DNA from: Ferrovibrio sp. MS7
Lineage (GTDB): Bacteria > Pseudomonadota > Alphaproteobacteria > Ferrovibrionales > Ferrovibrionaceae
DNA: 64,000 nucleotides
Reading direction: 5' to 3'
NCBI RefSeq assembly: GCF_038404985.1
Contig: NZ_JBBKBA010000001.1
Location: 1,082,001-1,146,000 of the forward strand
In this document: positions 1-64,000 of the stretch, piece after piece
Layout of the letters: each line of letters begins with the position of its first letter
Numbering within the stretch: the first letter of the stretch is position 1
Position numbers and translations under genes: made by a program
Notes under the pieces: generated by a model
Seen by the model: only the letters and a program-made list of their open reading frames with translations
Database searches by the model: none
Told to the model about the DNA's origin: nothing

Positions 1-26
1 AGGGCATGACGGGTTTTGTTGTGTGT

Positions 27-1148
27 TCAAGCCCGCGTGGTTTCCGCCAGCCAGCCGACCACGTCGCGCAGGGCCTCGATGCGGCTGAGGCCCTCCTGTC
101 GCTTCTTCCGGTAGAGCGCCATCTGCTGCGCCGCGCTGGTGCCGCGCTGCAAGATTGTGCGGGCATGCTGCACTTCGGCCACGCAGTCGAGCGCCTCGGC
201 ATCTTCGGCGATCAGGCCGAGCAGGGCCTCGACCACATCGGCAAACGGCACGATCTGGCGGTTGTCAAAATCGATCTGGCCTTCCGCCGTGCCATAGCGT
301 TGCGCCCGCCAGCGGTTCTCCTCGATCAGCAGCCTTGTGTGGTTCCGCCAGGTGCCGTTGATATCGGGGCGGCGGCGCAGCAGCCGCACCATGCAGCGAT
401 ACAGAGCCGCGATGCACAGCGTGTCTTCGAGATGGGTGCAGGAATCCGCCACGCGCAATTCCAGCGTCGGGAAACGCAAGGATGGCCGGATCGCCCACCA
501 CACGTGGCTGGCATCCTCGATCACGCCGGCGGAGACCAGCGTGTCAATATAGCCCTGGTAGTCGGCCAGGTTGACGAAGAAATCCGGAATGCCGGTGCGC
601 GGCAGTTCGTCATAGGCGGCGAGGCGATAGCCCATCAGCCCGGTGGGATACTTGGCCCAGAATGGCGACGAGGTACTGAGGCCCAGTAGCAGCGGCAGGA
701 ACGGCAGCATGCGGTTCATCACGTCAATGCGCACATGCGGGTCCTTGACCTCCACATGCACATGCAGGCCGCACAGCATGTTGCGCCGCGCCAGGAATTT
801 CAGGTCATTGGCCAGCTTGTGATAGCGCGGCTTGTCGGTCGGCAACTGCTCCGACCACACCGCCAGCGGATGCGTGCCGGCGGCAAAAACTTGCATGTCG
901 AATTCCGCCGCCGCCTCGGCCAGCGCGCGGCGATAGCGGCGCAAGGCCTGGCGGGCTTCTTCCAGCGAGGAACAGACCGGCGTGCCGACTTCGATCTGCG
1001 ACTGCAGCAATTCCGGCGTCACCTGTTCGCCAAGCGCGCCGCGAAAGCGCCGGATCAGGGCGCGGGGCATGCGGGCGATGGTGTTTTTGCTGTCGGCCTC
1101 GGCGAGGAAATACTCTTCTTCGATGCCTAGCGTATAGGGCTCGTTCAT
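27..1148 (-). CDS. carboxylate-amine ligase, YbdK/glutamate-cysteine ligase 2 family
   Basis: This 373-residue protein belongs to the GCS2 (YbdK) family of ATP-dependent carboxylate-amine ligases, whose tested members have weak glutamate-cysteine ligase activity in vitro. The family signature GIEEEYFL lies at residues 8-15. Other family blocks are visible, including AGTHPLAVW near residue 92 and the histidine-rich stretch CGLHVHVEV. The length matches the family norm (about 370). The ATG follows a good GGAG ribosome-binding site (AGAAGGAGCC on the minus strand). It is transcribed away from the next gene, with about 130 bp of shared upstream region. The physiological substrate is unknown, and glutathione synthesis should not be assumed. 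Confidence 0.85.
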   Translation of the reverse strand: MNEPYTLGIEEEYFLAEADSKNTIARMPRALIRRFRGALGEQVTPELLQSQIEVGTPVCSSLEEARQALRRYRRALAEAAAEFDMQVFAAGTHPLAVWSEQLPTDKPRYHKLANDLKFLARRNMLCGLHVHVEVKDPHVRIDVMNRMLPFLPLLLGLSTSSPFWAKYPTGLMGYRLAAYDELPRTGIPDFFVNLADYQGYIDTLVSAGVIEDASHVWWAIRPSLRFPTLELRVADSCTHLEDTLCIAALYRCMVRLLRRRPDINGTWRNHTRLLIEENRWRAQRYGTAEGQIDFDNRQIVPFADVVEALLGLIAEDAEALDCVAEVQHARTILQRGTSAAQQMALYRKKRQEGLSRIEALRDVVGWLAETTRA

Positions 1149-1279
1149 GGCGGGCTCCTTCTAGTTCCATTGGTTGATGCGCAGCACTGAACGGCAATTG
1201 GGGCGGGAATGTGGCGAATCTGCTGGCAATTCGGGGCAATCAAACTGTAGAAATTGGAGAACAACTGGGGGGAGTAAGC

Positions 1280-3559
1280 ATGCCGCAAGCAGTTTCGGCG
1301 GATAAATCGCGTGCGTTCGCGTTCCTGTGTCTGTGCGTCGCGTTCTTTCTGTCAGGCTTTGCTGCCCTGATCGATCAGATCGTGTGGCAGCGCATGCTCG
1401 GCCTGTTCGCCGGCTCCGACTCGGTCACGGCCGCGCTTGTTGTCGGTGCCTTCCTGCTCGGCCTCGGGCTTGGCAGCCTCGCCGCGGGTTTCGTCACCGA
1501 CCGCTTCTCGATGCGCGCGGCATTGATCGGTTTCGTGCTGTGCGAAATCGGCATCGGCGTGTTTGCTTTGCTCAGCCGCGCCTTCCTCTATGATTTCGTG
1601 GTGCAGGTGATCGGCCCGTTGGTGCCGAACCGCTGGGGCATCTTCGCCGTCTGCTTCGGCGGCATTCTGATTCCCACCGTGCTGATGGGCGCCTCGCTGC
1701 CGCTGCTGGCGAAGGCGGCGATCACCAGCCTGGCCGATGCCGCGCCGCGCATCGGCTGGCTCTATGGCCTCAACACGCTGGGCGCCGGCCTCGGCGCGCT
1801 GCTCGGCGGCTGGTGGCTGATCGGCACGCTGGGCTACGAGAACAGCTTGCGTGTTGCTGCCGCCTTCAACATTGCCGCCGCCCTGATCGGCCTGATCCTG
1901 TGGCGCGGTGAGGGTGTGGCGGCACAGCCGAAGGCGGAAGCGCAGCCCAGCACCCCGCAGGCGACCACCGGCTTCAGCTTTATCACCTGGGCGGTGCTGG
2001 TATTCGTTTCCGGCTTCGCCATCGTGGCGCTGGAAATCCTCTGGGTGCGGGTTGCCGGCGTCATTGCGCAATACACCGCCTACAGCTTCGCCACCATTCT
2101 CGGCTCCTTCCTGCTCGCCGATGGCCTCGGCATGGTGATCGGCGCGCAATGGGTGCGGCGCCTGCGCGATACCCGCGCCGCCTTCTTCGCGGTGCAGGCG
2201 CTGGCCACGCTCTACGCGCTGGCCTCGATCTATGTCGTCTACTGGCTGGCCGGCGCCGATTGGTGGGAAAGCCTGCTGGCGGCGGAAACCACGCGGCATT
2301 ACGGCCAGCCGCTGGCCGCCGCGCTGTTGGTCACCGTGCTGCTGGTGGCGCCGCCCTCGCTGCTGCTCGGCATTTCCTTCCCGCTGGCGCAGCAGGCAGT
2401 GCAGACCGACCTGAGCCAGCTTGGCTGGCGCGTCGCTGCCGTGCAGGTGGCGAATATCCTCGGCAATGCGGCCGGCTCGCTCGTCACCGGGCTTGCGGCC
2501 CTGCATTGGCTTGGCACTGCCGGCACGCTGAAGCTGATCGCGCTGCTGGCTGTTATCCTGCTGCTATTCTGGTGCCTCACGGCCTGGCGTGAACGCCAGC
2601 CGGAAGCCTGGCGCGGTGCCGGTGCCCTGGCCGCCGTGCTGATGGCCGTGGTGGTGCTGTTTCCGGCCAATGGCACGTTCTGGGCGCGGCTGCATCAGGC
2701 GGCAGAGGAGCATGAAATCCTGGTGGCGGAGGATCGCTCCGGCCTGGCGCTGTTCCGCCTGAACGACGATGGCGCCGCCTCGCCTTTCTTCATCCAGGGC
2801 TTCACCCAGTCGAAATGGCCCTTCATGGTCGAGCATGCCTTCCTCGGCGCGGTCGGGCCGCTGCTGCATCCCGATCCCAAGGATGTGCTGGTGATCGGCT
2901 CGGGCAGTGGCGGCACGCCGTTTGCCGCCGGGGTCAATCCCGCCACCGAGCGCGTGCGCGTGGTCGAACTGGTCGGCCCGGTCTTTCAGGTGCTGCGCGA
3001 CTTCGCCGCCCGCGAACCGGATTCGGCGATTGCCAGCCTGCTCAAGGACCCGCGCTATGAATTCGTGGTCGGCGATGGCCGCCGCGCCATCTTCGCCACC
3101 GAGCGGCGCTACGATGTGATCCAGGCCGATGCGATCCTGCCGGAATCCTCCCATAGCGGCCTGCTCTATTCGCGCGAATTCATGGCCCTGGTGCTCGACG
3201 CGCTGGATGAGGACGGCATCTATGTGCAATGGGGACCGACGGCGCGCAGCGTCGCGACGTTTGCCGCCGTTTTTCCGCAGGTGGCGATGCTGCAGCCCTT
3301 CCCGGTGCTGATCGGCTCGCGTGTGCCGCTCACCCTGGATCATGACAGGCTCAGGGCGGTGTTCGGTTCGGAGGTGGCACGGCGTTATTTCGCCGCCGCC
3401 GGCATCGATACCGCCACCGCCGAGCGGCTGTTCCACGAAGCCGTGCTGCATGGCCCGGCCGTGCCAGCCGGCGCCACGCTGAATGCCGATCTGTTCCCGC
3501 GCGATGAGTATTACATCAACAACCGCCTCGGCGCCGCGACGGTGAAGCGCGGCTCGTAG
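1280..3559 (+). CDS. membrane transporter/spermidine synthase-like fusion protein
   Basis: This 759-residue protein has an N-terminal integral membrane half and a soluble C-terminal half related to spermidine synthases. The first half is a long series of hydrophobic helices of MFS-like type, with a soluble break around residue 220. The C-terminal part carries an AdoMet/dcAdoMet-binding Rossmann motif (VLVIGSGSGG, near residue 535) and a later acidic block (DAILPESSHSG, near residue 616). The ATG at 1280 is preferred over an upstream in-frame start at 1211 because GGGGGGAG lies just before it and the upstream 23 residues look non-native. Such fusions are widespread and usually of unknown substrate. 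The genuine spermidine synthase of this organism is more likely the speE at 23.4 kb. Confidence 0.8.
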   Translation: MPQAVSADKSRAFAFLCLCVAFFLSGFAALIDQIVWQRMLGLFAGSDSVTAALVVGAFLLGLGLGSLAAGFVTDRFSMRAALIGFVLCEIGIGVFALLSRAFLYDFVVQVIGPLVPNRWGIFAVCFGGILIPTVLMGASLPLLAKAAITSLADAAPRIGWLYGLNTLGAGLGALLGGWWLIGTLGYENSLRVAAAFNIAAALIGLILWRGEGVAAQPKAEAQPSTPQATTGFSFITWAVLVFVSGFAIVALEILWVRVAGVIAQYTAYSFATILGSFLLADGLGMVIGAQWVRRLRDTRAAFFAVQALATLYALASIYVVYWLAGADWWESLLAAETTRHYGQPLAAALLVTVLLVAPPSLLLGISFPLAQQAVQTDLSQLGWRVAAVQVANILGNAAGSLVTGLAALHWLGTAGTLKLIALLAVILLLFWCLTAWRERQPEAWRGAGALAAVLMAVVVLFPANGTFWARLHQAAEEHEILVAEDRSGLALFRLNDDGAASPFFIQGFTQSKWPFMVEHAFLGAVGPLLHPDPKDVLVIGSGSGGTPFAAGVNPATERVRVVELVGPVFQVLRDFAAREPDSAIASLLKDPRYEFVVGDGRRAIFATERRYDVIQADAILPESSHSGLLYSREFMALVLDALDEDGIYVQWGPTARSVATFAAVFPQVAMLQPFPVLIGSRVPLTLDHDRLRAVFGSEVARRYFAAAGIDTATAERLFHEAVLHGPAVPAGATLNADLFPRDEYYINNRLGAATVKRGS

Positions 3560-3611
3560 CTGTAACTGCCTCGCACTAGCCGGAAGCGGAAGGCTGCGCT
3601 AGCTTATACGC

Positions 3612-4352
3612 ATGCCTGACCGTCAACGTACCCTGCTGCTCACCGGCGCCAGCCGCGGCATCGGCCATGCCACCGTCAAGCGCTTCAGCGCTGCCGGCTG
3701 GAAGGTCCTTACCGTGTCGCGCCAGCCGTTTTCCGAACATTGCCCCTGGGAGGGCGGTGCCGAAAGCCATGTGCAGATGGATCTGGCGGATATTGCCAAG
3801 CTGCCCGCCGCCATCGAGGAACTGCGTGCCCGCTTGCCCGGCGGCAAGCTCGATGCCCTGGTGAACAACGCGGCGATCTCGCCGAAAGGTCCGGGCGGCG
3901 CGCGGCTGGGGGTGCTCGATACCGACCTCACCACCCTGCAGCATGTCTATAATGTGAACCTGTTCTCGGTGATGCTGCTGGCGCGCGGCTTTTTCGAGGA
4001 ACTCAAGGCAGCGCAGGGTTCCATCGTCAATGTCACCTCCATCGCCGGCAGCCGCGTGCATCCCTTCGCCGGCATGGCCTATGCCACCTCGAAGGCGGCG
4101 CTGGCGGCGCTGACCCGCGAGATGGCCTCCGATTTCGGCCCCCATGGCGTGCGCGTCAACGCCATCGCCCCGGGTGAGATCGATACCTCGATCCTGTCGC
4201 CGGGCACCGACGAAATCGTGCGTCGCGAAATCCCGATGCACCGCCTCGGCAAGCCGGAAGAGGTTGCGTCCACGATCTACTTCCTGTGCACGCCGACCTC
4301 GTCCTATGTGAATGGTGCTGAAATTCACATCAACGGTGGGCAGCACGTTTAA
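3612..4352 (+). CDS. short-chain dehydrogenase/reductase
   Basis: A classical SDR of 246 residues and therefore probably an NAD(P)-dependent oxidoreductase. The cofactor motif TGASRGIG is at residues 11-18, NNAA follows near residue 90, and the catalytic Tyr-x3-Lys is in YATSK near residues 157-161. The C-terminal part has the usual NAIAPGEIDT and NGAEIHINGG blocks found in FabG-like members. It follows the transporter/SpeE fusion by about 50 bp on the same strand, so cotranscription is possible. The substrate cannot be told from sequence. Confidence 0.85.
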   Translation: MPDRQRTLLLTGASRGIGHATVKRFSAAGWKVLTVSRQPFSEHCPWEGGAESHVQMDLADIAKLPAAIEELRARLPGGKLDALVNNAAISPKGPGGARLGVLDTDLTTLQHVYNVNLFSVMLLARGFFEELKAAQGSIVNVTSIAGSRVHPFAGMAYATSKAALAALTREMASDFGPHGVRVNAIAPGEIDTSILSPGTDEIVRREIPMHRLGKPEEVASTIYFLCTPTSSYVNGAEIHINGGQHV

Positions 4353-4468
4353 TTTTACATTCGGCCCTTGTTATCGCCGCCACCCTCCGCTAGCTTTTTG
4401 CACAGCGGACTCGCGTAATATAACGCGTAAGCCCGCTGCTGTGCGGAAATCCCCCCACCGAGCGGAAA

Positions 4469-5683
4469 ATGGCGCTGACCGGTAAACGTATCCTGCTGAT
4501 CATTTCGGGTGGCATCGCCGCCTACAAGGCGCTGGACCTGATCCGCCGCCTGCGCGAGCGCGGCGCTGCCGTGCGCTGCGTGCTCAGCCGTTCGGCGCCG
4601 CAATTCGTCACCCCGCTTTCGGTTTCAGCCCTTTCCGGCGACAAGGTCTATGGCGAGATTTTCTCGCTCACCGACGAAGCCGAAATGGGCCATATCCAGC
4701 TTTCCCGCGATGCCGACCTGCTGGTGGTGGCGCCGGCCAGCGCCGACATCCTGGCGCGCATGGCCAATGGCCTGGCCGATGACCTTGCCGCCACCGTGCT
4801 GCTGGCCACCGACAAGCCGGTGCTGGTGGCGCCAGCGATGAATGTGCGGATGTGGCTGCATCCGGCCACCCAGCGCAATGTCGCCCGCCTCAAGGCCGAT
4901 GGCGTCGGCTTCATTGGGCCGAATGACGGCGAGATGGCCTGCAACGAATACGGCCCCGGCCGCATGAGCGAGCCGACCGAGATCGCCGATGCGGTGGAGG
5001 CCCATTTCAATCAGGCCAAGCCGCTCTCGGGCCGCAAGATCATTGTCACCTCGGGCCCGACCCACGAACCCATCGACCCGGTGCGCTATATCGCCAACCG
5101 CTCGTCGGGCAAGCAGGGCCATGCCATCGCTGCATCGCTGGCGAAAGCCGGCGCCGAGGTGGTGCTGGTGACGGGGCCGGTGAACCTGCCCGATCCGCCG
5201 GGCGTTAAGACAATCCATGTGGAAGCAGCGCGCGACATGTTCTCCGCCTGCTTCCTCAACCTGCCCGCCGATGCCGCGATCTTCGCCGCCGCCGTGGCCG
5301 ATTGGCGCGTCGCGGTGGAAGCCGACCAGAAGATGAAGAAGCAGGGCGAATTGGCCCCGACCCTGCAGCTTGCCGAGAACCCGGACATCCTGCGCGCCAT
5401 CGCCACCACCGATGCCAAGCGCCGGCCCAACCTGGTGATCGGCTTCGCCGCCGAAACCGAGAAGGTGGTGGAGTATGCCCGCGCCAAGCTGAAGAAGAAG
5501 GGCTGCGACTGGATCCTCGCCAACGATGCCAGCCCGGCGCAAGGCGTGTTCGGCGGCGATGAAAACACCATTCACCTGGTGACGCCGGATGCGGTGGAGG
5601 ATTGGCCGCGCATGAGCAAGCAGGCTGTGGCCGATCAGCTTACCCAGCGCATTGCCGCGCATTTCAATGGAAAAGCCCAATGA
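4469..5683 (+). CDS. coaBC: bifunctional phosphopantothenoylcysteine decarboxylase/phosphopantothenate-cysteine ligase
   Basis: CoaBC (404 residues) makes 4'-phosphopantetheine for coenzyme A in two steps. The N-terminal flavoprotein (CoaC) domain shows [15 protein letters not shown] at the start, the [17 protein letters not shown] block with its active-site histidine, and PAMNVRMW. The C-terminal CoaB ligase domain opens with [23 protein letters not shown] and a lysine-rich KMKK block. The length is typical (about 400). It overlaps dut by four bases (ATGA), so the two are translationally coupled; coaBC-dut is a recurrent pair in alphaproteobacteria. Confidence 0.96.
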
Positions 5684-6159
5684 GTGAAGTAACCGTCGCC
5701 GTCCGTCATCTGCCGCATGGCGCCGATCTGCCGCTGCCGGCCTATGCCACGCCGGATTCCGCCGGCCTCGACCTGCTGGCCGCGATTCCCGAGCCGATCG
5801 TGCTGCAGCCCGGCGAGCGTCGCCTAGTGCCGACCGGGCTGGCCATCGCACTGCCGCCGGGTTTTGAAGCACAGGTGCGGCCGCGTTCCGGCCTGGCGCT
5901 GAAGCATGGCGTCACCGTACTGAATTCGCCCGGCACCATCGATGCCGATTACCGCGGCGAGATCGGCGTGGTGCTGATCAATCACGGCCAGGCGCCGTTC
6001 ACCATCAACCGGGGCGAACGCATCGCCCAGATGATCGTTGCCGCCTATGCCCGCGTCGCGTGGCAGGCGGTGGAGGATCTGGATGCCACGCAGCGCGGCG
6101 CCGGCGGCTTCGGCTCGACCGGCGTGAAGGCGGCTGGCGTGAAAGTCGCAGGAGGCTAA
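5680..6159 (+). CDS. dut: deoxyuridine 5'-triphosphate nucleotidohydrolase (dUTPase)
   Basis: A homotrimeric dUTPase of 159 residues that converts dUTP to dUMP and PPi, keeping uracil out of DNA and feeding dTMP synthesis. All family motifs are visible: [29 protein letters not shown] with the catalytic Asp, ERIAQMIV, and the C-terminal glycine-rich GAGGFGSTG that closes on the active site. The start at 5680 is chosen because it forms an ATGA overlap with the coaBC stop and matches the family N-terminus. A longer in-frame reading from 5602 lies entirely within coaBC and is rejected. Confidence 0.96.
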
Positions 6160-6163
6160 AGCG

Positions 6164-6616
6164 ATGTTGAAGTGTACGCGGCGCACCATGCATGCGCTGG
6201 AAGCAGTAGTTGATATTGCCTTTCATGCGCGGCCCGAGCCGGTGCAGTCAAAGGATATCGCCGCGCGCCAGGGCGTGCCGCAGCGCTATCTGGAGCAGGT
6301 GATGCAGCATCTGGTGCGCAATGGCGTGCTGAAAGGCGTGCGCGGCCCGCGCGGCGGCTACACCCTGGCGCGCGAACGCCGCCGCATCACGGTCGGTGAG
6401 GTTGTGCGCATCGTTTCCGAACTGGATGCCGAGGGCGAGGAGGATGCCGTGGCCGGCTCCGAGCTTGGCCGCCGCACCGTGCAGCCGATCTGGGAGGAAT
6501 GCCAGGCGGTGATCATGGAGCGCATCGACCGCATCACGCTCGAGGATCTGTGCAACCGCGCCCAGACCCAGGGCATTGACGCCCCGCTCGAGGGCGCAGA
6601 CAATTTCGCCATCTGA
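6164..6616 (+). CDS. Rrf2-family transcriptional regulator lacking the Fe-S cysteine triad
   Basis: A winged-helix regulator of 150 residues. The N-terminus (residues about 1-65) carries the Rrf2 HTH with the PQRYLEQVMQHLVRNG recognition region and the wing GVRGPRGGYTLAR. The only cysteines are at about residues 4, 118 and 131. The clustered triad that binds a 2Fe-2S cluster in IscR/RirA-type members is therefore absent, which is the situation in CymR-like cysteine regulators. It lies 30 bp upstream of cysK on the same strand, which fits control of cysteine synthesis. This role is an inference from the neighbour and the missing cysteines. Confidence 0.85.
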   Translation: MLKCTRRTMHALEAVVDIAFHARPEPVQSKDIAARQGVPQRYLEQVMQHLVRNGVLKGVRGPRGGYTLARERRRITVGEVVRIVSELDAEGEEDAVAGSELGRRTVQPIWEECQAVIMERIDRITLEDLCNRAQTQGIDAPLEGADNFAI

Positions 6617-6646
6617 CCCAGCACAACAATAAGGCCGGGAAGCCCC

Positions 6647-7612
6647 ATGTCAGCACCTTCCGTTTCCAATCCGCCGCGCGGCCGTATTTACAACTCGATT
6701 GTCGAGACCATCGGCGCAACGCCGCTGGTGCGGATCAATCGTCTGGCGGAGGAAGCTGGCGCCAAGGCGACGATCCTGGCCAAGCTGGAATTCTTCAACC
6801 CGCTGGCTTCCGTGAAGGACCGCATCGGCATCGCCATGATCGAGGCGCTGGAGGCCCAGGGCAAGCTGAAGCCCGGCACCACCATCGTCGAGCCGACCTC
6901 GGGCAATACCGGCATTGCGCTGGCCTTCGTCGCCGCCGCCAAGGGCTATCGCCTGATCCTGGTGATGCCGGAAAGCATGTCGCTGGAGCGGCGCAAGATG
7001 CTCAAGTATCTCGGCGCCGAGATCGAACTGACGCCGCCGGGCCAGGGCATGCGTGGCGCCGTGGCGCGCGCTGAGGAATTGCTCAAGGAAATTCCCAATG
7101 CGGTGATGCCGCAGCAATTCGACAACCCGGCGAACCCGGCGATCCACCGCGCCACCACGGCGGAAGAAATCTGGACCGACACGGCCGGCGCCGTGGATGC
7201 GGTGATTTCCGGCGTCGGCACCGGCGGCACGATCAGTGGTATCGGTTCGGTGCTGAAACAGCGCAAGCCCGGTCTGCGCATGGTGGCGGTGGAGCCCGAG
7301 GACAGCCCGGTGATTTCCGGCGGTCGGCCGGGGCCGCACAAGATCCAGGGCATCGGCGCTGGTTTCATCCCGGGCAACCTGGATACCAAGCTGATCGATG
7401 AAATCATCACCATCGGCAATGAGACTGCCTTCGAGACCGCGCGCCGCATGGCCAAGCTGGAAGGCATTCCGGGCGGCATCTCCTCGGGTGCGGCGATGGC
7501 TGCCGCGCTGGAAGTGGCAACACGGCCCGACATGGCAGGCAAGACCGTGGTGGCGATCATCCCGTCCTTTGCCGAACGCTATCTCTCCACAGCCTTGTTC
7601 GACGGCTTGTAA
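6647..7612 (+). CDS. cysK: cysteine synthase A (O-acetylserine sulfhydrylase)
   Basis: A PLP-dependent fold-type II enzyme of 321 residues that joins sulfide to O-acetylserine to give cysteine. The PLP lysine is K57 in LASVKDRIG. The substrate loop TSGNTG and the phosphate-binding GTGGTI are both present, and the length is as expected. The ATG follows an AGGCCGGGAAGCCCC leader. It sits directly after the Rrf2 regulator, which may control it, and one base before the moeB-like gene, suggesting an Rrf2-cysK-moeB sulfur operon. Confidence 0.94.
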
Positions 7613-7613
7613 C

Positions 7614-8408
7614 ATGGCGGGGTTCTCGCGGGACGAACTGGAGCGCTATGCGCGCCACATCATCCTGCCGGAACTGGGCGGTGCCGGGCAGCAGGCGCTG
7701 AAACGCGCGCGCGTGCTGATCGTCGGCGCCGGTGGGCTCGGTTCGCCGCTGGCGCTGTATCTCGCCGCCGCTGGCATCGGCACGCTCGGCATCGTCGACG
7801 ACGATCATGTCAGTTTAAGCAACCTGCAACGCCAGGTGATGCATGTCACCAGCCGTATCGGCCAGCTCAAGACTGAAAGTGCTGCTGTGGCGATTGCCGA
7901 TCTCAACCCGCATGTGCGGGTGATCGAGCATAACCTGCGGCTGGATGAGTCGAATGCGGCGGATGTGCTGCGCGGCTATGATGTCGTTGCCGATGGCAGC
8001 GACAATTTCTCGACGCGCTTTCTGATCAGCGATCTCTGCCATCAACTCGGCAAGACCCTGGTGACGGCGGCGATCCTGCGTTTCGATGGCCAGCTCAGCG
8101 TGTTCAAGTCGCATCTGGGCGCGCCGCATCCCTGTTACCGCTGCGTTTTTCCCGCGCCGCCGCCGCCGGGCAGCGTGCCGGCCTGCGCCGAGGCCGGGGT
8201 GCTCGGCGCGCTCGGCGGCGTGATGGGCAGCCTGCAGGCGCTGGAAGTGATCAAGGAAATCGCCGGCATCGGCGACAGCCTGTCCGGCAGGTTACTGTTA
8301 TATGACGCACTGCGCGGCGACATGCGCACGGTGAAGCTGAAGCGTGATCCGGCCTGTCCGACCTGCGGCCAGGCTCACGCTACTCAGTCTCATGGGGCGG
8401 CCCCCTGA
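7614..8408 (+). CDS. moeB: MoeB/ThiF/HesA-family adenylyltransferase
   Basis: An E1-like enzyme of 264 residues that adenylates the C-terminus of a small sulfur carrier (MoaD or ThiS) as the first step of sulfur transfer. The ATP-binding motif VGAGGLGS is near residue 40. The DxxxxSNLQRQ block (DDDHVSLSNLQRQ) follows, and zinc is held by two CxxC pairs, CYRC and CPTC. The conserved cysteine in PACAEAGVLG is present. No rhodanese domain is fused. The start at 7614, right after the cysK stop, gives the family N-terminus (RYARHIILPE). MoeB versus ThiF cannot be separated by eye, so the symbol is provisional. Confidence 0.85.
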   Translation: MAGFSRDELERYARHIILPELGGAGQQALKRARVLIVGAGGLGSPLALYLAAAGIGTLGIVDDDHVSLSNLQRQVMHVTSRIGQLKTESAAVAIADLNPHVRVIEHNLRLDESNAADVLRGYDVVADGSDNFSTRFLISDLCHQLGKTLVTAAILRFDGQLSVFKSHLGAPHPCYRCVFPAPPPPGSVPACAEAGVLGALGGVMGSLQALEVIKEIAGIGDSLSGRLLLYDALRGDMRTVKLKRDPACPTCGQAHATQSHGAAP

Positions 8409-8962
8409 GTCAGGATATCGGCGCCGCAGGCACCTGGCCCGCGCTCTCCGATTCGCGGCTACGGCTGCTGCTGCGCTGCTGGGCCGGCTGGCGTATCGGC
8501 CTGGCGCCGCCGCCGCGCGCCGCCGTCAATCCCGCCGAGATCAAGCCTTGCCTGCCGGATTTGTGGATCTTCCGTATTACAGATAGTGGCGACGATATGG
8601 TTTGCACCTTGGCGGGCGAGGGTCTGCGCGAAGCCTGGGGTTTTTCCATCATCGGCAGCCGGCCGGTCGATCTCTGGGGGCAGCAGAGCGGCGGCATCGC
8701 GCGCGACCGCCTGCTGCTGGCGGCGCGCATGCCGGCGGTGATTCATGGCCGCACCGACATCACGCCCCGCAGCGGTCCGGCCAAACTGGCGCAGCGCCTG
8801 ATGTTGCCGCTGGCGGATGATGCCGGCGCACCTTATGGTGTTATGGGCATGACGTTATTCGCATATGATCGCCATCTCGACCAGGATCTGCCGGTGGCCC
8901 TGCCGCTGCATACCTCGGCCTATCCTTGCGCATCGTTGCCAGCCGGATTGCCGCCGGCATGA
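8405..8962 (+). CDS. PAS_5-like protein, first of three tandem paralogues, probable CTG start
   Basis: A protein of about 185 residues homologous to the next two genes. It shares the WPALSD, LPDLWIFRI, DxxVCTLAGE, AWGFSIIG and APYGVMGMTL blocks, which match the PAS_5 family of alphaproteobacterial PAS-like proteins of unknown function. The homology extends upstream of the first conventional start (TTG at 8561) by about 50 codons. In that reading frame, between the stop at 8345 and 8561, there is no ATG, GTG or TTG. The best start is CTG at 8405, which overlaps the moeB stop (CTGA) and has GGGGCGG just upstream. The ligand and role are unknown. Confidence 0.65.
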   Translation: MSQDIGAAGTWPALSDSRLRLLLRCWAGWRIGLAPPPRAAVNPAEIKPCLPDLWIFRITDSGDDMVCTLAGEGLREAWGFSIIGSRPVDLWGQQSGGIARDRLLLAARMPAVIHGRTDITPRSGPAKLAQRLMLPLADDAGAPYGVMGMTLFAYDRHLDQDLPVALPLHTSAYPCASLPAGLPPA

Positions 8963-9546
8963 ATGCCATCAATTCCATACCAGTGCCGCCGCATCCGCCG
9001 CTGATGCCGGCAGATGTCTGGCCGGCTCTGGCCGATCCGCGCCATCGTCGCCTGCTGCGCCATTGGGCCGAGGGGCGTGGATCAAGCCTGATGGCGCCGC
9101 GTACAGCAATCGATCCGGCGGCTTTGCGCGACTGCTTGCATTTCATGTGGATAAACCGCTGGGATGTGACGCGGCAGGACTTCATCTGCACGCTGGCGGG
9201 TGAAGGCGTGATCGATGCGTGGGGCGTGAATATCATCGGCCGCACTGCCACCGAGGTGATGGGGCCGGAACTTGGCCTGCGGCTGAATCTGCGCTATCGC
9301 GCGGCACTCGGTATCCCGGCAGTGCAGTTCGGCCACCGTATCATCGTGCCGCCGGATGTGACGCAGAAGCAGTCGACGCGGCTGGTGCTGCCCTTGAGCG
9401 ATGATACCGGCGCACCCTATGGCGTGCTTGGCCTCACGCTCTATGACTATGCCCTGCCCGAGCATGGCGGCCCGGAAGTGGCGCCAGGGCAGGAGATGGA
9501 ACTCTATGCCTGCGCCGGCTTGCCGCGCACATTGCCGCCGGGATAG
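8959..9546 (+). CDS. PAS_5-like protein, second tandem paralogue
   Basis: A 195-residue PAS_5-type protein. The start at 8959 forms an ATGA overlap with the previous stop. The body has DPRHRRLLRHWAE, LHFMWINRWD, DFICTLAGEGVIDAWG, IIGRTATEVMG and GAPYGVLGLTLYDY, nearly co-linear with its two neighbours. The N-terminal segment (PPHPPLMPADVWPAL) is shared with the third copy but not the first. No signal peptide, membrane segment or output domain is visible, so it looks like a free-standing soluble sensor domain. Its role is unknown; the triplication is clear from the sequence. Confidence 0.75.
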   Translation: MNAINSIPVPPHPPLMPADVWPALADPRHRRLLRHWAEGRGSSLMAPRTAIDPAALRDCLHFMWINRWDVTRQDFICTLAGEGVIDAWGVNIIGRTATEVMGPELGLRLNLRYRAALGIPAVQFGHRIIVPPDVTQKQSTRLVLPLSDDTGAPYGVLGLTLYDYALPEHGGPEVAPGQEMELYACAGLPRTLPPG

Positions 9547-9549
9547 CCG

Positions 9550-10155
9550 ATGCCATCGGATGTCTCCCTGCTGCCGAGCGTGCCGCCACATTCGCCCCTT
9601 ATGCCGGAAGGCGTCTGGCCCAGCCTCACCGATCCGCGCCACCGCCGCTTCGTGCAGCATTGGGCCGAGCAGCGCGCTGCCAATCAGGACGGCTGGGGCT
9701 TGATGGCGCCGCGCAGTGCTATTGATCCGATGGTGTTGCGTGCCTGCCTGCCGCATCTCTGGATCTACCGCTGGGATCCTGCCCGGCAGGATTTCATCTG
9801 CACCCTGGCCGGCGAAGCGGTGAACCAGGCCTGGGGTTTCAGCATTATCGGCCGCACCACCTATGAAGTGATGGGCGCCGAGAACGGCCCGCTGGTGCGG
9901 GCGCGCTACCTCGCCGTGCTGGGTATTCCGGCGATCCAGTGCAGCCGCAAGCCGATCGAACCGCATGATGGCATTCACAAGCGCTCGACGCGCATCATTC
10001 TGCCGCTCTGCGATGGCGAGGGCGCGCCCTATGGCGTGCTCGGCATGACGCTTTATGATTACGATCCCTACCGCGAAGCCGACAAGCCGGTGCAGACCAT
10101 GCCGGAAGTGGAATTGTATGGCTGTGCCGGTTTGCCGCGCACGCCGCCCGAATAA
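9550..10155 (+). CDS. PAS_5-like protein, third tandem paralogue
   Basis: A 201-residue protein starting four bases after the second paralogue's stop. It has the same order of blocks: LMPEGVWPSLTDPRHRR, CLPHLWIYRWDPARQ, DFICTLAGEAVNQAWGFSIIG, TYEVMG and GAPYGVLGMTLYDY. It is closest to the second copy. The PAS_5 family is common in Rhodospirillales and usually has no attached effector. The tight spacing implies one mRNA for all three copies, reading on from moeB. The function is not known. Confidence 0.75.
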   Translation: MPSDVSLLPSVPPHSPLMPEGVWPSLTDPRHRRFVQHWAEQRAANQDGWGLMAPRSAIDPMVLRACLPHLWIYRWDPARQDFICTLAGEAVNQAWGFSIIGRTTYEVMGAENGPLVRARYLAVLGIPAIQCSRKPIEPHDGIHKRSTRIILPLCDGEGAPYGVLGMTLYDYDPYREADKPVQTMPEVELYGCAGLPRTPPE

Positions 10156-10173
10156 CACAGCAGAGCCGATAGC

Positions 10174-11007
10174 ATGAGCGATGCCATCCAGATTGCCCGC
10201 GAGCGTTTCCGCGTGCTGCATGACAGCGGCTGCTTCGTGATTCCCAATCCCTGGGATATCGGCTCGGCGATGATGTTGCAGGGCCTGGGCTATGAAGCAT
10301 TGGCCACCACCTCGGCGGGCTTCGCTTTTTCACGCGGCCTGCCCGATACCGATTGGGCGGTGCCGCGCGATGCCATGCTCGGCCATATAGCCGAACTGGT
10401 GCGCGCCACGAAACTGCCGGTGAATGCCGATTACGAATCCGGCTATGCCCATGAGCCGGCCGGCGTGGCGGAAAGCGTGCAGCTTTGCGCCGCCACCGGC
10501 GTTGCCGGCCTTTCCATCGAGGACAATACCGGCGATCCGGCAGCGCCGCTTTATGATTTCGATCTCGCCGTGGCGCGCATCCGTGCTGCCGTTGCGGCGC
10601 TGAAAGGCAGCGGCGTGCTGCTCACCGCGCGCTGCGAGGCGGCTTTGGTGAAGCATCCGGAAGCCGACCGCGAGATCGACCGCCGGCTGGTGGCTTTCGC
10701 CGAGGCCGGTGCCGATGTGCTCTATGCGCCAGGTCTGCGCGATCCGGCGCGCATCCGCCAGCTGGTGCAGATGGTGGCGCCGAAACCGGTCAACCTGCTG
10801 GTTTCCTCGTCTATCGGTCTGAGCGTTGCGGAAATCGCCGCCCTCGGCGTGCGCCGCATCTCGGTCGGCTCGGCCTTCGCGCGTGCCGCCTGGGGTGGCT
10901 TTCTCAAAGCCGCGCGCCAGGTGGCGAATGACGGCAGTTTCGCGGCCCTCGCCGAAGCCGAACCCTTCGATGCCCTGAACCGGTTTTTCCGCGATGCTGA
11001 TCGGTGA
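10174..11007 (+). CDS. isocitrate lyase/PEP mutase superfamily protein
   Basis: A TIM-barrel protein of 277 residues from the ICL/PEP-mutase superfamily. Visible family features are NPWDIGSAMMLQ at the start, the Mg-binding loop VNADYESGY, the GVAGLSIEDNTGD block, and LTARCEA where relatives read TARTDA. The length suits the oxaloacetate decarboxylase/PEP phosphonomutase-like branch rather than isocitrate lyase. The characteristic KKCGH loop of ICL is not seen. The reaction probably makes or breaks a C-C or C-P bond of a 2-oxoacid, but the substrate is open. Its stop region overlaps the next gene by 14 bases. Confidence 0.8.
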   Translation: MSDAIQIARERFRVLHDSGCFVIPNPWDIGSAMMLQGLGYEALATTSAGFAFSRGLPDTDWAVPRDAMLGHIAELVRATKLPVNADYESGYAHEPAGVAESVQLCAATGVAGLSIEDNTGDPAAPLYDFDLAVARIRAAVAALKGSGVLLTARCEAALVKHPEADREIDRRLVAFAEAGADVLYAPGLRDPARIRQLVQMVAPKPVNLLVSSSIGLSVAEIAALGVRRISVGSAFARAAWGGFLKAARQVANDGSFAALAEAEPFDALNRFFRDADR

Positions 11008-12049
11008 GGACTGGGTATTGCAGCCGGCGGAAAGCGCCGGCATGGACGGGGCTGTCCTCGCCGGCTTGAAGCCGCACTTCACCGCCTGGCGCGAGGCCAA
11101 CCTGCATGCGGCGCTGATCCTGCGCCACGGCAAGCTGGTGCTGGAGGAATATTTCACCGGTGACGACACCCATTGGTCGCAGCCTTTGCCGCAGACAGTG
11201 TTCAACCCTGCCACGCGGCATGACATGCGCTCGGTGTCGAAAAGCGTCACTTCGCTGCTGTTCGGCATCGCCGTTGATCGCGGCTGGATCAAGAGCCTGG
11301 ATCAGCCGGTCTTCGCCCTGTTCCCCGAACATGCCGCGCTCGCCGATGCCGCCAAGGACCGCATAACGTTGCGCCATGTCCTCACCATGTCGGCGGGCTT
11401 CGCCTGGGATGAAAACATCCCCTACAGCGATCCGGCGAACAGTGAGCGCAAGCTGATCGTGGCGCCGGACCGGGTGCGCCATGTGCTGGAGCAGCCGATG
11501 GCCCGGCCCGCTGGCGCTACCTACAACTATAATGGTGGCCTCACCTTGCTGCTGGCCGCCATCGTCGAGCGCCTTTCCGGCCAGGGCATTGATGGCTTCG
11601 CCCAGCAGGCCCTGTTCGATCCGCTCGGCATCCGGGCGGCGGGTGTGGAGTGGAACCGCTATCCCGATGGCGCCGCCAACCCGGTTTCCGGCCTCAGGCT
11701 GCGGCCGCGCGACATGGCCCGGATCGGCCAGATGGTGCTGGACCGGGGTGTCTGGCAGGGCAGGGCGGTGGTCTCGCCGGGCTGGATCTCGGAATCCCTC
11801 GAGCCCCAGGTGAACGGCGCCGGTCTCTTCTTCTATGGCTTCCAATGGTGGCTCGGCCGCTCGCTGGTGAACCGGCGCGAGATCCGCTGGGCGGCAGCCT
11901 TCGGCCATGGCGGCCAGCGCATCTTTATTGCCCCCGAACTCGGTATCGTGGTGGTGGTCACCGCCGGCCTCTATGGCGACCCGGTCTTGATGAATGTGGT
12001 CGGCGAGGTGGTGTTGCGCCGCTACGCGCTGGCGGCGGCGCGGGGCTAG
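10994..12049 (+). CDS. serine hydrolase of the class C beta-lactamase fold
   Basis: A 351-residue protein with the penicillin-recognising serine hydrolase fold. The catalytic SxxK is SVSK at residues 80-83, and the second motif YxN is within YNYNGG near residue 177. The third motif region is around FGHGGQ near residue 312. No signal peptide is seen, so it is more likely an intracellular esterase or amidase than a secreted beta-lactamase. It starts inside the end of the ICL-family gene, indicating translational coupling. The true substrate is unknown. Confidence 0.8.
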   Translation: MLIGEDWVLQPAESAGMDGAVLAGLKPHFTAWREANLHAALILRHGKLVLEEYFTGDDTHWSQPLPQTVFNPATRHDMRSVSKSVTSLLFGIAVDRGWIKSLDQPVFALFPEHAALADAAKDRITLRHVLTMSAGFAWDENIPYSDPANSERKLIVAPDRVRHVLEQPMARPAGATYNYNGGLTLLLAAIVERLSGQGIDGFAQQALFDPLGIRAAGVEWNRYPDGAANPVSGLRLRPRDMARIGQMVLDRGVWQGRAVVSPGWISESLEPQVNGAGLFFYGFQWWLGRSLVNRREIRWAAAFGHGGQRIFIAPELGIVVVVTAGLYGDPVLMNVVGEVVLRRYALAAARG

Positions 12050-12062
12050 TGCCCCATTATCT

Positions 12063-12136
12063 CGTCATGCCCGGGCCTGACCCGGGCATCTTCTCCAAAA
12101 TGGTATGAGATGCCCGAGTCAGGCCCGGGCATGACG
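12063..12136. repeat. type A palindromic intergenic repeat (copy A1)
   Basis: Two 29-base arms (12063-12091 and 12108-12136) are inverted copies with one mismatch, separated by a 16-base loop. Each arm itself holds a CCCGGG-N5-CCCGGG palindrome. The outer ends read CGTCATGCCCG and CGGGCATGACG. Copies A2 (22.5 kb) and A3 (42.7 kb) share these ends and the central GGGCAT and GGCATGAGAT blocks. It lies in the gap behind the serine hydrolase gene and can act as a strong hairpin in the mRNA. Confidence 0.85.
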
Positions 12137-12322
12137 ACCTGCCAATATGTTCGCTCTCTGTTTCTCACGAAGCACCCCTATCATAGCCTCAGTGTGGGGC
12201 TGTGGCAGATTGTCGCAGTTTCTGCGCAGCGGAGGCCCCTTTTAAGGCCCGGATTCGTGACACGGGAATCCGCACCAGCCGGCATTCGCATCATAAAACC
12301 ATAATCTTATGAGCCCTTTGTT

Positions 12323-12351
12323 TTGACACTTAAGAATAATTCTTAATATGG
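12323..12351 (+). promoter_or_regulatory. probable atp F0 promoter with a perfect 17-bp palindromic operator
   Basis: A consensus -35 hexamer TTGACA (12323-12328) is followed at about 15-17 bp by an AT-rich -10 candidate (TAATAT/ATATGG, 12344-12351). The spacer is filled by the perfect palindrome TTAAGAATAATTCTTAA (12330-12346, centre 12338). It resembles Fur-superfamily boxes and, as 7-3-7, the Irr ICE box with one symmetrical change per arm. The start codon of atpI is about 45 bp downstream. The promoter call is from sequence; the regulator is inference. Confidence 0.5.
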
Positions 12352-12393
12352 CGCTGCGATGAGGCCGGCTTGACGGGGAGGGGGGCGGTTTCT

Positions 12394-12825
12394 ATGGTGC
12401 GCGCGCTTTCCACGGCCCTGTCGCCGGGAATCGCGCCCGAGGATGCTGTGCCGATGGCCGAGACCGACCGACCAGAGCGTAAGAAAGACGAGCATGCCGA
12501 CCTGGCCCGGCTCAGCTCCGCCTTGAGCGAAGCCGAGCAGCGGAAGGAAGGCGAGGCTCGCCGGCTGGCCGAACGCGAGGCGGCAGCCACCGGGTCGCGC
12601 CGCTCTCTGGGGCGGGCCTGGTCGCTGGCGATCGAGATGGTGGCGGCGGTCGGGGTATCGGTATTCATCGGCTGGTGGGTTGACCGCTGGCTGCAGTCAA
12701 CGCCTTTCGGCGTCGTCGGCTTTGCCCTGCTGGGCGTCGCCACCGCGATGTGGACCGCGATCCGCACCGGCATGGCGATGAACCGGGAAGCCGAATCCGA
12801 AGGCGGTAAAGAGAAGGGGAAGTGA
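12394..12825 (+). CDS. atpI: ATP synthase F0 accessory protein AtpI/AtpZ
   Basis: A 143-residue small membrane protein at the head of the F0 operon. Residues about 1-85 are polar and charged, as in alphaproteobacterial AtpI. Two hydrophobic segments follow (AIEMVAAVGVSVFIGWWV and a stretch ending in GVATAMW), then a charged tail. AtpI assists c-ring assembly and cation handling and is not part of the final enzyme. The ATG at 12394 follows a GGGAGGGGGG ribosome-binding site; a TTG at 12370 or the ATG at 12454 are alternatives. It overlaps atpB by GTGA. Confidence 0.85.
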   Translation: MVRALSTALSPGIAPEDAVPMAETDRPERKKDEHADLARLSSALSEAEQRKEGEARRLAEREAAATGSRRSLGRAWSLAIEMVAAVGVSVFIGWWVDRWLQSTPFGVVGFALLGVATAMWTAIRTGMAMNREAESEGGKEKGK

Positions 12826-13586
12826 ACGTGGCCACCAGCCCGCTCGACCAGTTCAAGGTGAAGTGCATCGCGCTGTGCGGCGATGCCGGACAGCTCCAGG
12901 CGGTGTCGTTCACCAATGCCTCGCTGTTCATGGTGCTGGCGGTTGCCGCCGCCACCCTGCTGATGGTCTATGGCATGCGCCAGCGCAGCCTGGTGCCGGG
13001 CCGGCTGCAAAGCGTCGCCGAACTTTCCTATGAATTCGTCGCCAACATGGTGCGCGACAATGTCGGCTCCAACGGCCGCCAGTATTTCCCGTTCATCTTC
13101 ACGCTCTTCATGTTCGTGCTGATGTGCAACATGCTTGGCATGGTGCCCTACAGCTTCACCGTCACCAGCCACATCATTGTCACCTTCATCATGGCGATGG
13201 TGGTGTTCCTTGGCGTGACCGTGATCGCCATTGCCCGCAACGGCATCCACTTCTTCACCCACTTCATGCCGGCCGGCGTGCCGATGTGGCTGGCGCCGAT
13301 CATCGTGCCGATCGAGATCATCTCGTATCTCTCGCGCCCGATCTCGCTCAGCCTGCGTCTCTGCGCCAACATGCTGGCGGGCCACACCACGCTGAAGGTG
13401 TTCGCCGGCTTCATCGTCTCCATGGTCGGCATGGGTGGCGTCGCCTCGGTCTCCGGCCTGCTGCCGCTGATCATGGTGATCGCGCTCACCGCGCTGGAAT
13501 TCCTGATCGCCTTCCTGCAGGCCTATGTCTTCGCGATCCTGACCTGCCTGTACCTGAGCGAAGCCGTCAACATGGAACACCACTAA
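12822..13586 (+). CDS. atpB: ATP synthase F0 subunit a
   Basis: Subunit a (254 residues) forms the two proton half-channels next to the c-ring. It has five to six hydrophobic helices, with the essential arginine in the helix SLSLRLCANMLAGH and the C-terminal block ALEFLIAFLQAYVFAIL. The N-terminus SPLDQF is typical of alphaproteobacterial subunits. Translation starts at GTG 12822, overlapping the atpI stop and preceded by AGAAGGGGA; a second GTG at 12828 is possible. It is followed by 54 bp and then atpE. Confidence 0.97.
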   Translation: MNVATSPLDQFKVKCIALCGDAGQLQAVSFTNASLFMVLAVAAATLLMVYGMRQRSLVPGRLQSVAELSYEFVANMVRDNVGSNGRQYFPFIFTLFMFVLMCNMLGMVPYSFTVTSHIIVTFIMAMVVFLGVTVIAIARNGIHFFTHFMPAGVPMWLAPIIVPIEIISYLSRPISLSLRLCANMLAGHTTLKVFAGFIVSMVGMGGVASVSGLLPLIMVIALTALEFLIAFLQAYVFAILTCLYLSEAVNMEHH

Positions 13587-13640
13587 GTCCGGTATTCCTT
13601 CTCTTCACGAAACCAACAGTAAAACACCAACCTTGAAAGG

Positions 13641-13874
13641 ATGAGTAACATGGATCTCGCTGCTGCTAAGATGATCGGCGCCGGCATTGCTGCTATCGGC
13701 ATGGGCGGTGCGGCGATCGGCGTGGGTCTGATCTTCGCGAACTTCCTCAACGGCGCGCTGCGCAATCCGGGCGCTGCCCCGAAGCTGTTCGGCAACCTGA
13801 TGCTGGGCTTCGCCGTGACCGAAGCGCTCGGCATCTTCGCGCTGCTGATCGCCCTGCTGATCCTGTTCGTCTGA
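13641..13874 (+). CDS. atpE: ATP synthase F0 subunit c
   Basis: The rotor-ring proteolipid, 77 residues in a helical hairpin. The first helix is rich in glycine and alanine ([18 protein letters not shown]), the polar loop is RNPGAAPK, and the second helix carries the proton-binding carboxylate Glu61 in FAVTEALG. There is no sodium-binding signature. The start ATG at 13641 has GAAAGGATG just before it; ATG at 13650 (MDLAAAK) is a close alternative. The glycine-rich first helix fits a standard proton-driven ring. Confidence 0.97.
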
Positions 13875-13882
13875 GCCGGTAA

Positions 13883-14323
13883 ATGCCTCAGCTCGACGTC
13901 AGCACCTTCCTGCCGCAGATCGTATGGCTGGCGATTAGCTTCGTCCTGCTCTACGTGCTGATGGCCAAGGTGGCGCTGCCGCGTGTCGCCGAAGTCATGG
14001 ACGAGCGCAAGCGTCGCCTCGACCATGACCTCGAGGAAGCGGCGCGGTTGAAGCGCGAGACCGAGTCGGCGATCGCGGAATACGAGGCGGCGCTGTCGGC
14101 TGCCCGCGCCAAGGCGCAGGCCATCGGCGGCGAGGTGCGCGCCAGGCTGTCGGCTGATGCCGCGGCCGAACGCGCCCGCGTCGAAGCTGATATCGCTGAG
14201 CGCACCAAGGCGGCGGAAGCCAGCATCACGGCCAAGAAGGACGCGGCGCTGGCCTCGATCTCGACTGTGGCCGGCGAGGCTGCGCGCGATATCGTCGCCA
14301 AGCTTACCGGCGCCGCGCGGTAA
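13883..14323 (+). CDS. atpF': ATP synthase F0 subunit b'
   Basis: One of the two non-identical peripheral-stalk subunits used by alphaproteobacteria and cyanobacteria (146 residues). A single N-terminal membrane helix (IVWLAISFVLLYVLMAKVAL) is followed by a long charged coiled coil rich in Ala, Glu, Arg and Lys, without other domains. It starts 8 bp after atpE and ends 11 bp before atpF, all in one operon. The name b' rests on the gene order (b' before b) and on divergence from the next gene. Confidence 0.93.
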   Translation: MPQLDVSTFLPQIVWLAISFVLLYVLMAKVALPRVAEVMDERKRRLDHDLEEAARLKRETESAIAEYEAALSAARAKAQAIGGEVRARLSADAAAERARVEADIAERTKAAEASITAKKDAALASISTVAGEAARDIVAKLTGAAR

Positions 14324-14334
14324 CGGAGGGAACC

Positions 14335-14820
14335 ATGTTGCAAGATTCCAGTTTCTGGGTCCTGGTTGCCTTCGTCATCTTCTTCGGCTTCCTGTTCTAT
14401 CTGAAAGTGCCTGCCCAGTTGGGCAAGACGCTGGATGAGCGGGCCGAGAAGATCAAGCGCGAGCTGGAAGAGGCGGAGAAGCTGCACCGCGAGGCGCAGC
14501 ATCTGTTCGCCGAATACCAGCGCAAGCAGCGCAACGCGCTGAAGGAAGCCGAGGAGATCGTGGCGGCGGCGGAAGCCGAAGCCAAGCGCATCGCCGAGGC
14601 CGCCAAGGCCGATCTGGCCGCCAGCCTGGAGCGCCGTCGCGTCCAGGCCGAGCAGAAGATCGCCCAGGCCGAGGCGCTGGCATTGCGCGAAGTGCGCGAT
14701 GCTGCTGTCGATCAGGCGATCGCGGCTGCCACCGGCCTGCTGCGTGAGCAGCTTCAGGGCCCGGCCGCCACGGCTCAGACCGAGCGCGCCATCGCCGAGG
14801 TCAAGGCCAAGCTGCACTAA
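14335..14820 (+). CDS. atpF: ATP synthase F0 subunit b
   Basis: The second peripheral-stalk subunit (161 residues), with one N-terminal membrane helix (FWVLVAFVIFFGFLFYL) and a coiled-coil stalk that binds the delta subunit of F1. It is preceded by AACGGAGGGAACC, an excellent ribosome-binding site. It is the last gene of the F0 operon, and a strong intrinsic terminator follows 23 bp later. The F1 genes atpHAGDC must lie elsewhere, as is normal in alphaproteobacteria. Confidence 0.95.
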   Translation: MLQDSSFWVLVAFVIFFGFLFYLKVPAQLGKTLDERAEKIKRELEEAEKLHREAQHLFAEYQRKQRNALKEAEEIVAAAEAEAKRIAEAAKADLAASLERRRVQAEQKIAQAEALALREVRDAAVDQAIAAATGLLREQLQGPAATAQTERAIAEVKAKLH

Positions 14821-14843
14821 ATCGGTTCTCAACCGGATACGGA

Positions 14844-14871
14844 AAGGCCGCCTGAGAAGGCGGCCTTTTTC
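14844..14871 (+). terminator. rho-independent terminator of the atp F0 operon
   Basis: A 10-bp perfect GC-rich stem (14844-14853 with 14858-14867) closes a GAGA tetraloop and runs directly into a T tract. It ends transcription from the atpI-B-E-F'-F operon. Confidence 0.92.
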
Positions 14872-14895
14872 GTTGTGGAAGTCTCAATGCAGACT

Positions 14896-14968
14896 TTGTC
14901 ACCCTCGCGGAAGCGAGGGTCCCATTTTTGTGTGAGTGAAATGGGATGCCGGCTTTCGCCGGCATAAC
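14896..14968. repeat. type B palindromic intergenic repeat (copy B1)
   Basis: Two hairpins in tandem, ACCCTCGCGGAAGCGAGGGT (14901-14920) and GCCGGCTTTCGCCGGC, are bounded by TTGTCA on the left and GGCATAAC on the right. The layout, with a central TCCCAT...ATGGGATGC link, is repeated in B2 at 52.1 kb with compensating changes in the stems. It lies between convergent genes atpF and the 15.0 kb methyltransferase. Confidence 0.8.
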
Positions 14969-15011
14969 AATACAAACCGGCGTGACGACGTGTTGGGCTG
15001 GCCGCCCGCCC

Positions 15012-15938
15012 TCAATCATTCACGCGGCAGAAGCAACGGTAGAGGCGGATGATGCGGGCATCCATGGCACTGATGCGGATGGCCCAGTGTTCGCCCTCGG
15101 CGATCACCCAGTCGCGCTCGCTTTCCTCCACGTTGGAGCCGCGCAGCTTGATATCGGCGGCATAGCGCGCGAAGGCATCGAGCACGGCGGATTTGTATTC
15201 GTCGGTCACATCCTCGAGATACATCACCGTGAAGCCCAGCGTCTCGAGTTCGGATTGCAGGTCGTCGGGCGACAGCAGCACCGGCTTCACCGGCTCGCGC
15301 TCCATCCACACTTCGTAGACACGGCTGCCCTCCGGCCCGGTGAGCAGGAAATCGGTGAACATCAGTTGTCCGCCGGGCTTCATGGCGGTGCGCAGCTTGG
15401 CCAGCAGCAGGCGCTTGTCCTGCACACCCATCAGGCCTTCCTTGGACAGCACCGCATCCAGGCTGCGACGCTTGAATTGCACATCGTCGAGCAGAGCATG
15501 CTTGATATTGGTGCGCTGCTTGATGCCTTCCTTGCGCGCCAGTGCCAGGGCAGCTTCGCTCAAGGCCTCGTCGGGTTCATAGGCATCAACCCAGATGCCT
15601 TCGCGCGCCAGCAGCCGGGTCATGCCGCCCATGCCGCAGCCAAGTTCGGTGACCGACATATTGGGATTAAGCGCGAGCGGCGCGGTCAGGGCCCGGATCA
15701 GGGCTTCGCCGCCGGGCTGATGCAGGCCTTCGCCAAAGAGAAGCTGCACGATCTGCTGCCGGCGCGGCGACCAGGTGGCGATATCGGGTTCATTGCTGGG
15801 CTTCGGCGGTTCAGGCTCTGCCGGTGCCTCGGCGGCGCTGTGGAAATCCTCGACCTTGGGGCCGAACTCTTGCTCGCCATGCCACCAGGCACGCAGGCGG
15901 TCGCGCCACCCCGGCTTTCCCTGTTCATCGTCGTGCAT
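15012..15938 (-). CDS. class I SAM-dependent methyltransferase
   Basis: A 308-residue protein with a class I methyltransferase core. The AdoMet-binding motif I is ELGCGMGGMTRLLA (from about residue 98), with an acidic motif II (DAYEPDE) after it and LLDDVQF and GGQLMFTDFLLTG further on. The first 60 residues are polar and proline-rich, probably a flexible tail. The C-terminal part resembles small-molecule methyltransferases, but nothing fixes the substrate. It is transcribed toward atpF, with repeat B1 between the two genes. Confidence 0.8.
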   Translation of the reverse strand: MHDDEQGKPGWRDRLRAWWHGEQEFGPKVEDFHSAAEAPAEPEPPKPSNEPDIATWSPRRQQIVQLLFGEGLHQPGGEALIRALTAPLALNPNMSVTELGCGMGGMTRLLAREGIWVDAYEPDEALSEAALALARKEGIKQRTNIKHALLDDVQFKRRSLDAVLSKEGLMGVQDKRLLLAKLRTAMKPGGQLMFTDFLLTGPEGSRVYEVWMEREPVKPVLLSPDDLQSELETLGFTVMYLEDVTDEYKSAVLDAFARYAADIKLRGSNVEESERDWVIAEGEHWAIRISAMDARIIRLYRCFCRVND

Positions 15939-16045
15939 GGCTTAAGCCAATCCGATTGCCCCCGGCCTTAACGGCTTAAGCCACTGTGGCTGGGCGTTCA
16001 GCCTAGCGCAAGCGTGATTTAGCTGCGTGCAAGCAGGATGTGGGC

Positions 16046-17035
16046 TCAGCCCTTAAGCAGGGTCTCGACGATGCGCTGCACCGCGAAAGCCTCGTCGGCA
16101 GTGGCGAGCGGGAAGTCGCTTTCCGTCTCATTCCGTGCCAGGCGGCCGAGCTTCTCAAGCTGGCGCCGCAGCACCAGCGGTCGCGCCTTCTCGTTCGGCA
16201 TCGCGCCTGGTGCCGGCTGCCAATTGCCGGCGGCATCAAGGCGCTCGGCCTCGGCCCAGTCGCGGATGCGAATGCTGCCATGCGCAGCGGTAACCGTGAA
16301 GAGGTTGTGGTCCGGCTTCGGAGTCTCGCCAACCTTACCGTGCAGGCTGAGCGGCAACGCGCCGGCGGTGAGGGCGGCGGCAACACCGCGTTCGGAACGA
16401 TCTGCTTCCGGATAGGCGATGCTGTGGCCGGGATGCAGCAGCAACGGGCCGCCAAGCCTGGAGGCCAGGAACAGGAAATGCGACACCACTTCGCGCACGA
16501 AGCCGCCCTGCGCGCGGCGGTCGAGCCAGTTCACGGCGTCCATCTGCCAGGGGCGCGGCCAATGGGCGAAGCCAACTTCGATGTCGAGCTTCTGCACCAC
16601 GCCGAGATCGCCTTCGTTGAGCCAGGCGCGGAGCTGTTCGACACCGAGCGAGGAAGCGAAGGGGAAATTCACCGCGATGCGTTTTGCCTTGGCGCCGTTG
16701 CGCGCCAGGAAGCTTTCGGCTTCGGCGACATCGACGGCGAAGGGCTTTTCGCAGAAAACACTGAGGCCGGCATCAAGGGCGGCCTGGGCATAGCCGAGAT
16801 GGCTGGCCGGCGGCGAGGCGATGTAGAGTACATCGGCATTGCCGAGCAAGGCGTCGGCGGAAGCCGCACGCGGCACGTGCGGCAGGTCGCGCGCCAGACG
16901 TGCCATGGCATCGGCCGAGGGATCCCACAAGCCGGTGACGGTGACGAAATCGGATGCGTGATCAAGGGCGGCGCGCAGCAGGCGCTCGCCCATGATGCCG
17001 TAGCCGACGATGGCGAGCCGGTAGGGAACGCTCAT
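16046..17035 (-). CDS. Gfo/Idh/MocA-family NAD(P)-dependent oxidoreductase
   Basis: A 329-residue protein with an N-terminal Rossmann fold (YRLAIVGYGIMGERLLRAAL, residues about 5-24) and the family block FCEKPFAVD, whose EKP lysine takes part in catalysis, near residue 95. The second half is the usual beta-sheet substrate domain. Members oxidise sugars, inositols or related compounds; the substrate here is unknown. It follows the DEAD-box fragment by 16 bp on the same strand, so the two may share an mRNA. Confidence 0.85.
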   Translation of the reverse strand: MSVPYRLAIVGYGIMGERLLRAALDHASDFVTVTGLWDPSADAMARLARDLPHVPRAASADALLGNADVLYIASPPASHLGYAQAALDAGLSVFCEKPFAVDVAEAESFLARNGAKAKRIAVNFPFASSLGVEQLRAWLNEGDLGVVQKLDIEVGFAHWPRPWQMDAVNWLDRRAQGGFVREVVSHFLFLASRLGGPLLLHPGHSIAYPEADRSERGVAAALTAGALPLSLHGKVGETPKPDHNLFTVTAAHGSIRIRDWAEAERLDAAGNWQPAPGAMPNEKARPLVLRRQLEKLGRLARNETESDFPLATADEAFAVQRIVETLLKG

Positions 17036-17051
17036 CGCCGGGTCTTCGGCT

Positions 17052-17834
17052 TTAGCGGCGGGAAGCGATGCGCTCGGGCAGCAAGTCGCGCACGCGGCGG
17101 CGCGCTTCCAGCTCGCGGATACGCGCGGATTGCGCCGTGGTGATCAGGCGCGGTGCCGGCGGATTGGCCCACACCGTCACCGGATCTGTCAGCAGGCTGT
17201 CGGCCAACTGCTTCATCTCGGCGGGCATGGTGGTGGCGAACACGATGGTCTGGCGCTCGCTCGGCGCCGCCTCGAAGATCGCCTTCAGCTCGGCGGTGAG
17301 GCCGAGATCGAGCATGCGGTCGGCTTCGTCCAGCACCAGGATCTCAAGCTTGTTGAGTTCGAGCTGGCCGGCATTGATCAGTTCCACCACGCGGCCCGGC
17401 GTGCCGATCACGATGTCGATGCCGCGCGCCAGCGCCTGCGCCTGCGCAGCCTTGCCCGGGCCTTCATACACGGTGGCCTGGCTGAGACGCACGAAGCGAC
17501 CATAGGCGCGGAAGCTCTCATGGATATGGGTAACGCGCTCGCGCGCCGGCGTCAGCACCAGGGCACGCGCCTTGCGCGCGCCGGCCGGGTGACGGTCGAT
17601 GGACAAGTGCTGCAGGATCGGCAGGGTGAACGCCACAGTCTTGCCGGCGCCGGCCTCCGCCTGGCCAAGCAGATCACGGCCCTGCAGCAGGTGCGGGATG
17701 GCCTTGGCCTGGATCGCCGTCGGCGCAAGGTGCTTTTCAGCCGCCAGGGCGCGCTGGATGGGTTCTACCAGATCGAGTTGCGAGAAAGAGGCGTTCAACA
17801 TCGTCAACAATTCTGTAGTTACAGGATCATCCAT
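17052..17834 (-). CDS. DEAD-box RNA helicase-like protein with only the first RecA domain
   Basis: About 260 residues that match only the N-terminal RecA-like domain of RhlE-type helicases. The Q motif (PTAIQAKAIP), motif I (AEAGAGKT), TPGR, the DEAD box (VLDEADRMLDLG) and a motif III variant (FATTMP) are all present. The protein ends after a basic tail (residues near RELEARRRVRD). Motifs IV to VI and the second RecA domain are absent in every frame, because the Gfo/Idh gene begins 16 bp downstream. ATP binding may be intact but unwinding is unlikely. The start could also be ATG 17801 (MLNASFSQL) or GTG 17861. Confidence 0.75.
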   Translation of the reverse strand: MDDPVTTELLTMLNASFSQLDLVEPIQRALAAEKHLAPTAIQAKAIPHLLQGRDLLGQAEAGAGKTVAFTLPILQHLSIDRHPAGARKARALVLTPARERVTHIHESFRAYGRFVRLSQATVYEGPGKAAQAQALARGIDIVIGTPGRVVELINAGQLELNKLEILVLDEADRMLDLGLTAELKAIFEAAPSERQTIVFATTMPAEMKQLADSLLTDPVTVWANPPAPRLITTAQSARIRELEARRRVRDLLPERIASRR

Positions 17835-18366
17835 CTTGCCGGGCGAAAAACCCACCCCCACCGCGAAACCGAAGAGTCGCGGGATGGAAAGCGGAGTTTG
17901 GTGCGGAAACTTCCCGGCGGGACGTCACGAACTCGGGGATAGTAGCCACCACTCCGGCTTTTGCAAGTGCGAAAACTTGGGTGTGACATTTTGGCTACAC
18001 GCCCTAGGTATCGCCCCTCTTAGATAAGGATAAAATATTGAAATGCAAGAGATTATTTTTCTGCGCGAATCTTAGGCAGCCGCTTTTCCAGGCGGAACCA
18101 GGGGTGATTATCCACAGTGGAGGCAGTTAACAATGCCCCTCTCGCGGGGGTTATGGCGGGACTCGGCAAGTATTTGATTTTATTGAACGGGGACTCGGAG
18201 GCTGGAAATCCCTGGCACCGTGGCGAAAACCCGGCCCGTGGCCCTATCGGCCCTTGCAAATGCGCACCAGGGCCGTTACAACGCGCCCCTCTATCGGGCG
18301 TTCCGGCTAATAGGGCTGCCGTGTCCGCCTAGAATGTCATTCTTCCTTATCGGAGGTTATCGCAAA
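17835..18366. other. gene-free interval between the helicase-like gene and rpmI
   Basis: About 530 bp without a convincing gene. It serves as the upstream region of the minus-strand helicase-like gene and as the leader of rpmI-rplT. Visible elements are an AT-rich patch near 18025-18065, a perfect DnaA-box consensus at 18108-18116, and small GC hairpins near 18135-18150 and 18279-18301. The second hairpin could take part in L20-type autoregulation. Short open frames here have no family features. Confidence 0.5.
18108..18116 (+). promoter_or_regulatory. isolated DnaA-box consensus
   Basis: TTATCCACA, a perfect match to the bacterial DnaA-box consensus, lies in the leader of rpmI next to an AT-rich patch. 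It is a single site. No cluster of boxes is seen, so it is not an origin on this evidence. Confidence 0.35.
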
Positions 18367-18564
18367 ATGCCCAAGATGAAGACCAAGAGCGGGGCGAAGA
18401 AGCGTTTCAAGCTTACCGCCACCGGCAAGGTGAAGCGTGCCCAGGCGGGCAAGCGTCACGGCATGATCAAGCGCACCAACAAGCAGATTCGCGACCACCG
18501 CGGCACCGAACTGGTGTTCGAGGGTGATGCGCGCAAGATCCGCAAATACTGGCTAGCCGGTTAA
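18367..18564 (+). CDS. rpmI: 50S ribosomal protein L35
   Basis: L35 (65 residues), with the classical start [15 protein letters not shown] and the basic body [15 protein letters not shown]. The ATG at 18367 has CGGAGG nine bases upstream; an open extension back to 18220 lacks any L35 similarity and is rejected. It precedes rplT by 12 bp, as in most bacteria. infC, often found just upstream, is not present here. Confidence 0.97.
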
Positions 18565-18576
18565 GGAGGCGCTGAA

Positions 18577-18942
18577 ATGTCCCGTGTAAAGCGCGGCGTT
18601 GCCGCTCATGCCAAGCATAAGAAGATCATCAAGGCCGCCAAGGGCTATCGTGGCCGTGGCAGCACCGCATTCCGCGTGGCGATCGAGAAGGTCGAACATG
18701 CGATGCGCTATGCCTATCGCGACCGTCGCGCCCGCAAGCGCGATTTCCGCGCGCTGTGGATCCAGCGCATCAACGCGGCGGTGCGTGAGCATGGTTTGAC
18801 CTATGGCCGATTTATCAACGGCCTCAAGCTCGCCGGCATCGAAGTGGACCGCAAGGTTCTCGCCGATCTCGCCGTGACGCAGCCTGAGGCTTTCACCGCC
18901 CTGGTGGAGCAGGCCAAGGCCGCTCTGCCGAAGGCGGCCTGA
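18577..18942 (+). CDS. rplT: 50S ribosomal protein L20
   Basis: L20 (121 residues) binds 23S rRNA early in 50S assembly and in several bacteria represses its own operon. The N-terminus [16 protein letters not shown] and the block [22 protein letters not shown] are diagnostic. It follows rpmI with AAGGAGG as ribosome-binding site. A terminator hairpin separates it from pheST. Confidence 0.97.
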
Positions 18943-18979
18943 GCCGGCCACCCGTCCTTAAGCACCAACGCTTAGCGTC

Positions 18980-19009
18980 AAGGGGCCGTTTCCCAACGGC
19001 CCCTTTTTT
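18980..19009 (+). terminator. intrinsic terminator or attenuator between rplT and pheS
   Basis: An 11-bp perfect stem (18980-18990 with 18995-19005) with a TCCC loop runs into a T tract. It ends about 24 bp before the pheS start, so it can end the ribosomal mRNA or limit read-through into pheST. No leader peptide rich in phenylalanine is seen. Confidence 0.85.
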
Positions 19010-19032
19010 GCGTTTTCATCCGAGGTGATGGC

Positions 19033-20115
19033 ATGACCGATATTGCAAGCCTGGCAAGCGCCGCCGAGCGCGCCGTGGCCGAGGCGACGGCGCTGGATGC
19101 GCTGGAGCAAGCGCGCATCGATGCGCTGGGCAAGAAGGGCTGGCTCTCTGCCGCGCTCAAGGAACTGGGCGGCCTGGCCCCGGACGAGCGCAAGGCGCGC
19201 GCAGCGCAGCTCAACACCGTGAAGGACAGCCTCACCAATGCGATCGAGGCGCGGCGCGGCGTGCTGCAGGATGCCGCGATCAACGCGCGCCTTGCGGCGG
19301 AAAAGCTCGACATGACCTTGCCGCTCAACGAGGGCGCCGAGTCTCAGGGCCGCATCCATCCGATCAGTCAGGTGATCGACGAGATCACCGAGATCTTCGC
19401 CGGCATGGGCTTCACCATTGCCGAAGGCCCGGATATCGAGGATGGCTTCCACAATTTCACCGCGCTGAACATGCCGCCGGCGCATCCGGCGCGGCAGATG
19501 CAGGATACCTTCTACCTGCCGAACGCGGCCCATGCCGACGAGATCGTGCTGCGTACCCATACCTCGCCGGTGCAGATCCGCACCATGCGCGGCGGGCCGC
19601 CGCCTTACCGCATCGCCGTGCCGGGCCGCACCTACCGCAGCGACTACGACATGACGCATACCCCGATGTTCCATCAGATCGAGGGGCTGGTGATCGACCG
19701 CACCACCCATATGGGCCATCTCAAGGGCGTGCTGGTGGAATTCTGCAAGGCCTTCTTCGAGACCGACAATGTGAAGATGCGCTTCCGCCCGAGCTATTTC
19801 CCGTTCGTGGAACCGGGCGCGGAAGTGGACATCAATTGCAGCCGCAAGGGCGGCGAGCTGCGCGTCGGCGAGGGCGATGACTGGCTGGAAATCCTCGGCT
19901 GCGGCATGGTGCATCGCAAGGTGCTGGAGCATTGCGGCCTCGATCCCAATGAATGGCAGGGCTTCGCCTGGGGCATGGGCATCGACCGCATCGCGATGCT
20001 GAAATACGGCATCCCCGACCTGCGCGCCTTCTTTGATTCCGATTTGCGCTGGCTGAAGCATTACGGCTTCGTGCCGCTGGATGTGCCGACGCTCGGCCAG
20101 GGGATTGCCCGATGA
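19033..20115 (+). CDS. pheS: phenylalanyl-tRNA synthetase alpha subunit
   Basis: The catalytic alpha subunit (360 residues) of the (alpha-beta)2 class IIc enzyme. The N-terminal coiled coil (residues about 1-90) binds tRNA. The catalytic core carries [14 protein letters not shown], motif 2 ([21 protein letters not shown]) and motif 3 ([18 protein letters not shown]). The length is normal. It overlaps pheT by four bases (ATGA). Confidence 0.97.
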
Positions 20116-22520
20116 AGTTCACCCTTTCCTGGCTCAAGGATCATCTCGACACCACGGCCAGCCTCGATCAGATCGCCACCACGCTCACCGCGCTCGGCCT
20201 CGAGGTCGAGGGCATCACTGATCCGGCGGCCGTGTATAAGCCGTTCGTAATCGCCCGCGTGGTGAAGGCGGAACAGCATCCCAATGCCGACAAGCTGCGC
20301 GTCTGCACCGTCGATTACGGCGGCCCCGAGACCATGCAGGTAGTCTGCGGCGCGCCGAACGCGCGCGCCGGCCTGATCGGCGTGTTTGCCCCCGTCGGTT
20401 CCACGGTGCCGGGTATCGACCTGCTGCTGAAAGCCGCCACCATCCGGGGCGTGGCCTCGAACGGCATGCTCTGCTCGGAACGTGAGATGGGCCTTTCGGA
20501 TGATCATGAAGGCATCATCGACCTGCCGGCCGACACGCCGGTCGGCACGCCCTTCGCGGCGGTTGCCGGCCTTGATGATCCGGTGATCGAAATCAAGCTG
20601 ACGCCCAATCGCGGCGACTGCCTCGGCGTGCGTGGTATTGCCCGTGATCTTGCCGCAGCCGGTCTCGGCAGCCTGAAGCCGCTGAACACCGCCAAGGTGC
20701 CCGGCGGCTTCGAGAGCCCGATAAAGGTGACGCGCGACCTGCCGGCGGATGCCCAGGATGCCTGCGCCATGTTTGTCGGCCGCCTGATCCGCAAGGTGAA
20801 GAACGGCCCGTCGCCGGCCTGGCTGCAACGCCGCCTCAAGGCCATCGGCCTGCGGCCGATCTCGGCCCTGGTCGATGTCACCAACTACATCACCTACGAT
20901 CTTGGCCGACCGCTGCATGTATTCGATGCCGACAAGGTTCAAGGAAATATCGTGGCTCGTCTCGCACGGCCCGGCGAGAAGATCCTGGCGCTGGATGGCA
21001 AGGAATACACGCTGGACGAAACGATGACGGTGATCGCCGATGGCGCCGGTGCCGAAGGCATAGGCGGCGTGATGGGCGGCGAGCATTCTGGCTGCACGCC
21101 CGAAACCGTGAACGTGTTCCTCGAATGCGCCTGGTTCGACCAGGAGCGCACCGCCAAGACCGGCCGCAAACTCGGCATTCATTCCGATGCGCGCCACCGC
21201 TTCGAGCGCGGCGTCGATCCGGCCTTCCTGCATGATGGCGCCGAAATCGCCACCCGCATGATCCTCGATCTCTGCGGCGGCGAGCCGTCGGAGATCGTCG
21301 TCGCAGGCAGCGAACCGGCCTGGCAGAAGCGCGTTGCCTTGCGTCCCTCGCGTCTGCTCGGCCTGGTCGGCTTCGACCTGCCGAAGCCGCGTCAGATCGA
21401 ATTGCTGACCAAGCTCGGCTTCACCGCCAAGGATGAAGGCGAACTGATCCAGGTGGATGTACCGTCCTGGCGCCCGGATGTGGATGGCGAGGCCGACTTG
21501 GTGGAGGAAATCGCCCGGCTGGAGGGTTTCGACCACATCCCGTCAACGCCATTGCCGCCGCTGCGCGCCGTGCCACTGCCGGCGGTGAACGCGTCGCAGC
21601 GCCGCTCGCGCCAAGTGAAGCGGGCGCTGGCCGCGCGCGGCCTGATCGAGGCCGTCACCTATTCCTTCATCAAGCGCGAGGAAGCCCGCCTGTTCGGCGG
21701 CGGCAGCGATGCCCTGGCGCTGATCAACCCGATCAGTGCCGATATGGATGCGATGCGTCCCTCGGTGCTGCCGGGCCTGATCAACGCCGCCAAGCGCAAC
21801 ATGGATCGCGGCTTCAATGATCTGGCGCTGTTCGAGGTCGGGCCGCAATTCAACGACCCGACACCCACGGGCCAGGATTGGGTCGCCACCGGCATCCGCC
21901 GTGGCCAGACCGGCGCGCGCCATTGGCGCGAGGCACCGCGTGCCGTCGATGCCTATGACGCCAAGGCCGATGCCATCGCCGCGCTGGCCGGTGCCGGCCT
22001 GCCGGTGGAAAGTCTGCAGATCATGGATGGTGCGCCGGACTGGTATCATCCTGGCCGCTCCGGCACGCTGCGGCTCGGGCCGAAGGTGATCCTGGCGGCA
22101 TTCGGCGAACTGCATCCGCGCGTGCTCAAGGCACTGGATGCGCGCGGGCCGCTGGTTGGCTTCGAGGTTTATCTCGACCGCCTGCCGGCCAGCCGCTCGA
22201 AGGGTGGCCGTTCGAAGCCGGCGCTGAAGCTTTCGGAATTCCCGGCGGTGGAACGCGATTTCGCCTTCATCGTCGGCGCCGGTGTGGCGGCTGAAACGCT
22301 GATCAAGGCGGTGAAGGGTGCCGAGAAGGCGCTGATCGCGCGCGTCTCGGTGTTCGACGTGTTCGCCGGCAGCGGTATCGAGCCGGGCAAGAAATCGGTG
22401 GCGCTTTCGGTGCGGCTGGAGCCGCGCGAACGCACCCTCACCGATGCCGAGATCGAAGCCGTGGGCCAGAAGATTGTCGCCGCCGCTGCCAAGGCCTGCA
22501 ACGCCGTGCTGCGGGGGTAA
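20112..22520 (+). CDS. pheT: phenylalanyl-tRNA synthetase beta subunit
   Basis: The beta subunit (802 residues). The N-terminal tRNA-binding (EMAP-like) domain spans about 40-150 ([14 protein letters not shown]). The B3/B4 editing domain follows around 210-380 with the RFERGVDP block, then the B5 domain, a catalytic-like core and a C-terminal FDX-ACB anticodon-binding domain ([13 protein letters not shown]). It lies directly after pheS. The gene end is followed by palindromic repeat A2, then a convergent methyltransferase gene. Confidence 0.97.
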
Positions 22521-22532
22521 CAGACGGTAAAT

Positions 22533-22659
22533 CGTCATGCCCGCCGAGGCCCTTCGGGCCTGTGCGCCCACGAACGCCGTATGGCGTTCGCGCGCTTACA
22601 GTGACCCGGGCATCTTCCGCAACTGGCATGAGATGCCCGCATCAAGTGCGGGCATGACG
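22533..22659. repeat. composite type A palindromic repeat (copy A2)
   Basis: The outer ends CGTCATGCCCG and CGGGCATGACG match A1, and the central GGGCATCTTC and GGCATGAGATGCCCG blocks are shared. After the left end it carries an extra module (22544-22604) with two hairpins, AGGCCC-TTC-GGGCCT and GAACGCC-GTAT-GGCGTTC. The same module is present in A3 and absent from A1. It lies between convergent pheT and the 22.7 kb methyltransferase gene. Confidence 0.85.
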
Positions 22660-22660
22660 A

Positions 22661-23329
22661 TTAGATGGTACTGTTCCTACACACCAGGAAGATCGAGCGG
22701 CAGCCATCGGTGAAGTCGCGCCGTTCCGGCTGCCAGCCATGGGCGCAGAGATGCGCCTCCAGCGCCTCGACGCTGTAGCCCTTGTAGCCGATCTCCCATT
22801 TATGGGTATGCCAGTCATGCGGATCGGTTGCCGGGAAGGGCTTCAGGCCGCGCAGCTTGCGGAAGAAGCTGCGCCGCCGCGCGGTGTAGCGGTTCCAGTA
22901 GAATTGCAGGCCGATCTGGGTGCCTTCATAGGGCACGGAGAGCACCAGCCACGGAATCTTCGTCGCCGCGAGATTGTTCAGCACCGCGCCGGTATCGGCC
23001 CAGGGAATATGCTCCAGGGTTTCGCAGCAGAGCAGGACATCGGCATCGGCTGGCAGGTCGCCGGCGCCGACCTGGCGAATATCGGCGGTGATGTGGCGCT
23101 CAACCCCGATGCCGGCACCGCGCGCCTCGATATCCACGGTGGTGACGCGATAGCCGGCGGTGGCGAGTAGGGCGCTTACGACGCCGAGATGCGGCCCGAT
23201 CTCGACCACATGGCGGACGGCCAAGTCGCGCATCAGATGCACCTGCAGCCACTGATGCGTGATGCGCTTCTCGGTGTAGTAGTTGTGCCAGCCCTCCGGG
23301 AGCTTGGCTTCCTCGCTCTGCTCGCCCAA
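22661..23329 (-). CDS. class I SAM-dependent methyltransferase
   Basis: About 222 residues with a methyltransferase core. Motif I is VEIGPHLGVVSALLA, followed by TTVDIEA (acidic motif II), then DVLLCCETLEHIPW and VLSVPYEGTQIG. The longer reading from GTG 23392 would pass through the speE terminator hairpin, so I place the start at TTG 23329, which follows AGGGGAAAG. The substrate is unknown. It sits just behind speE on the same strand but beyond its terminator. Confidence 0.75.
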   Translation of the reverse strand: MGEQSEEAKLPEGWHNYYTEKRITHQWLQVHLMRDLAVRHVVEIGPHLGVVSALLATAGYRVTTVDIEARGAGIGVERHITADIRQVGAGDLPADADVLLCCETLEHIPWADTGAVLNNLAATKIPWLVLSVPYEGTQIGLQFYWNRYTARRRSFFRKLRGLKPFPATDPHDWHTHKWEIGYKGYSVEALEAHLCAHGWQPERRDFTDGCRSIFLVCRNSTI

Positions 23330-23352
23330 CGACTTTCCCCTAACCGGTAACG

Positions 23353-23382
23353 AAAAACGGCGGCCAGTTCCCTGGCCGCCGT
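23353..23382 (-). terminator. rho-independent terminator of speDE
   Basis: On the minus strand an 11-bp perfect stem (23382-23372 with 23367-23357) closes a GGAA loop and is followed by a T tract. It lies 27 bp after the speE stop and ends the speD-speE mRNA. Confidence 0.9.
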
Positions 23383-23408
23383 CATTCAACACGTCTCTGG
23401 CGCCTGCC

Positions 23409-24268
<860 letters not shown>

Positions 24269-24272
<4 letters not shown>

Positions 24273-24709
24273 AGAATCAGACCCCGCTTCATTTCGGTGC
24301 ACTGGATGGTGTCGGGCAGGAAGGCGCGGCGCAGCACCGGGATCGCCTTCGCCGGCTGGCAATCGCCGCAGACGAACACGTCGAGCGCGGCATAGCCCTT
24401 TTCCGGCCAGGAATGGATCGACATGTGGCTCTCGGCCAGCACGGCCACGCCGGAGATGCCGCCATTCGGCTCGAAGTGATGCAGGTCGATGTTCAGCAGC
24501 GTCGCGCCGATGGCTTCGACAGCCTCGGTCAGGGTCTGCTTCACCAGCGCCAGGTTGTCGAGATGCTTGCCGCCCCAGAGGTCGATGATCAGGTGCTGAC
24601 CGGCATAGCGCATGCCGTCCTTGTTGATGAAGTGCTCTTCCTCTTGCGCGGCCTCGGGCTGCGCGGGCACTTCGTACAGGGCCGGCTTGGCGGCAGTGGT
24701 CTTGCTCAT
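24269..24709 (-). CDS. speD: S-adenosylmethionine decarboxylase proenzyme
   Basis: A pyruvoyl-dependent decarboxylase (146 residues) of the short bacterial SpeH/SpeD type. Self-cleavage occurs before the serine in ESHMSIHSWPE, giving the pyruvoyl group; the conserved FVCGDC block supplies the catalytic cysteine and is also visible. The first 25 residues form a polar extension. It starts the speD-speE unit and overlaps speE. A leader of about 150 nt with a strong predicted stem lies upstream. Confidence 0.94.
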
Positions 24710-24757
24710 TCAGGTCTCTCCACCATCAAATGAATCGGAACGCTCCGACGGCAGAAA

Positions 24758-24864
24758 GACTGTTGGGAAAGCCCCGTGGTACCGCTAAAGATCCGCAACC
24801 GGACCGGCGGCCATTCGCCACTTTCCAAACAGTCTTCAGGAGGGGGTATGGGGCCAATCGCCCC
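24758..24864 (-). promoter_or_regulatory. candidate structured RNA leader of speDE
   Basis: On the minus strand a 14-nt segment (24834-24821) pairs with 24771-24758 at 13 of 14 positions, closing a 49-nt internal region that contains CCGGTCCGG and CCGC/GCGG pairings. Just upstream is a 5-bp GC hairpin (24864-24850). The closing strand ends about 50 nt before the speD start. This layout is compatible with a cis-regulatory RNA. I do not recognise it as a known riboswitch class. Confidence 0.45.
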
Positions 24865-24988
24865 CTGATGCAAGTGAAAATTCGCCCACCGGGCACATTT
24901 TTTCGGCACCGCGGCACGGGGGTCACAAAACCCGGCATGGGGGTCACATTCTGACGGCTTACGCCAAGCTGGCGCAATGAATCGAAGG

Positions 24989-25945
24989 TCAGGCGAAGCT
25001 GCCGGCCAGGGTAAAGACCTCGCCGTTCAACCCGAGCTTGAACCGTGCCACGCCGGCTCCTTCCTCGGTATTGGCGCCGCCGAGATCGAAATGCTCGACG
25101 CCGAGATTTTTCAGTGCCAGCAGGCCATGCCACAGCAGGCGGTGATGCGCGCGCACCAGGCGGCCCGGCTCGCTGCTCCAGCCCGCCGCGTAGGTGGCGC
25201 CACGGCCATGGCGCAGCAGCAGCATGCCAGCCACCGGGCGGGTGCCGATCTTGGCCGTGAAAAGATGCGCGCTGTCGCCGAGTGCCGGGTCGGCCGCTGC
25301 CGCGAAGGCGCGGTAGAAGGCGCCATCGGGGCCGAGGAAGCGTTTCTCGATGCGCTGCACGTCATGGGCGCGCATCACGGTGGCGAAGGTTGTGTCGTCC
25401 CAGCTTTCATCGAGCAGCAGCGGGCTGCGCTCGGCGGCCTTCAGCGCATTGCGCCATTTGCCGTCCAGTTGGCCGCGCAGCACGGCAGGCGCCGGCGTCA
25501 GGTCCAGCCGCACGGAACTCCAGCCGGTCACCATCTGCTCCAGGCCGAGCGCGCGCATCAGGGTTTCCGACTCGGCGCCGCCCGGCAGCTCGGGCAGCCA
25601 CCACAGCACGACCCGGCCCTGGCGCCAGGAGTATTGCTGGCGCAGTGCTGACAGTGCCGCCAGCCGCGCCGCGCGCTCAATGCCGGGCAGGAACAGCGGG
25701 CCGCGCACGATCCGCACCAAGCTGCCGAAAGCCGCGAAGCGGCGGCGGAAGGCCTGCGCCAGGCCGATGGTCTCGCCGTTGCCATCCAGCAGCAGCCAGC
25801 GTTCCGGCCGCGTGCGCGACACCGCCGCCACCGCCTCGCCATAGGCCCAGCTCTGCTCCAGGGTGTCGCGGCGCACCCGTGCCAGCAGGGCCGACCAGGC
25901 AGCGCGGTCGCCAATAGGCTGCAAAAGCGGATTTGAGTCGGTCAT
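24989..25945 (-). CDS. GNAT-superfamily acetyltransferase, BioF2/FemAB-like
   Basis: A 318-residue protein with the double-GNAT architecture of FemAB/BioF2-like acyltransferases. The visible core is QSWAYGEAVAA near residue 35, the KWRNALKAAERS region, and a late block LLWHGLLALKNLGVEHFDLGGANTEEGAGVARFKLGLNG that is typical of this group. Members acylate cell-wall, lipid or exopolysaccharide precursors; the acceptor is unknown. The ATG at 25945 is preferred over an upstream start at 25975. Confidence 0.75.
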   Translation of the reverse strand: MTDSNPLLQPIGDRAAWSALLARVRRDTLEQSWAYGEAVAAVSRTRPERWLLLDGNGETIGLAQAFRRRFAAFGSLVRIVRGPLFLPGIERAARLAALSALRQQYSWRQGRVVLWWLPELPGGAESETLMRALGLEQMVTGWSSVRLDLTPAPAVLRGQLDGKWRNALKAAERSPLLLDESWDDTTFATVMRAHDVQRIEKRFLGPDGAFYRAFAAAADPALGDSAHLFTAKIGTRPVAGMLLLRHGRGATYAAGWSSEPGRLVRAHHRLLWHGLLALKNLGVEHFDLGGANTEEGAGVARFKLGLNGEVFTLAGSFA

Positions 25946-26047
25946 CACGGCAGCATGGGGATAGGGGCGCGGCATCGCAAGGGGGGGTGAAAGGGGGGCG
26001 CTTTCCGGCCCACTTCCCGCAAGGGGGCGATTGGGTTATTCCAGGGC

Positions 26048-26266
26048 ATGGCCTGGTTGAAACTGCCGGCGCGCTGGCGCGGCCCCGAACGCATTCATGG
26101 CGAGGTGATTCCGGCGCCGCGGCTGACACGCCATGCGCTGCGCCGCTTCCTGCTCTGGATCCTGGCGCCGTTCCTGCTGCTCTGTCTGGCTGGCGACCTG
26201 TTGCTCTATTGGGTGTTCGCCCACTGGCTCGGCCGCTGCTATGGCCTGCTCTGCTTTTTCCAGTAA
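26048..26266 (+). CDS. small hypothetical membrane protein
   Basis: A 72-residue open frame with a basic N-terminus and one hydrophobic helix (FLLWILAPFLLLCLAGDLLLYWVF). I recognise no family. It stands alone between the FemAB-like gene and the tRNA, with GC hairpins downstream that could end transcription. Codon use agrees with its neighbours, which favours a real gene, but there is no further support. Confidence 0.5.
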   Translation: MAWLKLPARWRGPERIHGEVIPAPRLTRHALRRFLLWILAPFLLLCLAGDLLLYWVFAHWLGRCYGLLCFFQ

Positions 26267-26314
26267 CGGCTCAGCGGCATGAAAAAAACCGCCGGCCAAT
26301 TTTTGCCGGAAGCG

Positions 26315-26344
26315 GCCCGGCGGGTATGAAAAAACCCGCCGGGC
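26315..26344. terminator. inverted repeat, probable bidirectional terminator
   Basis: An 11-bp perfect inverted repeat (26315-26325 with 26334-26344) with an A-rich loop. A smaller hairpin with a T run precedes it (26293-26309), and a second GC hairpin follows before TCTTTC. The cluster lies between the small plus-strand gene and the minus-strand tRNA-Ala and can end transcription from both sides. Confidence 0.6.
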
Positions 26345-26391
26345 TGGTGCCTGCGGCGGGTCTTTCATAGGTATTGGCATCACGAGAAGGT

Positions 26392-26467
26392 TGGTGGAGC
26401 CAAGCGGGATCGAACCGCTGACCTCCTGCATGCCATGCAGGCGCTCTCCCAGCTGAGCTATGGCCCC
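26392..26467 (-). tRNA. tRNA-Ala (anticodon GGC)
   Basis: A complete 76-nt cloverleaf including encoded CCA. The acceptor stem is 7 bp and contains the G3-U70 pair that defines alanine tRNAs. The D arm, a 5-bp anticodon stem closing the loop ATGGCAT (anticodon GGC), a 5-nt variable loop and a T arm with TTCGATC are all in place. It reads codons GCC and GCT. No intron or duplicate is present. Confidence 0.97.
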
Positions 26468-26623
26468 GTAACCGTGCCGTCAGAATTCTAGTCTCCCTGG
26501 CCGGCGGGCGCGGACCTTAAGGCCAAGGCCAGGGCTTTGCAAGGGTTTCGGCGGGCGGAAATTTTCGCTTCTCCAGAGAGGCGAATCCGCCCGGCCGGGC
26601 AATCACTTAAACCCCCTTGCGGG

Positions 26624-26956
26624 TCAGCGTTCCTCCTCGCCGTCGGTGGCGGCATCAACATCGATCTCCTCGGCCACATCGCCGCCTTCGAGATCGTCGT
26701 CTTCAGCCAGGAAATCGTCCTGGATATCGCCATCCTCGACTTCGGGATCGGCGGCATCATCCGCCACCGGTACCGCTTTCTGCGCCGCCTTGGCGGCTTT
26801 TTCCTCGGCCTTGGCCGGGCGGCGCGATTTCACCAGCGCGTCCGGATTCAACTCGGTGCCGCATTTCGGGCACAGGATCGGGCTCTTCATCATGTCGTAG
26901 AAGGCGGCGCTGCAGCTCAGGCAGCGGCGCTTGGTGCCCCATTCCGGTTTCGCCAT
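26624..26956 (-). CDS. TIGR02300-family zinc-ribbon protein
   Basis: A 110-residue protein with two CxxC knuckles (C12/C15 and C29/C32) around the block [18 protein letters not shown], which marks the TIGR02300 family found almost only in alphaproteobacteria. The remainder is an Ala/Lys-rich linker and a strongly acidic tail (Asp/Glu from about residue 65). The function is unknown; the structure suggests zinc binding. It is divergent from aroA, sharing about 175 bp of upstream DNA. Confidence 0.9.
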
Positions 26957-27133
26957 TATTCACACTCTCCTAAAGCCGCAACGGCATCGCTGCAGGCATT
27001 GTTCAGGCCCGGACCGTCGCCGTGGTCAGGGCGGCGCGATTGTGTTAAAGAAGCGCGCCCTGTCAACCCTTGTTTTGGCCGTCGCGGCGCGATTTTACCG
27101 CGCCCCCGGCCCCCGGACCCCCGCATAACTGCT

Positions 27134-28477
27134 ATGACCGCTGCCGCTGCTCCCCGCCCGCATGCCAGTCGCCCCGGTAAGCCGCTCGCCGGCCACCTCT
27201 CGGTTCCCGGCGACAAGTCGATTTCGCACCGGGCGCTGATCTTCGGCGCGCTCGCGGTGGGAGAAACAGAAGTGACCGGCCTGCTGGAGGGCGAGGATGT
27301 ACTGCGCACCGCCGCCGCCATGCGCGCCATGGGCGCCGAGGTGGAGCGGCTGGGCGAGGGCCATTGGCGGGTCCGCGGCGTCGGCGTCGGCGGCTTTTCC
27401 GAACCCGCCGACGTGCTCGACATGGGCAATGCCGGCACTGGTGCCCGTCTGGTCATGGGCCTGGTGGCGAGCCAGCCCTTCACCGCCATCTTCACCGGCG
27501 ATGCCTCGCTGCGCCGCCGCCCGATGGGCCGGGTGGTGGAGCCGTTAAGCCGCATCGGCGCGCAATTCATCGGCCGCAGCGGCGGCCGCCTGCCGCTGGC
27601 GGTGGTCGGCGCCACGCATCCGCTGCCGATCGAATACGAATTGCCGGTGGCGTCCGCGCAGGTGAAATCCGCCGTGCTGCTGGCCGGCCTCAACGCGCCG
27701 GGCATCACCCGCGTGATCGAGCGCGAGGCGACCCGCGACCATACCGAAAACCTGCTGCGCCATTTCGGCGCCGAGGTGATGGTGGAAACCACCAAGGAAG
27801 GCGGCCGCATCATTTCGCTGGTCGGCCAGCCGGAATTGAAACCGAGCCGCATCCAGGTGCCGGGCGATCCGTCTTCCGCCGCCTTCCCGCTGGTGGCGGC
27901 GCTGATCACGCCAGGCGCCGAAGTCACCGTCGAGGGCGTCGGCATCAACCCGCTGCGTACCGGCCTGTTCGATACTTTGCGCGACATGGGCGGCGAATTG
28001 ACGCTCTCGAACCAGCGCGACCAGGGCGGCGAGCCGGTAGCCGATATCACCGCACGACATTCCGCACTCAAGGGCATCACCGTGCCGCCGGAGCGCGCGC
28101 CGAGCATGATCGATGAATACCCGATCCTGTTCGTGGCCGCTGCCTGCGCTGTCGGCGAGACCGTGGTACGCGGCGCCAAGGAACTGCGCGTGAAGGAAAG
28201 CGACCGCCTGGCGGCGATGGCGCGCGCGCTGTCGGCCAATGGCGTGGCGCTGGAAGAACTGGAAGACGGCCTGATCCTGCGCGGCAACGGCACGGCGCCG
28301 AAGGGCGGCGCCAAGGTCGCCACCGAACTCGATCACCGCATCGCCATGTCGGCCCTGGTGCTCGGCCTGGCCGCGAAAGATGGCGTCAGCGTCGACGATG
28401 TCGGCATGATCGACACCAGCTTCCCGGGCTTCGTCTCGCTGATGCGGGGCCTCGGCGCGGATATCGCGCCAAGCTGA
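27134..28477 (+). CDS. aroA: 3-phosphoshikimate 1-carboxyvinyltransferase (EPSP synthase, class II type)
   Basis: The sixth enzyme of the shikimate pathway (447 residues), joining PEP to shikimate 3-phosphate. Visible blocks are [56 protein letters not shown] and [14 protein letters not shown]. Together they resemble class II (CP4-like) enzymes more than the E. coli type. At the position linked to glyphosate tolerance in CP4 this protein has Gly (GNAGTG), not Ala. The ATG at 27134 gives the family N-terminus. The usual followers cmk and rpsA are not adjacent. Confidence 0.95.
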
Positions 28478-28496
28478 ACATGCGCGGATATCGCGC

Positions 28497-28976
28497 CTAA
28501 CTAAAGCGTGCTCTTAGCACGCGGGCGCCATCCAGCCGCACCAGCACGGTATTGCCGTCGCGCGCCGCGTCGCCGACATCCGCCGGCATCTCTGGCGGCG
28601 CTGCCACCACGGCCACATCCACATCACAATGGCCGCGCCGGGCGATGACATTGACCACGGTGGCCGGGCCGGCGGCGAGCTTGCAATCGGCTTCCAGGTC
28701 GCCATCGAACTGCATCGGCATGGCCGGGCGGCGCAGGATCAGGGCCTCGCCATTGTGGAAGCGCAGCGAAAACCCCTCGCCCTGGATCAGGGTGATCCAG
28801 CGCTCGCAGCCGGGGAAGGCGGAGAAGGGCGCGTCGCGCACGATGGCGGCGCGGCTCACCCGCCAGTCGAAACTGTCGAGATCGGCACTGTCGGGAAAGG
28901 CGGCGATGTGCCAGCTTACACCCTTGCCGTTCTTCCATGGCATGGCGCGCTGTTTCGGCACGGGGATGATCAGCAT
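28497..28976 (-). CDS. HutD/Ves family protein
   Basis: A 159-residue cupin-like protein of the HutD/Ves family. The start block KQRAMPWKNGKGVSWHIAAFP and the segment FDWRVSRAAIVRDAPFSAFPGCERWITLIQG are family hallmarks. HutD members occur near histidine-utilisation genes and may bind formylated intermediates, but no hut gene is close by. It ends 20 bp from the convergent aroA stop and lies 19 bp behind the heparinase-like gene on the same strand. Confidence 0.85.
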   Translation of the reverse strand: MLIIPVPKQRAMPWKNGKGVSWHIAAFPDSADLDSFDWRVSRAAIVRDAPFSAFPGCERWITLIQGEGFSLRFHNGEALILRRPAMPMQFDGDLEADCKLAAGPATVVNVIARRGHCDVDVAVVAAPPEMPADVGDAARDGNTVLVRLDGARVLRARFS

Positions 28977-28995
28977 GGCGCGATCTGCATGGCGG

Positions 28996-30618
28996 TCAGC
29001 CCGGTATCTTCGCCAGGGCCCATTTCAGCAGCACCGGCAGGCCGGCGGCGGAACCGCCCATGACGATCTGCTGCGTGCGGCGCAATTCGCCGCCCTGGCC
29101 GAAATAGACGCTGTCTTCCAGCCGCACCAGGCCACCCTGGCCGCGCCAGCGCCAGCCAGTGCCGGATTGGGTCTTGAGCAGCACGGTATCGCCGGTGCCG
29201 ATCAGTGAGGCATGCACGCTGGGATGCAGGTGGAAGCGCAGTGTGAAGGCGCGCGGGCGATCCGGTGCGCCGCCTTCCAGCACATCCTCGCCGCGCAGGT
29301 CATCGCCATTGCCGCCAAGATAGAGCCGGCGCCGGTGCAGCAGGCCGAAAGCCTGCTGCCAGCCATCATGCTCGGCGTCGATCCAGGCATGGCCGTCCTG
29401 TTCATGGCGCTGCAGCCGCACGGTGAAATGCGGTGCCGGGCGGGCATGCTCGATGCCCAAAGTGGCGTGCGCCGCCGGGCCGGCCAGGGCCTCGGCCCAG
29501 TCGCCGCCCAGCCGCCGCGCCGCGCCGCAATTGACGATCAGCCGGTCCTTGCCGTGGCTGAACTCGAAGGCCAGCGGCGCCGCATGCGGCCGGCCCATGG
29601 CCGAAGCTGATGGTGCGCCGGTATCGAGCAGCAGCAGCGCCCGCTTTGCGGTGACCCGCTCAAAACCTGAAGCAGCGGACGAGGCCGGTGGCTTGCCATG
29701 CTTGCCCTGGATCAGCGCTTCCGAAAGCAGCAAGGCATGTTCCAGCGCGCCGCCGGGTTCCTCCTCGCCGCCATGGAACAGCGCCAGGCCGCCATCGCCA
29801 TGGCGGAAGAAGCGCAGCATCGGCGCCATGCGATCCATCAGCGGCAGCAGGCTCATGCGCTCAGGGTGCCCGGCGCTCAGGTAATGCTGCAACGCCACCA
29901 CATCGCGGAACTGCGCGAATAGCCGGCTGGGGCAGCGCGTGACATGGCCGCCATCGCCGAGCAGGCAGGCTTCCCAGGCGAGGATCAGGTTGGGCAAAGC
30001 CTGCGGCCATTTGTCATGCCCGCCGGGCAGGCTCTCAGCGGCATAGACCAGGCCGAGCAATGCCTCGGCGCGGGCCGCCGGATCGCTTTCGCGCAATGCT
30101 GTGCGGCCGAGATGTGCCGCCTGGCGCGCGACGCTCAGCAGCAGGTCATGGCCGAAAGCCGCATCGGCATCTTTCAGCAGGAAATGCGCCGCACCGAGCC
30201 AGCTCGTCAGCCGCCGCCCGATGACGGGGGCGGCCCAGGCACGCGGCGACCAGGCGTGATGCCGCTCGATCCAATGCTGCACCAGGCTGCGGCTCATGCG
30301 CTGCGCCATCTCGCCGCCTTGCGCCGCGAAGTCGCGCAGCCAGACGAAGCCATGCAGTTCCGCCGCCCAGGCCGCGATGCTCTGCGGATCGGCATTCAGG
30401 CTGTCGATGCCGGCATCCCAGGGCGCGGCATGAGGCGACACGACTTCGAGGCCGGCGAAGGCGAAGCGGCCCTGGAACAGCCGGTCGGCGCGGGCGGCCA
30501 GGCCGGGCCAAGGATCGGTGGGCAATGAAAGGAATTCCAGCGGCGCCTGGCGCGGCAGGGTGAGGCCATAGAGCGGCGAGCCATGCCAGAGCGCGGCTAG
30601 GCGTGTGGCGAAGCTCAC
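28996..30618 (-). CDS. heparinase II/III family protein
   Basis: About 540 residues with the two-part heparinase II/III layout: an N-terminal alpha toroid (residues to about 300, including GHDKWPQALPNLILAWEACLLGDGG) and a C-terminal beta domain (LAFEFSHGKDRLIVNCGA). Members are polysaccharide lyases, or in alphaproteobacteria often handle cell-surface polymers; the substrate is unknown. No signal peptide is visible. The start is uncertain: GTG 30618 is chosen because it avoids overlap with rpe, and TTG 30648 is an alternative; neither has a clear ribosome-binding site. Confidence 0.75.
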   Translation of the reverse strand: MSFATRLAALWHGSPLYGLTLPRQAPLEFLSLPTDPWPGLAARADRLFQGRFAFAGLEVVSPHAAPWDAGIDSLNADPQSIAAWAAELHGFVWLRDFAAQGGEMAQRMSRSLVQHWIERHHAWSPRAWAAPVIGRRLTSWLGAAHFLLKDADAAFGHDLLLSVARQAAHLGRTALRESDPAARAEALLGLVYAAESLPGGHDKWPQALPNLILAWEACLLGDGGHVTRCPSRLFAQFRDVVALQHYLSAGHPERMSLLPLMDRMAPMLRFFRHGDGGLALFHGGEEEPGGALEHALLLSEALIQGKHGKPPASSAASGFERVTAKRALLLLDTGAPSASAMGRPHAAPLAFEFSHGKDRLIVNCGAARRLGGDWAEALAGPAAHATLGIEHARPAPHFTVRLQRHEQDGHAWIDAEHDGWQQAFGLLHRRRLYLGGNGDDLRGEDVLEGGAPDRPRAFTLRFHLHPSVHASLIGTGDTVLLKTQSGTGWRWRGQGGLVRLEDSVYFGQGGELRRTQQIVMGGSAAGLPVLLKWALAKIPG

Positions 30619-30679
30619 GGGGGGGAGGGATGTGGGGGCTTCTGGCAAGATTCTGGCCGCCGCGTTCCGGGCCGCCGGC

Positions 30680-31345
30680 TCAGGCGCCGCGCAGCCGGCG
30701 GATATTCTCAGCGTAATGCTCAGGACCGCCCTTGAAGCCTGCCGTGCCGGCCACCAGCACATCGGCGCCGGCGGCAATCGCCTGGCGCGCGGTTTCCTCG
30801 TTGATGCCACCATCGATCTCGAGGTCGATGGCGCGGCCCGAGGCGTCGATGGCCTGGCGCAGGCGTTTCACCTTTTCGAGCTGGCCCGGAATGAAGGCCT
30901 GGCCGCCGAAACCGGGATTGACGCTCATCACCAGCACCAAGTCCAGCAGGTCCAGCACCTGCAGCGCTGCTTCCACCGGCGTGCCGGGATTGAGCGACAG
31001 GCCGGCCTTCTTGCCCAGCGACTTGATCAGTTGCAGCGTGCGATGCACATGCGGGCCGGCTTCCGGATGCACGGTGATGATATCGGCGCCGGCCTCGGCG
31101 AAGAGCGGCACATAGGCATCCACCGGCGACACCATCAGATGTGCGTCGAACACCTTCTTGCTGTGCGGACGCAAAGCCTTAACCACGGCCGGGCCGATGG
31201 TGATATTGGGCACGAAATGCCCGTCCATCACGTCGATATGGATGTAGTCGGCACCAGCGGCATCGATCGCCGCCACTTCGGCGCCGAGCTTGGCGAAATC
31301 GGCGGAAAGGATCGACGGGGCGATTCGGGTGGCTTGCTGCGGCAT
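30680..31345 (-). CDS. rpe: ribulose-phosphate 3-epimerase
   Basis: A TIM-barrel epimerase (221 residues) that interconverts ribulose 5-phosphate and xylulose 5-phosphate. Family blocks are [30 protein letters not shown] (metal-binding His and catalytic Asp), [19 protein letters not shown] and [11 protein letters not shown]. The ATG at 31345 gives the right N-terminus. It is upstream of the heparinase-like gene on the same strand, with a gap of about 60 bp. Confidence 0.95.
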
Positions 31346-31442
31346 AGGCCCGGCATAGCAGCTTTGGCTCGGCTCGCCAAGTAGACGCCCCCGGTGCAGC
31401 GGCCAAGTATACGAAAAGCCTCGACTTTGCCATAATCGGGAC

Positions 31443-31856
31443 ATGGAGGAACTGCCCATCAACCCGCTGCTGCCGCTCTGCGGCATCGCCCTGATCCTGG
31501 TGCTGGTCTGGCTCACCGGCGGGCGCCGCCGGGCATTGCTGGCGGATGCGGCAACCGCGCGCGGCCTGCTGGCGCAGCCGGAAACCGGGTTCCAGGCCAG
31601 CGAAATTGCCTTGAGCCGGGATGGCTCGGGCGCCATTGCCATGGATGCCGCAGGCCGGCTCGCCCTGGTGCTGCCGGTTGGCGCCAGGCTTGCCGCCCGC
31701 CTGCTCAAGCCCGCCGATATCGCGTCGCATCACCTTAAGGCGGGGAGCGACGGTACTGCCCGGCTGGAACTCGTCACCAAGGGGCCGGCTTCCCTGCGCC
31801 TCGCCTTGCTGCTGCCGCAAGCGGAAGCGCAGGCCTGGTCGGAGCGCCTGCCATGA
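31443..31856 (+). CDS. hypothetical protein with one N-terminal membrane helix
   Basis: A 137-residue protein of no recognised family. A hydrophobic segment ([17 protein letters not shown]) near the start is followed by a soluble domain of about 110 residues, probably a beta-rich cytoplasmic domain. It overlaps the following fatty-acid-hydroxylase-superfamily gene by ATGA, so the two are co-translated and may act together at the membrane. It is divergent from rpe. Confidence 0.65.
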
Positions 31857-32752
31857 TGGGCACTCTTCCCGATCCAGTGGTGTTCGCGATTCCCGCCTTC
31901 ATTGCGCTGGCGGCGATGGAAGTGCTGGTCGCCAGGCTGCGGCGGCAGGATGCCTATGAGCTGCGCGATACCGCCACCTCGCTCACCATGGGGCTGATCA
32001 ACCTGGTGCAGGGCATCGCCTTCGGTGGCCTGATCTGGGCCAGCCTGGAATCAGTGCATGCTTTCCGGTTGTTCGATCTGCCGCTGAACCCTTGGACCTG
32101 GCTGGCTTTGCTGTTCGCGGAGGATTTCGTCTACTACTGGTTCCATCGCCTGAGCCACGAACATCGCGTCTGGTGGGCGGCGCATGTGAACCACCATTCC
32201 TCGCAGCATTACAATCTCTCCACGGCGCTGCGGCAGACCTGGACCGGCAACCTGGCGCTGACCTGGGTATTGTGGCTGCCGCTGGCGCTGATCGGTTTTC
32301 CGCCGGCGCTCATCATTTTCCAGAAGGGTATCAGCCTGGTCTATCAATTCTGGATTCACACCGAACAGATCAGGCGCCTGCCGGCCTGGTTCGAGGCCGT
32401 GTTCAACACGCCATCGCATCACCGCGTGCACCATGCGACCAATCCTGAATATCTCGACCGCAACTACGCCGGCATATTTATCATCTGGGACAAGCTGTTC
32501 GGCACCTTCGCGCCGGAGCGCGACGAGGAACCTTGCCGCTATGGCATCGTGAAGAATCTCGGCCGCTTCAATCCGCTGATCGTCGCCTTCCATGAATGGA
32601 TCGAGATCGGTCGTGATGTCATGCAGGCAAAAAGCTGGCGCGCACGGTTCGGCTATGTCTTCGGCCCGCCAGGCTGGAGTCCGGAGGGTGGTCGCACGGC
32701 GGATGTCATCCGTGCCGAGGCCCTGGCTCAGAGACCGACCAGCACGGTGTAA
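31853..32752 (+). CDS. sterol desaturase/fatty acid hydroxylase superfamily protein
   Basis: A 299-residue integral membrane di-iron enzyme. The histidine clusters that bind iron are HRLSHEHRVWW and HVNHHSSQHYN (around residues 98-122) and HHRVHHATN (near residue 190). Several hydrophobic helices surround them. Members hydroxylate or desaturate sterols, carotenoids, ornithine lipids or fatty acids. The substrate here is unknown. The last 25 bases overlap the 3' end of the convergent monooxygenase gene. Confidence 0.85.
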   Translation: MMGTLPDPVVFAIPAFIALAAMEVLVARLRRQDAYELRDTATSLTMGLINLVQGIAFGGLIWASLESVHAFRLFDLPLNPWTWLALLFAEDFVYYWFHRLSHEHRVWWAAHVNHHSSQHYNLSTALRQTWTGNLALTWVLWLPLALIGFPPALIIFQKGISLVYQFWIHTEQIRRLPAWFEAVFNTPSHHRVHHATNPEYLDRNYAGIFIIWDKLFGTFAPERDEEPCRYGIVKNLGRFNPLIVAFHEWIEIGRDVMQAKSWRARFGYVFGPPGWSPEGGRTADVIRAEALAQRPTSTV

Positions 32753-33039
32753 TGCTCGACCTCTTCCTGGTAGCGCAACAATACCGCTTGCGCCGCCGGT
32801 TCCACCACGGCACGCGATATGTCACTGCCGGCGAAGGCATGGATGTTTGACAGCGACTCCCAGTAGGTGGTGGTGACCAGTTCCACCTCGCCGCTGGGCA
32901 GCAGGCGGCGCAGCAATTGGCAGCCCTGGAAGCCAGCCAGCGCCTTGAGATGGGCGCGCACGCTGGCATTGAAGTGATGTTCGTAAAGCGGCGCGTTGCC
33001 GGGCGTGGCCCAGCCGCGCCAGATGCGGGCAATCGGCAT
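32728..33039 (-). CDS. antibiotic biosynthesis monooxygenase (ABM) domain protein
   Basis: A 103-residue ferredoxin-like protein of the ABM superfamily, with start block MPIARIWRGWATPGNAPLYE and VTTTYWESLSNIHAFAG. These are typical of the small ABM-like proteins that act as cofactor-free monooxygenases or heme-binding proteins. The start is ATG 33039, with AGGAGT just before it. Its tail overlaps the convergent fatty-acid-hydroxylase-superfamily gene by 25 bp. The function is not established. Confidence 0.75.
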   Translation of the reverse strand: MPIARIWRGWATPGNAPLYEHHFNASVRAHLKALAGFQGCQLLRRLLPSGEVELVTTTYWESLSNIHAFAGSDISRAVVEPAAQAVLLRYQEEVEHYTVLVGL

Positions 33040-33199
33040 GATGCACTCCTTAGTCCTGGGTATGGAAAGGCAAAACGGGCGCCTTGTATTGGCAAATAGA
33101 CCGGTGGCAAATCGCCATGGGGAATTTTGAGACGGGCGATTTTCCAATACAGCCGTGCCTGCGGGGCTATGCTGTGGCCCAAAAGATCAGGAGGAAGCC

Positions 33200-33532
33200 A
33201 TGTTCTTCGTCGTCATCGCCAAGGATCATCCCGGCAGCGCCATGCGGCAGAAATTCCGCGCCGAGCATCTCGAATTCATCGCCGACAAGCAGCATCTGTT
33301 CCGCTTCGGCGGGCCGCTGCTGGATGAAACCGGCAAACCGGCCGGCAGCCTGATGATCCTGGATTTCCCCGACCGCGCCGCGCTGGACAAGCATCTGGCG
33401 CAGGACCCGTATTTCCGCGAGCCGGTGTTCGAGTCCGTGCAGATTCACGAAACCCGCTGGATCGTGCCGGAAATGCAGCCCGGTGCATTGGCCGCCGAGA
33501 TCGCGAAACAGAAGGCGGCGACAGCGGCTTGA
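33200..33532 (+). CDS. YciI family protein
   Basis: A 110-residue ferredoxin-like (YCII) domain protein. The start MFFVVIAKDHPGS, the histidine region FRAEHLEFIAD and GGPLLDETGKPAGSLMILDF are family hallmarks. ATG 33200 has AGGAGG eight bases upstream. YciI proteins are small homodimers with a His-Asp active site of unknown general role. It is convergent with alaX, with 11 bp between the stops. Confidence 0.85.
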   Translation: MFFVVIAKDHPGSAMRQKFRAEHLEFIADKQHLFRFGGPLLDETGKPAGSLMILDFPDRAALDKHLAQDPYFREPVFESVQIHETRWIVPEMQPGALAAEIAKQKAATAA

Positions 33533-33543
33533 GGTTTTGGCGT

Positions 33544-34272
33544 CTAAGCCAGCGGGCCTAATCCGACGAGGCCGAGCCGCACGCGACGGTTATGGCGGCC
33601 CTTGTTGTCGATCTTGAGGATCTTCACCGCGCGGGTGTCGCCGGTATTGTCGAGATGGGTGCCGCCGCAGGCCTGGCGGTCCAGCCCGGTGATATCGACG
33701 ATGCGCACGCGGCCATCTTCCGTCGGCGGCGGTGCCACCGAGCGGCTGCGGATCAGCCCCGGCACGGCCCGCGCTTCCTCGAACGGAATGTAGGTGCAGT
33801 TGACGCGGATCTGCTGCGCGATCACGTCATTGATCGGCGCTTCCAGCGCGCGCAGGCGGTCATTGTCGGCTTCCGGCAGATCGAAATCCATCCGCGCCGT
33901 GCCGTCATCGTTCATCTGCACACCCGTCACCAGCGCGCCGTCGAAACTCTGGAACACCAGCGCGTTGAGGATATGGGTGGCGGTGTGCATCTCGCGCATC
34001 ATCTGGCGGAAATTCGGATTCACAGCGGCTTCCACCTGGCCGGATAATTCCACCGGGTCCGCCAGCAGATGCCAGAGCTGGCCATCCACCACCTCGAAGC
34101 CAAGGACGCCGATATCGCCAGCACCGGCGCGCAGCGCGCCACGATCCGGCAATTGTCCGCCGCCGCCGGGATAGAACGGCGTCTCGCGCAGCCGCACGCG
34201 ACCGGGCGCGGCTTCCACCACTTCGGTGGTGAGCGTCAGGGTATGGGGGTGATCATGGCAATAGAGATGCAT
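33544..34272 (-). CDS. alaX: alanyl-tRNA editing protein AlaX
   Basis: A free-standing editing protein (242 residues) related to the AlaRS editing domain, which removes serine or glycine from mischarged tRNA-Ala. The zinc ligands are HTATH (H96 and H100) and CGGTH near residue 205. A glycine-rich FYPGGGGQLPDRG motif near residue 35 marks the AlaX-M/L type, which also has an N-terminal beta-barrel. The length fits AlaX-M. It stands alone on the minus strand. Confidence 0.88.
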   Translation of the reverse strand: MHLYCHDHPHTLTLTTEVVEAAPGRVRLRETPFYPGGGGQLPDRGALRAGAGDIGVLGFEVVDGQLWHLLADPVELSGQVEAAVNPNFRQMMREMHTATHILNALVFQSFDGALVTGVQMNDDGTARMDFDLPEADNDRLRALEAPINDVIAQQIRVNCTYIPFEEARAVPGLIRSRSVAPPPTEDGRVRIVDITGLDRQACGGTHLDNTGDTRAVKILKIDNKGRHNRRVRLGLVGLGPLA

Positions 34273-34359
34273 GCCGTCCTCGTCAGCTTGAGCGCCGAGA
34301 CTAGGCGGGCGGAGGCCGGGCGTATTGGTAAAAAGTTCAGGCCAGCTTATGCCGCCAGC

Positions 34360-35184
34360 TTATGCAGCTTGGGCGTATTGCAGCGGGGTGATGCCGTAGG
34401 CGCGCTTGAAGTTGCGGTTCAGCGCGCTCTGATCGTAGAAGCCGCAGGCCGCCGCCACGTCAGCCAGCGGTGCGCCGGCCTTGAGATGCTGGCAGGCGGC
34501 GCGCAGCCGCACCTGGTTGAGATAGGCATGCGGCCCCATGCCGGTGCAGCGGTTGAACAGCGCGATAAGCTGCGCCTTGCGCAGGCCGGCGGCCTGGCCG
34601 AGTTCATCCAGCTTCAGTGCCTCGCCATAGCGTTCCTGCATCAGATCGGTGACGCGCTGGAGCAGGCGGCGGTCGCGGCCCGGCAGGTCGGGCCGCCGGG
34701 CGCCGCTGCCATGGCGCAGGAACAGGCGGCCGAAACTCGCCTGCAGCAATTCCTCTTCCTGCAAGGCATCGGTGGAGGCTGCCAGGGCGCGGTGCAGGTT
34801 GAGGAAGCCGTCGATCAATTGCGGATCATCGACGCGGTTCTCGGTGAAATAGGGCAGCCGTTCCAGGCCCAGCCCCTCAGCCACCACGTCGAGCGCCGAT
34901 TGCGTGAGATAGAGCGAGCGGTAGCGCCACAGCGAACTCCAGCCCATCCAGCCGGCATGCGGCTCGGCCGGATTGAACACGAACAGGCTGTTGGGCTGGG
35001 CCTGCTGCACCTGGCCGCGGCTTTTCACTTCCGAGCCGCCAGCCTCGGTCACCGCCACCACCAGCGCGTCATGGGCATGCGGCGCGTATTCCTGGGTCGT
35101 GAAAGCGGCCTGCATCAGGGTAAGGCCCGGCACGCGCTGGTCGCGCCAGTATTCCGCACGGTTATGGGGGTCCTGCCTCGGCAT
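34360..35184 (-). CDS. AraC-family transcriptional regulator
   Basis: A 274-residue regulator with an N-terminal cupin-like sensor (HAHDALVVAVTEAGGSEV, residues about 35-55) and a C-terminal pair of HTH motifs (LDELGQAAGLRKAQLIALFNR and DVAAACGFYDQSALNRNFKRAYGITPLQY). The arrangement matches AraC regulators that sit beside exporter genes, but no LysE-type gene is adjacent. The start could also be GTG 35193. Its target is unknown; the nearby LLM monooxygenase on the same strand is one option. Confidence 0.85.
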   Translation of the reverse strand: MPRQDPHNRAEYWRDQRVPGLTLMQAAFTTQEYAPHAHDALVVAVTEAGGSEVKSRGQVQQAQPNSLFVFNPAEPHAGWMGWSSLWRYRSLYLTQSALDVVAEGLGLERLPYFTENRVDDPQLIDGFLNLHRALAASTDALQEEELLQASFGRLFLRHGSGARRPDLPGRDRRLLQRVTDLMQERYGEALKLDELGQAAGLRKAQLIALFNRCTGMGPHAYLNQVRLRAACQHLKAGAPLADVAAACGFYDQSALNRNFKRAYGITPLQYAQAA

Positions 35185-35231
35185 GGCTTCCACTATCCCC
35201 GCCGGGGCGGCGCCGTCAACGAAGTTTACGC

Positions 35232-36590
35232 TTAACGCCGGTATTGGGCTGCCGGGTGGCTGGCGGGCAGGCGGGCCAGGCGGTCGTCCCGCAGCTTGGC
35301 GCGATAGGAACCCGGCCGGTATTCGCGCTTATAGACACCGCGTGCCTGCAATTCCGGCACCACCAAGTCGACAAAATCCTCGATGCATTCCGGCATCACG
35401 GTGCGCGACAGGTTGAAGCCGTCGATATCGGTTTCGGTCATCCAGGCAATCATCGCATCGGCCACCTGGCCAGGATCGCCGATGATCGGCTGGGTGCGGC
35501 CGCCGATGCCGTATTGCTCCGCCAGGTGTCGCTTGGTGAAGGCAGCCGTACCCTTCTTGGTCAGGGAGTCGAGCGAGGATTGCATCGCGTTGGTCTGGCT
35601 GGTGCTGATCGGTTCATCCCAGCCGATGCCCGCATAGTCGATGCCGGTGCCGCCGGCCATATGCACCAGACCGCCTTCCAGGCTCCGGTGCCGTGCATAC
35701 TCCGCTGCCTTCTCGCGGGCCTCGGCCTCCGTCGGTGCCACCACCACGCAGGCACTGATGAAGGCCAGGATGTCAGCGGGATCGCGGCCCCGGGCTGCGG
35801 CACGGGCACGCACATCGCGCACCGTCTCGGCCACCGTGGCCTTGGCATTGCCGGCAACGAAGATGCATTCCGCGTGCTGGGCGGCGAATGCGCGGCCGCG
35901 CGCCGACGAGCCGGCCTGATACAGCACCGGCGTGCGCTGGGGCGAGGGTTCGGCGAGGTGCACGCCCTGGGATTTGAAATGCGGCCCGTCATGGTGGATT
36001 TCATGCACGCGCGCCGGATCGGCGTAGATGCCGCTGGCGCGGTCTCGGCGCACGGCATCTTCCTGCCAACTGCCTTCCCACAGCTTGTAGACCACCTCCA
36101 TGAAATCATCGGCCATGTCGTAGCGCGAGTCATGCGCCGGCAGGGCTGGCTGGCCCATGGCGCGGGCGGCGGAATCGAGATAGCCGGTGACGATGTTCCA
36201 GGCGATGCGGCCCCGGCTCAGATGATCCAGCGTCGACATCCGCCGCGCGAACAGATAGGGCTGTTCGTAGCTGACATTGCAGGTGACGCCGAAACTTAGG
36301 TGCTGTGTCGCCTGCGCCATCGCTGGCACCAGCAGCAGGGGATCGTTCACCGGCACCTGGGCGGCGTTGCGCAAGGCGGCTTCCGGGCTTGAGCCATAGA
36401 CATCGTAGACGCCGACCACATCGGCCAGGAACAGGCCGTCGAACAGGCCGCGCTCCAGCGTGCGGGCGAGGCCGGTCCAGTAATCCAGGTCGGTATAGCG
36501 CCAGGACTGGTCACGCGGATGGGTCCATAAGCCATGGCCGATATGGCCGACGCAGCTCATGTCGAAAGCATTGAGGCGGATTTGCTTCAT
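35232..36590 (-). CDS. NtaA/SnaA/DszA-family FMN-dependent monooxygenase
   Basis: A luciferase-like (LLM) monooxygenase of 452 residues. Hallmarks are the start KQIRLNAFDMSC, THPRDQSWRYTDLDYW, GLFLADVVGVYDVYG, RIAWNIVTGYLDSAARAMG and YQAGSSARGRAFAAQHAE. The NtaA/DszA branch oxidises chelators, sulfones or thioethers using reduced flavin supplied by a separate reductase, none of which is nearby. The AT-rich region upstream and the LysR gene beyond it suggest regulation with sulfur-acquisition genes. Confidence 0.88.
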   Translation of the reverse strand: MKQIRLNAFDMSCVGHIGHGLWTHPRDQSWRYTDLDYWTGLARTLERGLFDGLFLADVVGVYDVYGSSPEAALRNAAQVPVNDPLLLVPAMAQATQHLSFGVTCNVSYEQPYLFARRMSTLDHLSRGRIAWNIVTGYLDSAARAMGQPALPAHDSRYDMADDFMEVVYKLWEGSWQEDAVRRDRASGIYADPARVHEIHHDGPHFKSQGVHLAEPSPQRTPVLYQAGSSARGRAFAAQHAECIFVAGNAKATVAETVRDVRARAAARGRDPADILAFISACVVVAPTEAEAREKAAEYARHRSLEGGLVHMAGGTGIDYAGIGWDEPISTSQTNAMQSSLDSLTKKGTAAFTKRHLAEQYGIGGRTQPIIGDPGQVADAMIAWMTETDIDGFNLSRTVMPECIEDFVDLVVPELQARGVYKREYRPGSYRAKLRDDRLARLPASHPAAQYRR

Positions 36591-36801
36591 GGCGCGGCCC
36601 AGTCTCGGATAACTTCGAAAAAGTCTAGCTGGTTCGGGCAGATAGGAGATAGGATGGAATTTATAACAAAATAAAAATGTCCAATTTTATATTTAACAGT
36701 CATATTGTAATTTACATGTAGAATTATACTTTCATATGTGAAATTATCCTTTTCAGACCGCCTCCCGCGAGGCCGCCCAAGGTATTGGCCGAGAGACTCC
36801 G
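36591..36801. promoter_or_regulatory. AT-rich divergent regulatory region
   Basis: About 210 bp, markedly AT-rich against the genome, between the minus-strand monooxygenase and the plus-strand LysR gene. It includes the palindrome TTTCA-TATG-TGAAA (36730-36743) and runs of A and T typical of LysR-bound divergent promoters. The binding protein is probably the adjacent LysR, by inference from position. Confidence 0.45.
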
Positions 36802-37836
36802 ATGAACCAGATCACCAGCCGCTCCGCCCTGGCTTCGCGGCCAGCCCAGAATTTGACGGGGCATAATTTGAAATCGCTTCGCGTGCCGGTGCCCTCGGCG
36901 GCGGCGCGTGCGGCGCCGAAGCGCCGCCTGCCGCCGTTGGGCGCGCTGCGTACCTTCGAAGTCGTGGCCCGCCATCTCAGTCTGGCCCGCGCCGCCGACG
37001 AACTCTGCGTCACGCCGGCTGCCGTCAGCCACCAGATCCGCACCCTGGAAGAACATCTCGGTGTGCCGCTGTTCCGCCGCTCGGGCCGCAACATCTTCCT
37101 CACCGATGCCGGCCAGGCCTGCTTGCCTGGCATCCGCGATGGTTTCGAGCGCCTGACCAGCGCGGTGAACCAGATCGACAGCTTCGGCCAGGCCGGCATC
37201 CTGACGGTCAGCGTCGCGCCATCCTTCGCGGTGAAATGGCTGGTGCCGCGGCTTGATCGTTTCCAGGATCAGCAGCCGGGCATCGATATCCGCGTCTCGG
37301 CCTCGAACCAGCTTGCCGATTTCGCCACCGACGATGTCGACCTGGCGATCCGCTACGGCTCGGGCCGCTATCCCGGCCTGGTGGTCGAGCGCCTGCTGCC
37401 GGAGGCCATCTTCCCGGTTTGCAGCCCTGACCTGCTGGACCGCATCAAGACGCCGGCCGACCTGCAGAATCAGGTGCTGCTGCATGACGACAGCCCGGAT
37501 GACGACCAGTCCTGCCCGACCTGGCAGATGTGGTTCCGCGCCGCCGGCCTTGGCGATGCCGCGTCGAAAAGCGGCCTGCGTTTCACGCAATCGAGCCTGG
37601 TGCTGGAAGCGGCGATCCATGGCAAGGGCATTGCGCTCGCCAAGGCAACGCTGGCCGAAAGCGATCTCGCCAGCGGCCGCCTGGTGCGGCTGTTCGGCGA
37701 TGCCACGCCGCTGGATTTCGCCTATTACATCGTCGGGCCGGAGCGCAAGGTGGCTTTGCCGAAGGTGACGGCCTTCATCGACTGGCTGCGCGCCGAAGTG
37801 ACGCCGCCGGTCGCTGCCGAAGCGGTTCAGGCATAA
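36802..37836 (+). CDS. LysR-family regulator, GcvA-like
   Basis: A 344-residue LysR protein, longer than usual because of about 40 polar residues before the HTH (PPLGALRTFEVVARHLSLARAADELCVTPAAVSHQIRTLEEHLGVPLF). The effector domain has SVAPSFAVKWLVPRLDRFQ and the WQMWFRAAGL block seen in GcvA-type members. It is divergent from the LLM monooxygenase and overlaps the convergent TauD-like gene by 10 bases. Regulation of sulfur-source genes is suggested by the neighbours only. Confidence 0.88.
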   Translation: MNQITSRSALASRPAQNLTGHNLKSLRVPVPSAAARAAPKRRLPPLGALRTFEVVARHLSLARAADELCVTPAAVSHQIRTLEEHLGVPLFRRSGRNIFLTDAGQACLPGIRDGFERLTSAVNQIDSFGQAGILTVSVAPSFAVKWLVPRLDRFQDQQPGIDIRVSASNQLADFATDDVDLAIRYGSGRYPGLVVERLLPEAIFPVCSPDLLDRIKTPADLQNQVLLHDDSPDDDQSCPTWQMWFRAAGLGDAASKSGLRFTQSSLVLEAAIHGKGIALAKATLAESDLASGRLVRLFGDATPLDFAYYIVGPERKVALPKVTAFIDWLRAEVTPPVAAEAVQA

Positions 37837-38243
37837 GCCGCGAGGCGTTCCCAGGCAGAGTAAATCCGTCGCAGGCCCAGCTCACCGCTGGCCGAAAAGC
37901 TGCGGCTCTGCACGTCATCACTCAGCAGCACCAGATCGCCGCTGCGCCAGACATGGTGCAGCGTGACGCCGCGATGCACGAATTCGATAGCATTGCCGGG
38001 ATGCGCGGCATGCAGCAGGTGGGCGACCGGCACGTTGCTGTCAGCCTGCCCGGTCTCGCCAAGCTGGGCGGCGAAGGCGAGGCGCTCGCGCTCGCTCAAA
38101 GCCTGGTCGGGCAGCAGCAGCAGACGGTGGCGCTGCCATTCATCCAGCAGGCTCGCCAGCGTGATGTCGTCGAGGCGGCGGCGCAGGCTGGGGCCGCGCA
38201 GTTCGGCGCCGAAACCGGCAAGTGGATGAATGCTGAACGCCAT
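37827..38243 (-). CDS. shortened TauD/TfdA-like protein without the iron-binding motif
   Basis: A 138-residue protein whose first 65 residues match the N-terminus of TauD/TfdA dioxygenases (PLAGFGAELRGPSLRRRLDD, LLLLPDQALSERERLAFAAQLGE). The rest jumps to a short segment (HHVWRSGDLVLLSDD) like the C-terminal region of the family. The HxD motif and the distal His that bind iron are missing, and the length is half the usual 280. It looks like an internally deleted paralogue, either a pseudogene or a non-catalytic protein. Its stop overlaps the LysR end. Confidence 0.6.
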   Translation of the reverse strand: MAFSIHPLAGFGAELRGPSLRRRLDDITLASLLDEWQRHRLLLLPDQALSERERLAFAAQLGETGQADSNVPVAHLLHAAHPGNAIEFVHRGVTLHHVWRSGDLVLLSDDVQSRSFSASGELGLRRIYSAWERLAAYA

Positions 38244-38403
38244 GGCATATCCTCAGATCAAATTAATTAACTAAAATATAGTGGGTATTTAATTTAAATA
38301 TACCAAACTTTTGTAAATAATAAGCCAAATCTAATTCATTATGTAAAATTACCCCGATGCCCTAGCTTGGATGTCAGACCCAACGTCTAGGAGATCGTCC
38401 CCC

Positions 38404-39420
38404 ATGTTCCATACGTCATTGAAATCCCTTGCTTTCGGCCTGGGGGCGCTGGGCCTCGGACTGGCCGTTGCCGGCGCACCGCAGGCGGCAACCGCGCAGA
38501 CTACCCTGCTCAATGTCTCCTACGATCCCACCCGCGAGATCTACCAGGACATCAACGCTGCCTTCATCAAGGCGAACCCGAACCTGAAGCTGACAATCAA
38601 CCAGAGCCATGGCGGCTCCGGCAAGCAGGCGCGTTCGGTGATCGACGGCCTGGATGCCGACGTGCTCACCCTGGCTTTGGCCTATGACATCGACGCCGTG
38701 GCGCAGCATGGCCTGGTGGCGAAGGACTGGGCGAAGAAATTCCCCGACAATGCCTCGCCCTACACCTCCACCATCGTGTTCCTGGTGCGCAAGGGCAATC
38801 CCAAGGCGATCAAGGACTGGGACGACCTGATCCGTTCCGACGTGAAGGTGATCACGCCGAACCCGAAGACTTCGGGCGGCGCGCGCTGGAACTACCTCGC
38901 CGCCTGGGGCTATGCCGAGAAGAAGACCGGCAGCAAGGAAGAGGCCCGCAAGTTCGTGCAGGCGCTCTACAAGAATGTGCCGGTGCTGGATACTGGTGCG
39001 CGCGGCGCCACCATCACCTTCGTGCAGCGCGGCCTCGGCGATGTGTTCCTGAGCTGGGAGAACGAGGCCCATCTCGCCATCAACGAACTCGGCAAGGACA
39101 AGTTCGAGATCGTGACGCCGAGCGTTTCGATCCTGGCCGAACCGCCGGTGGCCGTGGTCGACAAGGTAGTGGACAAGCGTGGCACCCGCGCCCTGGCCGA
39201 AAGCTACCTGAACTTCCTCTATAGCAAGGAAGGCCAGGAAATCGCGGCCAAGCATTACTACCGTCCGCGCCTGAAGGAAGTTGCCGACAAGCATGCCGCG
39301 ACCTTTGCCAAGGTCAGTCTGTTCACCATCGACGACGTGTTCGGCGGCTGGAGCAAGGCGCAGCCGGAGCATTTCGGCGATGGCGGCGTGTTCGACCAGA
39401 TCTACAAGCCCGGTTCGTAG
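38404..39420 (+). CDS. sulfate/thiosulfate ABC transporter periplasmic binding protein
   Basis: A 338-residue secreted protein with a signal peptide (residues about 1-32, ending in AATAQ). Mature-protein blocks are [68 protein letters not shown] and [16 protein letters not shown], all typical of Sbp/CysP. The start is ATG 38404 after AGGAG. The permease and ATPase genes (cysTWA) are not adjacent, so it is an orphan. The AT-rich region before it is a likely regulated promoter. Confidence 0.92.
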
Positions 39421-39473
39421 TCCCAGGCTTTTCAGTTAACTCGCGCCGGCTGCTGCTTGCCGCTGCGGGAAAA

Positions 39474-39512
39474 GAGGGGATCGGCCGGGGCGGGTCGGTC
39501 CCCTCGCTTTTT
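39474..39512 (+). terminator. rho-independent terminator after the sulfate-binding protein gene
   Basis: GAGGGGA (39474-39480) pairs with TCCCCTC (39499-39505) around a GC-rich loop and is followed by a T tract. A second CCCCTCGC-T7 stretch follows at 39515-39529. It lies between convergent genes. Confidence 0.7.
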
Positions 39513-39533
39513 GGCCCCTCGCTTTTTTTAAGA

Positions 39534-40436
39534 TTACTTTTGCAGCTTGCGGTCCCAATAGGGTTCGGGGCCGTAGAGTGCGCGCAGATGGGCGATGAAC
39601 TGCGCCACGCCGGCCGGCACGAAATTGCCCGCTGGATGCACCGCGAAGATATTCACGTCCGTCGCACCGGGATAATCCGGCAGCACCACGTGCAGCCGCC
39701 CGGCGCGCAGGTCCGGCCCGATATCCCAGGTCGAGCGCAGCGCGATGCCCAAGCCCGCCAGCGCCAGTTCGCGCACCACCTCGCTGGAATTGGTGCGCAG
39801 GAAACTGGCGCCGCCGACACTCACCGGGCCATGACGGCCCTGCAGGCGCCAGGGCAGTTGCCCTTCGGCGGCAAGTAGGCGGTGGCGGCTGAGGTCCTTG
39901 AGCTTCGCCGGGGCGCCGAATTCGGCGAGATAGCCTGGCGAAGCGCAGAGCACGCGGCGGTTCGGTGCCAGCCGATGCCCGACCAGGCCGCCCTCCACCT
40001 GGGCCGAGACGCGGATCGCCAGGTCGATGCGTTCGGCCACCAGGTCGACATAGGCATCCGATAGGTCCAGCTCCACCTGCAGCTTCGGCCAGCGGTCGAG
40101 GAAGGGCTTGAGATGCGGCGCCACATGCAGGCGGCCGAACGAGGTCGGTGCGGTGAGGCGCAGCCGCCCGGCCGGATCGCCGGCGATATCGGCGACCAGA
40201 TTTTCCGCTTCCCGCGAGGCGGCGAGGATCGCCACCACGCGCTCGTAGAAACGCTGGCCGGCCTCCGTGGTGGCGAGCTTGCGTGTCGTGCGGTGCAGCA
40301 GCGTGGCGCCGAGCCGTTCCTCCAGCCGGGCGATGCGCTTCGACACCATGGCGGGGGAGAGATTCAACGCCCGCCCGGCGGCAGCCAGGCTGCCGCGCTC
40401 GATCACCTCGGCGAAAAGCTGATATTCGCGGTCCAT
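39534..40436 (-). CDS. LysR-family transcriptional regulator
   Basis: A 300-residue LysR protein with the HTH at residues about 3-60 ([45 protein letters not shown]) and an effector domain in the CrgA/AaeR style ([23 protein letters not shown]). It is divergent from glcB with about 110 bp between the starts, so control of malate synthase G by this protein is plausible but unproven. Confidence 0.9.
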
Positions 40437-40548
40437 GCCATTCTTTCTCTACAAGAACGACTGTATTCAATTATTGCCGTCTTTTGCAATAATGCATCCC
40501 TGGCTATGCTGCTTGCCGAACAGCGATTCTTGCCAGAGGAAAATGCAG

Positions 40549-42690
40549 ATGAGCCAGATCGTCGACCGCGCCGGGCTGAAAGTGGCAGCCTCGCTTGCCC
40601 GCTTCATCGAGGACAAGGCTCTGCCGGGCACCGGGCTGAACGCCGATGCCTTCTGGCGCGGCACCGCCGAGATCTTGGCGCGCTTCGCGCCCGAGAATCG
40701 CGCCCTGCTGGCCAAGCGCGACAGCCTTCAGGCCAAGATCGACGGCTGGCACAAGGCACGCCAGGGCCAGAAGCATGATGCGGTGGCCTATGAAGCCTTC
40801 CTGCGCGAGATCGGCTACCTGGTGCCTGAGCCGGCGCCGTTCAAGATCGCCACCGAAAACGTCGATGTCGAAATCGCCACCATGGCCGGGCCGCAGCTCG
40901 TGGTGCCGGTGCTGAATGCGCGCTTCCTGCTCAACGCTGCCAATGCGCGCTGGGGCAGCCTCTATGATGCCTATTACGGCACCGATGCGATTCCGCACGA
41001 GCCGGATGAGAAGAAGGGCTATGACCCGGTGCGCGGCGCCAAGGTGATCCAGAAGGCCAAGGCTTTCCTGGATGTCGCGGTGCCGTTGGCCGAGGGCAGC
41101 CATGCTGATGTTGCCGGCTGGTCGGTGTCGAACGGCCAGCTCAAGCCGGCATTGCAGAACCCGGCCGCCTTCGCCGGCTATCGCGGAGATGCCGCCAATC
41201 CTTCCGCCATACTGCTGAAGCATAACGGCCTGCATATCGAACTGGTGCTCGACCGCACGCATTCGATCGGCAAGGGCGACCCGGCCGGCCTCGCCGATGT
41301 GATCCTTGAGGCCGCGCTCACCACCATCGTCGATCTGGAAGACTCGATCGCCGCCGTGGATGCCGAGGACAAGGTGGAGGCCTATGGCAACTGGCTCGGG
41401 CTGATGCAGGGCAATCTCGAAGCCAGCTTCGAGAAGGGCGGCAAGACCATGACCCGCGCGCTGGAAGCCGACCGCACCTATAGCGCACCGGATGGCAAGC
41501 CGCTGACCCTGCCGGGCCGCTCACTGCTGTTCGTGCGCAATGTCGGCCACCTGATGACCAACCCGGCGATCCACCTGCCCGATGGCAGTGAAGTGCCGGA
41601 AGGCATCCTGGATGGCATCGTCACCAGCCTGATCGCGATCCACGACCTCAAGCGCCGGGGCAAGTTCACCAACAGCCGTGCCGGCTCGGTCTATATCGTC
41701 AAGCCGAAGATGCACGGGCCGGAGGAATGCGCCTTCACCAACCGGCTGTTCGATGCCATCGAAGACCTGCTCGGCCTGGCACGCCATACCGTGAAGGTCG
41801 GCGTGATGGATGAGGAGCGCCGCACTTCAGCCAATCTGGCGGCCTGCATTGCCGCCGTGCAGTACCGCATCGTGTTCATCAACACCGGCTTCCTCGACCG
41901 CACCGGCGATGAGATGCACACCTCGATGCTGGCTGGCCCGATGGTGCGCAAGGCGCAGATGCGCTCCAGCGCCTGGATCAATGCCTATGAGGCGCGCAAT
42001 GTCGCCATCGGCATCGCCTGCGGCCTTTCCGGCAAGGCGCAGATCGGCAAGGGCATGTGGGCGGCGCCCGACCGCATGGCCGACATGCTGGAACAGAAGA
42101 TCGGCCATCCGCGCACTGGCGCCAACACCGCCTGGGTGCCGAGTCCGACCGCCGCGACGCTGCATGCGACGCATTACCACATCGTCGATGTGTTCGCGCG
42201 CCAGGCCGAAGTGGCGAAACAGCCGGTGCCCGCGCTGGCCGACCTGCTCACCCTGCCGCTGGCCACGGGGCAGAATTTTTCCGAGCAGGATGTGAAGGAC
42301 GAACTCGACAACAACGCCCAAGGCATTCTCGGCTATGTGGTGCGCTGGGTAGATCAGGGCGTCGGCTGCTCCAAGGTGCCCGATATCCACGATATCGGCC
42401 TGATGGAAGACCGCGCGACCTTGCGCATTTCCTCGCAGCATATGGCCAACTGGCTGCTGCATGGCATCTGCACGGCTGAGCAGATTGAAGACTCATTCAA
42501 GCGCATGGCGGCCAAGGTCGATGCGCAGAATGCCGGCGATGCCGCCTATCGCCCGATGGCGGTGAATCCGGCCGCCAGCCTGGCGTTTCAGGCCGCTCGC
42601 GCCCTGGTCTTCGAGGGCATGCAGCAGCCCAACGGCTATACCGAGCCGCTGCTGCACGCCTTCCGCCAGAAGGTGAAGGCACAGGGGTAG
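40549..42690 (+). CDS. glcB: malate synthase G
   Basis: A monomeric malate synthase of 713 residues that condenses glyoxylate with acetyl-CoA to malate. Diagnostic blocks are [70 protein letters not shown] and [20 protein letters not shown]. The length agrees with isoform G (about 720), not A. ATG 40549 follows AGAGGAAA; a longer reading from 40435 crosses the promoter region. It is part of the glyoxylate-related stretch from 39.5 to 49 kb; no isocitrate lyase is seen. Confidence 0.96.
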
Positions 42691-42709
42691 GGCCTGATCG
42701 TACAAAGCG

Positions 42710-42834
42710 CGTCATGCCCGCCGAGACCCTTCGGCTCTGCGCGCCCAGGAACGCCTTGCGTTCCCGCGCTTACAGTGATCCGGGCATGTTTATCCACTTG
42801 GCATGAGATCGCCGGATCAAGTCCGGCGATGACG
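42710..42834. repeat. composite type A palindromic repeat (copy A3)
   Basis: Its ends (CGTCATGCCCG and CGGCGATGACG) and its centre match A2, including the inserted two-hairpin module (42721-42778). Differences from A2 preserve pairing at several stem positions, for example AGG/CCT against AGA/TCT. It lies between the convergent genes glcB and the YdiJ-like gene. Confidence 0.85.
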
Positions 42835-42849
42835 ACTGTTAAATATCAA

Positions 42850-42877
42850 CGTCATCCTCGGGCTTGACCCGAGGATT
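42850..42877. repeat. half-length type A repeat (copy A4)
   Basis: CGTCATCCTCGGG-CTTGA-CCCGAGGAT resembles one arm of the type A elements: the same CGTCAT end and a CCTCGGG/CCCGAGG palindrome around a CTTGA loop. It is 15 bp from A3 and may be a decayed or minimal unit. Confidence 0.6.
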
Positions 42878-42909
42878 TCAGGCGGGCGCGTAAAAACGCC
42901 GATGCTGGC

Positions 42910-45900
42910 CTAATCCAGCAGGCTTTCGAGCAGGCGCGCGACATGGATCGCGTGCCGTGACCAGTCGCCGCGCGTGCCATCGGCGATCTGGTGGCGGCAG
43001 CTTGTGCCGTCCGCGACGAGAATCGCTTCCGGCGCCTTGCGGATGGCCGGCAGCAGGCTCAGCTCCGCCATCTGCATCGACACGTCATAATGCTTGGCTT
43101 CAAAGCCGAAGCTGCCGGCCATGCCGCAGCAGGATGAGTCGATCAGTTCCGGCTTGGCACCGGGGATCAGTTTCAGCACATCCAGGATCGGCGGCACGGC
43201 GCCGAACGCCTTCTGATGGCAATGGCCATGCAGCAGGATCGGCTGTTCCACGCTCTTGAGCTTCGGGGCGAAACGGCCAGCCTTGGCTTCCGCGCTCAAG
43301 AATTCCTCCAGCAGCAGCGCCTTCGCGGCTACCGTTTTGGCCTTCTCGCCCAGCCCGAGCGACAGCGCTTCGTCGCGCAAGGTGAGCAGGCAGGAAGGCT
43401 CAAGTCCGACAATGGCGATGCCGGCTGTCGCGAAAGGCAGCAGCGCGTCGATCAGCGCCGAGACCTTTTCGCGCGCCTGATCGATCATGCCGGCGCTGAG
43501 ATAGGTCCGCCCGCAGCAATGCTGCCCACCGGACTTCTCGACCACATGCACGGCATAACCGGCATGATGCAGCACGCGGGCGGCGGCATGGCCATTCTCG
43601 GCCTCGAAATAGCCATTGAAGGTATCAACGAACAGCACGGCGGCTTTCGGTGCCGCGAGCGTCTTCGCGGCATCGGCATAGAGTGCCTGGTCGCGGCCTT
43701 GCCAGAAGGTGTCGCTGCGCCAGCGCGGCAGGCTGCGCCGGGCAGAAAAGCCGAGCAGTTTTTCCGAGGCCCAGGCGGCACCCGGTAGCCTGTCACGCAG
43801 ATTCGCCAGCCAGGGCAGGCGGCTCATGGTACCGGCATAATCCGGCAGATGCGCGATCAGCCGGTCCTTCAGGGTGAAGCCGTGGCGCGCCTTGTAATGG
43901 CTCTGGAATTCCAGCTTCATCTTCGCCATGTCGACGCCGGTCGGACAGTCGCGCTTGCAGCCCTTGCAGGAGACGCAGAGGTCCAGGCTCTCCGCCATCG
44001 CCTCGCTAGTGAAGGCATCGGGGCCAAGCTGGCCCGATAGTGCCAACCGCAAGGTGTTGGCGCGGCCGCGCGTCAGATGCTGCTCGTCGCGGGTGACGCG
44101 GTAGCTCGGGCACATGGTGCCGGCATCGAATTTGCGGCAATGGCCGTTGTTGTTGCACATCTCGACGGCCATGGCGAAGCCGCCGGTGACATCGCCGCCG
44201 GTACCCGGTGCTGTGGTCGCCTCGGTGACCGGATCGTTCTGCACATTCCAGTCCGACCAATCGAGATTGGTCTTCAGCGGCAGGCGCTGATAAGGCCGTG
44301 GGCTGCCCGGCGGCGGGAAGCGGAACAGCGCGCCGTCATCCATCTTTGGCGGATCGATGATCTTGCCCGGATTGAACAGGTTCAGCGGATCAAGCTGTTG
44401 CTTGATGGCGCGGAAAGCATCGTTCAGTTTCGGGCCGAACTGCCACTCGATCCATTCGCCGCGGCACAGGCCGTCGCCATGCTCGCCGCTATAGGCGCCC
44501 TTGTACTTGCGCACCAGGGCGGCGGCTTCCTCGGCGATGGCGCGCATCTTCGCGGCGCCGCCTTCGGCGCCGGCGCGGCGCATGTCCAGGATCGGACGCA
44601 CATGCAGCGTGCCGACGGAAGCATGGGCATACCAGGTGCCGCGCGTGCCATGGCGGGCGAAAACCTCGGTCAGCGCGTCGGTGTAATCGGCCAGATGCTC
44701 CAGCGGCACCGCGCAATCCTCGATGAAGCTCACCGGCTTGCCGTCGCCCTTCAGGCTCATCATGATGTTGAGGCCGGCCTTGCGCACCTCCCACAGATTC
44801 TTCTGCCGGGCCTCGTCGGGCATTTCCACTACGCTGCCCGGCAGGCCGAGATCGCCCATCAGTTCGACAAGCTGGCGCAGCTTCGGCAGCAAAGGCGCGC
44901 CGCTCTCGCCGGAGAATTCCACCAGCAGGATTGCTGCCGGCTGGCCGATCAGCGCGGTCTGCATCGTCGGGCGGAAAGCCGGATTGGCCAGCGCCAGTTC
45001 GATCATGGTGCGGTCGACCAGCTCCACCGCCGTCGGTCCCAGCTTCACGATATGCTGCGCGGCTTCCATGGCGGCGCGGAAGGTGGGGAAATTCACCACA
45101 CCCAGCACCTTGGCGCGCGGCAGGTCGGAAAGATTGAGCGTCAGGCTGCGCGTATAGGCCAGCGTGCCTTCCGAACCGACCAGCAGATGCGCCAGGTTGA
45201 CGCTGTTGTCGGTGGTGTAGGGCCGCTCGCTCTGACAGTCGAAGATGTCGAGATTGTAGCCGGCGACACGGCGCATCACCTTCGGGAAATTCGCCGCGAT
45301 CTCGCCGGCATGGCTGCGCGCCAGCGCCTCGACGAACAATGCAATGTCGCGTGCCTTGCCGCTCAAGTTGGGTAGCGGGCCGAAATCCACGGCGCTGCCA
45401 TCCGAGAGCCATGCCGACAGGCCGTGCACGTTATGCACCATGTTGCCATAGGCTATGGAGCGCGAACCGCAGGAATTGTTGCCGGCCATGCCACCCAGCG
45501 TCGCCTGCGCCGAGGTCGAGACATCCACCGGATACCACAGGCCATGTTTCTTGAGCGCGGCATTGAGGTGGTCCAGCACCATGCCGGGCTGCACGGTGAC
45601 GCGGCGGCGCGAGGTATCCAGCTCCAGGATGTCGCGCAGGTATTTCGAATTGTCGATCACCAGGGCGGTGCCGCTGGTGGTCTGGCCGCATTGGCTAGTG
45701 CCGCCGCCGCGCGCCAGGATTGGCAGCTTCATGTCGCGGGCAATGTCGATGGCCACCGTGACATCGCGCTCCGATTTCGGCACCAGCACACCGATGGGAA
45801 ACGCCTGGTAGATCGAGGCATCGGTGGCGTAGCGGCCGCGCGAGGCGAGGTCGAACATCACCTCGCCCTCGGTCTCGGCACGCAGGCGGCGTTCAAGCAG

Positions 45901-45939
45901 GTGGCTGGTATCGGTATGGGTCTGTGGGGCGGCAGACAT
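42910..45939 (-). CDS. FAD-binding and Fe-S-binding oxidoreductase, YdiJ/D-2-hydroxyacid dehydrogenase type
   Basis: A 1009-residue two-part protein. The N-terminal half is an FAD-linked oxidase (FAD_binding_4) with LPILARGGGTSQCGQTTSG and the GGMAGNNSCGSRSIAYGNMV block, then the FAD-oxidase C domain. The C-terminal half is GlpC-like, with an Fe-S motif CVSCKGCKRDCPTG and two CCG domains (HCCGRTYLSAG, SSCCGMAGSFGFEAKHY). This architecture and length match YdiJ, a D-2-hydroxyglutarate-type dehydrogenase that reduces the quinone pool. Glycolate or D-lactate are possible substrates given the glyoxylate setting. ATG 45939 (MSAAPQT) is preferred. Confidence 0.88.
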   Translation of the reverse strand: MSAAPQTHTDTSHLLERRLRAETEGEVMFDLASRGRYATDASIYQAFPIGVLVPKSERDVTVAIDIARDMKLPILARGGGTSQCGQTTSGTALVIDNSKYLRDILELDTSRRRVTVQPGMVLDHLNAALKKHGLWYPVDVSTSAQATLGGMAGNNSCGSRSIAYGNMVHNVHGLSAWLSDGSAVDFGPLPNLSGKARDIALFVEALARSHAGEIAANFPKVMRRVAGYNLDIFDCQSERPYTTDNSVNLAHLLVGSEGTLAYTRSLTLNLSDLPRAKVLGVVNFPTFRAAMEAAQHIVKLGPTAVELVDRTMIELALANPAFRPTMQTALIGQPAAILLVEFSGESGAPLLPKLRQLVELMGDLGLPGSVVEMPDEARQKNLWEVRKAGLNIMMSLKGDGKPVSFIEDCAVPLEHLADYTDALTEVFARHGTRGTWYAHASVGTLHVRPILDMRRAGAEGGAAKMRAIAEEAAALVRKYKGAYSGEHGDGLCRGEWIEWQFGPKLNDAFRAIKQQLDPLNLFNPGKIIDPPKMDDGALFRFPPPGSPRPYQRLPLKTNLDWSDWNVQNDPVTEATTAPGTGGDVTGGFAMAVEMCNNNGHCRKFDAGTMCPSYRVTRDEQHLTRGRANTLRLALSGQLGPDAFTSEAMAESLDLCVSCKGCKRDCPTGVDMAKMKLEFQSHYKARHGFTLKDRLIAHLPDYAGTMSRLPWLANLRDRLPGAAWASEKLLGFSARRSLPRWRSDTFWQGRDQALYADAAKTLAAPKAAVLFVDTFNGYFEAENGHAAARVLHHAGYAVHVVEKSGGQHCCGRTYLSAGMIDQAREKVSALIDALLPFATAGIAIVGLEPSCLLTLRDEALSLGLGEKAKTVAAKALLLEEFLSAEAKAGRFAPKLKSVEQPILLHGHCHQKAFGAVPPILDVLKLIPGAKPELIDSSCCGMAGSFGFEAKHYDVSMQMAELSLLPAIRKAPEAILVADGTSCRHQIADGTRGDWSRHAIHVARLLESLLD

Positions 45940-45950
45940 GACGGGGCGGA

Positions 45951-46640
45951 TCAAGCCTTGGCAGAGAGAGGATAGATTTCACCGGCGCGCAGCAATTCCA
46001 GCACCGCATCGCGCTTGCGCCGCAGATGCTGCATCAGCAATTGCCGCATGGCCGGGGCATCGCGGCGGCTCAGGGCTTCCACCATCTGCTCATGCTCGCG
46101 CACGGCTTCCGCCCACTTCGCCTCATTCTGGTTGGTGCGGAAGCGCAACGACTGCACGCGCGCATTGATGGCGCGGTAGGTATTGGTCAGAACCGGATTA
46201 CGCGCCGCGTTGTTGATCGCGGCATGAATTCGCGCATTGATGCGGTAATAGCCGGAAAGGTCGCGGCGCGCATAGCAGGCCATCATCTCATACTGCAATG
46301 CGCGCAGCTCGCTGAGCTCTGCATCGGTGATGCGCTCGGCGGCGAGTTCGCCGGCCATGCCTTCCAGCGTCGCCAACAGCTCGAAGGTGTTGATCACATC
46401 GTCTTCGGTCAGCTTCACCGCGATGGCGCCGCGATTGGGCAGCAGGTCCACCAGCCCCTCGGCGGCAAGCAGCTTGATCGCCTCGCGCAACGGCGTGCGC
46501 GACACGCCAAGCTTTTCGCAGAGTTCGCGCTCGTTCAGCTTGGCGCCAGGCTGGATCAATCCCTCCACCAGCATGGTGCGCAGCCGTGCCGCCACCTGGT
46601 CATGCAGGCCGAGGCGGGTGATCTCGACGATGTCTGCCAT
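45951..46640 (-). CDS. GntR-family regulator, FadR/FCD subfamily
   Basis: A 229-residue regulator with an N-terminal winged HTH (QVAARLRTMLVEGLIQPGAKLNERELCEKLGVSRTPLREAIKLLAAEGLV) and an all-helical FCD effector domain whose metal-binding residues include the His of RIHAAIN and the His in VREHEQM. FCD regulators usually sense organic acids. It lies between sgaA (23 bp upstream) and the YdiJ-like gene (12 bp downstream), so it probably controls this operon, perhaps through the TGCAT motifs upstream of sgaA. Confidence 0.9.
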   Translation of the reverse strand: MADIVEITRLGLHDQVAARLRTMLVEGLIQPGAKLNERELCEKLGVSRTPLREAIKLLAAEGLVDLLPNRGAIAVKLTEDDVINTFELLATLEGMAGELAAERITDAELSELRALQYEMMACYARRDLSGYYRINARIHAAINNAARNPVLTNTYRAINARVQSLRFRTNQNEAKWAEAVREHEQMVEALSRRDAPAMRQLLMQHLRRKRDAVLELLRAGEIYPLSAKA

Positions 46641-46662
46641 GGCGATGCTCCCGTATGCTGGG

Positions 46663-47850
46663 TCAGGCGGCGGCGCGGCTGGCGAGGAAATCCATCGCGG
46701 CCTGCACGCCGCCCTTGTTATGCGGAATCTTCGCCACGCCCAACGCCATTTCCACGCCGGCTAGTGCGCCGAGGATGGTGAGGTCGTTGGTATCGCCGAG
46801 ATGGCCGATGCGGAAAACCCGGCCGGTCACCTTGCCAAGCCCGGTGCCGAGCGAAATGTCGAAGCTGTTCAGCGCCACTTCGCGGAAATCGTCGGCATTC
46901 AGTCCCTCGGGCAGCAGAACGGCGGTGAGCGAGGAGGAATAATCCTCAGGCTTGCGGCAGAGAATTTCCAGGCCCCAGGCGGTGACGGCGCGGCGCGTCG
47001 CCTCGGCATGGCGGTCATGGCGGGCGAAGACATTCTCAAGCCCTTCCTCGTGCAGCATGTCGATGGCTTCGGCCAGGCCGTAGAGCAGGTTGGTGCCGGG
47101 CGTGTAGGGGAAGAAGCCGCGGGCGTTATGCGGCAGCATGTCCTCCCAGGCCCAGAACAGTTTCGGCATCTTCGAGGCCTTGGCCGCCGCCAGCGCCTTG
47201 TCGGAAAGCGCATTGAACGACAGGCCGGGCGGCAGCATCAGGCCCTTCTGCGAGCCGGAGATGGTGACATCGACACCCCATTCGTCATGGCGGTAGTCAA
47301 TCGAGGCGAGCGATGAAATCGTGTCCACCATCAGCAGGGCAGGATGCTTCGCCGCGTCGATGGCCTTGCGGATCGCGGCAATCGGCGAGACGCAGCCGGT
47401 CGAGGTCTCGTTATGCACGACGCAGACCGCCTTGATGGTGTGTGCCTTGTCCTCGCGCAGCCGTGCCTCTATCGCCTGCGGATCGGCACCGGTGCGCCAG
47501 TCGGAGGCGATGAACTCGGCCTCCAGGCCGAGCTTGCCGGCCATGTTCTTCCACAGCGTGGCGAAATGGCCGGTCTCGAACATCAGCACGCGGTCGCCGG
47601 GCGAGAGCGCATTGGCCAGCGCGGCTTCCCAGGCGCCGGTGCCGGAAGCCGGGTAGATGATCACCGGGCTGGCTGTCTTGAACACGGTCTTGATGCCGTC
47701 CAGCACCCGCTTGCCCAGCTTCTGGAAGTCGGGACCGCGATGGTCGATGGTCGGCATGTCCATGGCCCGCAGGATGCGGTCGGGCACCGGGGTCGGGCCG
47801 GGAATCTGCAGAAAATGGCGGCCGGCCTTGCGGGCTGCGTTGCTTGCCAT
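46663..47850 (-). CDS. sgaA: serine-glyoxylate aminotransferase (alanine-glyoxylate aminotransferase family)
   Basis: A fold-type I PLP enzyme of 395 residues that makes glycine and hydroxypyruvate from serine and glyoxylate in the serine cycle and photorespiration-like routes. Blocks are RHFLQIPGPTPVPDRILRAM, PASGTGAWEAALANAL, VHNETSTG and the PLP lysine in SGSQKGLMLPPGL. ATG 47850 fits the family N-terminus; a longer open reading extends to 48321 across the promoter. It starts the sgaA-gntR-ydiJ-like operon. Confidence 0.9.
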   Translation of the reverse strand: MASNAARKAGRHFLQIPGPTPVPDRILRAMDMPTIDHRGPDFQKLGKRVLDGIKTVFKTASPVIIYPASGTGAWEAALANALSPGDRVLMFETGHFATLWKNMAGKLGLEAEFIASDWRTGADPQAIEARLREDKAHTIKAVCVVHNETSTGCVSPIAAIRKAIDAAKHPALLMVDTISSLASIDYRHDEWGVDVTISGSQKGLMLPPGLSFNALSDKALAAAKASKMPKLFWAWEDMLPHNARGFFPYTPGTNLLYGLAEAIDMLHEEGLENVFARHDRHAEATRRAVTAWGLEILCRKPEDYSSSLTAVLLPEGLNADDFREVALNSFDISLGTGLGKVTGRVFRIGHLGDTNDLTILGALAGVEMALGVAKIPHNKGGVQAAMDFLASRAAA

Positions 47851-47911
47851 GGCGGGATCTCTTTTTTGTTGTTTTCGGCATGAGCGCCGAAGTGTCCTGC
47901 CCCGGCTAAAA

Positions 47912-47990
47912 TGCATAATGAATGCAAAAATGAGTTTGGTCAAATCGCCTAAATGTAAAAAATACAAAGCCTGTGGATAAAATGCATGCA
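47912..47990. promoter_or_regulatory. candidate operator region with TGCAT inverted repeats
   Basis: In the divergent gap between sgaA and the GlcG-like gene the palindrome TGCAT-AATGA-ATGCA (47912-47926) and the compact TGCATGCA (47983-47990) flank an AT-rich stretch. A DnaA-box-like TGTGGATAA is at 47972-47980. The adjacent GntR/FCD protein is the obvious candidate ligand, by inference. Confidence 0.4.
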
Positions 47991-48054
47991 AATTGCCTAG
48001 GCCCCCCGGCCCCATGCTAGCCTGCGGCAAGCGATAGAGAAGGGAGCCAACCGC

Positions 48055-48492
48055 ATGACCGATCTGAGCCTTGCCGCCGCCCGCATCATTGTCGATACCG
48101 CGCTGTCCCATGCCCGGGGCGCCAGCCTGAAGCCGCTGGCCGTGGCGGTGCTGGATACGCGCGGTGCGCTGAAAGCCTTTGCGGCGGAAGACGGCACCAG
48201 CCTGAAACGGGCCGAAGTGGCGCAGGGCAAGGCCTCTGGCGCCCTGGCGCTGGGCATCGGCTCGCGCTCGATCTGCAAGCGCGCCAAGGAGCAGGATTAC
48301 TTCATCGCCGCCGTCAGCCATGTGGTTGGCGGGGCGCTGATCCCGGTGCCGGGCGGCGTACTGATCCGCGACAAGGCCGGTGTCCTGCTCGGCGCCGTCG
48401 GCATCTCTGGCGACACCTCCGACAACGACGAGGCGGCGGCCTTGGCCGGCATCCAGGCGGCGGGCCTGGTTGGCGATCCCGGCGTCGATTGA
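48055..48492 (+). CDS. GlcG/HbpS family protein
   Basis: A 145-residue protein of the GlcG/HbpS (DUF336) family: it starts with LSLAAARIIVDTALSHARGASLKPLAVAVLDTRGALKAF and ends with the block IPVPGGVLIRDKAGVLLGAVGISGDTSDNDE. GlcG is linked to glycolate oxidase operons and HbpS binds heme, but the enzymatic role is unclear. It is divergent from sgaA and is followed after 8 bp by the SDR-type dehalogenase candidate. Confidence 0.88.
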   Translation: MTDLSLAAARIIVDTALSHARGASLKPLAVAVLDTRGALKAFAAEDGTSLKRAEVAQGKASGALALGIGSRSICKRAKEQDYFIAAVSHVVGGALIPVPGGVLIRDKAGVLLGAVGISGDTSDNDEAAALAGIQAAGLVGDPGVD

Positions 48493-48500
48493 GGCCTGCT

Positions 48501-49175
48501 ATGATCCTGGAGGGCAAGCGAATCCTGATCACCCAGGCGGACACTTTCATGGGGCCGATGCTCTGCGCGGTGTTCCGCGAACAGGGCGCCACGGTGATCG
48601 CCGATGACCGCGCGCTGGCCGATCCGGCCTTGCCGGCGGAACTGGTGGCTTCTGCTGGCGACATTGATGTGCTGGTCGCCAATCTGGCGATCCCGGCGCC
48701 CGCAACGCCGGCAGCGCAGGTCGGCGAGGAAGAATGGCGCGAGGCGTTTGCCCATATGGTCGATCCGCTGCCCCGTCTCTGCCGCGCCGTGCTGCCGCAG
48801 ATGCTGGCGCGGCGCGCGGGCAAGATCTTGCTGATGGGCAGCGCCTCGGCTTTGCGCGGCATGCGCAATGCCTCCACCTACAGCGCGGCGCGCGGCGCGC
48901 AGCTTGCTTACATCCAGGCGCTCGGCGTGGAAGTGGCGGCACAGAATGTACAGGTCAACGCCATTGCACAGAACTTCGTCGACAACCCGACCTATTTCCC
49001 CGAAAGCGTACAGCAGAATCCGCGCTTCCAGGAGCGGCTGAAGCGCGAGGTGCCGCTGGGCCGGCTGGTGTCGCCGCGCGAGGATGCGAGCTTCGCCGCC
49101 TATCTCTGCAGTGATGCGGCGAATTGTTTCGTCGGTCAGATTTTCCCGGTCTGTGGCGGTTGGGCACCGCGCTGA
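48501..49175 (+). CDS. probable halohydrin dehalogenase (SDR-related, HHDH family)
   Basis: A 224-residue SDR-fold protein without the TGxxxGxG cofactor motif. In its place is T11-x4-F16-x-G18 (ITQADTFMG), the anion-pocket motif of halohydrin dehalogenases. The catalytic set is S114-x12-Y127-x3-R131 (GSASALRG, TYSAARG), that is Arg instead of the SDR Lys, again the HHDH signature. The later block NFVDNPTYFPESVQQNP resembles the HHDH segment after the beta-6 strand. These enzymes turn vicinal halohydrins into epoxides and ring-open epoxides with small anions, without NAD(P). The start could also be TTG 48489. A divergent SDR with other use is the alternative. Confidence 0.72.
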   Translation: MILEGKRILITQADTFMGPMLCAVFREQGATVIADDRALADPALPAELVASAGDIDVLVANLAIPAPATPAAQVGEEEWREAFAHMVDPLPRLCRAVLPQMLARRAGKILLMGSASALRGMRNASTYSAARGAQLAYIQALGVEVAAQNVQVNAIAQNFVDNPTYFPESVQQNPRFQERLKREVPLGRLVSPREDASFAAYLCSDAANCFVGQIFPVCGGWAPR

Positions 49176-49183
49176 TCGCGCTG

Positions 49184-49200
49184 CCGCCGCAATGCGGCGG
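49184..49200 (+). terminator. GC hairpin, possible terminator
   Basis: A 7-bp perfect stem (49184-49190 with 49194-49200) directly after the dehalogenase-like gene. There is no T tract, so it may be a 3'-end hairpin rather than a full intrinsic terminator. Confidence 0.4.
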
Positions 49201-49317
49201 TAGTATCGCACCGCGAATTGATAATCCTAATTTTACCTGACGCGTGCGCGGCCTGCGTGATACGCCAATCATGGGTTTCATCCCCATGACAATGCAACGA
49301 TAATCCCGGAGGAAAAC

Positions 49318-50520
49318 ATGCCCTCGCCTGCGCTCAAGCGCGGCCTGTTTGCCGCATTCGCTCTTGCCACCACCGCCATTTCCGCGCCGAGCCTGGCGCA
49401 GGGCGTGAAGATCGGCGTGCTTAACGATCAGTCCGGCGTCTATGCCGATTACGGCGGCAAATGGTCGGTGGAAGCCGCGCGCATGGCGATCGAGGATTTC
49501 GGCGGCAGCGTGCTCGGTGGCAAGATCGAACTGATCGCCGCGGACCATCAGAACAAGCCCGATGTCGGCTCCAACATCGCCCGGCAATGGTACGATATCG
49601 ACGGCGTCGACATGATCACCGAACTCACCACCTCCTCGGTGGCGCTGGCGGTGCATGAACTTTCCAAGCAGAAGGGCAAGGTCGATATCGTGGTCGGCGC
49701 GGCCACTTCACGTCTTACCGGCGATGCCTGCCATCCGTTCGGCTTCCACTGGGCCTATGATACCCGCGCGCTGGCGGTGGGCACCGGCGGCGCCTTGACC
49801 AAGGAAGGCGGCGATACCTGGTTCTTCCTCACCGCCGACTACGCCTTCGGCTACCAGCTCGAGGAAGATACCTCGAAGATCGTCACCGCCTCGGGCGGCA
49901 AGGTGTTCGGCGCCGTGAAGCATCCGCTGAACGCCACCGACTTCGCCTCCTTCCTGCTGCAGGCGCAATCCTCCAAGGCCAAGGTGGTGGGGCTGGCCAA
50001 TGCCGGCGCCGATACGGTGAACTCGATCAAGCAGGCCGCCGAATTCGGCATCACCGCTGGCGGCCAGAAGCTCGCCGGCCTGCTCACCACGCTGGCGGAA
50101 GTGCATGGCCTCGGCCTGCAATCCGGCCAGGGCCTGGTGGTGACGGAGGGCTATTACTGGGACAATGACGACAAGTCGCGGGAATTCGGCGAACGCTTCA
50201 TGAAGCGCACCGGCCGCATGCCGAACATGATCCAGGCCGGCACATACTCGGCCACGCTGTCCTACCTCAAGGCGGTAAAGGCGGCGGGCAGCAAGGATGC
50301 CGCCGCTGTCTCGGCCAAGCTGAAGCAGTTGCCGGTGGATGATTTCTTCGGCCAGGGCGGCAAGGTGCTGCCGAATGGCCGCATGGTGCATGACATGTAC
50401 CTGTTCGAGGTGAAGAAGCCGTCCGAGAGCAAGAAGCCCTGGGATTATTACAAGAAGCTCGCCACCATCCCGGGCGACCAGGCCTTCTTCACGGTGGCCG
50501 AAAGCGGCTGCAAGCTGTAG
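49318..50520 (+). CDS. branched-chain amino-acid-type ABC transporter substrate-binding protein
   Basis: A 400-residue secreted binding protein with a signal peptide (residues about 1-27) and a type I periplasmic fold (VKIGVLNDQSGVYADYGGKWSVEAARMAIEDFGG, near residue 30). Blocks such as TWFFLTADYAFGYQLEEDT and the final YYKKLATIPGDQAF are typical of LivJ-like proteins. Such proteins bind aromatic or small organic acids as often as amino acids. The permease genes are absent nearby. AATCCCGGAGGAAAAC gives a strong ribosome-binding site. Confidence 0.9.
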   Translation: MPSPALKRGLFAAFALATTAISAPSLAQGVKIGVLNDQSGVYADYGGKWSVEAARMAIEDFGGSVLGGKIELIAADHQNKPDVGSNIARQWYDIDGVDMITELTTSSVALAVHELSKQKGKVDIVVGAATSRLTGDACHPFGFHWAYDTRALAVGTGGALTKEGGDTWFFLTADYAFGYQLEEDTSKIVTASGGKVFGAVKHPLNATDFASFLLQAQSSKAKVVGLANAGADTVNSIKQAAEFGITAGGQKLAGLLTTLAEVHGLGLQSGQGLVVTEGYYWDNDDKSREFGERFMKRTGRMPNMIQAGTYSATLSYLKAVKAAGSKDAAAVSAKLKQLPVDDFFGQGGKVLPNGRMVHDMYLFEVKKPSESKKPWDYYKKLATIPGDQAFFTVAESGCKL

Positions 50521-50584
50521 TCACCAAGCTGTAGTCAGGTGTCTTCCGGTTGGTTAGCATCGGCGCGCCAACCGGAGGAAACCC

Positions 50585-50893
50585 ATGATTCACGTTATCG
50601 CCGTCATCACCGCCAAGCCGGGCCAGCGCGCCGCTTTGCTTGACCTGTTCCGCGCCAATGTGCCGGCCGTGCTGGCGGAAGACGGCTGCATCGAATACGG
50701 CGCCGCCGTCGATATCGATGCCATCGGCCCGGCCCAGGCCCGCTTCGGCGAAGACAGCTTCGTGGTGATCGAGAAATGGGCCAGCATCGAGCATCTGCGC
50801 GCCCATGCGGTCGCCCCGCATATGAAGGAATACAGCCTCAAGGCCAAGGACCTGATCGCCAACCGCGCCATTCATGTGCTGGGTGCGGCCTGA
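50585..50893 (+). CDS. putative quinol monooxygenase, YgiN/ABM family
   Basis: A 102-residue ferredoxin-like domain. The start HVIAVITAKPGQRAALLDLFRANVPAVLAEDGCIEYG and the block FVVIEKWASIEHLRAH are typical of the YgiN group of cofactor-free quinol or aromatic monooxygenases. CGGAGGAAACCC precedes the start. It lies 3 bp before the DAO-type gene, so the two are co-translated; the substrate is not clear. Confidence 0.85.
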   Translation: MIHVIAVITAKPGQRAALLDLFRANVPAVLAEDGCIEYGAAVDIDAIGPAQARFGEDSFVVIEKWASIEHLRAHAVAPHMKEYSLKAKDLIANRAIHVLGAA

Positions 50894-50896
50894 GGC

Positions 50897-52075
50897 ATGA
50901 CGCGGCGGTATGACGTCGCCATCATCGGCGGCGGGGTGATCGGTTCGTCCGTCGCCTATCACTTGAAAACGCTCGATCCCGCCCTCTCGGTGGCGGTGAT
51001 CGAGCGCGATCCGACCTACCGCACGGCCTCCTCGGCGCTTTCCGCCTCCTCGATCCGGCAGCAATTCTCCACCCCGGTGAATATCGCCATCTCGCGTTTC
51101 GGCATCGACTTCCTGCGCCGCGCCAATGAGTACTTGAGCGTCGATGGCGAAATGCCACATCTCGGCCTCACCGAGCCGGGCTATCTCTATCTCGCCACGG
51201 ATGCCGGCGTGCCGGTGCTGCGCGAGAACAATGCCATTCAGCGCCAGGCTGGCGCCGATATCGCCCTGCTGGAACCGGCGGCGCTGCAGCAACGCTTTCC
51301 CTGGCTCAACACGGAAGACCTGGCGCTGGGCTCATTGGGCCTGCGCGACGAAGGCTGGTTCGATGGCTATGGCTTGCTGCAGGCCTTCCGCAACAAGGCC
51401 CGCGCGCTCGGCGCCGACTACATCACCGCCAGTGTCAGCGGTCTGGACATCAGCGCCGGCAAGGTCGAGGCCTTGCTGCTTGATAGCGGCGAGCGGATTG
51501 CCTGCGGCTTTGCCGTGAATGCCGCCGGGCCGCATGCCGCCGCCATTCTTGGTAAAGCCGGGGTGGATTTCCCGCTGGCGCCGGAGCGTCATTGCGTGTT
51601 CGTGTTCACCTGCAAGGAAACCCTGCCGGCCTGCCCGCTGGTGATCGATACCAGCGGCGTCTGGTTCCGCGCCGAAGGCTCGGGCTTCATCGCCGGGCCG
51701 CCGCCAAGGATGAGCGATACGCCCGAGCAGCAGGCATCACTGGAAGTCGATTACGGCCTCTATGAAGAGGTGCTGTGGCCGGCGCTGGCGCATCGCGTGC
51801 CGGCCTTCGAGGCGATCAAGTTCAGCAATGCCTGGGCGGGGCATTACGACATGAATCATTTCGACCATAATGCCATCATTGGCTTCGTGCCGGGCCATGG
51901 CAATTTCCTGATGGCGAATGGCTTTTCCGGCCATGGCATGCAGCAATCGCCAGCCGCCGGGCGTGGCATCGCCGAACTGATCCTGTTCGGTGCCTATCGC
52001 AGCCTGGATTTAAGCGAATTGGGGCCGGAGCGGCTGCTCAACAACCAGCCGATCATCGAGAAGAATATTATCTAG
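50897..52075 (+). CDS. FAD-dependent oxidoreductase, DAO family
   Basis: A 392-residue flavoprotein with the dinucleotide-binding start YDVAIIGGGVIGSSVAYHL (residues about 4-22). The middle and C-terminal DAO blocks FAVNAAGPHAAAILG and GFSGHGMQQSPAAGRGIAELI are visible. Members oxidise amino acids, sarcosine, dimethylglycine or similar amines and pass electrons to oxygen or to quinone. It follows the YgiN-like gene by 3 bp and ends before repeat B2. Confidence 0.85.
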   Translation: MTRRYDVAIIGGGVIGSSVAYHLKTLDPALSVAVIERDPTYRTASSALSASSIRQQFSTPVNIAISRFGIDFLRRANEYLSVDGEMPHLGLTEPGYLYLATDAGVPVLRENNAIQRQAGADIALLEPAALQQRFPWLNTEDLALGSLGLRDEGWFDGYGLLQAFRNKARALGADYITASVSGLDISAGKVEALLLDSGERIACGFAVNAAGPHAAAILGKAGVDFPLAPERHCVFVFTCKETLPACPLVIDTSGVWFRAEGSGFIAGPPPRMSDTPEQQASLEVDYGLYEEVLWPALAHRVPAFEAIKFSNAWAGHYDMNHFDHNAIIGFVPGHGNFLMANGFSGHGMQQSPAAGRGIAELILFGAYRSLDLSELGPERLLNNQPIIEKNII

Positions 52076-52101
52076 CTCTACCCCGATACCCGTTTCTAAT
52101 T

Positions 52102-52170
52102 TTGTCACTCTCGCGAAAGCGAGAGTCCCATTAGAATAAAATTGCATCCCCGCTTTCGCGGGGATGACAA
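52102..52170. repeat. type B palindromic intergenic repeat (copy B2)
   Basis: Two hairpins in tandem, CTCTCGC-GAA-AGCGAGAG and CCCCGCTTTCGCGGGG, with TTGTCA at the left end and GATGACAA at the right, match the plan of B1 including the TCCCAT link. It sits between convergent genes (DAO and pyrC). Confidence 0.8.
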
Positions 52171-52188
52171 GGCAGGGATGTGTCAGTC

Positions 52189-53223
52189 TCAAATCAGCGA
52201 CCAGCCGAGATTCTCGCTGCCGAACACCACCAGACGATCGCTGCCCAATGGGATTTCGGCGGGCACACTGGCCGCCTGCTTGCGCAGGGTGATCTTTTCC
52301 TGGTTCACCGGCAGGCCATAGAAGCGCGGGCCGTTCAGCGAGGCGAAGGTTTCGAGCTGGTCCAGCGCGCCTTCCTCATCGAACACCTGGGCGTAGCATT
52401 GCATGGCAGTCGGCGCATTGAAGATGCCGGCACAGCCGCAGGCAGCTTCCTTGGTATGGGCGGCATGTGGCGCCGTGTCGGTGCCGAGGAAATAGCAGGC
52501 ATCGCCGGAGGTGGCGGCCCGGCGCAAGGCCAGCCGGTGCGTCTCGCGCTTCGCAATCGGCAGGCAGTAGAAATGCGGCCGGATGCCGCCGGTAAAAATA
52601 TCCGTGCGGTTGATGATCAGGTGATGCGGCGTGATCGTGGCGGCAAGCTGCGGTGCACGCTCTTTCACGAAATCGGCGGCTTCGGCGGTGGTGATGTGTT
52701 CCAGCACCACCTTCAGTTCCGGAAAATCCTGCAGCAGCGGGGCCAGCGTGCGGTCGATGAACACCTTCTCGCGGTCGAAGATATCGACATCGTGGTCGGT
52801 CACTTCGCCATGCACCAAAAGCGGCATGCCGATACGTTCCATCATCGCCAGCACCGGGCGGATTTTCGCCAGGCTGGTCACGCCATGGTCGGAATTGGTG
52901 GTGGCGCCGGCCGGGTAAAGCTTGGCTGCTACCCAGGCGCCGCCCTCATGGCCGCGACGGATTTCTTCCGGGTCGATCGTGTCGGTGAGGTAGGCGGTCA
53001 TCAGCGGCTGAAAGCTGCTGCTTGCAGGAAGGGCGGCCAGGATGCGCTGGCGATAGGCTTCAGCGGCGGCAACCGTGGTCACCGGCGGCTTCAGATTCGG
53101 CATCACGATGGCGCGGCCGAACTGTGCCGCCGTGTGTGGCAGCACGGTGGCCATCACGTCGCCATCACGCAAATGGGCATGCCAGTCATCCGGCTTGATG
53201 ATCACCAGATCGTTACTGCTCAT
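52189..53223 (-). CDS. pyrC: dihydroorotase (class II, PyrC)
   Basis: A zinc amidohydrolase of 344 residues closing carbamoyl aspartate to dihydroorotate in pyrimidine synthesis. The metal ligands are in PDDWHAHLRDGDVM near residue 14, the carboxylated lysine is in AAKLYPAGATTNS, and LLVHGEVTD, VLEHITTAEAADF and the catalytic Asp in FLGTDTAPHAAHTKE follow. ATG 53223 gives the family N-terminus; a longer reading to 53691 overlaps the iorA gene. It is divergent from iorA, with about 250 bp between them. Confidence 0.95.
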   Translation of the reverse strand: MSSNDLVIIKPDDWHAHLRDGDVMATVLPHTAAQFGRAIVMPNLKPPVTTVAAAEAYRQRILAALPASSSFQPLMTAYLTDTIDPEEIRRGHEGGAWVAAKLYPAGATTNSDHGVTSLAKIRPVLAMMERIGMPLLVHGEVTDHDVDIFDREKVFIDRTLAPLLQDFPELKVVLEHITTAEAADFVKERAPQLAATITPHHLIINRTDIFTGGIRPHFYCLPIAKRETHRLALRRAATSGDACYFLGTDTAPHAAHTKEAACGCAGIFNAPTAMQCYAQVFDEEGALDQLETFASLNGPRFYGLPVNQEKITLRKQAASVPAEIPLGSDRLVVFGSENLGWSLI

Positions 53224-53470
53224 GCCCTGGTCTCTCCTGCTGTGTGGCGGCGCTGAATCGGCGCAGCATATTGGCAAAAACGCCCCGCTCTTGCCAGGGC
53301 GCGGAACCTTGTTGCGGCTCGTAACTGCATCAAAGCCTCTGGCAGCGGGGCAGGGCAATACGTTAAGGTAATTTATCAGCGCATTATTCCAGCCGGCAGG
53401 CCCCAGCCGGGTATCGCCTGCCGTCTTTGCCCCCAATTCAGGACATGAGAAGCCTTCAAGGAGGACGGCG

Positions 53471-53917
53471 ATGGCGAAGTTGAACGTGAATGGCAAGCTG
53501 CAGGAATTCCAGGCCGAGGAGGATACCCCGCTGCTCTGGGTGCTGCGCGACCATCTGCGCCTCACCGGCACCAAGTATGGCTGCGGCGTGGCGCAATGCG
53601 GCGCCTGCACCGTGCATGTGGATGGCGAGGCGGTCCGCGCCTGCTCGATGCCGGCCTCGGCCTTCACCGAAGAACAGAAGATCGTCACCATCGAAGGCCT
53701 GTCGCCCGATGGCTCGCATCCGGTGCAGAAGGCCTGGGCGGCGCTGGATGTGCCGCAATGCGGCTATTGCCAGTGCGGCATGATCATGGCCGCCGCCGCG
53801 CTGCTGGCGAAAACGCCGAAGCCGACCGACGCCGATATCGACAACGAGATCACCAATATCTGCCGCTGCGGCACCTATAACCGCGTCCGCGCCGCGATCA
53901 AGACGGCCGCGGGCTAA
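53471..53917 (+). CDS. iorA: 2Fe-2S subunit of a molybdenum hydroxylase, isoquinoline 1-oxidoreductase alpha type
   Basis: A 148-residue protein with an N-terminal plant-type 2Fe-2S ferredoxin domain ([23 protein letters not shown]) and a C-terminal helical domain carrying the second cluster ([13 protein letters not shown] and [16 protein letters not shown]). It passes electrons from the molybdenum centre to a cytochrome. AAGGAGGA is the ribosome-binding site. It is the first gene of the iorAB-soxXYZA operon, 14 bp before iorB. Confidence 0.92.
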
Positions 53918-53931
53918 GGGGAGGGCATACC

Positions 53932-56121
53932 ATGACTGAACTCAAGCCGCTCTCCCGCCGTGGTTTTCTCGCCACTGCTGGTGCCGCCACCGCCGGGCTG
54001 ACGCTCGGTTTTCACATCCCCTTTGGTGAAGCCCAGGCGCAGGGCAGCATCCCGCCGGAAATCAATGCCTGGGTGGTGGTGAAGCCTGACGACACCGTGG
54101 TGATCCGCATTGCCCGCTCGGAAATGGGCCAGGGCTCGCTCACCGGCCTGGCGCAGCTCGTCGCCGAGGAACTGGAATGCAATTGGGCCAAGGTGACGAC
54201 GGAATACCCGACGCCGGGCCAGAACCTGGCGCGCAACCGAGCCTGGGGCAATTTCTCCACCGGCGGCAGCAGAGGCATCCGTGAGTCGCATGATTATGTG
54301 CGCAAGGGCGGTGCCGCCGCCCGCATGATGCTGGTGCAGGCCGCCGCCGAGCAATGGAAAGTGCCGGTGGCCGAATGCATGGCGGCCAACAGCGTCGTCA
54401 CCCATCGCCCCTCGGGCCGCACGCTGCGCTATGGCCAGCTCGCGGACGCCGCCGGCAAGCTGCCGGTGCCGACCGATGTGGCGCTCAAGGACCCGAAGGA
54501 CTGGAAGATTGCCGGCAAGCCGCTGAAGCGCCTCGATACGGTGGACAAGCTCACCGGCAAGCAGGTCTATGGCGCCGATCTGCAACTGCCCGGCATGCTC
54601 AATGCCGCGATCAAGGATTGCCCGGTCTTCGGCGGCAAGGTGAAGAGTTTCGACGCGGCCGCGGCGATGAAGAAGCCGGGTGTGAAGAAAGTCGTCCAGG
54701 TTGGCGATTCCGCCGTGGCGGTGATTGCCGATACCTGGTGGCGGGCCAAGACCGCGCTGGATGACATGGCCATCGTCTGGGACGAAGGCCAGCATGCCAA
54801 TGTCTCGAGCGAGAGCATTGCCGCCATGCTGCGCGAGGGCCTGGAGGCCAAGGAAGCCGCTGTCGGCAACAAGGTCGGCGAGGCGCTGACTGTATTGGCG
54901 CAGGGTGCCCCGGCGGGCGGCCGCATCGTCAGCGCCACCTACGGCTATCCGTTCCAGAATCACGCCACCATGGAGCCGATGAACGCGACGGCAAAGTGGA
55001 CGCCGGATTTCTGCGAGGTGTGGACACCGACGCAGAATGGTGAGGCGGCACTGGCTGCTGCCTCGGAAGCTTCCGGCCTGCCGCCGGCGAAATGCGAGGT
55101 CTACAAGCTGCATCTCGGCGGCGGCTTCGGCCGGCGCGGCGCGGTGCATGACTGGGTGCGCCAGGCGGTTGCCATCGCCAAGGAGATGCCGGGCGTGCCA
55201 GTGAAGCTCCTGTGGTCGCGCGAAGAAGACATGCTGCATGGCCGCTATCATCCGGTCACGCAATGCAAGATGACGGCGTCGCTGGATGCCAATGGCGATG
55301 TGCAGGCGCTGCATATGCGGATTTCCGGCCAGTCCATCGTTGCCGGCATCTTCCCGCAGAATATCCGCAACGGCGTCGATCCGGTGGTGTTCCAGGGCCT
55401 CAACCCGCCGGGGCCGGAAGCCTCCATCGGCTACAGCTTCCCGAACCTGCTGATCGACCATGCCATGCGCAACCCGCATGTGCCACCGGGCTTCTGGCGC
55501 GGGGTGAACCTGAACCAGAACACCATCTATCTCGAATGCTTCATTGATGAGCTGGCGAAAGCCGCGAACAAGGACCCGCTGGAATTCCGCCGCAAGCTGA
55601 TGGCCAACCACCCGAAGCACCGCGCGGTGCTGGAGGCGGTGGCTGAAAAGGCCGGCTGGGGCAAACCAGCGCCGGCCGGGGTGTTCCGTGGGCTGGCGCA
55701 ATGCATGGGCTTCGGTGCTTACGTGGCCGCCTGCGCCGAGGTCTCGGTGTCGAAGGAAGGCAAGGTGAAGGTGCATCGCATCGTCGCCTCCACCGATCCG
55801 GGTCATGTGGTGAATCCGCAGCAGGTCGAAGCGCAGATCGAAGGCTCCTTCGTCTATGGCCTCACGGCAGCGCTGCATGGCGAATGCACCGTGGCAAAGG
55901 GCCGTATCGAGCAGGAAAATTTCGATACCTACCCGATGATGCGGATCGACGAGATGCCGAAGGTGGAGAGCGTGCTGATTCCGTCCGGCGGTTTCTGGGG
56001 CGGCGTCGGCGAACCGACCATCGCCGTGGCGGCGCCGGCGGTGCTGAACGCGATCTTCGCCGCCACCGGCAAGCGGGTGCGCAGTCTGCCGCTGAAGAAC
56101 CACGATCTGAAATCCGCCTGA
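53932..56121 (+). CDS. iorB: molybdopterin-binding subunit of a molybdenum hydroxylase, isoquinoline 1-oxidoreductase beta type
   Basis: A 729-residue catalytic subunit with a Tat signal (SRRGFLATAGAATAGLTLGF, residues about 8-27), so it acts in the periplasm. It has the two repeated segments of IorB-type enzymes. Molybdenum-cofactor regions include LHLGGGFGRRGAVHDWVRQA and MRNPHVPPGFWRGVNLNQN, and the catalytic glutamate lies in WGGVGEPTIAVAAP. The enzyme hydroxylates an N-heterocycle or aldehyde, or oxidises another reduced substrate, and hands electrons to the 2Fe-2S subunit. The substrate is unknown. soxX starts 6 bp after its stop. Confidence 0.9.
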   Translation: MTELKPLSRRGFLATAGAATAGLTLGFHIPFGEAQAQGSIPPEINAWVVVKPDDTVVIRIARSEMGQGSLTGLAQLVAEELECNWAKVTTEYPTPGQNLARNRAWGNFSTGGSRGIRESHDYVRKGGAAARMMLVQAAAEQWKVPVAECMAANSVVTHRPSGRTLRYGQLADAAGKLPVPTDVALKDPKDWKIAGKPLKRLDTVDKLTGKQVYGADLQLPGMLNAAIKDCPVFGGKVKSFDAAAAMKKPGVKKVVQVGDSAVAVIADTWWRAKTALDDMAIVWDEGQHANVSSESIAAMLREGLEAKEAAVGNKVGEALTVLAQGAPAGGRIVSATYGYPFQNHATMEPMNATAKWTPDFCEVWTPTQNGEAALAAASEASGLPPAKCEVYKLHLGGGFGRRGAVHDWVRQAVAIAKEMPGVPVKLLWSREEDMLHGRYHPVTQCKMTASLDANGDVQALHMRISGQSIVAGIFPQNIRNGVDPVVFQGLNPPGPEASIGYSFPNLLIDHAMRNPHVPPGFWRGVNLNQNTIYLECFIDELAKAANKDPLEFRRKLMANHPKHRAVLEAVAEKAGWGKPAPAGVFRGLAQCMGFGAYVAACAEVSVSKEGKVKVHRIVASTDPGHVVNPQQVEAQIEGSFVYGLTAALHGECTVAKGRIEQENFDTYPMMRIDEMPKVESVLIPSGGFWGGVGEPTIAVAAPAVLNAIFAATGKRVRSLPLKNHDLKSA

Positions 56122-56127
56122 GGCGCC

Positions 56128-56571
56128 GTGGCGCTAAAGCGGTTCGGATTCCTGGTTCTTTGTTTGGCGTTGCTGGGCTTTCCTGCGCTGGCCCAGCCGG
56201 CATTGGCGCAGTCCGATGAACTGCGCCAGCCGCTGGAGCCGGGGCTTGTTGGCGATGCCACACGTGGCCGCGCCATCGTGGTCAGTCGGCAGAAGGGCCT
56301 CTGCCTGCTCTGCCATAGCGGGCCGTTCGCCGAGGAGCGCTTCCAGGGCAGTCTGGCGCCGAGCCTCGCCGGGGCGGGGGCGCGGTGGAATGTGGCGCAG
56401 TTACGGTTGCGTATCGCCGATTCCCGGGCGGTGAACCCGGACTCGCTGATGCCATCCTATTATCGCATCGAGGGCTTGCGCCAGGTCGGCGCGGCCTGGC
56501 AGGACAAGCCGATACTCACGGCGCAGGAGATCGAGGATGTGGTGGCATTCCTGGCCACGTTACGGGAGTAG
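56128..56571 (+). CDS. soxX: SoxX, monoheme c-type cytochrome of the Sox system
   Basis: A 147-residue exported cytochrome starting at GTG 56128 after GAGG. The signal peptide (residues about 1-28) is followed by the single heme motif CLLCH and a methionine-containing segment (NPDSLMPSYYRIEGLR) that supplies the axial Met. The fold and order match SoxX, which pairs with SoxA. It is 6 bp from iorB and 3 bp before soxY. Confidence 0.9.
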   Translation: MALKRFGFLVLCLALLGFPALAQPALAQSDELRQPLEPGLVGDATRGRAIVVSRQKGLCLLCHSGPFAEERFQGSLAPSLAGAGARWNVAQLRLRIADSRAVNPDSLMPSYYRIEGLRQVGAAWQDKPILTAQEIEDVVAFLATLRE

Positions 56572-56574
56572 GCC

Positions 56575-57015
56575 ATGCTGAAGGCGAACCGGCGCATGGT
56601 GCTGGCGGGCGCGGCCTCGCTGTTGCTGGTGCGGCCGTCTCTGGCCACACCCCAGGCGATGCAGGAAGCGATCCGCGCCCTGGTCGGCGAGGCGCCAATC
56701 CGGCCTGGCCGCATCAAGCTGGATATCTCGCCGCTGGTCGAGAATGGTAACAGCGTGTCGGTGACGCTCACTACCGACAGCCCGATGACCGCAGCCGATC
56801 ATGTGGCGAAATTCGCGCTATTCACCGAGGCCAATCCGCAGCCGCATGTGGCGGTGTTCCATCTCGGGCCGCGCTCGGGCCGCGCCATCGTCACCACGCG
56901 GATGCGGCTTGCCACCTCGCAGGCGGTCACCGCCCTGGCGGTGATGAGCGATGGCAGCGTGTGGTCAGACCGCGCCGATGTCATCGTCACGCTCGCCGCC
57001 TGCGTGGAGGGTTGA
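56575..57015 (+). CDS. soxY: SoxY-like sulfur carrier protein with altered C-terminus
   Basis: A 146-residue exported protein (signal peptide about residues 1-24) with the SoxY Ig-like body (KLDISPLVENGNSVSVTLTTDSPM, FHLGPRSGRAIVTTRMRLA). The family ends in GGCGG, where the cysteine holds the sulfur substrate. Here the tail reads AACVEG, so the cysteine is kept near the end but the glycine flanks are gone. The sequence shows this directly; whether it still carries sulfur is open. It lies 4 bp before soxZ. Confidence 0.85.
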   Translation: MLKANRRMVLAGAASLLLVRPSLATPQAMQEAIRALVGEAPIRPGRIKLDISPLVENGNSVSVTLTTDSPMTAADHVAKFALFTEANPQPHVAVFHLGPRSGRAIVTTRMRLATSQAVTALAVMSDGSVWSDRADVIVTLAACVEG

Positions 57016-57019
57016 GGTT

Positions 57020-57340
57020 ATGGCCCGCGCGCTGATCAACTTTCCCCGCAATGTGAAGAAGGGCGAGATCTTCGAGATCCGCACCCTGGTGTCGCATCCG
57101 ATGGAAACCGGCTACCGCCCCGGCCCCGATGGCCAGGTGGCGCCGCGCGACATCATCCGCCGTTTCACCTGCCATTACGGCGGCGAGGTGGTGTTCCACG
57201 CCGAGATGCATCAGGCCATCGCCGCCAATCCCTTCATCTTCTTCACCACGGTGGCAACAGAAAGCGCCATGCTCAGCTTCACCTGGGAAGGCGATAACGG
57301 CTTCAGCCAGACCGAGGCCATCGCGATCACTGTTACATGA
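57020..57340 (+). CDS. soxZ: SoxZ, partner of SoxY
   Basis: A 106-residue Ig-like protein, the usual length for SoxZ. RALINFPRNVKKGEIFEIRTLVSHPMETGYR at the start and GEVVFHAEMHQAIAANPF and the SFTWEGDNG block match the family. SoxZ lacks a signal peptide and is exported together with SoxY. ATG 57020 follows TTGAGGTT. It ends about 10 bp before soxA. Confidence 0.93.
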   Translation: MARALINFPRNVKKGEIFEIRTLVSHPMETGYRPGPDGQVAPRDIIRRFTCHYGGEVVFHAEMHQAIAANPFIFFTTVATESAMLSFTWEGDNGFSQTEAIAITVT

Positions 57341-57350
57341 AGCGTGGGAC

Positions 57351-58097
57351 ATGAAGCGTTTTGCCTGGCTGCTGCTGTTAGCCACGCCGGCCATTGCTGG
57401 CGATATTCCTTTGTCCGAACGCCGCTCCGGCTTTGATTTCATGACCGCCGAGACCCAGGCGATGCAGCGCGACGACACGCTCAATCCCGGCATGCTCTGG
57501 GTGCTGGAAGGCGAAGCGCTATGGCGCCAAGGCAATAAGCCCTGCGCTTCCTGCCATGCGGAAGGCAGCATGCAGGGCGTGGCGGCACGCTATCCGGCCT
57601 ATGATGAGAAAACACAGCAGCCCATCGACCTGGCTGGCCGGATCAATCGCTGCCGCAGCGAGAATCAGGGCCAGGCGGCCTATGCCCCGGAAAGCCGGCC
57701 ACTCCTCAGTCTTGCCGCCTATATCGGCCAGCAATCGCGCGGCCTGCCGATGGCGCCCCCCGAAGATCCCCGGCTCACACCTTTCATCGAGCGTGGCAAG
57801 GCGGCGTTCGAGCGCCGCATCGGGCAGCTCAATTTCTCCTGCGCGCAATGCCATGAGCAGAATTGGGGCCAGAAGCTCGGCGGCAGCCCGATACCCCAGG
57901 GCCATGCCAATGGCTATCCGATCTACCGCCTGGAATGGCAGGGGCTGGGATCGTTGCAGCGCCGGCTGCGCAATTGCATGATCGGCGTGCGCGCCGAACC
58001 CCATGCCTTCGGGGCGCCGGAACTGGTGGAGCTGGAGCTGTATCTTGCCCAGCGCGCCAAGGGCATGGCGGTGGAAACCCCGGCGGTGAGGCCCTGA
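57351..58097 (+). CDS. soxA: SoxA, diheme c-type cytochrome
   Basis: A 248-residue exported cytochrome (signal peptide about residues 1-16) with two heme sites, CASCH and CAQCH. The active-site cysteine that ligates the catalytic heme is in RLRNCMIGVRAEPHAFG, which aligns with the classic CYLGVRAEP block. SoxA with SoxX joins a sulfur substrate to the SoxY cysteine. In this operon soxB and soxCD are missing. ATG 57351 is preceded by AAGCGTGGGAC. Confidence 0.92.
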   Translation: MKRFAWLLLLATPAIAGDIPLSERRSGFDFMTAETQAMQRDDTLNPGMLWVLEGEALWRQGNKPCASCHAEGSMQGVAARYPAYDEKTQQPIDLAGRINRCRSENQGQAAYAPESRPLLSLAAYIGQQSRGLPMAPPEDPRLTPFIERGKAAFERRIGQLNFSCAQCHEQNWGQKLGGSPIPQGHANGYPIYRLEWQGLGSLQRRLRNCMIGVRAEPHAFGAPELVELELYLAQRAKGMAVETPAVRP

Positions 58098-59015
58098 TTG
58101 CGTGACATTACCGAACTTGGCCCATCGCCCTTCCTGAAAGGCTTCCGTCTCGCCGATGTGCCGGTGAGTGAGGAGATCACCTTGCGTGCCGCCATTAGCG
58201 GTTCGGGTCCGCCCCTGCTGCTGCTGCATGGCCATCCGCAGACCCATGCCACCTGGCACAAGATCGCGCCGGCCCTGGCCGAGCGTTATACCGTGGTCGC
58301 CGCCGACCTGCGCGGCTATGGCGATTCATCCAAGCCCGAGGGCGGCGAACGGCAGATCAATTATGCCAAGCGCGCCATGGCCGCCGACCAGGTGGCGCTG
58401 ATGCGGCTTTTGGGTTTCGGTCGTTTCGCCGTTGTGGGCCATGATCGCGGCGCCCGCGTGGCGCACCGCATGGCGCTGGATTGGCCGGAGGCCGTGGAAC
58501 GGCTGGCTTTGTTCGATATCGCTCCCACCGCCACCATGTATGCCCGCACCGACAAGGCTTTCGCCACGCGGTATTTCTGGTGGTTCTTCCTGATCCAGCC
58601 GGCGCCGTTCCCGGAAACCCTGATCCTCAATGATCCGGCCTTCTTCCTGCGCCATCATCTCAACGGCCAGAGCAAGACGCCGGGCGCCACGTCCGAAGCC
58701 ATCTTCGCCGAATACCTGCGCTGTTATCAGCGGCCCGAAACCATCCGTGCCATCTGCGAGGATTACCGCGCCGCCGCCGGCATCGACCTCGAGCATGACG
58801 CCGCCGATGCCGACAAGCGCGTCACCGCGCCGCTGCTGGCCCTGTGGGGCGGCAAGGGCACGGTCGGCGCACTCTATGATGTGCTGCAAACCTGGCGCGA
58901 CAAGGCGCTGGATGTGCGCGGCAGGCCGCTCGATTGCGGCCATACCTTGCAGGAAGAAGCGCCGGAAGCGACACTGGCGGCGCTGCTGGACTTTCTGAGT
59001 GGGGAAACGCGATGA
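58098..59015 (+). CDS. alpha/beta hydrolase related to haloacetate (fluoroacetate) dehalogenases
   Basis: A 305-residue alpha/beta hydrolase close in layout to fluoroacetate dehalogenases. The nucleophile is D116 in GHDRGAR, with both arginines of that motif kept. An acidic residue in LFDIAPT (D140) and the late GHTLQEEAPE supply the remaining triad members. The halide-side blocks YFWWFFLIQPAPFPE and CEDYRAAAG also match, but the His of the His-Trp halide pair is Phe here. Start TTG 58098 follows the soxA stop directly. An epoxide hydrolase-like or other esterase use remains possible. Confidence 0.75.
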   Translation: MRDITELGPSPFLKGFRLADVPVSEEITLRAAISGSGPPLLLLHGHPQTHATWHKIAPALAERYTVVAADLRGYGDSSKPEGGERQINYAKRAMAADQVALMRLLGFGRFAVVGHDRGARVAHRMALDWPEAVERLALFDIAPTATMYARTDKAFATRYFWWFFLIQPAPFPETLILNDPAFFLRHHLNGQSKTPGATSEAIFAEYLRCYQRPETIRAICEDYRAAAGIDLEHDAADADKRVTAPLLALWGGKGTVGALYDVLQTWRDKALDVRGRPLDCGHTLQEEAPEATLAALLDFLSGETR

Positions 59016-59620
59016 AATTCTACGATCTCAAGAACGGCATGAATCCGCGCCGGGTGCGCATCTTCATGGCCGAGAAGGGCATCAAGCTCGAGACCGTGGT
59101 GCTCGACATGGAGGCCGGCGACAACCGCACACCGGAATTCCTGGCGAAGAATCCGCTTGGCACCCTGCCGTTGCTGGAACTGGATGATGGCACGATCCTG
59201 ACGGAATCGCTGGCGATCTGCCGCTATCTCGAGGAATTGCAGCCCGAGCCGCCACTGTTCGGCACCACCATGCTGGAGCGTGCCCAGGTCGAGATGTGGA
59301 CGCGGCGGCTGGAACATGAAGTGGCGATCCCGGCTACCAACGTGTTCCGCCACATTCACCCCTACTGGGTTGGCCGCGCCGAGCAATATGGCGATTACGG
59401 CCAGTTCAGCCAGCAATACTTGGCGGCCCGCATGGCCTGGCTGGATGAGGAGCTGGCCGGCAAAGAATACTTTGTCGGCGACCGCTACAGCATCGCCGAT
59501 ATCACCGGGCAATGCGCCTTCCTGCTGGCGCGTGCCTGCAAGCAGGCAATCCCGGCGGAGCTGCAGAATCTCACCGCATGGTATGGCCGTGTCACCAGCC
59601 GGCCGACGGCCCGGGCCTGA
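59012..59620 (+). CDS. glutathione S-transferase family protein
   Basis: A 202-residue GST with an N-terminal thioredoxin fold (MKFYDLKNGMNPRRVRIFMAEKGI, then LGTLPLLELDDGTILTESLAICRYLE, the GSH-binding block) and a C-terminal helical domain with ADITGQCAFLLARA. ATG 59012 overlaps the hydrolase stop by ATGA. Co-translation with a dehalogenase-like hydrolase suggests handling of an electrophilic product, but this is inference. Confidence 0.9.
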   Translation: MKFYDLKNGMNPRRVRIFMAEKGIKLETVVLDMEAGDNRTPEFLAKNPLGTLPLLELDDGTILTESLAICRYLEELQPEPPLFGTTMLERAQVEMWTRRLEHEVAIPATNVFRHIHPYWVGRAEQYGDYGQFSQQYLAARMAWLDEELAGKEYFVGDRYSIADITGQCAFLLARACKQAIPAELQNLTAWYGRVTSRPTARA

Positions 59621-59677
59621 ATTACACCTCTTAATTTTTTCCAATACGGCTGCCGGCCCGCCGGCTAGAGTAGCGCC

Positions 59678-60463
59678 ATGGATTTCCCCCATGCAAATTT
59701 TGCTGGACAAAGCATTCTTATTTCCGGCGCCACTTCCGGTATTGGCCGCGCCACCGCGCTGGCCTTCGCCCGGCGTGGCGCGCGGCTCACCCTGGGCGGC
59801 CGCGATGCGGCGCGCGGCGAAAATATACGGGCTGCCTGCGCGGCCCTGGGTGTCGAAGCCCAGTTCCTGCTCAACGATGTGAAGGATGTGGCTGCGCCAG
59901 AGGCGCTGGTGCAGGCGGCGCTTTCGCGTTTCGGCCGGCTGGACGTGGCGTTCAACAATGCCGGTGCACAGGAAAAGCGCGCCCTGCTTGCCGAGCAGTC
60001 GCTGGAAGTCTACGAGCATATCCTGGATACCAATCTGCGCGCCGTGTTCCTGGCGCTGCAGGCGCAGGTGAAGGCGATGCTGGCACAGCCGAAGCGCGAG
60101 GGCGCCCAAGGGACCGGTGTGATCATCAACACCGCCTCGGTCAGCGGCGTGCGCAATTCCAATACGGGCCTGAGCGTTTATTCGGCGTCGAAGGCGGCTT
60201 TGCTGTCGCTGACCCGCTCTGCGGCGCTGGAATATGGCCCCCAGGGCATCCGCATCAACGCCGTATCGCCTGGTCGGGTGAAGACGCCGATGATGCTGGC
60301 CTCCGGCATCGCCGACATGAAGGCCGTGGCCGATGGCCTGCCGATCCGCCGCATGGGCGAGCCGGAGGAAGTGGCGGAAGCCGTCGTGTGGCTGGCGAGC
60401 GATGCAGCCGGCTACATGGTCGGCCACAATCTCTGCCTCGACGGCGGCTTCCTCGCTTCCTGA
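59678..60463 (+). CDS. short-chain dehydrogenase/reductase
   Basis: A classical SDR of 261 residues with SGATSGIG near residue 13, NNAG near residue 92, and the catalytic YSASK at residues 168-172. VSPGRVKTPMM and GHNLCLDGGFLAS at the end are typical of FabG-like members. It lies about 60 bp after the GST gene on the same strand and could belong to the same operon. It is convergent with dctM, 9 bp between stops. Confidence 0.88.
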   Translation: MDFPHANFAGQSILISGATSGIGRATALAFARRGARLTLGGRDAARGENIRAACAALGVEAQFLLNDVKDVAAPEALVQAALSRFGRLDVAFNNAGAQEKRALLAEQSLEVYEHILDTNLRAVFLALQAQVKAMLAQPKREGAQGTGVIINTASVSGVRNSNTGLSVYSASKAALLSLTRSAALEYGPQGIRINAVSPGRVKTPMMLASGIADMKAVADGLPIRRMGEPEEVAEAVVWLASDAAGYMVGHNLCLDGGFLAS

Positions 60464-60472
60464 CGGCGCTCC

Positions 60473-61756
60473 CTAGTAGCCGAGATACTTCGGCAGCCAG
60501 GTGATCAGCGGCGGGTAGATGATGAACGATACCAGCAGCAGCATCATCGCCAGCACGAACCACATCACCCAGGGCACCGTCTTCTCGATCGAGATGCCGG
60601 CCAGCCTTGAGGCGACCATCAGGTTCACCGCCATCGGCGGCGTGAACTGGCCGATCGCCACCATGTAGGTGAGCAGCACGCCGAACCACACCGGATCCCA
60701 GGCGAAGGCCCGCATCAGCGGCATCAGGATCGGAATGAAGATCAGGAAGATCGACACGCCGTCCAGCACCATGCCGGCGGCCAGCAGGATCACCACAATG
60801 ATCGCCAGGGTCATGGTGCTGCCCATGCCGCTGGTGGTGATCGCCTTGGCGATGGGGTCGATGATGCCCAGCGTCGAGACGGCATAGGCGAAGACCGAGG
60901 CCAGCCCGAGGATGATCAGAATGATGCCGGCGGTTTCCGCCGCTTCCACCAGGATCGGGCCGATATCCTTCACCTTGATCGTGCGATGCACCACCATGCC
61001 GACGAACAGGCCGTAGAACACCGCCACCACAGCGGCTTCGGTCGGTGTGAACCAGCCGGCACGCATGCCGCCGAGGATCAGCACCGGCGCCGCCAGGCCC
61101 CAGCTCGCCTGCAGCAGCGAGGAGAAGAAGGGCGGGCGCGGCTGTTCGCGTTCCTTGGCGCCAAAGCCATGCTTGCGCGACAGCCAGATAGCCGGGATCA
61201 TCAGCGCCAGGCCGGCCATGATGCCGGGCACGATGCCGGCGGCGAACAAGGCCGGCACCGAGGCGCCCGGCACCAGCACGGAATAGACGATGAAGGCGAT
61301 GGAAGGCGGAATCAGGATATCGGTGGCCGCCGCCGCGCCGATCACGCTGGCCGAGAACGGCGCCGGATAGCCGGCGCGCGCCATTGCCGCCAGCATCACG
61401 CCGCCGACGGCGGCGGCGGAAGCCGGGCCGGAGCCGGAAATGCCGCCGAAGATCATCGCCACGGTGATCGCCACCACCGGCAGCATGCCGGGGCCGCGCC
61501 CGATCACCGCCTGGGCGAAGGTGACAAGGCGCTGCGCCACGCCAGAGCGGTCGAAGATCACGCCCACCAGCACAAACATCGGCAGCGCCAGCAGCGGATA
61601 TTTCGCCACCGTGGGATAGAAGTTGTTCGGAATCGACATCCAGCCGAGATTGCCGAAGCCGATGCCGATGGCACCGCCGAGCAGCAGGGCGACGCCGATC
61701 GGTACCCCCACGGTCATCAGGAAGGCGAAAACGATGAAGATGGTAAGGCCGGTCAT
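60473..61756 (-). CDS. dctM: TRAP transporter large permease (DctM)
   Basis: A 427-residue membrane protein with about a dozen helices, the ion-transporter-like subunit of a tripartite TRAP transporter. Blocks GGISGSGPASAAAVGGVMLAAM, AATDILIPPSIAFIVYSVL, GWFTPTEAAVVAVFYGL and GQFTPPMAVNLMVASRL are typical. It is coupled to dctQ by an ATGA overlap (start 61756). The substrate is set by DctP and is unknown. Confidence 0.94.
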   Translation of the reverse strand: MTGLTIFIVFAFLMTVGVPIGVALLLGGAIGIGFGNLGWMSIPNNFYPTVAKYPLLALPMFVLVGVIFDRSGVAQRLVTFAQAVIGRGPGMLPVVAITVAMIFGGISGSGPASAAAVGGVMLAAMARAGYPAPFSASVIGAAAATDILIPPSIAFIVYSVLVPGASVPALFAAGIVPGIMAGLALMIPAIWLSRKHGFGAKEREQPRPPFFSSLLQASWGLAAPVLILGGMRAGWFTPTEAAVVAVFYGLFVGMVVHRTIKVKDIGPILVEAAETAGIILIILGLASVFAYAVSTLGIIDPIAKAITTSGMGSTMTLAIIVVILLAAGMVLDGVSIFLIFIPILMPLMRAFAWDPVWFGVLLTYMVAIGQFTPPMAVNLMVASRLAGISIEKTVPWVMWFVLAMMLLLVSFIIYPPLITWLPKYLGY

Positions 61757-62259
61757 GACTGCCGCCACTGCTTGATGAAGAGTTGCGCGGCGCGGAGCGT
61801 CACGGCCAGAGCAAGCAGCGGCAGCCAGATGCTGAACCACCATTGCGGCAGACCGATGCCCGGCGAGGTGACATCGAAGCGGTAATCGTCATAGGCAAAG
61901 CGGCAGCCGAAACCGGTGAGCAGGCCGAAGGCGATGGCGGTGCACAGCGAGGACAGCAGCGCCAGCAGCTTGCGCCGCGCTGCCGAGCCGGAGAGCAGCA
62001 GGAATTCGATACGGATATGGCGGTCGCGCGCCACGGCGGCGGCGCCGGCGGCCAGCGTCAGGGTCACCATCAGGCCGGTGGAGATTTCCTCGGTCCAGGC
62101 GAAGGACTGGTCGGTGAAATAGCGCGCCACCACATTGGCCATGGTGATGATGGCGAGCAGGCCCATGGAAGTGGCGCCGATCCAGTCTTCCCAGCGCAGC
62201 GCATTGTCGACCGGCGGTGGATCGAGCGGGGCGGGTTTTTGATCGCTTGGGCTTGTCAC
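61753..62259 (-). CDS. dctQ: TRAP transporter small permease (DctQ)
   Basis: A 168-residue protein with four hydrophobic segments and the DctQ hallmark WTEEISTGLMVTLTLAAGAAAVARDRHIRIEFL. It bridges the binding protein and the large permease. It overlaps dctM by four bases and follows dctP by about 100 bp. Confidence 0.92.
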   Translation of the reverse strand: MTSPSDQKPAPLDPPPVDNALRWEDWIGATSMGLLAIITMANVVARYFTDQSFAWTEEISTGLMVTLTLAAGAAAVARDRHIRIEFLLLSGSAARRKLLALLSSLCTAIAFGLLTGFGCRFAYDDYRFDVTSPGIGLPQWWFSIWLPLLALAVTLRAAQLFIKQWRQS

Positions 62260-62359
62260 GGCACCACCTTCTACGAAATTTTTACGGCAAGGTCTCTAAA
62301 GCGAAGGCCGGGACTTGCCCGGCCTTTGCCTCATCTTGTTGTCTGGTCGCGCTGGCCGA

Positions 62360-63418
62360 TCAGGCCTTCTTGCGCGCGGCCACGGCATCCTCGGCCCGCT
62401 TCACCAGGTCGGGGCCGATTTCCTTGGTCCACTTCTCGAACACCGGCTTCACCGCCGCCTTGAAGGCATCCTTCTCGGCCGCCGAGAGTTCGGTGACGGT
62501 GACGCCGAAGCCCTTCACCTCCTCGACCAGCGACTGGTCGCCCGGCACCAGGCCCTTGCGGGCGATGGCGATTTCCTGCTTGCCGGCATCCAGCGCCGCC
62601 TGGCGCACGATGTCGCGGTCCTTGGCCGACCAGGAATCGAACACATCCTTGTTGGCGGCGAAGATCAGCGGATCGGCGACATAGCCCCAGCGGGTGACGA
62701 ACTTCTGCGCCAGGTTATGCAGCTTCGCGGCAGTGAAGATATGCAGCGGGTTTTCCTGGCCTTCTACGGCGCCCGAAGCCAGCGCCGGCTGCGCATCGGC
62801 CCAGCTCATCTGGGTCGGGTTGGCGCCCAGCGCGGTGAAGGTGTCGTTGAAGATCGGCGAACCGACAACGCGGAACTTCAGGCCCTTCATGTCGGCGGGG
62901 GTGCGGATCTCACGCTTCGAATTGGTCACTTCGCGGAAGCCGTTCTCGCCCCAGGCCAGCGCCACAACGCCGGACTTCTCCACCAGGCCCATGATCTCCT
63001 TGCCGACCGGACCCTGCACCATGGCGTCGATGCCGGCATGGTCCTGCGCCAGGAAGGGCAGCGAGAACAGGTTGAGCTGTTTGATCTGCGGCGACCAGTT
63101 GATGGTCGAGCCGATGGCGAGGTCGATCACGCCCTGGCGCATGGCGGTGAATTCGCGGGTCTGGTCGCCGCTGACCAGGGCAGCGCCCGGATACATCTTG
63201 ATATTGATGCGGCCCTCGGTGCGCTCACGCACCAGGTTGCCGAGGATCTCGCCGCCCTGGCCCCAGGGGAAGGGCAGGCCGACCACGGTCGAGAGCTTGT
63301 ATTCCGGCTTGTAATTGGCTTGCGCCCAGGCCGGACGCAGACCCACCAGGGCCGGCGCGGCAATGAGGCCGAAGCCGGCGGCGCCGGTCTTGAGCAGGGT
63401 GCGACGGTTAAACTTCAT
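62360..63418 (-). CDS. dctP: TRAP transporter substrate-binding protein (DctP)
   Basis: A 352-residue periplasmic binding protein with a twin-arginine signal peptide (NRRTLLKTGAAGFGLIAAPALVG, residues about 4-26). The mature protein has RTEGRINIKMYPGAALV, GLPFLAQDHAGIDAM-like helices, PADMKGLKFRVVGSPIFNDTFTALGANPTQMSWADAQPAL and AVEGQENPLHIF, all DctP hallmarks; the conserved Arg in KFRV binds the carboxylate of the ligand. A C2-C4 oxoacid or hydroxyacid is probable. Export by the Tat route means the protein may fold before crossing the membrane. Confidence 0.93.
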   Translation of the reverse strand: MKFNRRTLLKTGAAGFGLIAAPALVGLRPAWAQANYKPEYKLSTVVGLPFPWGQGGEILGNLVRERTEGRINIKMYPGAALVSGDQTREFTAMRQGVIDLAIGSTINWSPQIKQLNLFSLPFLAQDHAGIDAMVQGPVGKEIMGLVEKSGVVALAWGENGFREVTNSKREIRTPADMKGLKFRVVGSPIFNDTFTALGANPTQMSWADAQPALASGAVEGQENPLHIFTAAKLHNLAQKFVTRWGYVADPLIFAANKDVFDSWSAKDRDIVRQAALDAGKQEIAIARKGLVPGDQSLVEEVKGFGVTVTELSAAEKDAFKAAVKPVFEKWTKEIGPDLVKRAEDAVAARKKA

Positions 63419-63506
63419 CTCTTGTTTCCTCCGGTTACGGTTCTACTTTTGCCGAAAGCCTTGCACAGCTTCGGCGGCTTTACCAGCCCTGACCGTATTG
63501 GTTCAG

Positions 63507-63536
63507 GGCTTGCACAAATTTACGGCTTGCACAAAT
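63507..63536. repeat. 13-nt direct repeat at the 3' end of the E1-beta gene
   Basis: GGCTTGCACAAAT occurs at 63507-63519 and again at 63524-63536. The right copy covers the last codons of the E1-beta gene, and the left copy is beyond its stop, next to a hairpin (63485-63510). It looks like a small local duplication. Confidence 0.6.
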
Positions 63537-64000
63537 CCCGTGCCCTTGCGGCGATGCGCTCGGGCGTCACCCGCACCTCCGCCTCCAGCAGCGGCGCGTA
63601 GCCCACCGGCAGGCGCTGCCCGCCCAGCCTGGCGACCTTCGCCGTGCCGGCCTCGGCCAGGGTGGCGGCGATTTCGGCGCCGAAGCCGGCCACCTGCACG
63701 GCTTCATGGGCGATCAAAACCCGGCCGGTCTTTTTCGCAGAAGCGAACACCGCTTCGCGGTCCCAAGGCCAGAGCGTGCGCAGGTCGATCACCTCGGCCG
63801 AGATACCGTCGGCAGCCAGCGCGTCGGCGGCTTGCAGCGACCAATGCACGGCGCGGCTCCAGCTCACGATGGTGACGTCTCGGCCCTCGCGGCGGATCGC
63901 GGCGCGGCCTAATTCGGCGGGCGCGGACGTGTCCACCTCGCCTTCCAGGCCCCAGAGTTCCTTATGCTCGAAATAAGTGACGGGGTCGCCGCAATTGATC
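63520..64000 (-). CDS. 2-oxoacid dehydrogenase E1 beta subunit, C-terminal part (continues past window)
   Basis: The last 160 residues of a transketolase-like E1 beta subunit; the 5' end is outside the window. The edge reads NCGDPVTYFEHKELWGLEGEV, followed by AAIRREGRDVTIVSWSRAVHWSL, VIDLRTLWPWD and HEAVQVAGFGAEIAA, the conserved TK C-terminal domain. It would form a thiamine-diphosphate E1 with an alpha subunit that should lie just upstream. Substrate choice (acetoin, pyruvate or branched-chain oxoacids) cannot be told from this part. An ATG-like start at 63936 is internal and not used. Confidence 0.88.
   Translation of the reverse strand, partial: INCGDPVTYFEHKELWGLEGEVDTSAPAELGRAAIRREGRDVTIVSWSRAVHWSLQAADALAADGISAEVIDLRTLWPWDREAVFASAKKTGRVLIAHEAVQVAGFGAEIAATLAEAGTAKVARLGGQRLPVGYAPLLEAEVRVTPERIAARARDLCKP

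Follow-up and report, generated by a model that had tools for sequence, protein, structure and literature searches.

We propose that a 224-codon gene of Ferrovibrio sp. MS7, located within a 64,000-nucleotide stretch of contig NZ_JBBKBA010000001.1 (the window, whose numbering is used throughout), encodes a D-type halohydrin dehalogenase (HHDH), a cofactor-free enzyme with SDR fold (Table 1). We put the probability of this assignment, which was made from the sequence and a structure model, at about 93%. It is based on the two motifs of the family, the lack of a cofactor motif, the identity to HheD2, a matching predicted fold, and the position of the protein in a well-supported clade of a phylogenetic tree.

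Table 1. Features of the window discussed in the text
Feature	Position	Strand	Basis or remark
FAD-linked oxidase with Fe-S domains, D-2-hydroxyacid or glycolate dehydrogenase-like	42910..45954	-	start uncertain
Malate synthase G	40435..42690	+	
GntR/FCD regulator	45951..46640	-	Pfam/NCBIfam context
Class V aminotransferase	46663..47850	-	best PDB match serine--glyoxylate aminotransferase 6pk1
GlcG/HbpS-like protein (PF03928)	48055..48492	+	Pfam; ortholog adjoins HHDH in G006 and G008
Putative D-type HHDH, 224 aa	48501..49175	+	T11/F16/G18 nucleophile-pocket motif; S114-Y127-R131 triad
Substrate-binding protein (PF13458)	49318..50520	+	Pfam; absent from the HHDH-ABM interval in G006 and G008
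ABM-domain protein (PF03992)	50585..50893	+	Pfam
FAD-dependent oxidoreductase, DAO family (PF01266)	50897..52075	+	best PDB match 1y56_B (sarcosine oxidase-type, 89 bits)
Consecutive genes for a molybdopterin-binding subunit, a cytochrome c and a SoxA-type cytochrome	53932-58097	+	directly before the next feature
Alpha/beta hydrolase, haloacetate (fluoroacetate) dehalogenase family	58098-59015	+	best PDB matches 4nvr, 3qyj, 9c9f

Sequence motifs and proposed chemistry

The open reading frame starts with an ATG at 48501 and its stop codon ends at 49175; a TTG at 48489 is a possible alternative start. Residues 11-18 of the product read TQADTFMG, which gives T11-x4-F16-x-G18, and further along the chain follows S114-x12-Y127-x3-R131, with arginine replacing the lysine of the S-Y-K motif. 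Both fit the definition of HHDHs as T-X4-F/Y-X-G plus S-X12-Y-X3-R that is given in the available parts of two publications (PMC4989007, PMC11976700). The residues and the exact spacing are those of the original prediction, and a pattern scan of the protein also agrees with its statement that the NAD(P) glycine motif is missing and Lys is replaced by Arg: neither the glycine motif [TS][GAS]x3[GAS]xG nor the S-Y-K motif was present, and the T-G-x3-G-x-G and Y-x3-K of classical NAD(P)-dependent SDRs were likewise missing.

A chance match of the motifs can be ruled out by shuffling and by a scan of called proteins. Under a loose rule (start of motif 1 within residues 1-80, motif starts 80-150 apart), 8 of 200,000 shuffled versions of the protein contained both motifs. 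The gene calls of 81 loci comprise 1169 proteins; 63 of these carry both motifs, and every one of the 63 is the HHDH gene itself, which the caller recovered in 71 of the 81 loci. T11, F16, G18, S114, Y127 and R131 are invariant in an alignment (A4) of 34 sequences chosen from the 81. Seven SDR-type rows from outside the HHDH group served as controls (two each from the window and L003, and single rows from L002, L004 and L096): the HHDH motifs were found in none of them, the glycine motif in five and S-Y-K in six. A further short match of 35 residues in L041 had neither the HHDH motifs nor the glycine or S-Y-K pattern.

An enzyme of this kind would convert vicinal haloalcohols reversibly to an epoxide and a halide, and it would also open epoxides with small anions. 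By analogy with HheC, S114 would hold the substrate oxygen and Y127 would take the hydroxyl proton, its pKa being lowered by R131, while the halide would leave into a pocket built from the loop with T11, F16 and G18 and from the backbone of N158-F159-V160. We take these last three residues to be the counterparts of N176-Y177-L178 in HheC. For HheC itself, it is described that Tyr deprotonates the hydroxyl group, that Arg lowers the pKa of this Tyr, and that a halide pocket replaces the cofactor site (passages in PMC4989007).

Relatives, tree and predicted fold

A phmmer search against the PDB ranked 7b73 (HheD2, 357 bits) and 8xxb (HheD8, 302 bits) at the top, followed by HheB (187 and 184 bits), 6a41 (126 bits) and the HheA-type entries (88-82 bits). 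Ordinary SDRs appear first at 81 bits, and the entries for HheC (69 bits) and HheG (63 bits) come under many SDRs of the FabG type, so that it is the motifs, not overall similarity, that link the protein to the A, C and G types. The identity is 72% to HheD2, over about 220 residues, and 64% to HheD8, for which the chain compared is that of a triple mutant according to the 8xxb title in the Foldseek list. The value for HheD2 falls inside the range reported for D-type enzymes, since HheD19-HheD38 have 57-95% identity to the verified HheD-HheD6 according to the accessible part of PMC4989007, which also states that 19 selected enzymes identified through these motifs proved to be active.

The AlphaFold model (mean pLDDT 83.7, pTM 0.83) has an SDR-type fold. 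When it was used as a Foldseek query, chains of 7b73 took ranks 1-4 (TM 0.90, again with 72% identity); 8xxb was also listed, and HheB came next. The pLDDT is below 50 at residues 115-119, 158-161, 185-187 and 218-224, and these segments include parts of the active site and of the pocket loops.

A 45-row tree places the protein in a 23-row clade with HheD2 and HheD8 (support 99/94), apart from the HheB clade and away from all five SDR rows. These five rows (those of L002 and L004 partial) are the extent of the SDR sampling in a tree built without HheA and HheG, and a long-branch warning applies to them and to HheC. As far as the five rows go, then, the protein does not sit inside the NAD(P)-dependent SDRs, and together with the match to HheD2, the motifs and the missing cofactor motif this placement upholds the original call of a halohydrin dehalogenase. 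The 7b73 row and the gene of L068 (marine gamma proteobacterium HTCC2207) are both at branch length 0. The trio that includes the window protein stands among beta- and gammaproteobacterial sequences, nearest to Herminiimonas by path although the fork is open, and this position in the sequence tree makes transfer of the gene from the beta-/gammaproteobacterial side plausible.

HheD2 from HTCC2207 resembles the window protein most, being also of the same length class, but its host belongs to another class and its gene lies between genes for a GNAT and a DnaT-domain protein (L068), whereas the window gene sits in a run with GlcG, ABM and DAO genes. HheD8 shares both motifs and is more diverged. 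HheB (4zd6; 46% identity by Foldseek) also has both motifs, but with Tyr at the centre of motif 1 and in a different clade. HheC of Agrobacterium radiobacter has the same catalytic triad and the same motif 1, but only about 26% identity and a longer chain.

Family size and distribution

A scan of named genome contigs yielded at least 591 matching stretches, at least 512 of which encode a relative. The best 80 of these relatives, which were kept, come mainly from beta- and gammaproteobacteria and have 70-87% identity. Both motifs are found in all 80 genes, if motif 1 is sought in frame including up to 60 residues upstream. With at least 512 relatives in one scan, and with a numbering that already reaches HheD38 in the part of PMC4989007 available, the view of a small family with few wild-type members, which accompanied the original prediction, is out of date.

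In its own genome, the gene is the only close match, identity dropping to 31% for the second of 51 matches, and it occurs in 3 of 18 genomes of the host family, the own one included. Samples of the class and of the phylum, again counting the own genome, gave a match in 16 of 385 genomes at 1e-35 (B-type and A/C-type rows included) and in 4 of 398 genomes at 1e-50, respectively.

Some HHDH-like proteins deviate in their motifs. L017 and L149-L153 (from 1501) encode proteins whose motif 1 reads T-x4-W-x-G, with Trp at the F/Y position, and whose S-x12-Y-x3-R is intact. Of 10 genomes of one family, 6 have such Trp-motif proteins; a match is present in 8 of the 10, the other two having F. In the tree, L017, L018 and L020 of this group cluster with PDB 6a41. 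The Trp-motif proteins would escape the published filter T-x4-F/Y-x-G, and F12W is not among the active HheC variants listed in the available excerpt of PMC11976700. Inspection of the surroundings of the Trp-motif genes revealed no gene set worth following. L021 (1501-2967, minus strand) has two tandem HHDH-like genes, the second with T-x4-S-x-G and S-x12-Y-x3-Q, so that both motifs are altered.

Genes around the dehalogenase in the window

The GlcG/HbpS-like gene ends, with its stop codon, 8 bp before the ATG of the HHDH gene. A GAGG at 48491-48494, six bases 5' of this ATG, overlaps the GlcG stop codon, and for this reason we infer that translation of the two genes is likely to be coupled. 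In two cases, the annotation of the neighbours stays below model cut-offs: the aminotransferase, whose start was set at the Met common to L129, reaches 470 of 650 bits for BhcA, and the FAD-linked oxidase reaches 511 of 1350 bits for the YdiJ model. Downstream of the DAO gene, a dihydroorotase gene follows on the opposite (minus) strand. Of the genes annotated between 40435 and 53229, none was identified as an epoxide hydrolase.

Base composition around the locus indicates no clear island. Farther along, the AT skew reaches 0.366 at 61000-61999, compared to absolute values of at most 0.120 in the other 25 one-kb steps of 36000-61999.

The haloacetate dehalogenase-like gene lies 9 kb downstream of the HHDH gene. 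Its product keeps the nucleophile motif HDRGAR and has FWWFF where 3qyj has YHWFF; the His of the latter, presumably the fluoride-pocket His, is thus a Trp. Orthologs with 77-78% identity are present in G006 and G008, and further matches of 45-58% in all 10 genomes of the genus.

Conservation of the gene neighbourhood

Within the genus, the order GlcG-HHDH-ABM-DAO is kept in G006 and G008, without the PF13458 binding protein, and the aminotransferase, GntR and oxidase genes are linked to it there as well. In G006 (L129), a TRAP transporter separates GlcG from the aminotransferase, and a CaiB-type CoA-transferase separates the aminotransferase from GntR; G008 has similar spacing in this stretch. 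Transport genes accordingly differ, TRAP in L129 versus the PF13458 binding protein in the window. At the thresholds used, matches to HHDH, DAO, GlcG, aminotransferase and oxidase are all confined to one set of three among the 10 genomes of the genus. Dihydroorotase, which has a match in 7 of the 10, is 85-86% identical among these three genomes and 71-74% identical in the others with a match, which makes the three one sub-clade and their shared gene set a single event. G005 is 72% complete and also lacks dihydroorotase, so that absence of the HHDH setting from this genome says little. In other genera of the host family, GlcG relatives (51-57%) are found in three genomes and DAO relatives (57-60%) in one, all without HHDH. 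In G011 (L131, 9160-13083), dihydroorotase and malate synthase G are in tandem, and the genes lying between the two in the window are missing there.

Across the 81 loci, the GlcG, ABM, DAO, aminotransferase, GntR and oxidase genes accompany HHDH in two, the window and L026. Both belong to this genus, and L026 is the same contig as G006:C10 and hence no separate case. These neighbours were found in none of the 79 loci outside the genus, 18 of which are shorter than 10 kb. The GlcG-like neighbour to which the original prediction drew attention is real, but was seen with HHDH in just these two loci. A relative of the PF13458 binding protein occurs in L029, more than 5 kb from HHDH.

For the genes next to HHDH, only those within 600 bases were considered (72 upstream, 73 downstream), and 6 and 10 of these, respectively, were dropped before tallying, most of them short; the downstream call in L026, antisense to its ABM gene, was among them. 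The largest Pfam families were GNAT upstream (9 of 66) and DnaT downstream (8 of 63). Both sets correspond to SAR92-type loci that include the HheD2 locus, as judged from sequence clusters and a Pfam check of L068. ABM proteins adjoin HHDH in 2 of the 63 downstream cases, one of them L038. The tallies cover the 25 commonest of 100 upstream and 69 downstream families, so that a rare family such as epoxide hydrolase could lie outside them, and they are rough, since for 10 of the 81 loci the caller missed HHDH and some of its other ORFs were wrong. An operon conserved throughout the family is rejected on these data: sharing of neighbours is limited to small groups, the SAR92-type loci being one.

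Discussion

The identification of the HHDH is sound and unsurprising, given a solved structure nearby and a family now known to be large. That the protein is an NAD(P)-dependent SDR which merely resembles the dehalogenases seems to us very improbable. Pfam names only SDR models for it, the NCBIfam models among the matches listed (25 of 181) are all SDR models, and the genome has 50 further SDR-type matches. However, these NCBIfam models score at most 109 bits against cut-offs of at least 215, the control SDRs lack both HHDH motifs, and motifs, tree and identity to HheD2 together rule out an ordinary SDR. A different question is what a genuine dehalogenase does in the cell. It is quite possible, if somewhat less than an even bet, that the protein has the fold and the in vitro competence of an HHDH but another task, for example the opening or isomerization of a natural epoxide. 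The available text of PMC4989007 speaks for this, as it counts only two HHDH genes then known in an operon with an epoxide hydrolase gene and states that further functions of HHDHs cannot be excluded, and so does the diversity of the genes adjoining the 80 related loci, where even the commonest families account for few cases. Yet our data indicate no particular alternative reaction, and the invariance of the motif residues in 34 sequences speaks for retained chemistry.

A more specific reading would have the HHDH feed C2/C3 halohydrins into the glyoxylate metabolism of the locus, from halohydrin via epoxide, diol and hydroxyacid to glyoxylate and malate. The hydroxyacid oxidase, the glyoxylate-type aminotransferase, malate synthase G and GlcG around the gene are in line with this, as are the linkage of the seven genes from GlcG to the oxidase in G006 and G008 and the haloacetate dehalogenase-like protein downstream. 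We nonetheless consider it improbable. The co-occurrence in the genus is one event, GlcG and DAO relatives exist in other genera of the family without HHDH, these neighbours were found in none of the 79 loci outside the genus, the transport genes differ, and the annotated genes nearby include no epoxide hydrolase. Such a GlcG-HHDH module would differ from the setting of the HheC gene, which is in an operon with an epoxide hydrolase gene (available part of PMC11976700). Among literature titles on halohydrin dehalogenase with glyoxylate or operon, none shows a link between HHDH and glyoxylate. The most economical guess for the role of the D-type HHDH is accessory handling of halohydrins or epoxides.

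Of our findings, only the glyoxylate-type setting has some novelty, and with one evolutionary event behind it, it is no more than a lead. In its full form, it would be a module of a sub-clade of the genus, in which a D-type HHDH is coupled in translation with a GlcG-like protein and channels natural halohydrins or epoxides into a hydroxyacid/glyoxylate pathway, and we rate this as improbable. With this gene, the D-type enzymes gain a well-supported member, and the idea of a small family is corrected. Should the linkage to glyoxylate-type genes be functional, it would offer a testable natural role for a family studied mostly for biocatalysis, and the module, if true, would give the HHDH family a physiological setting.
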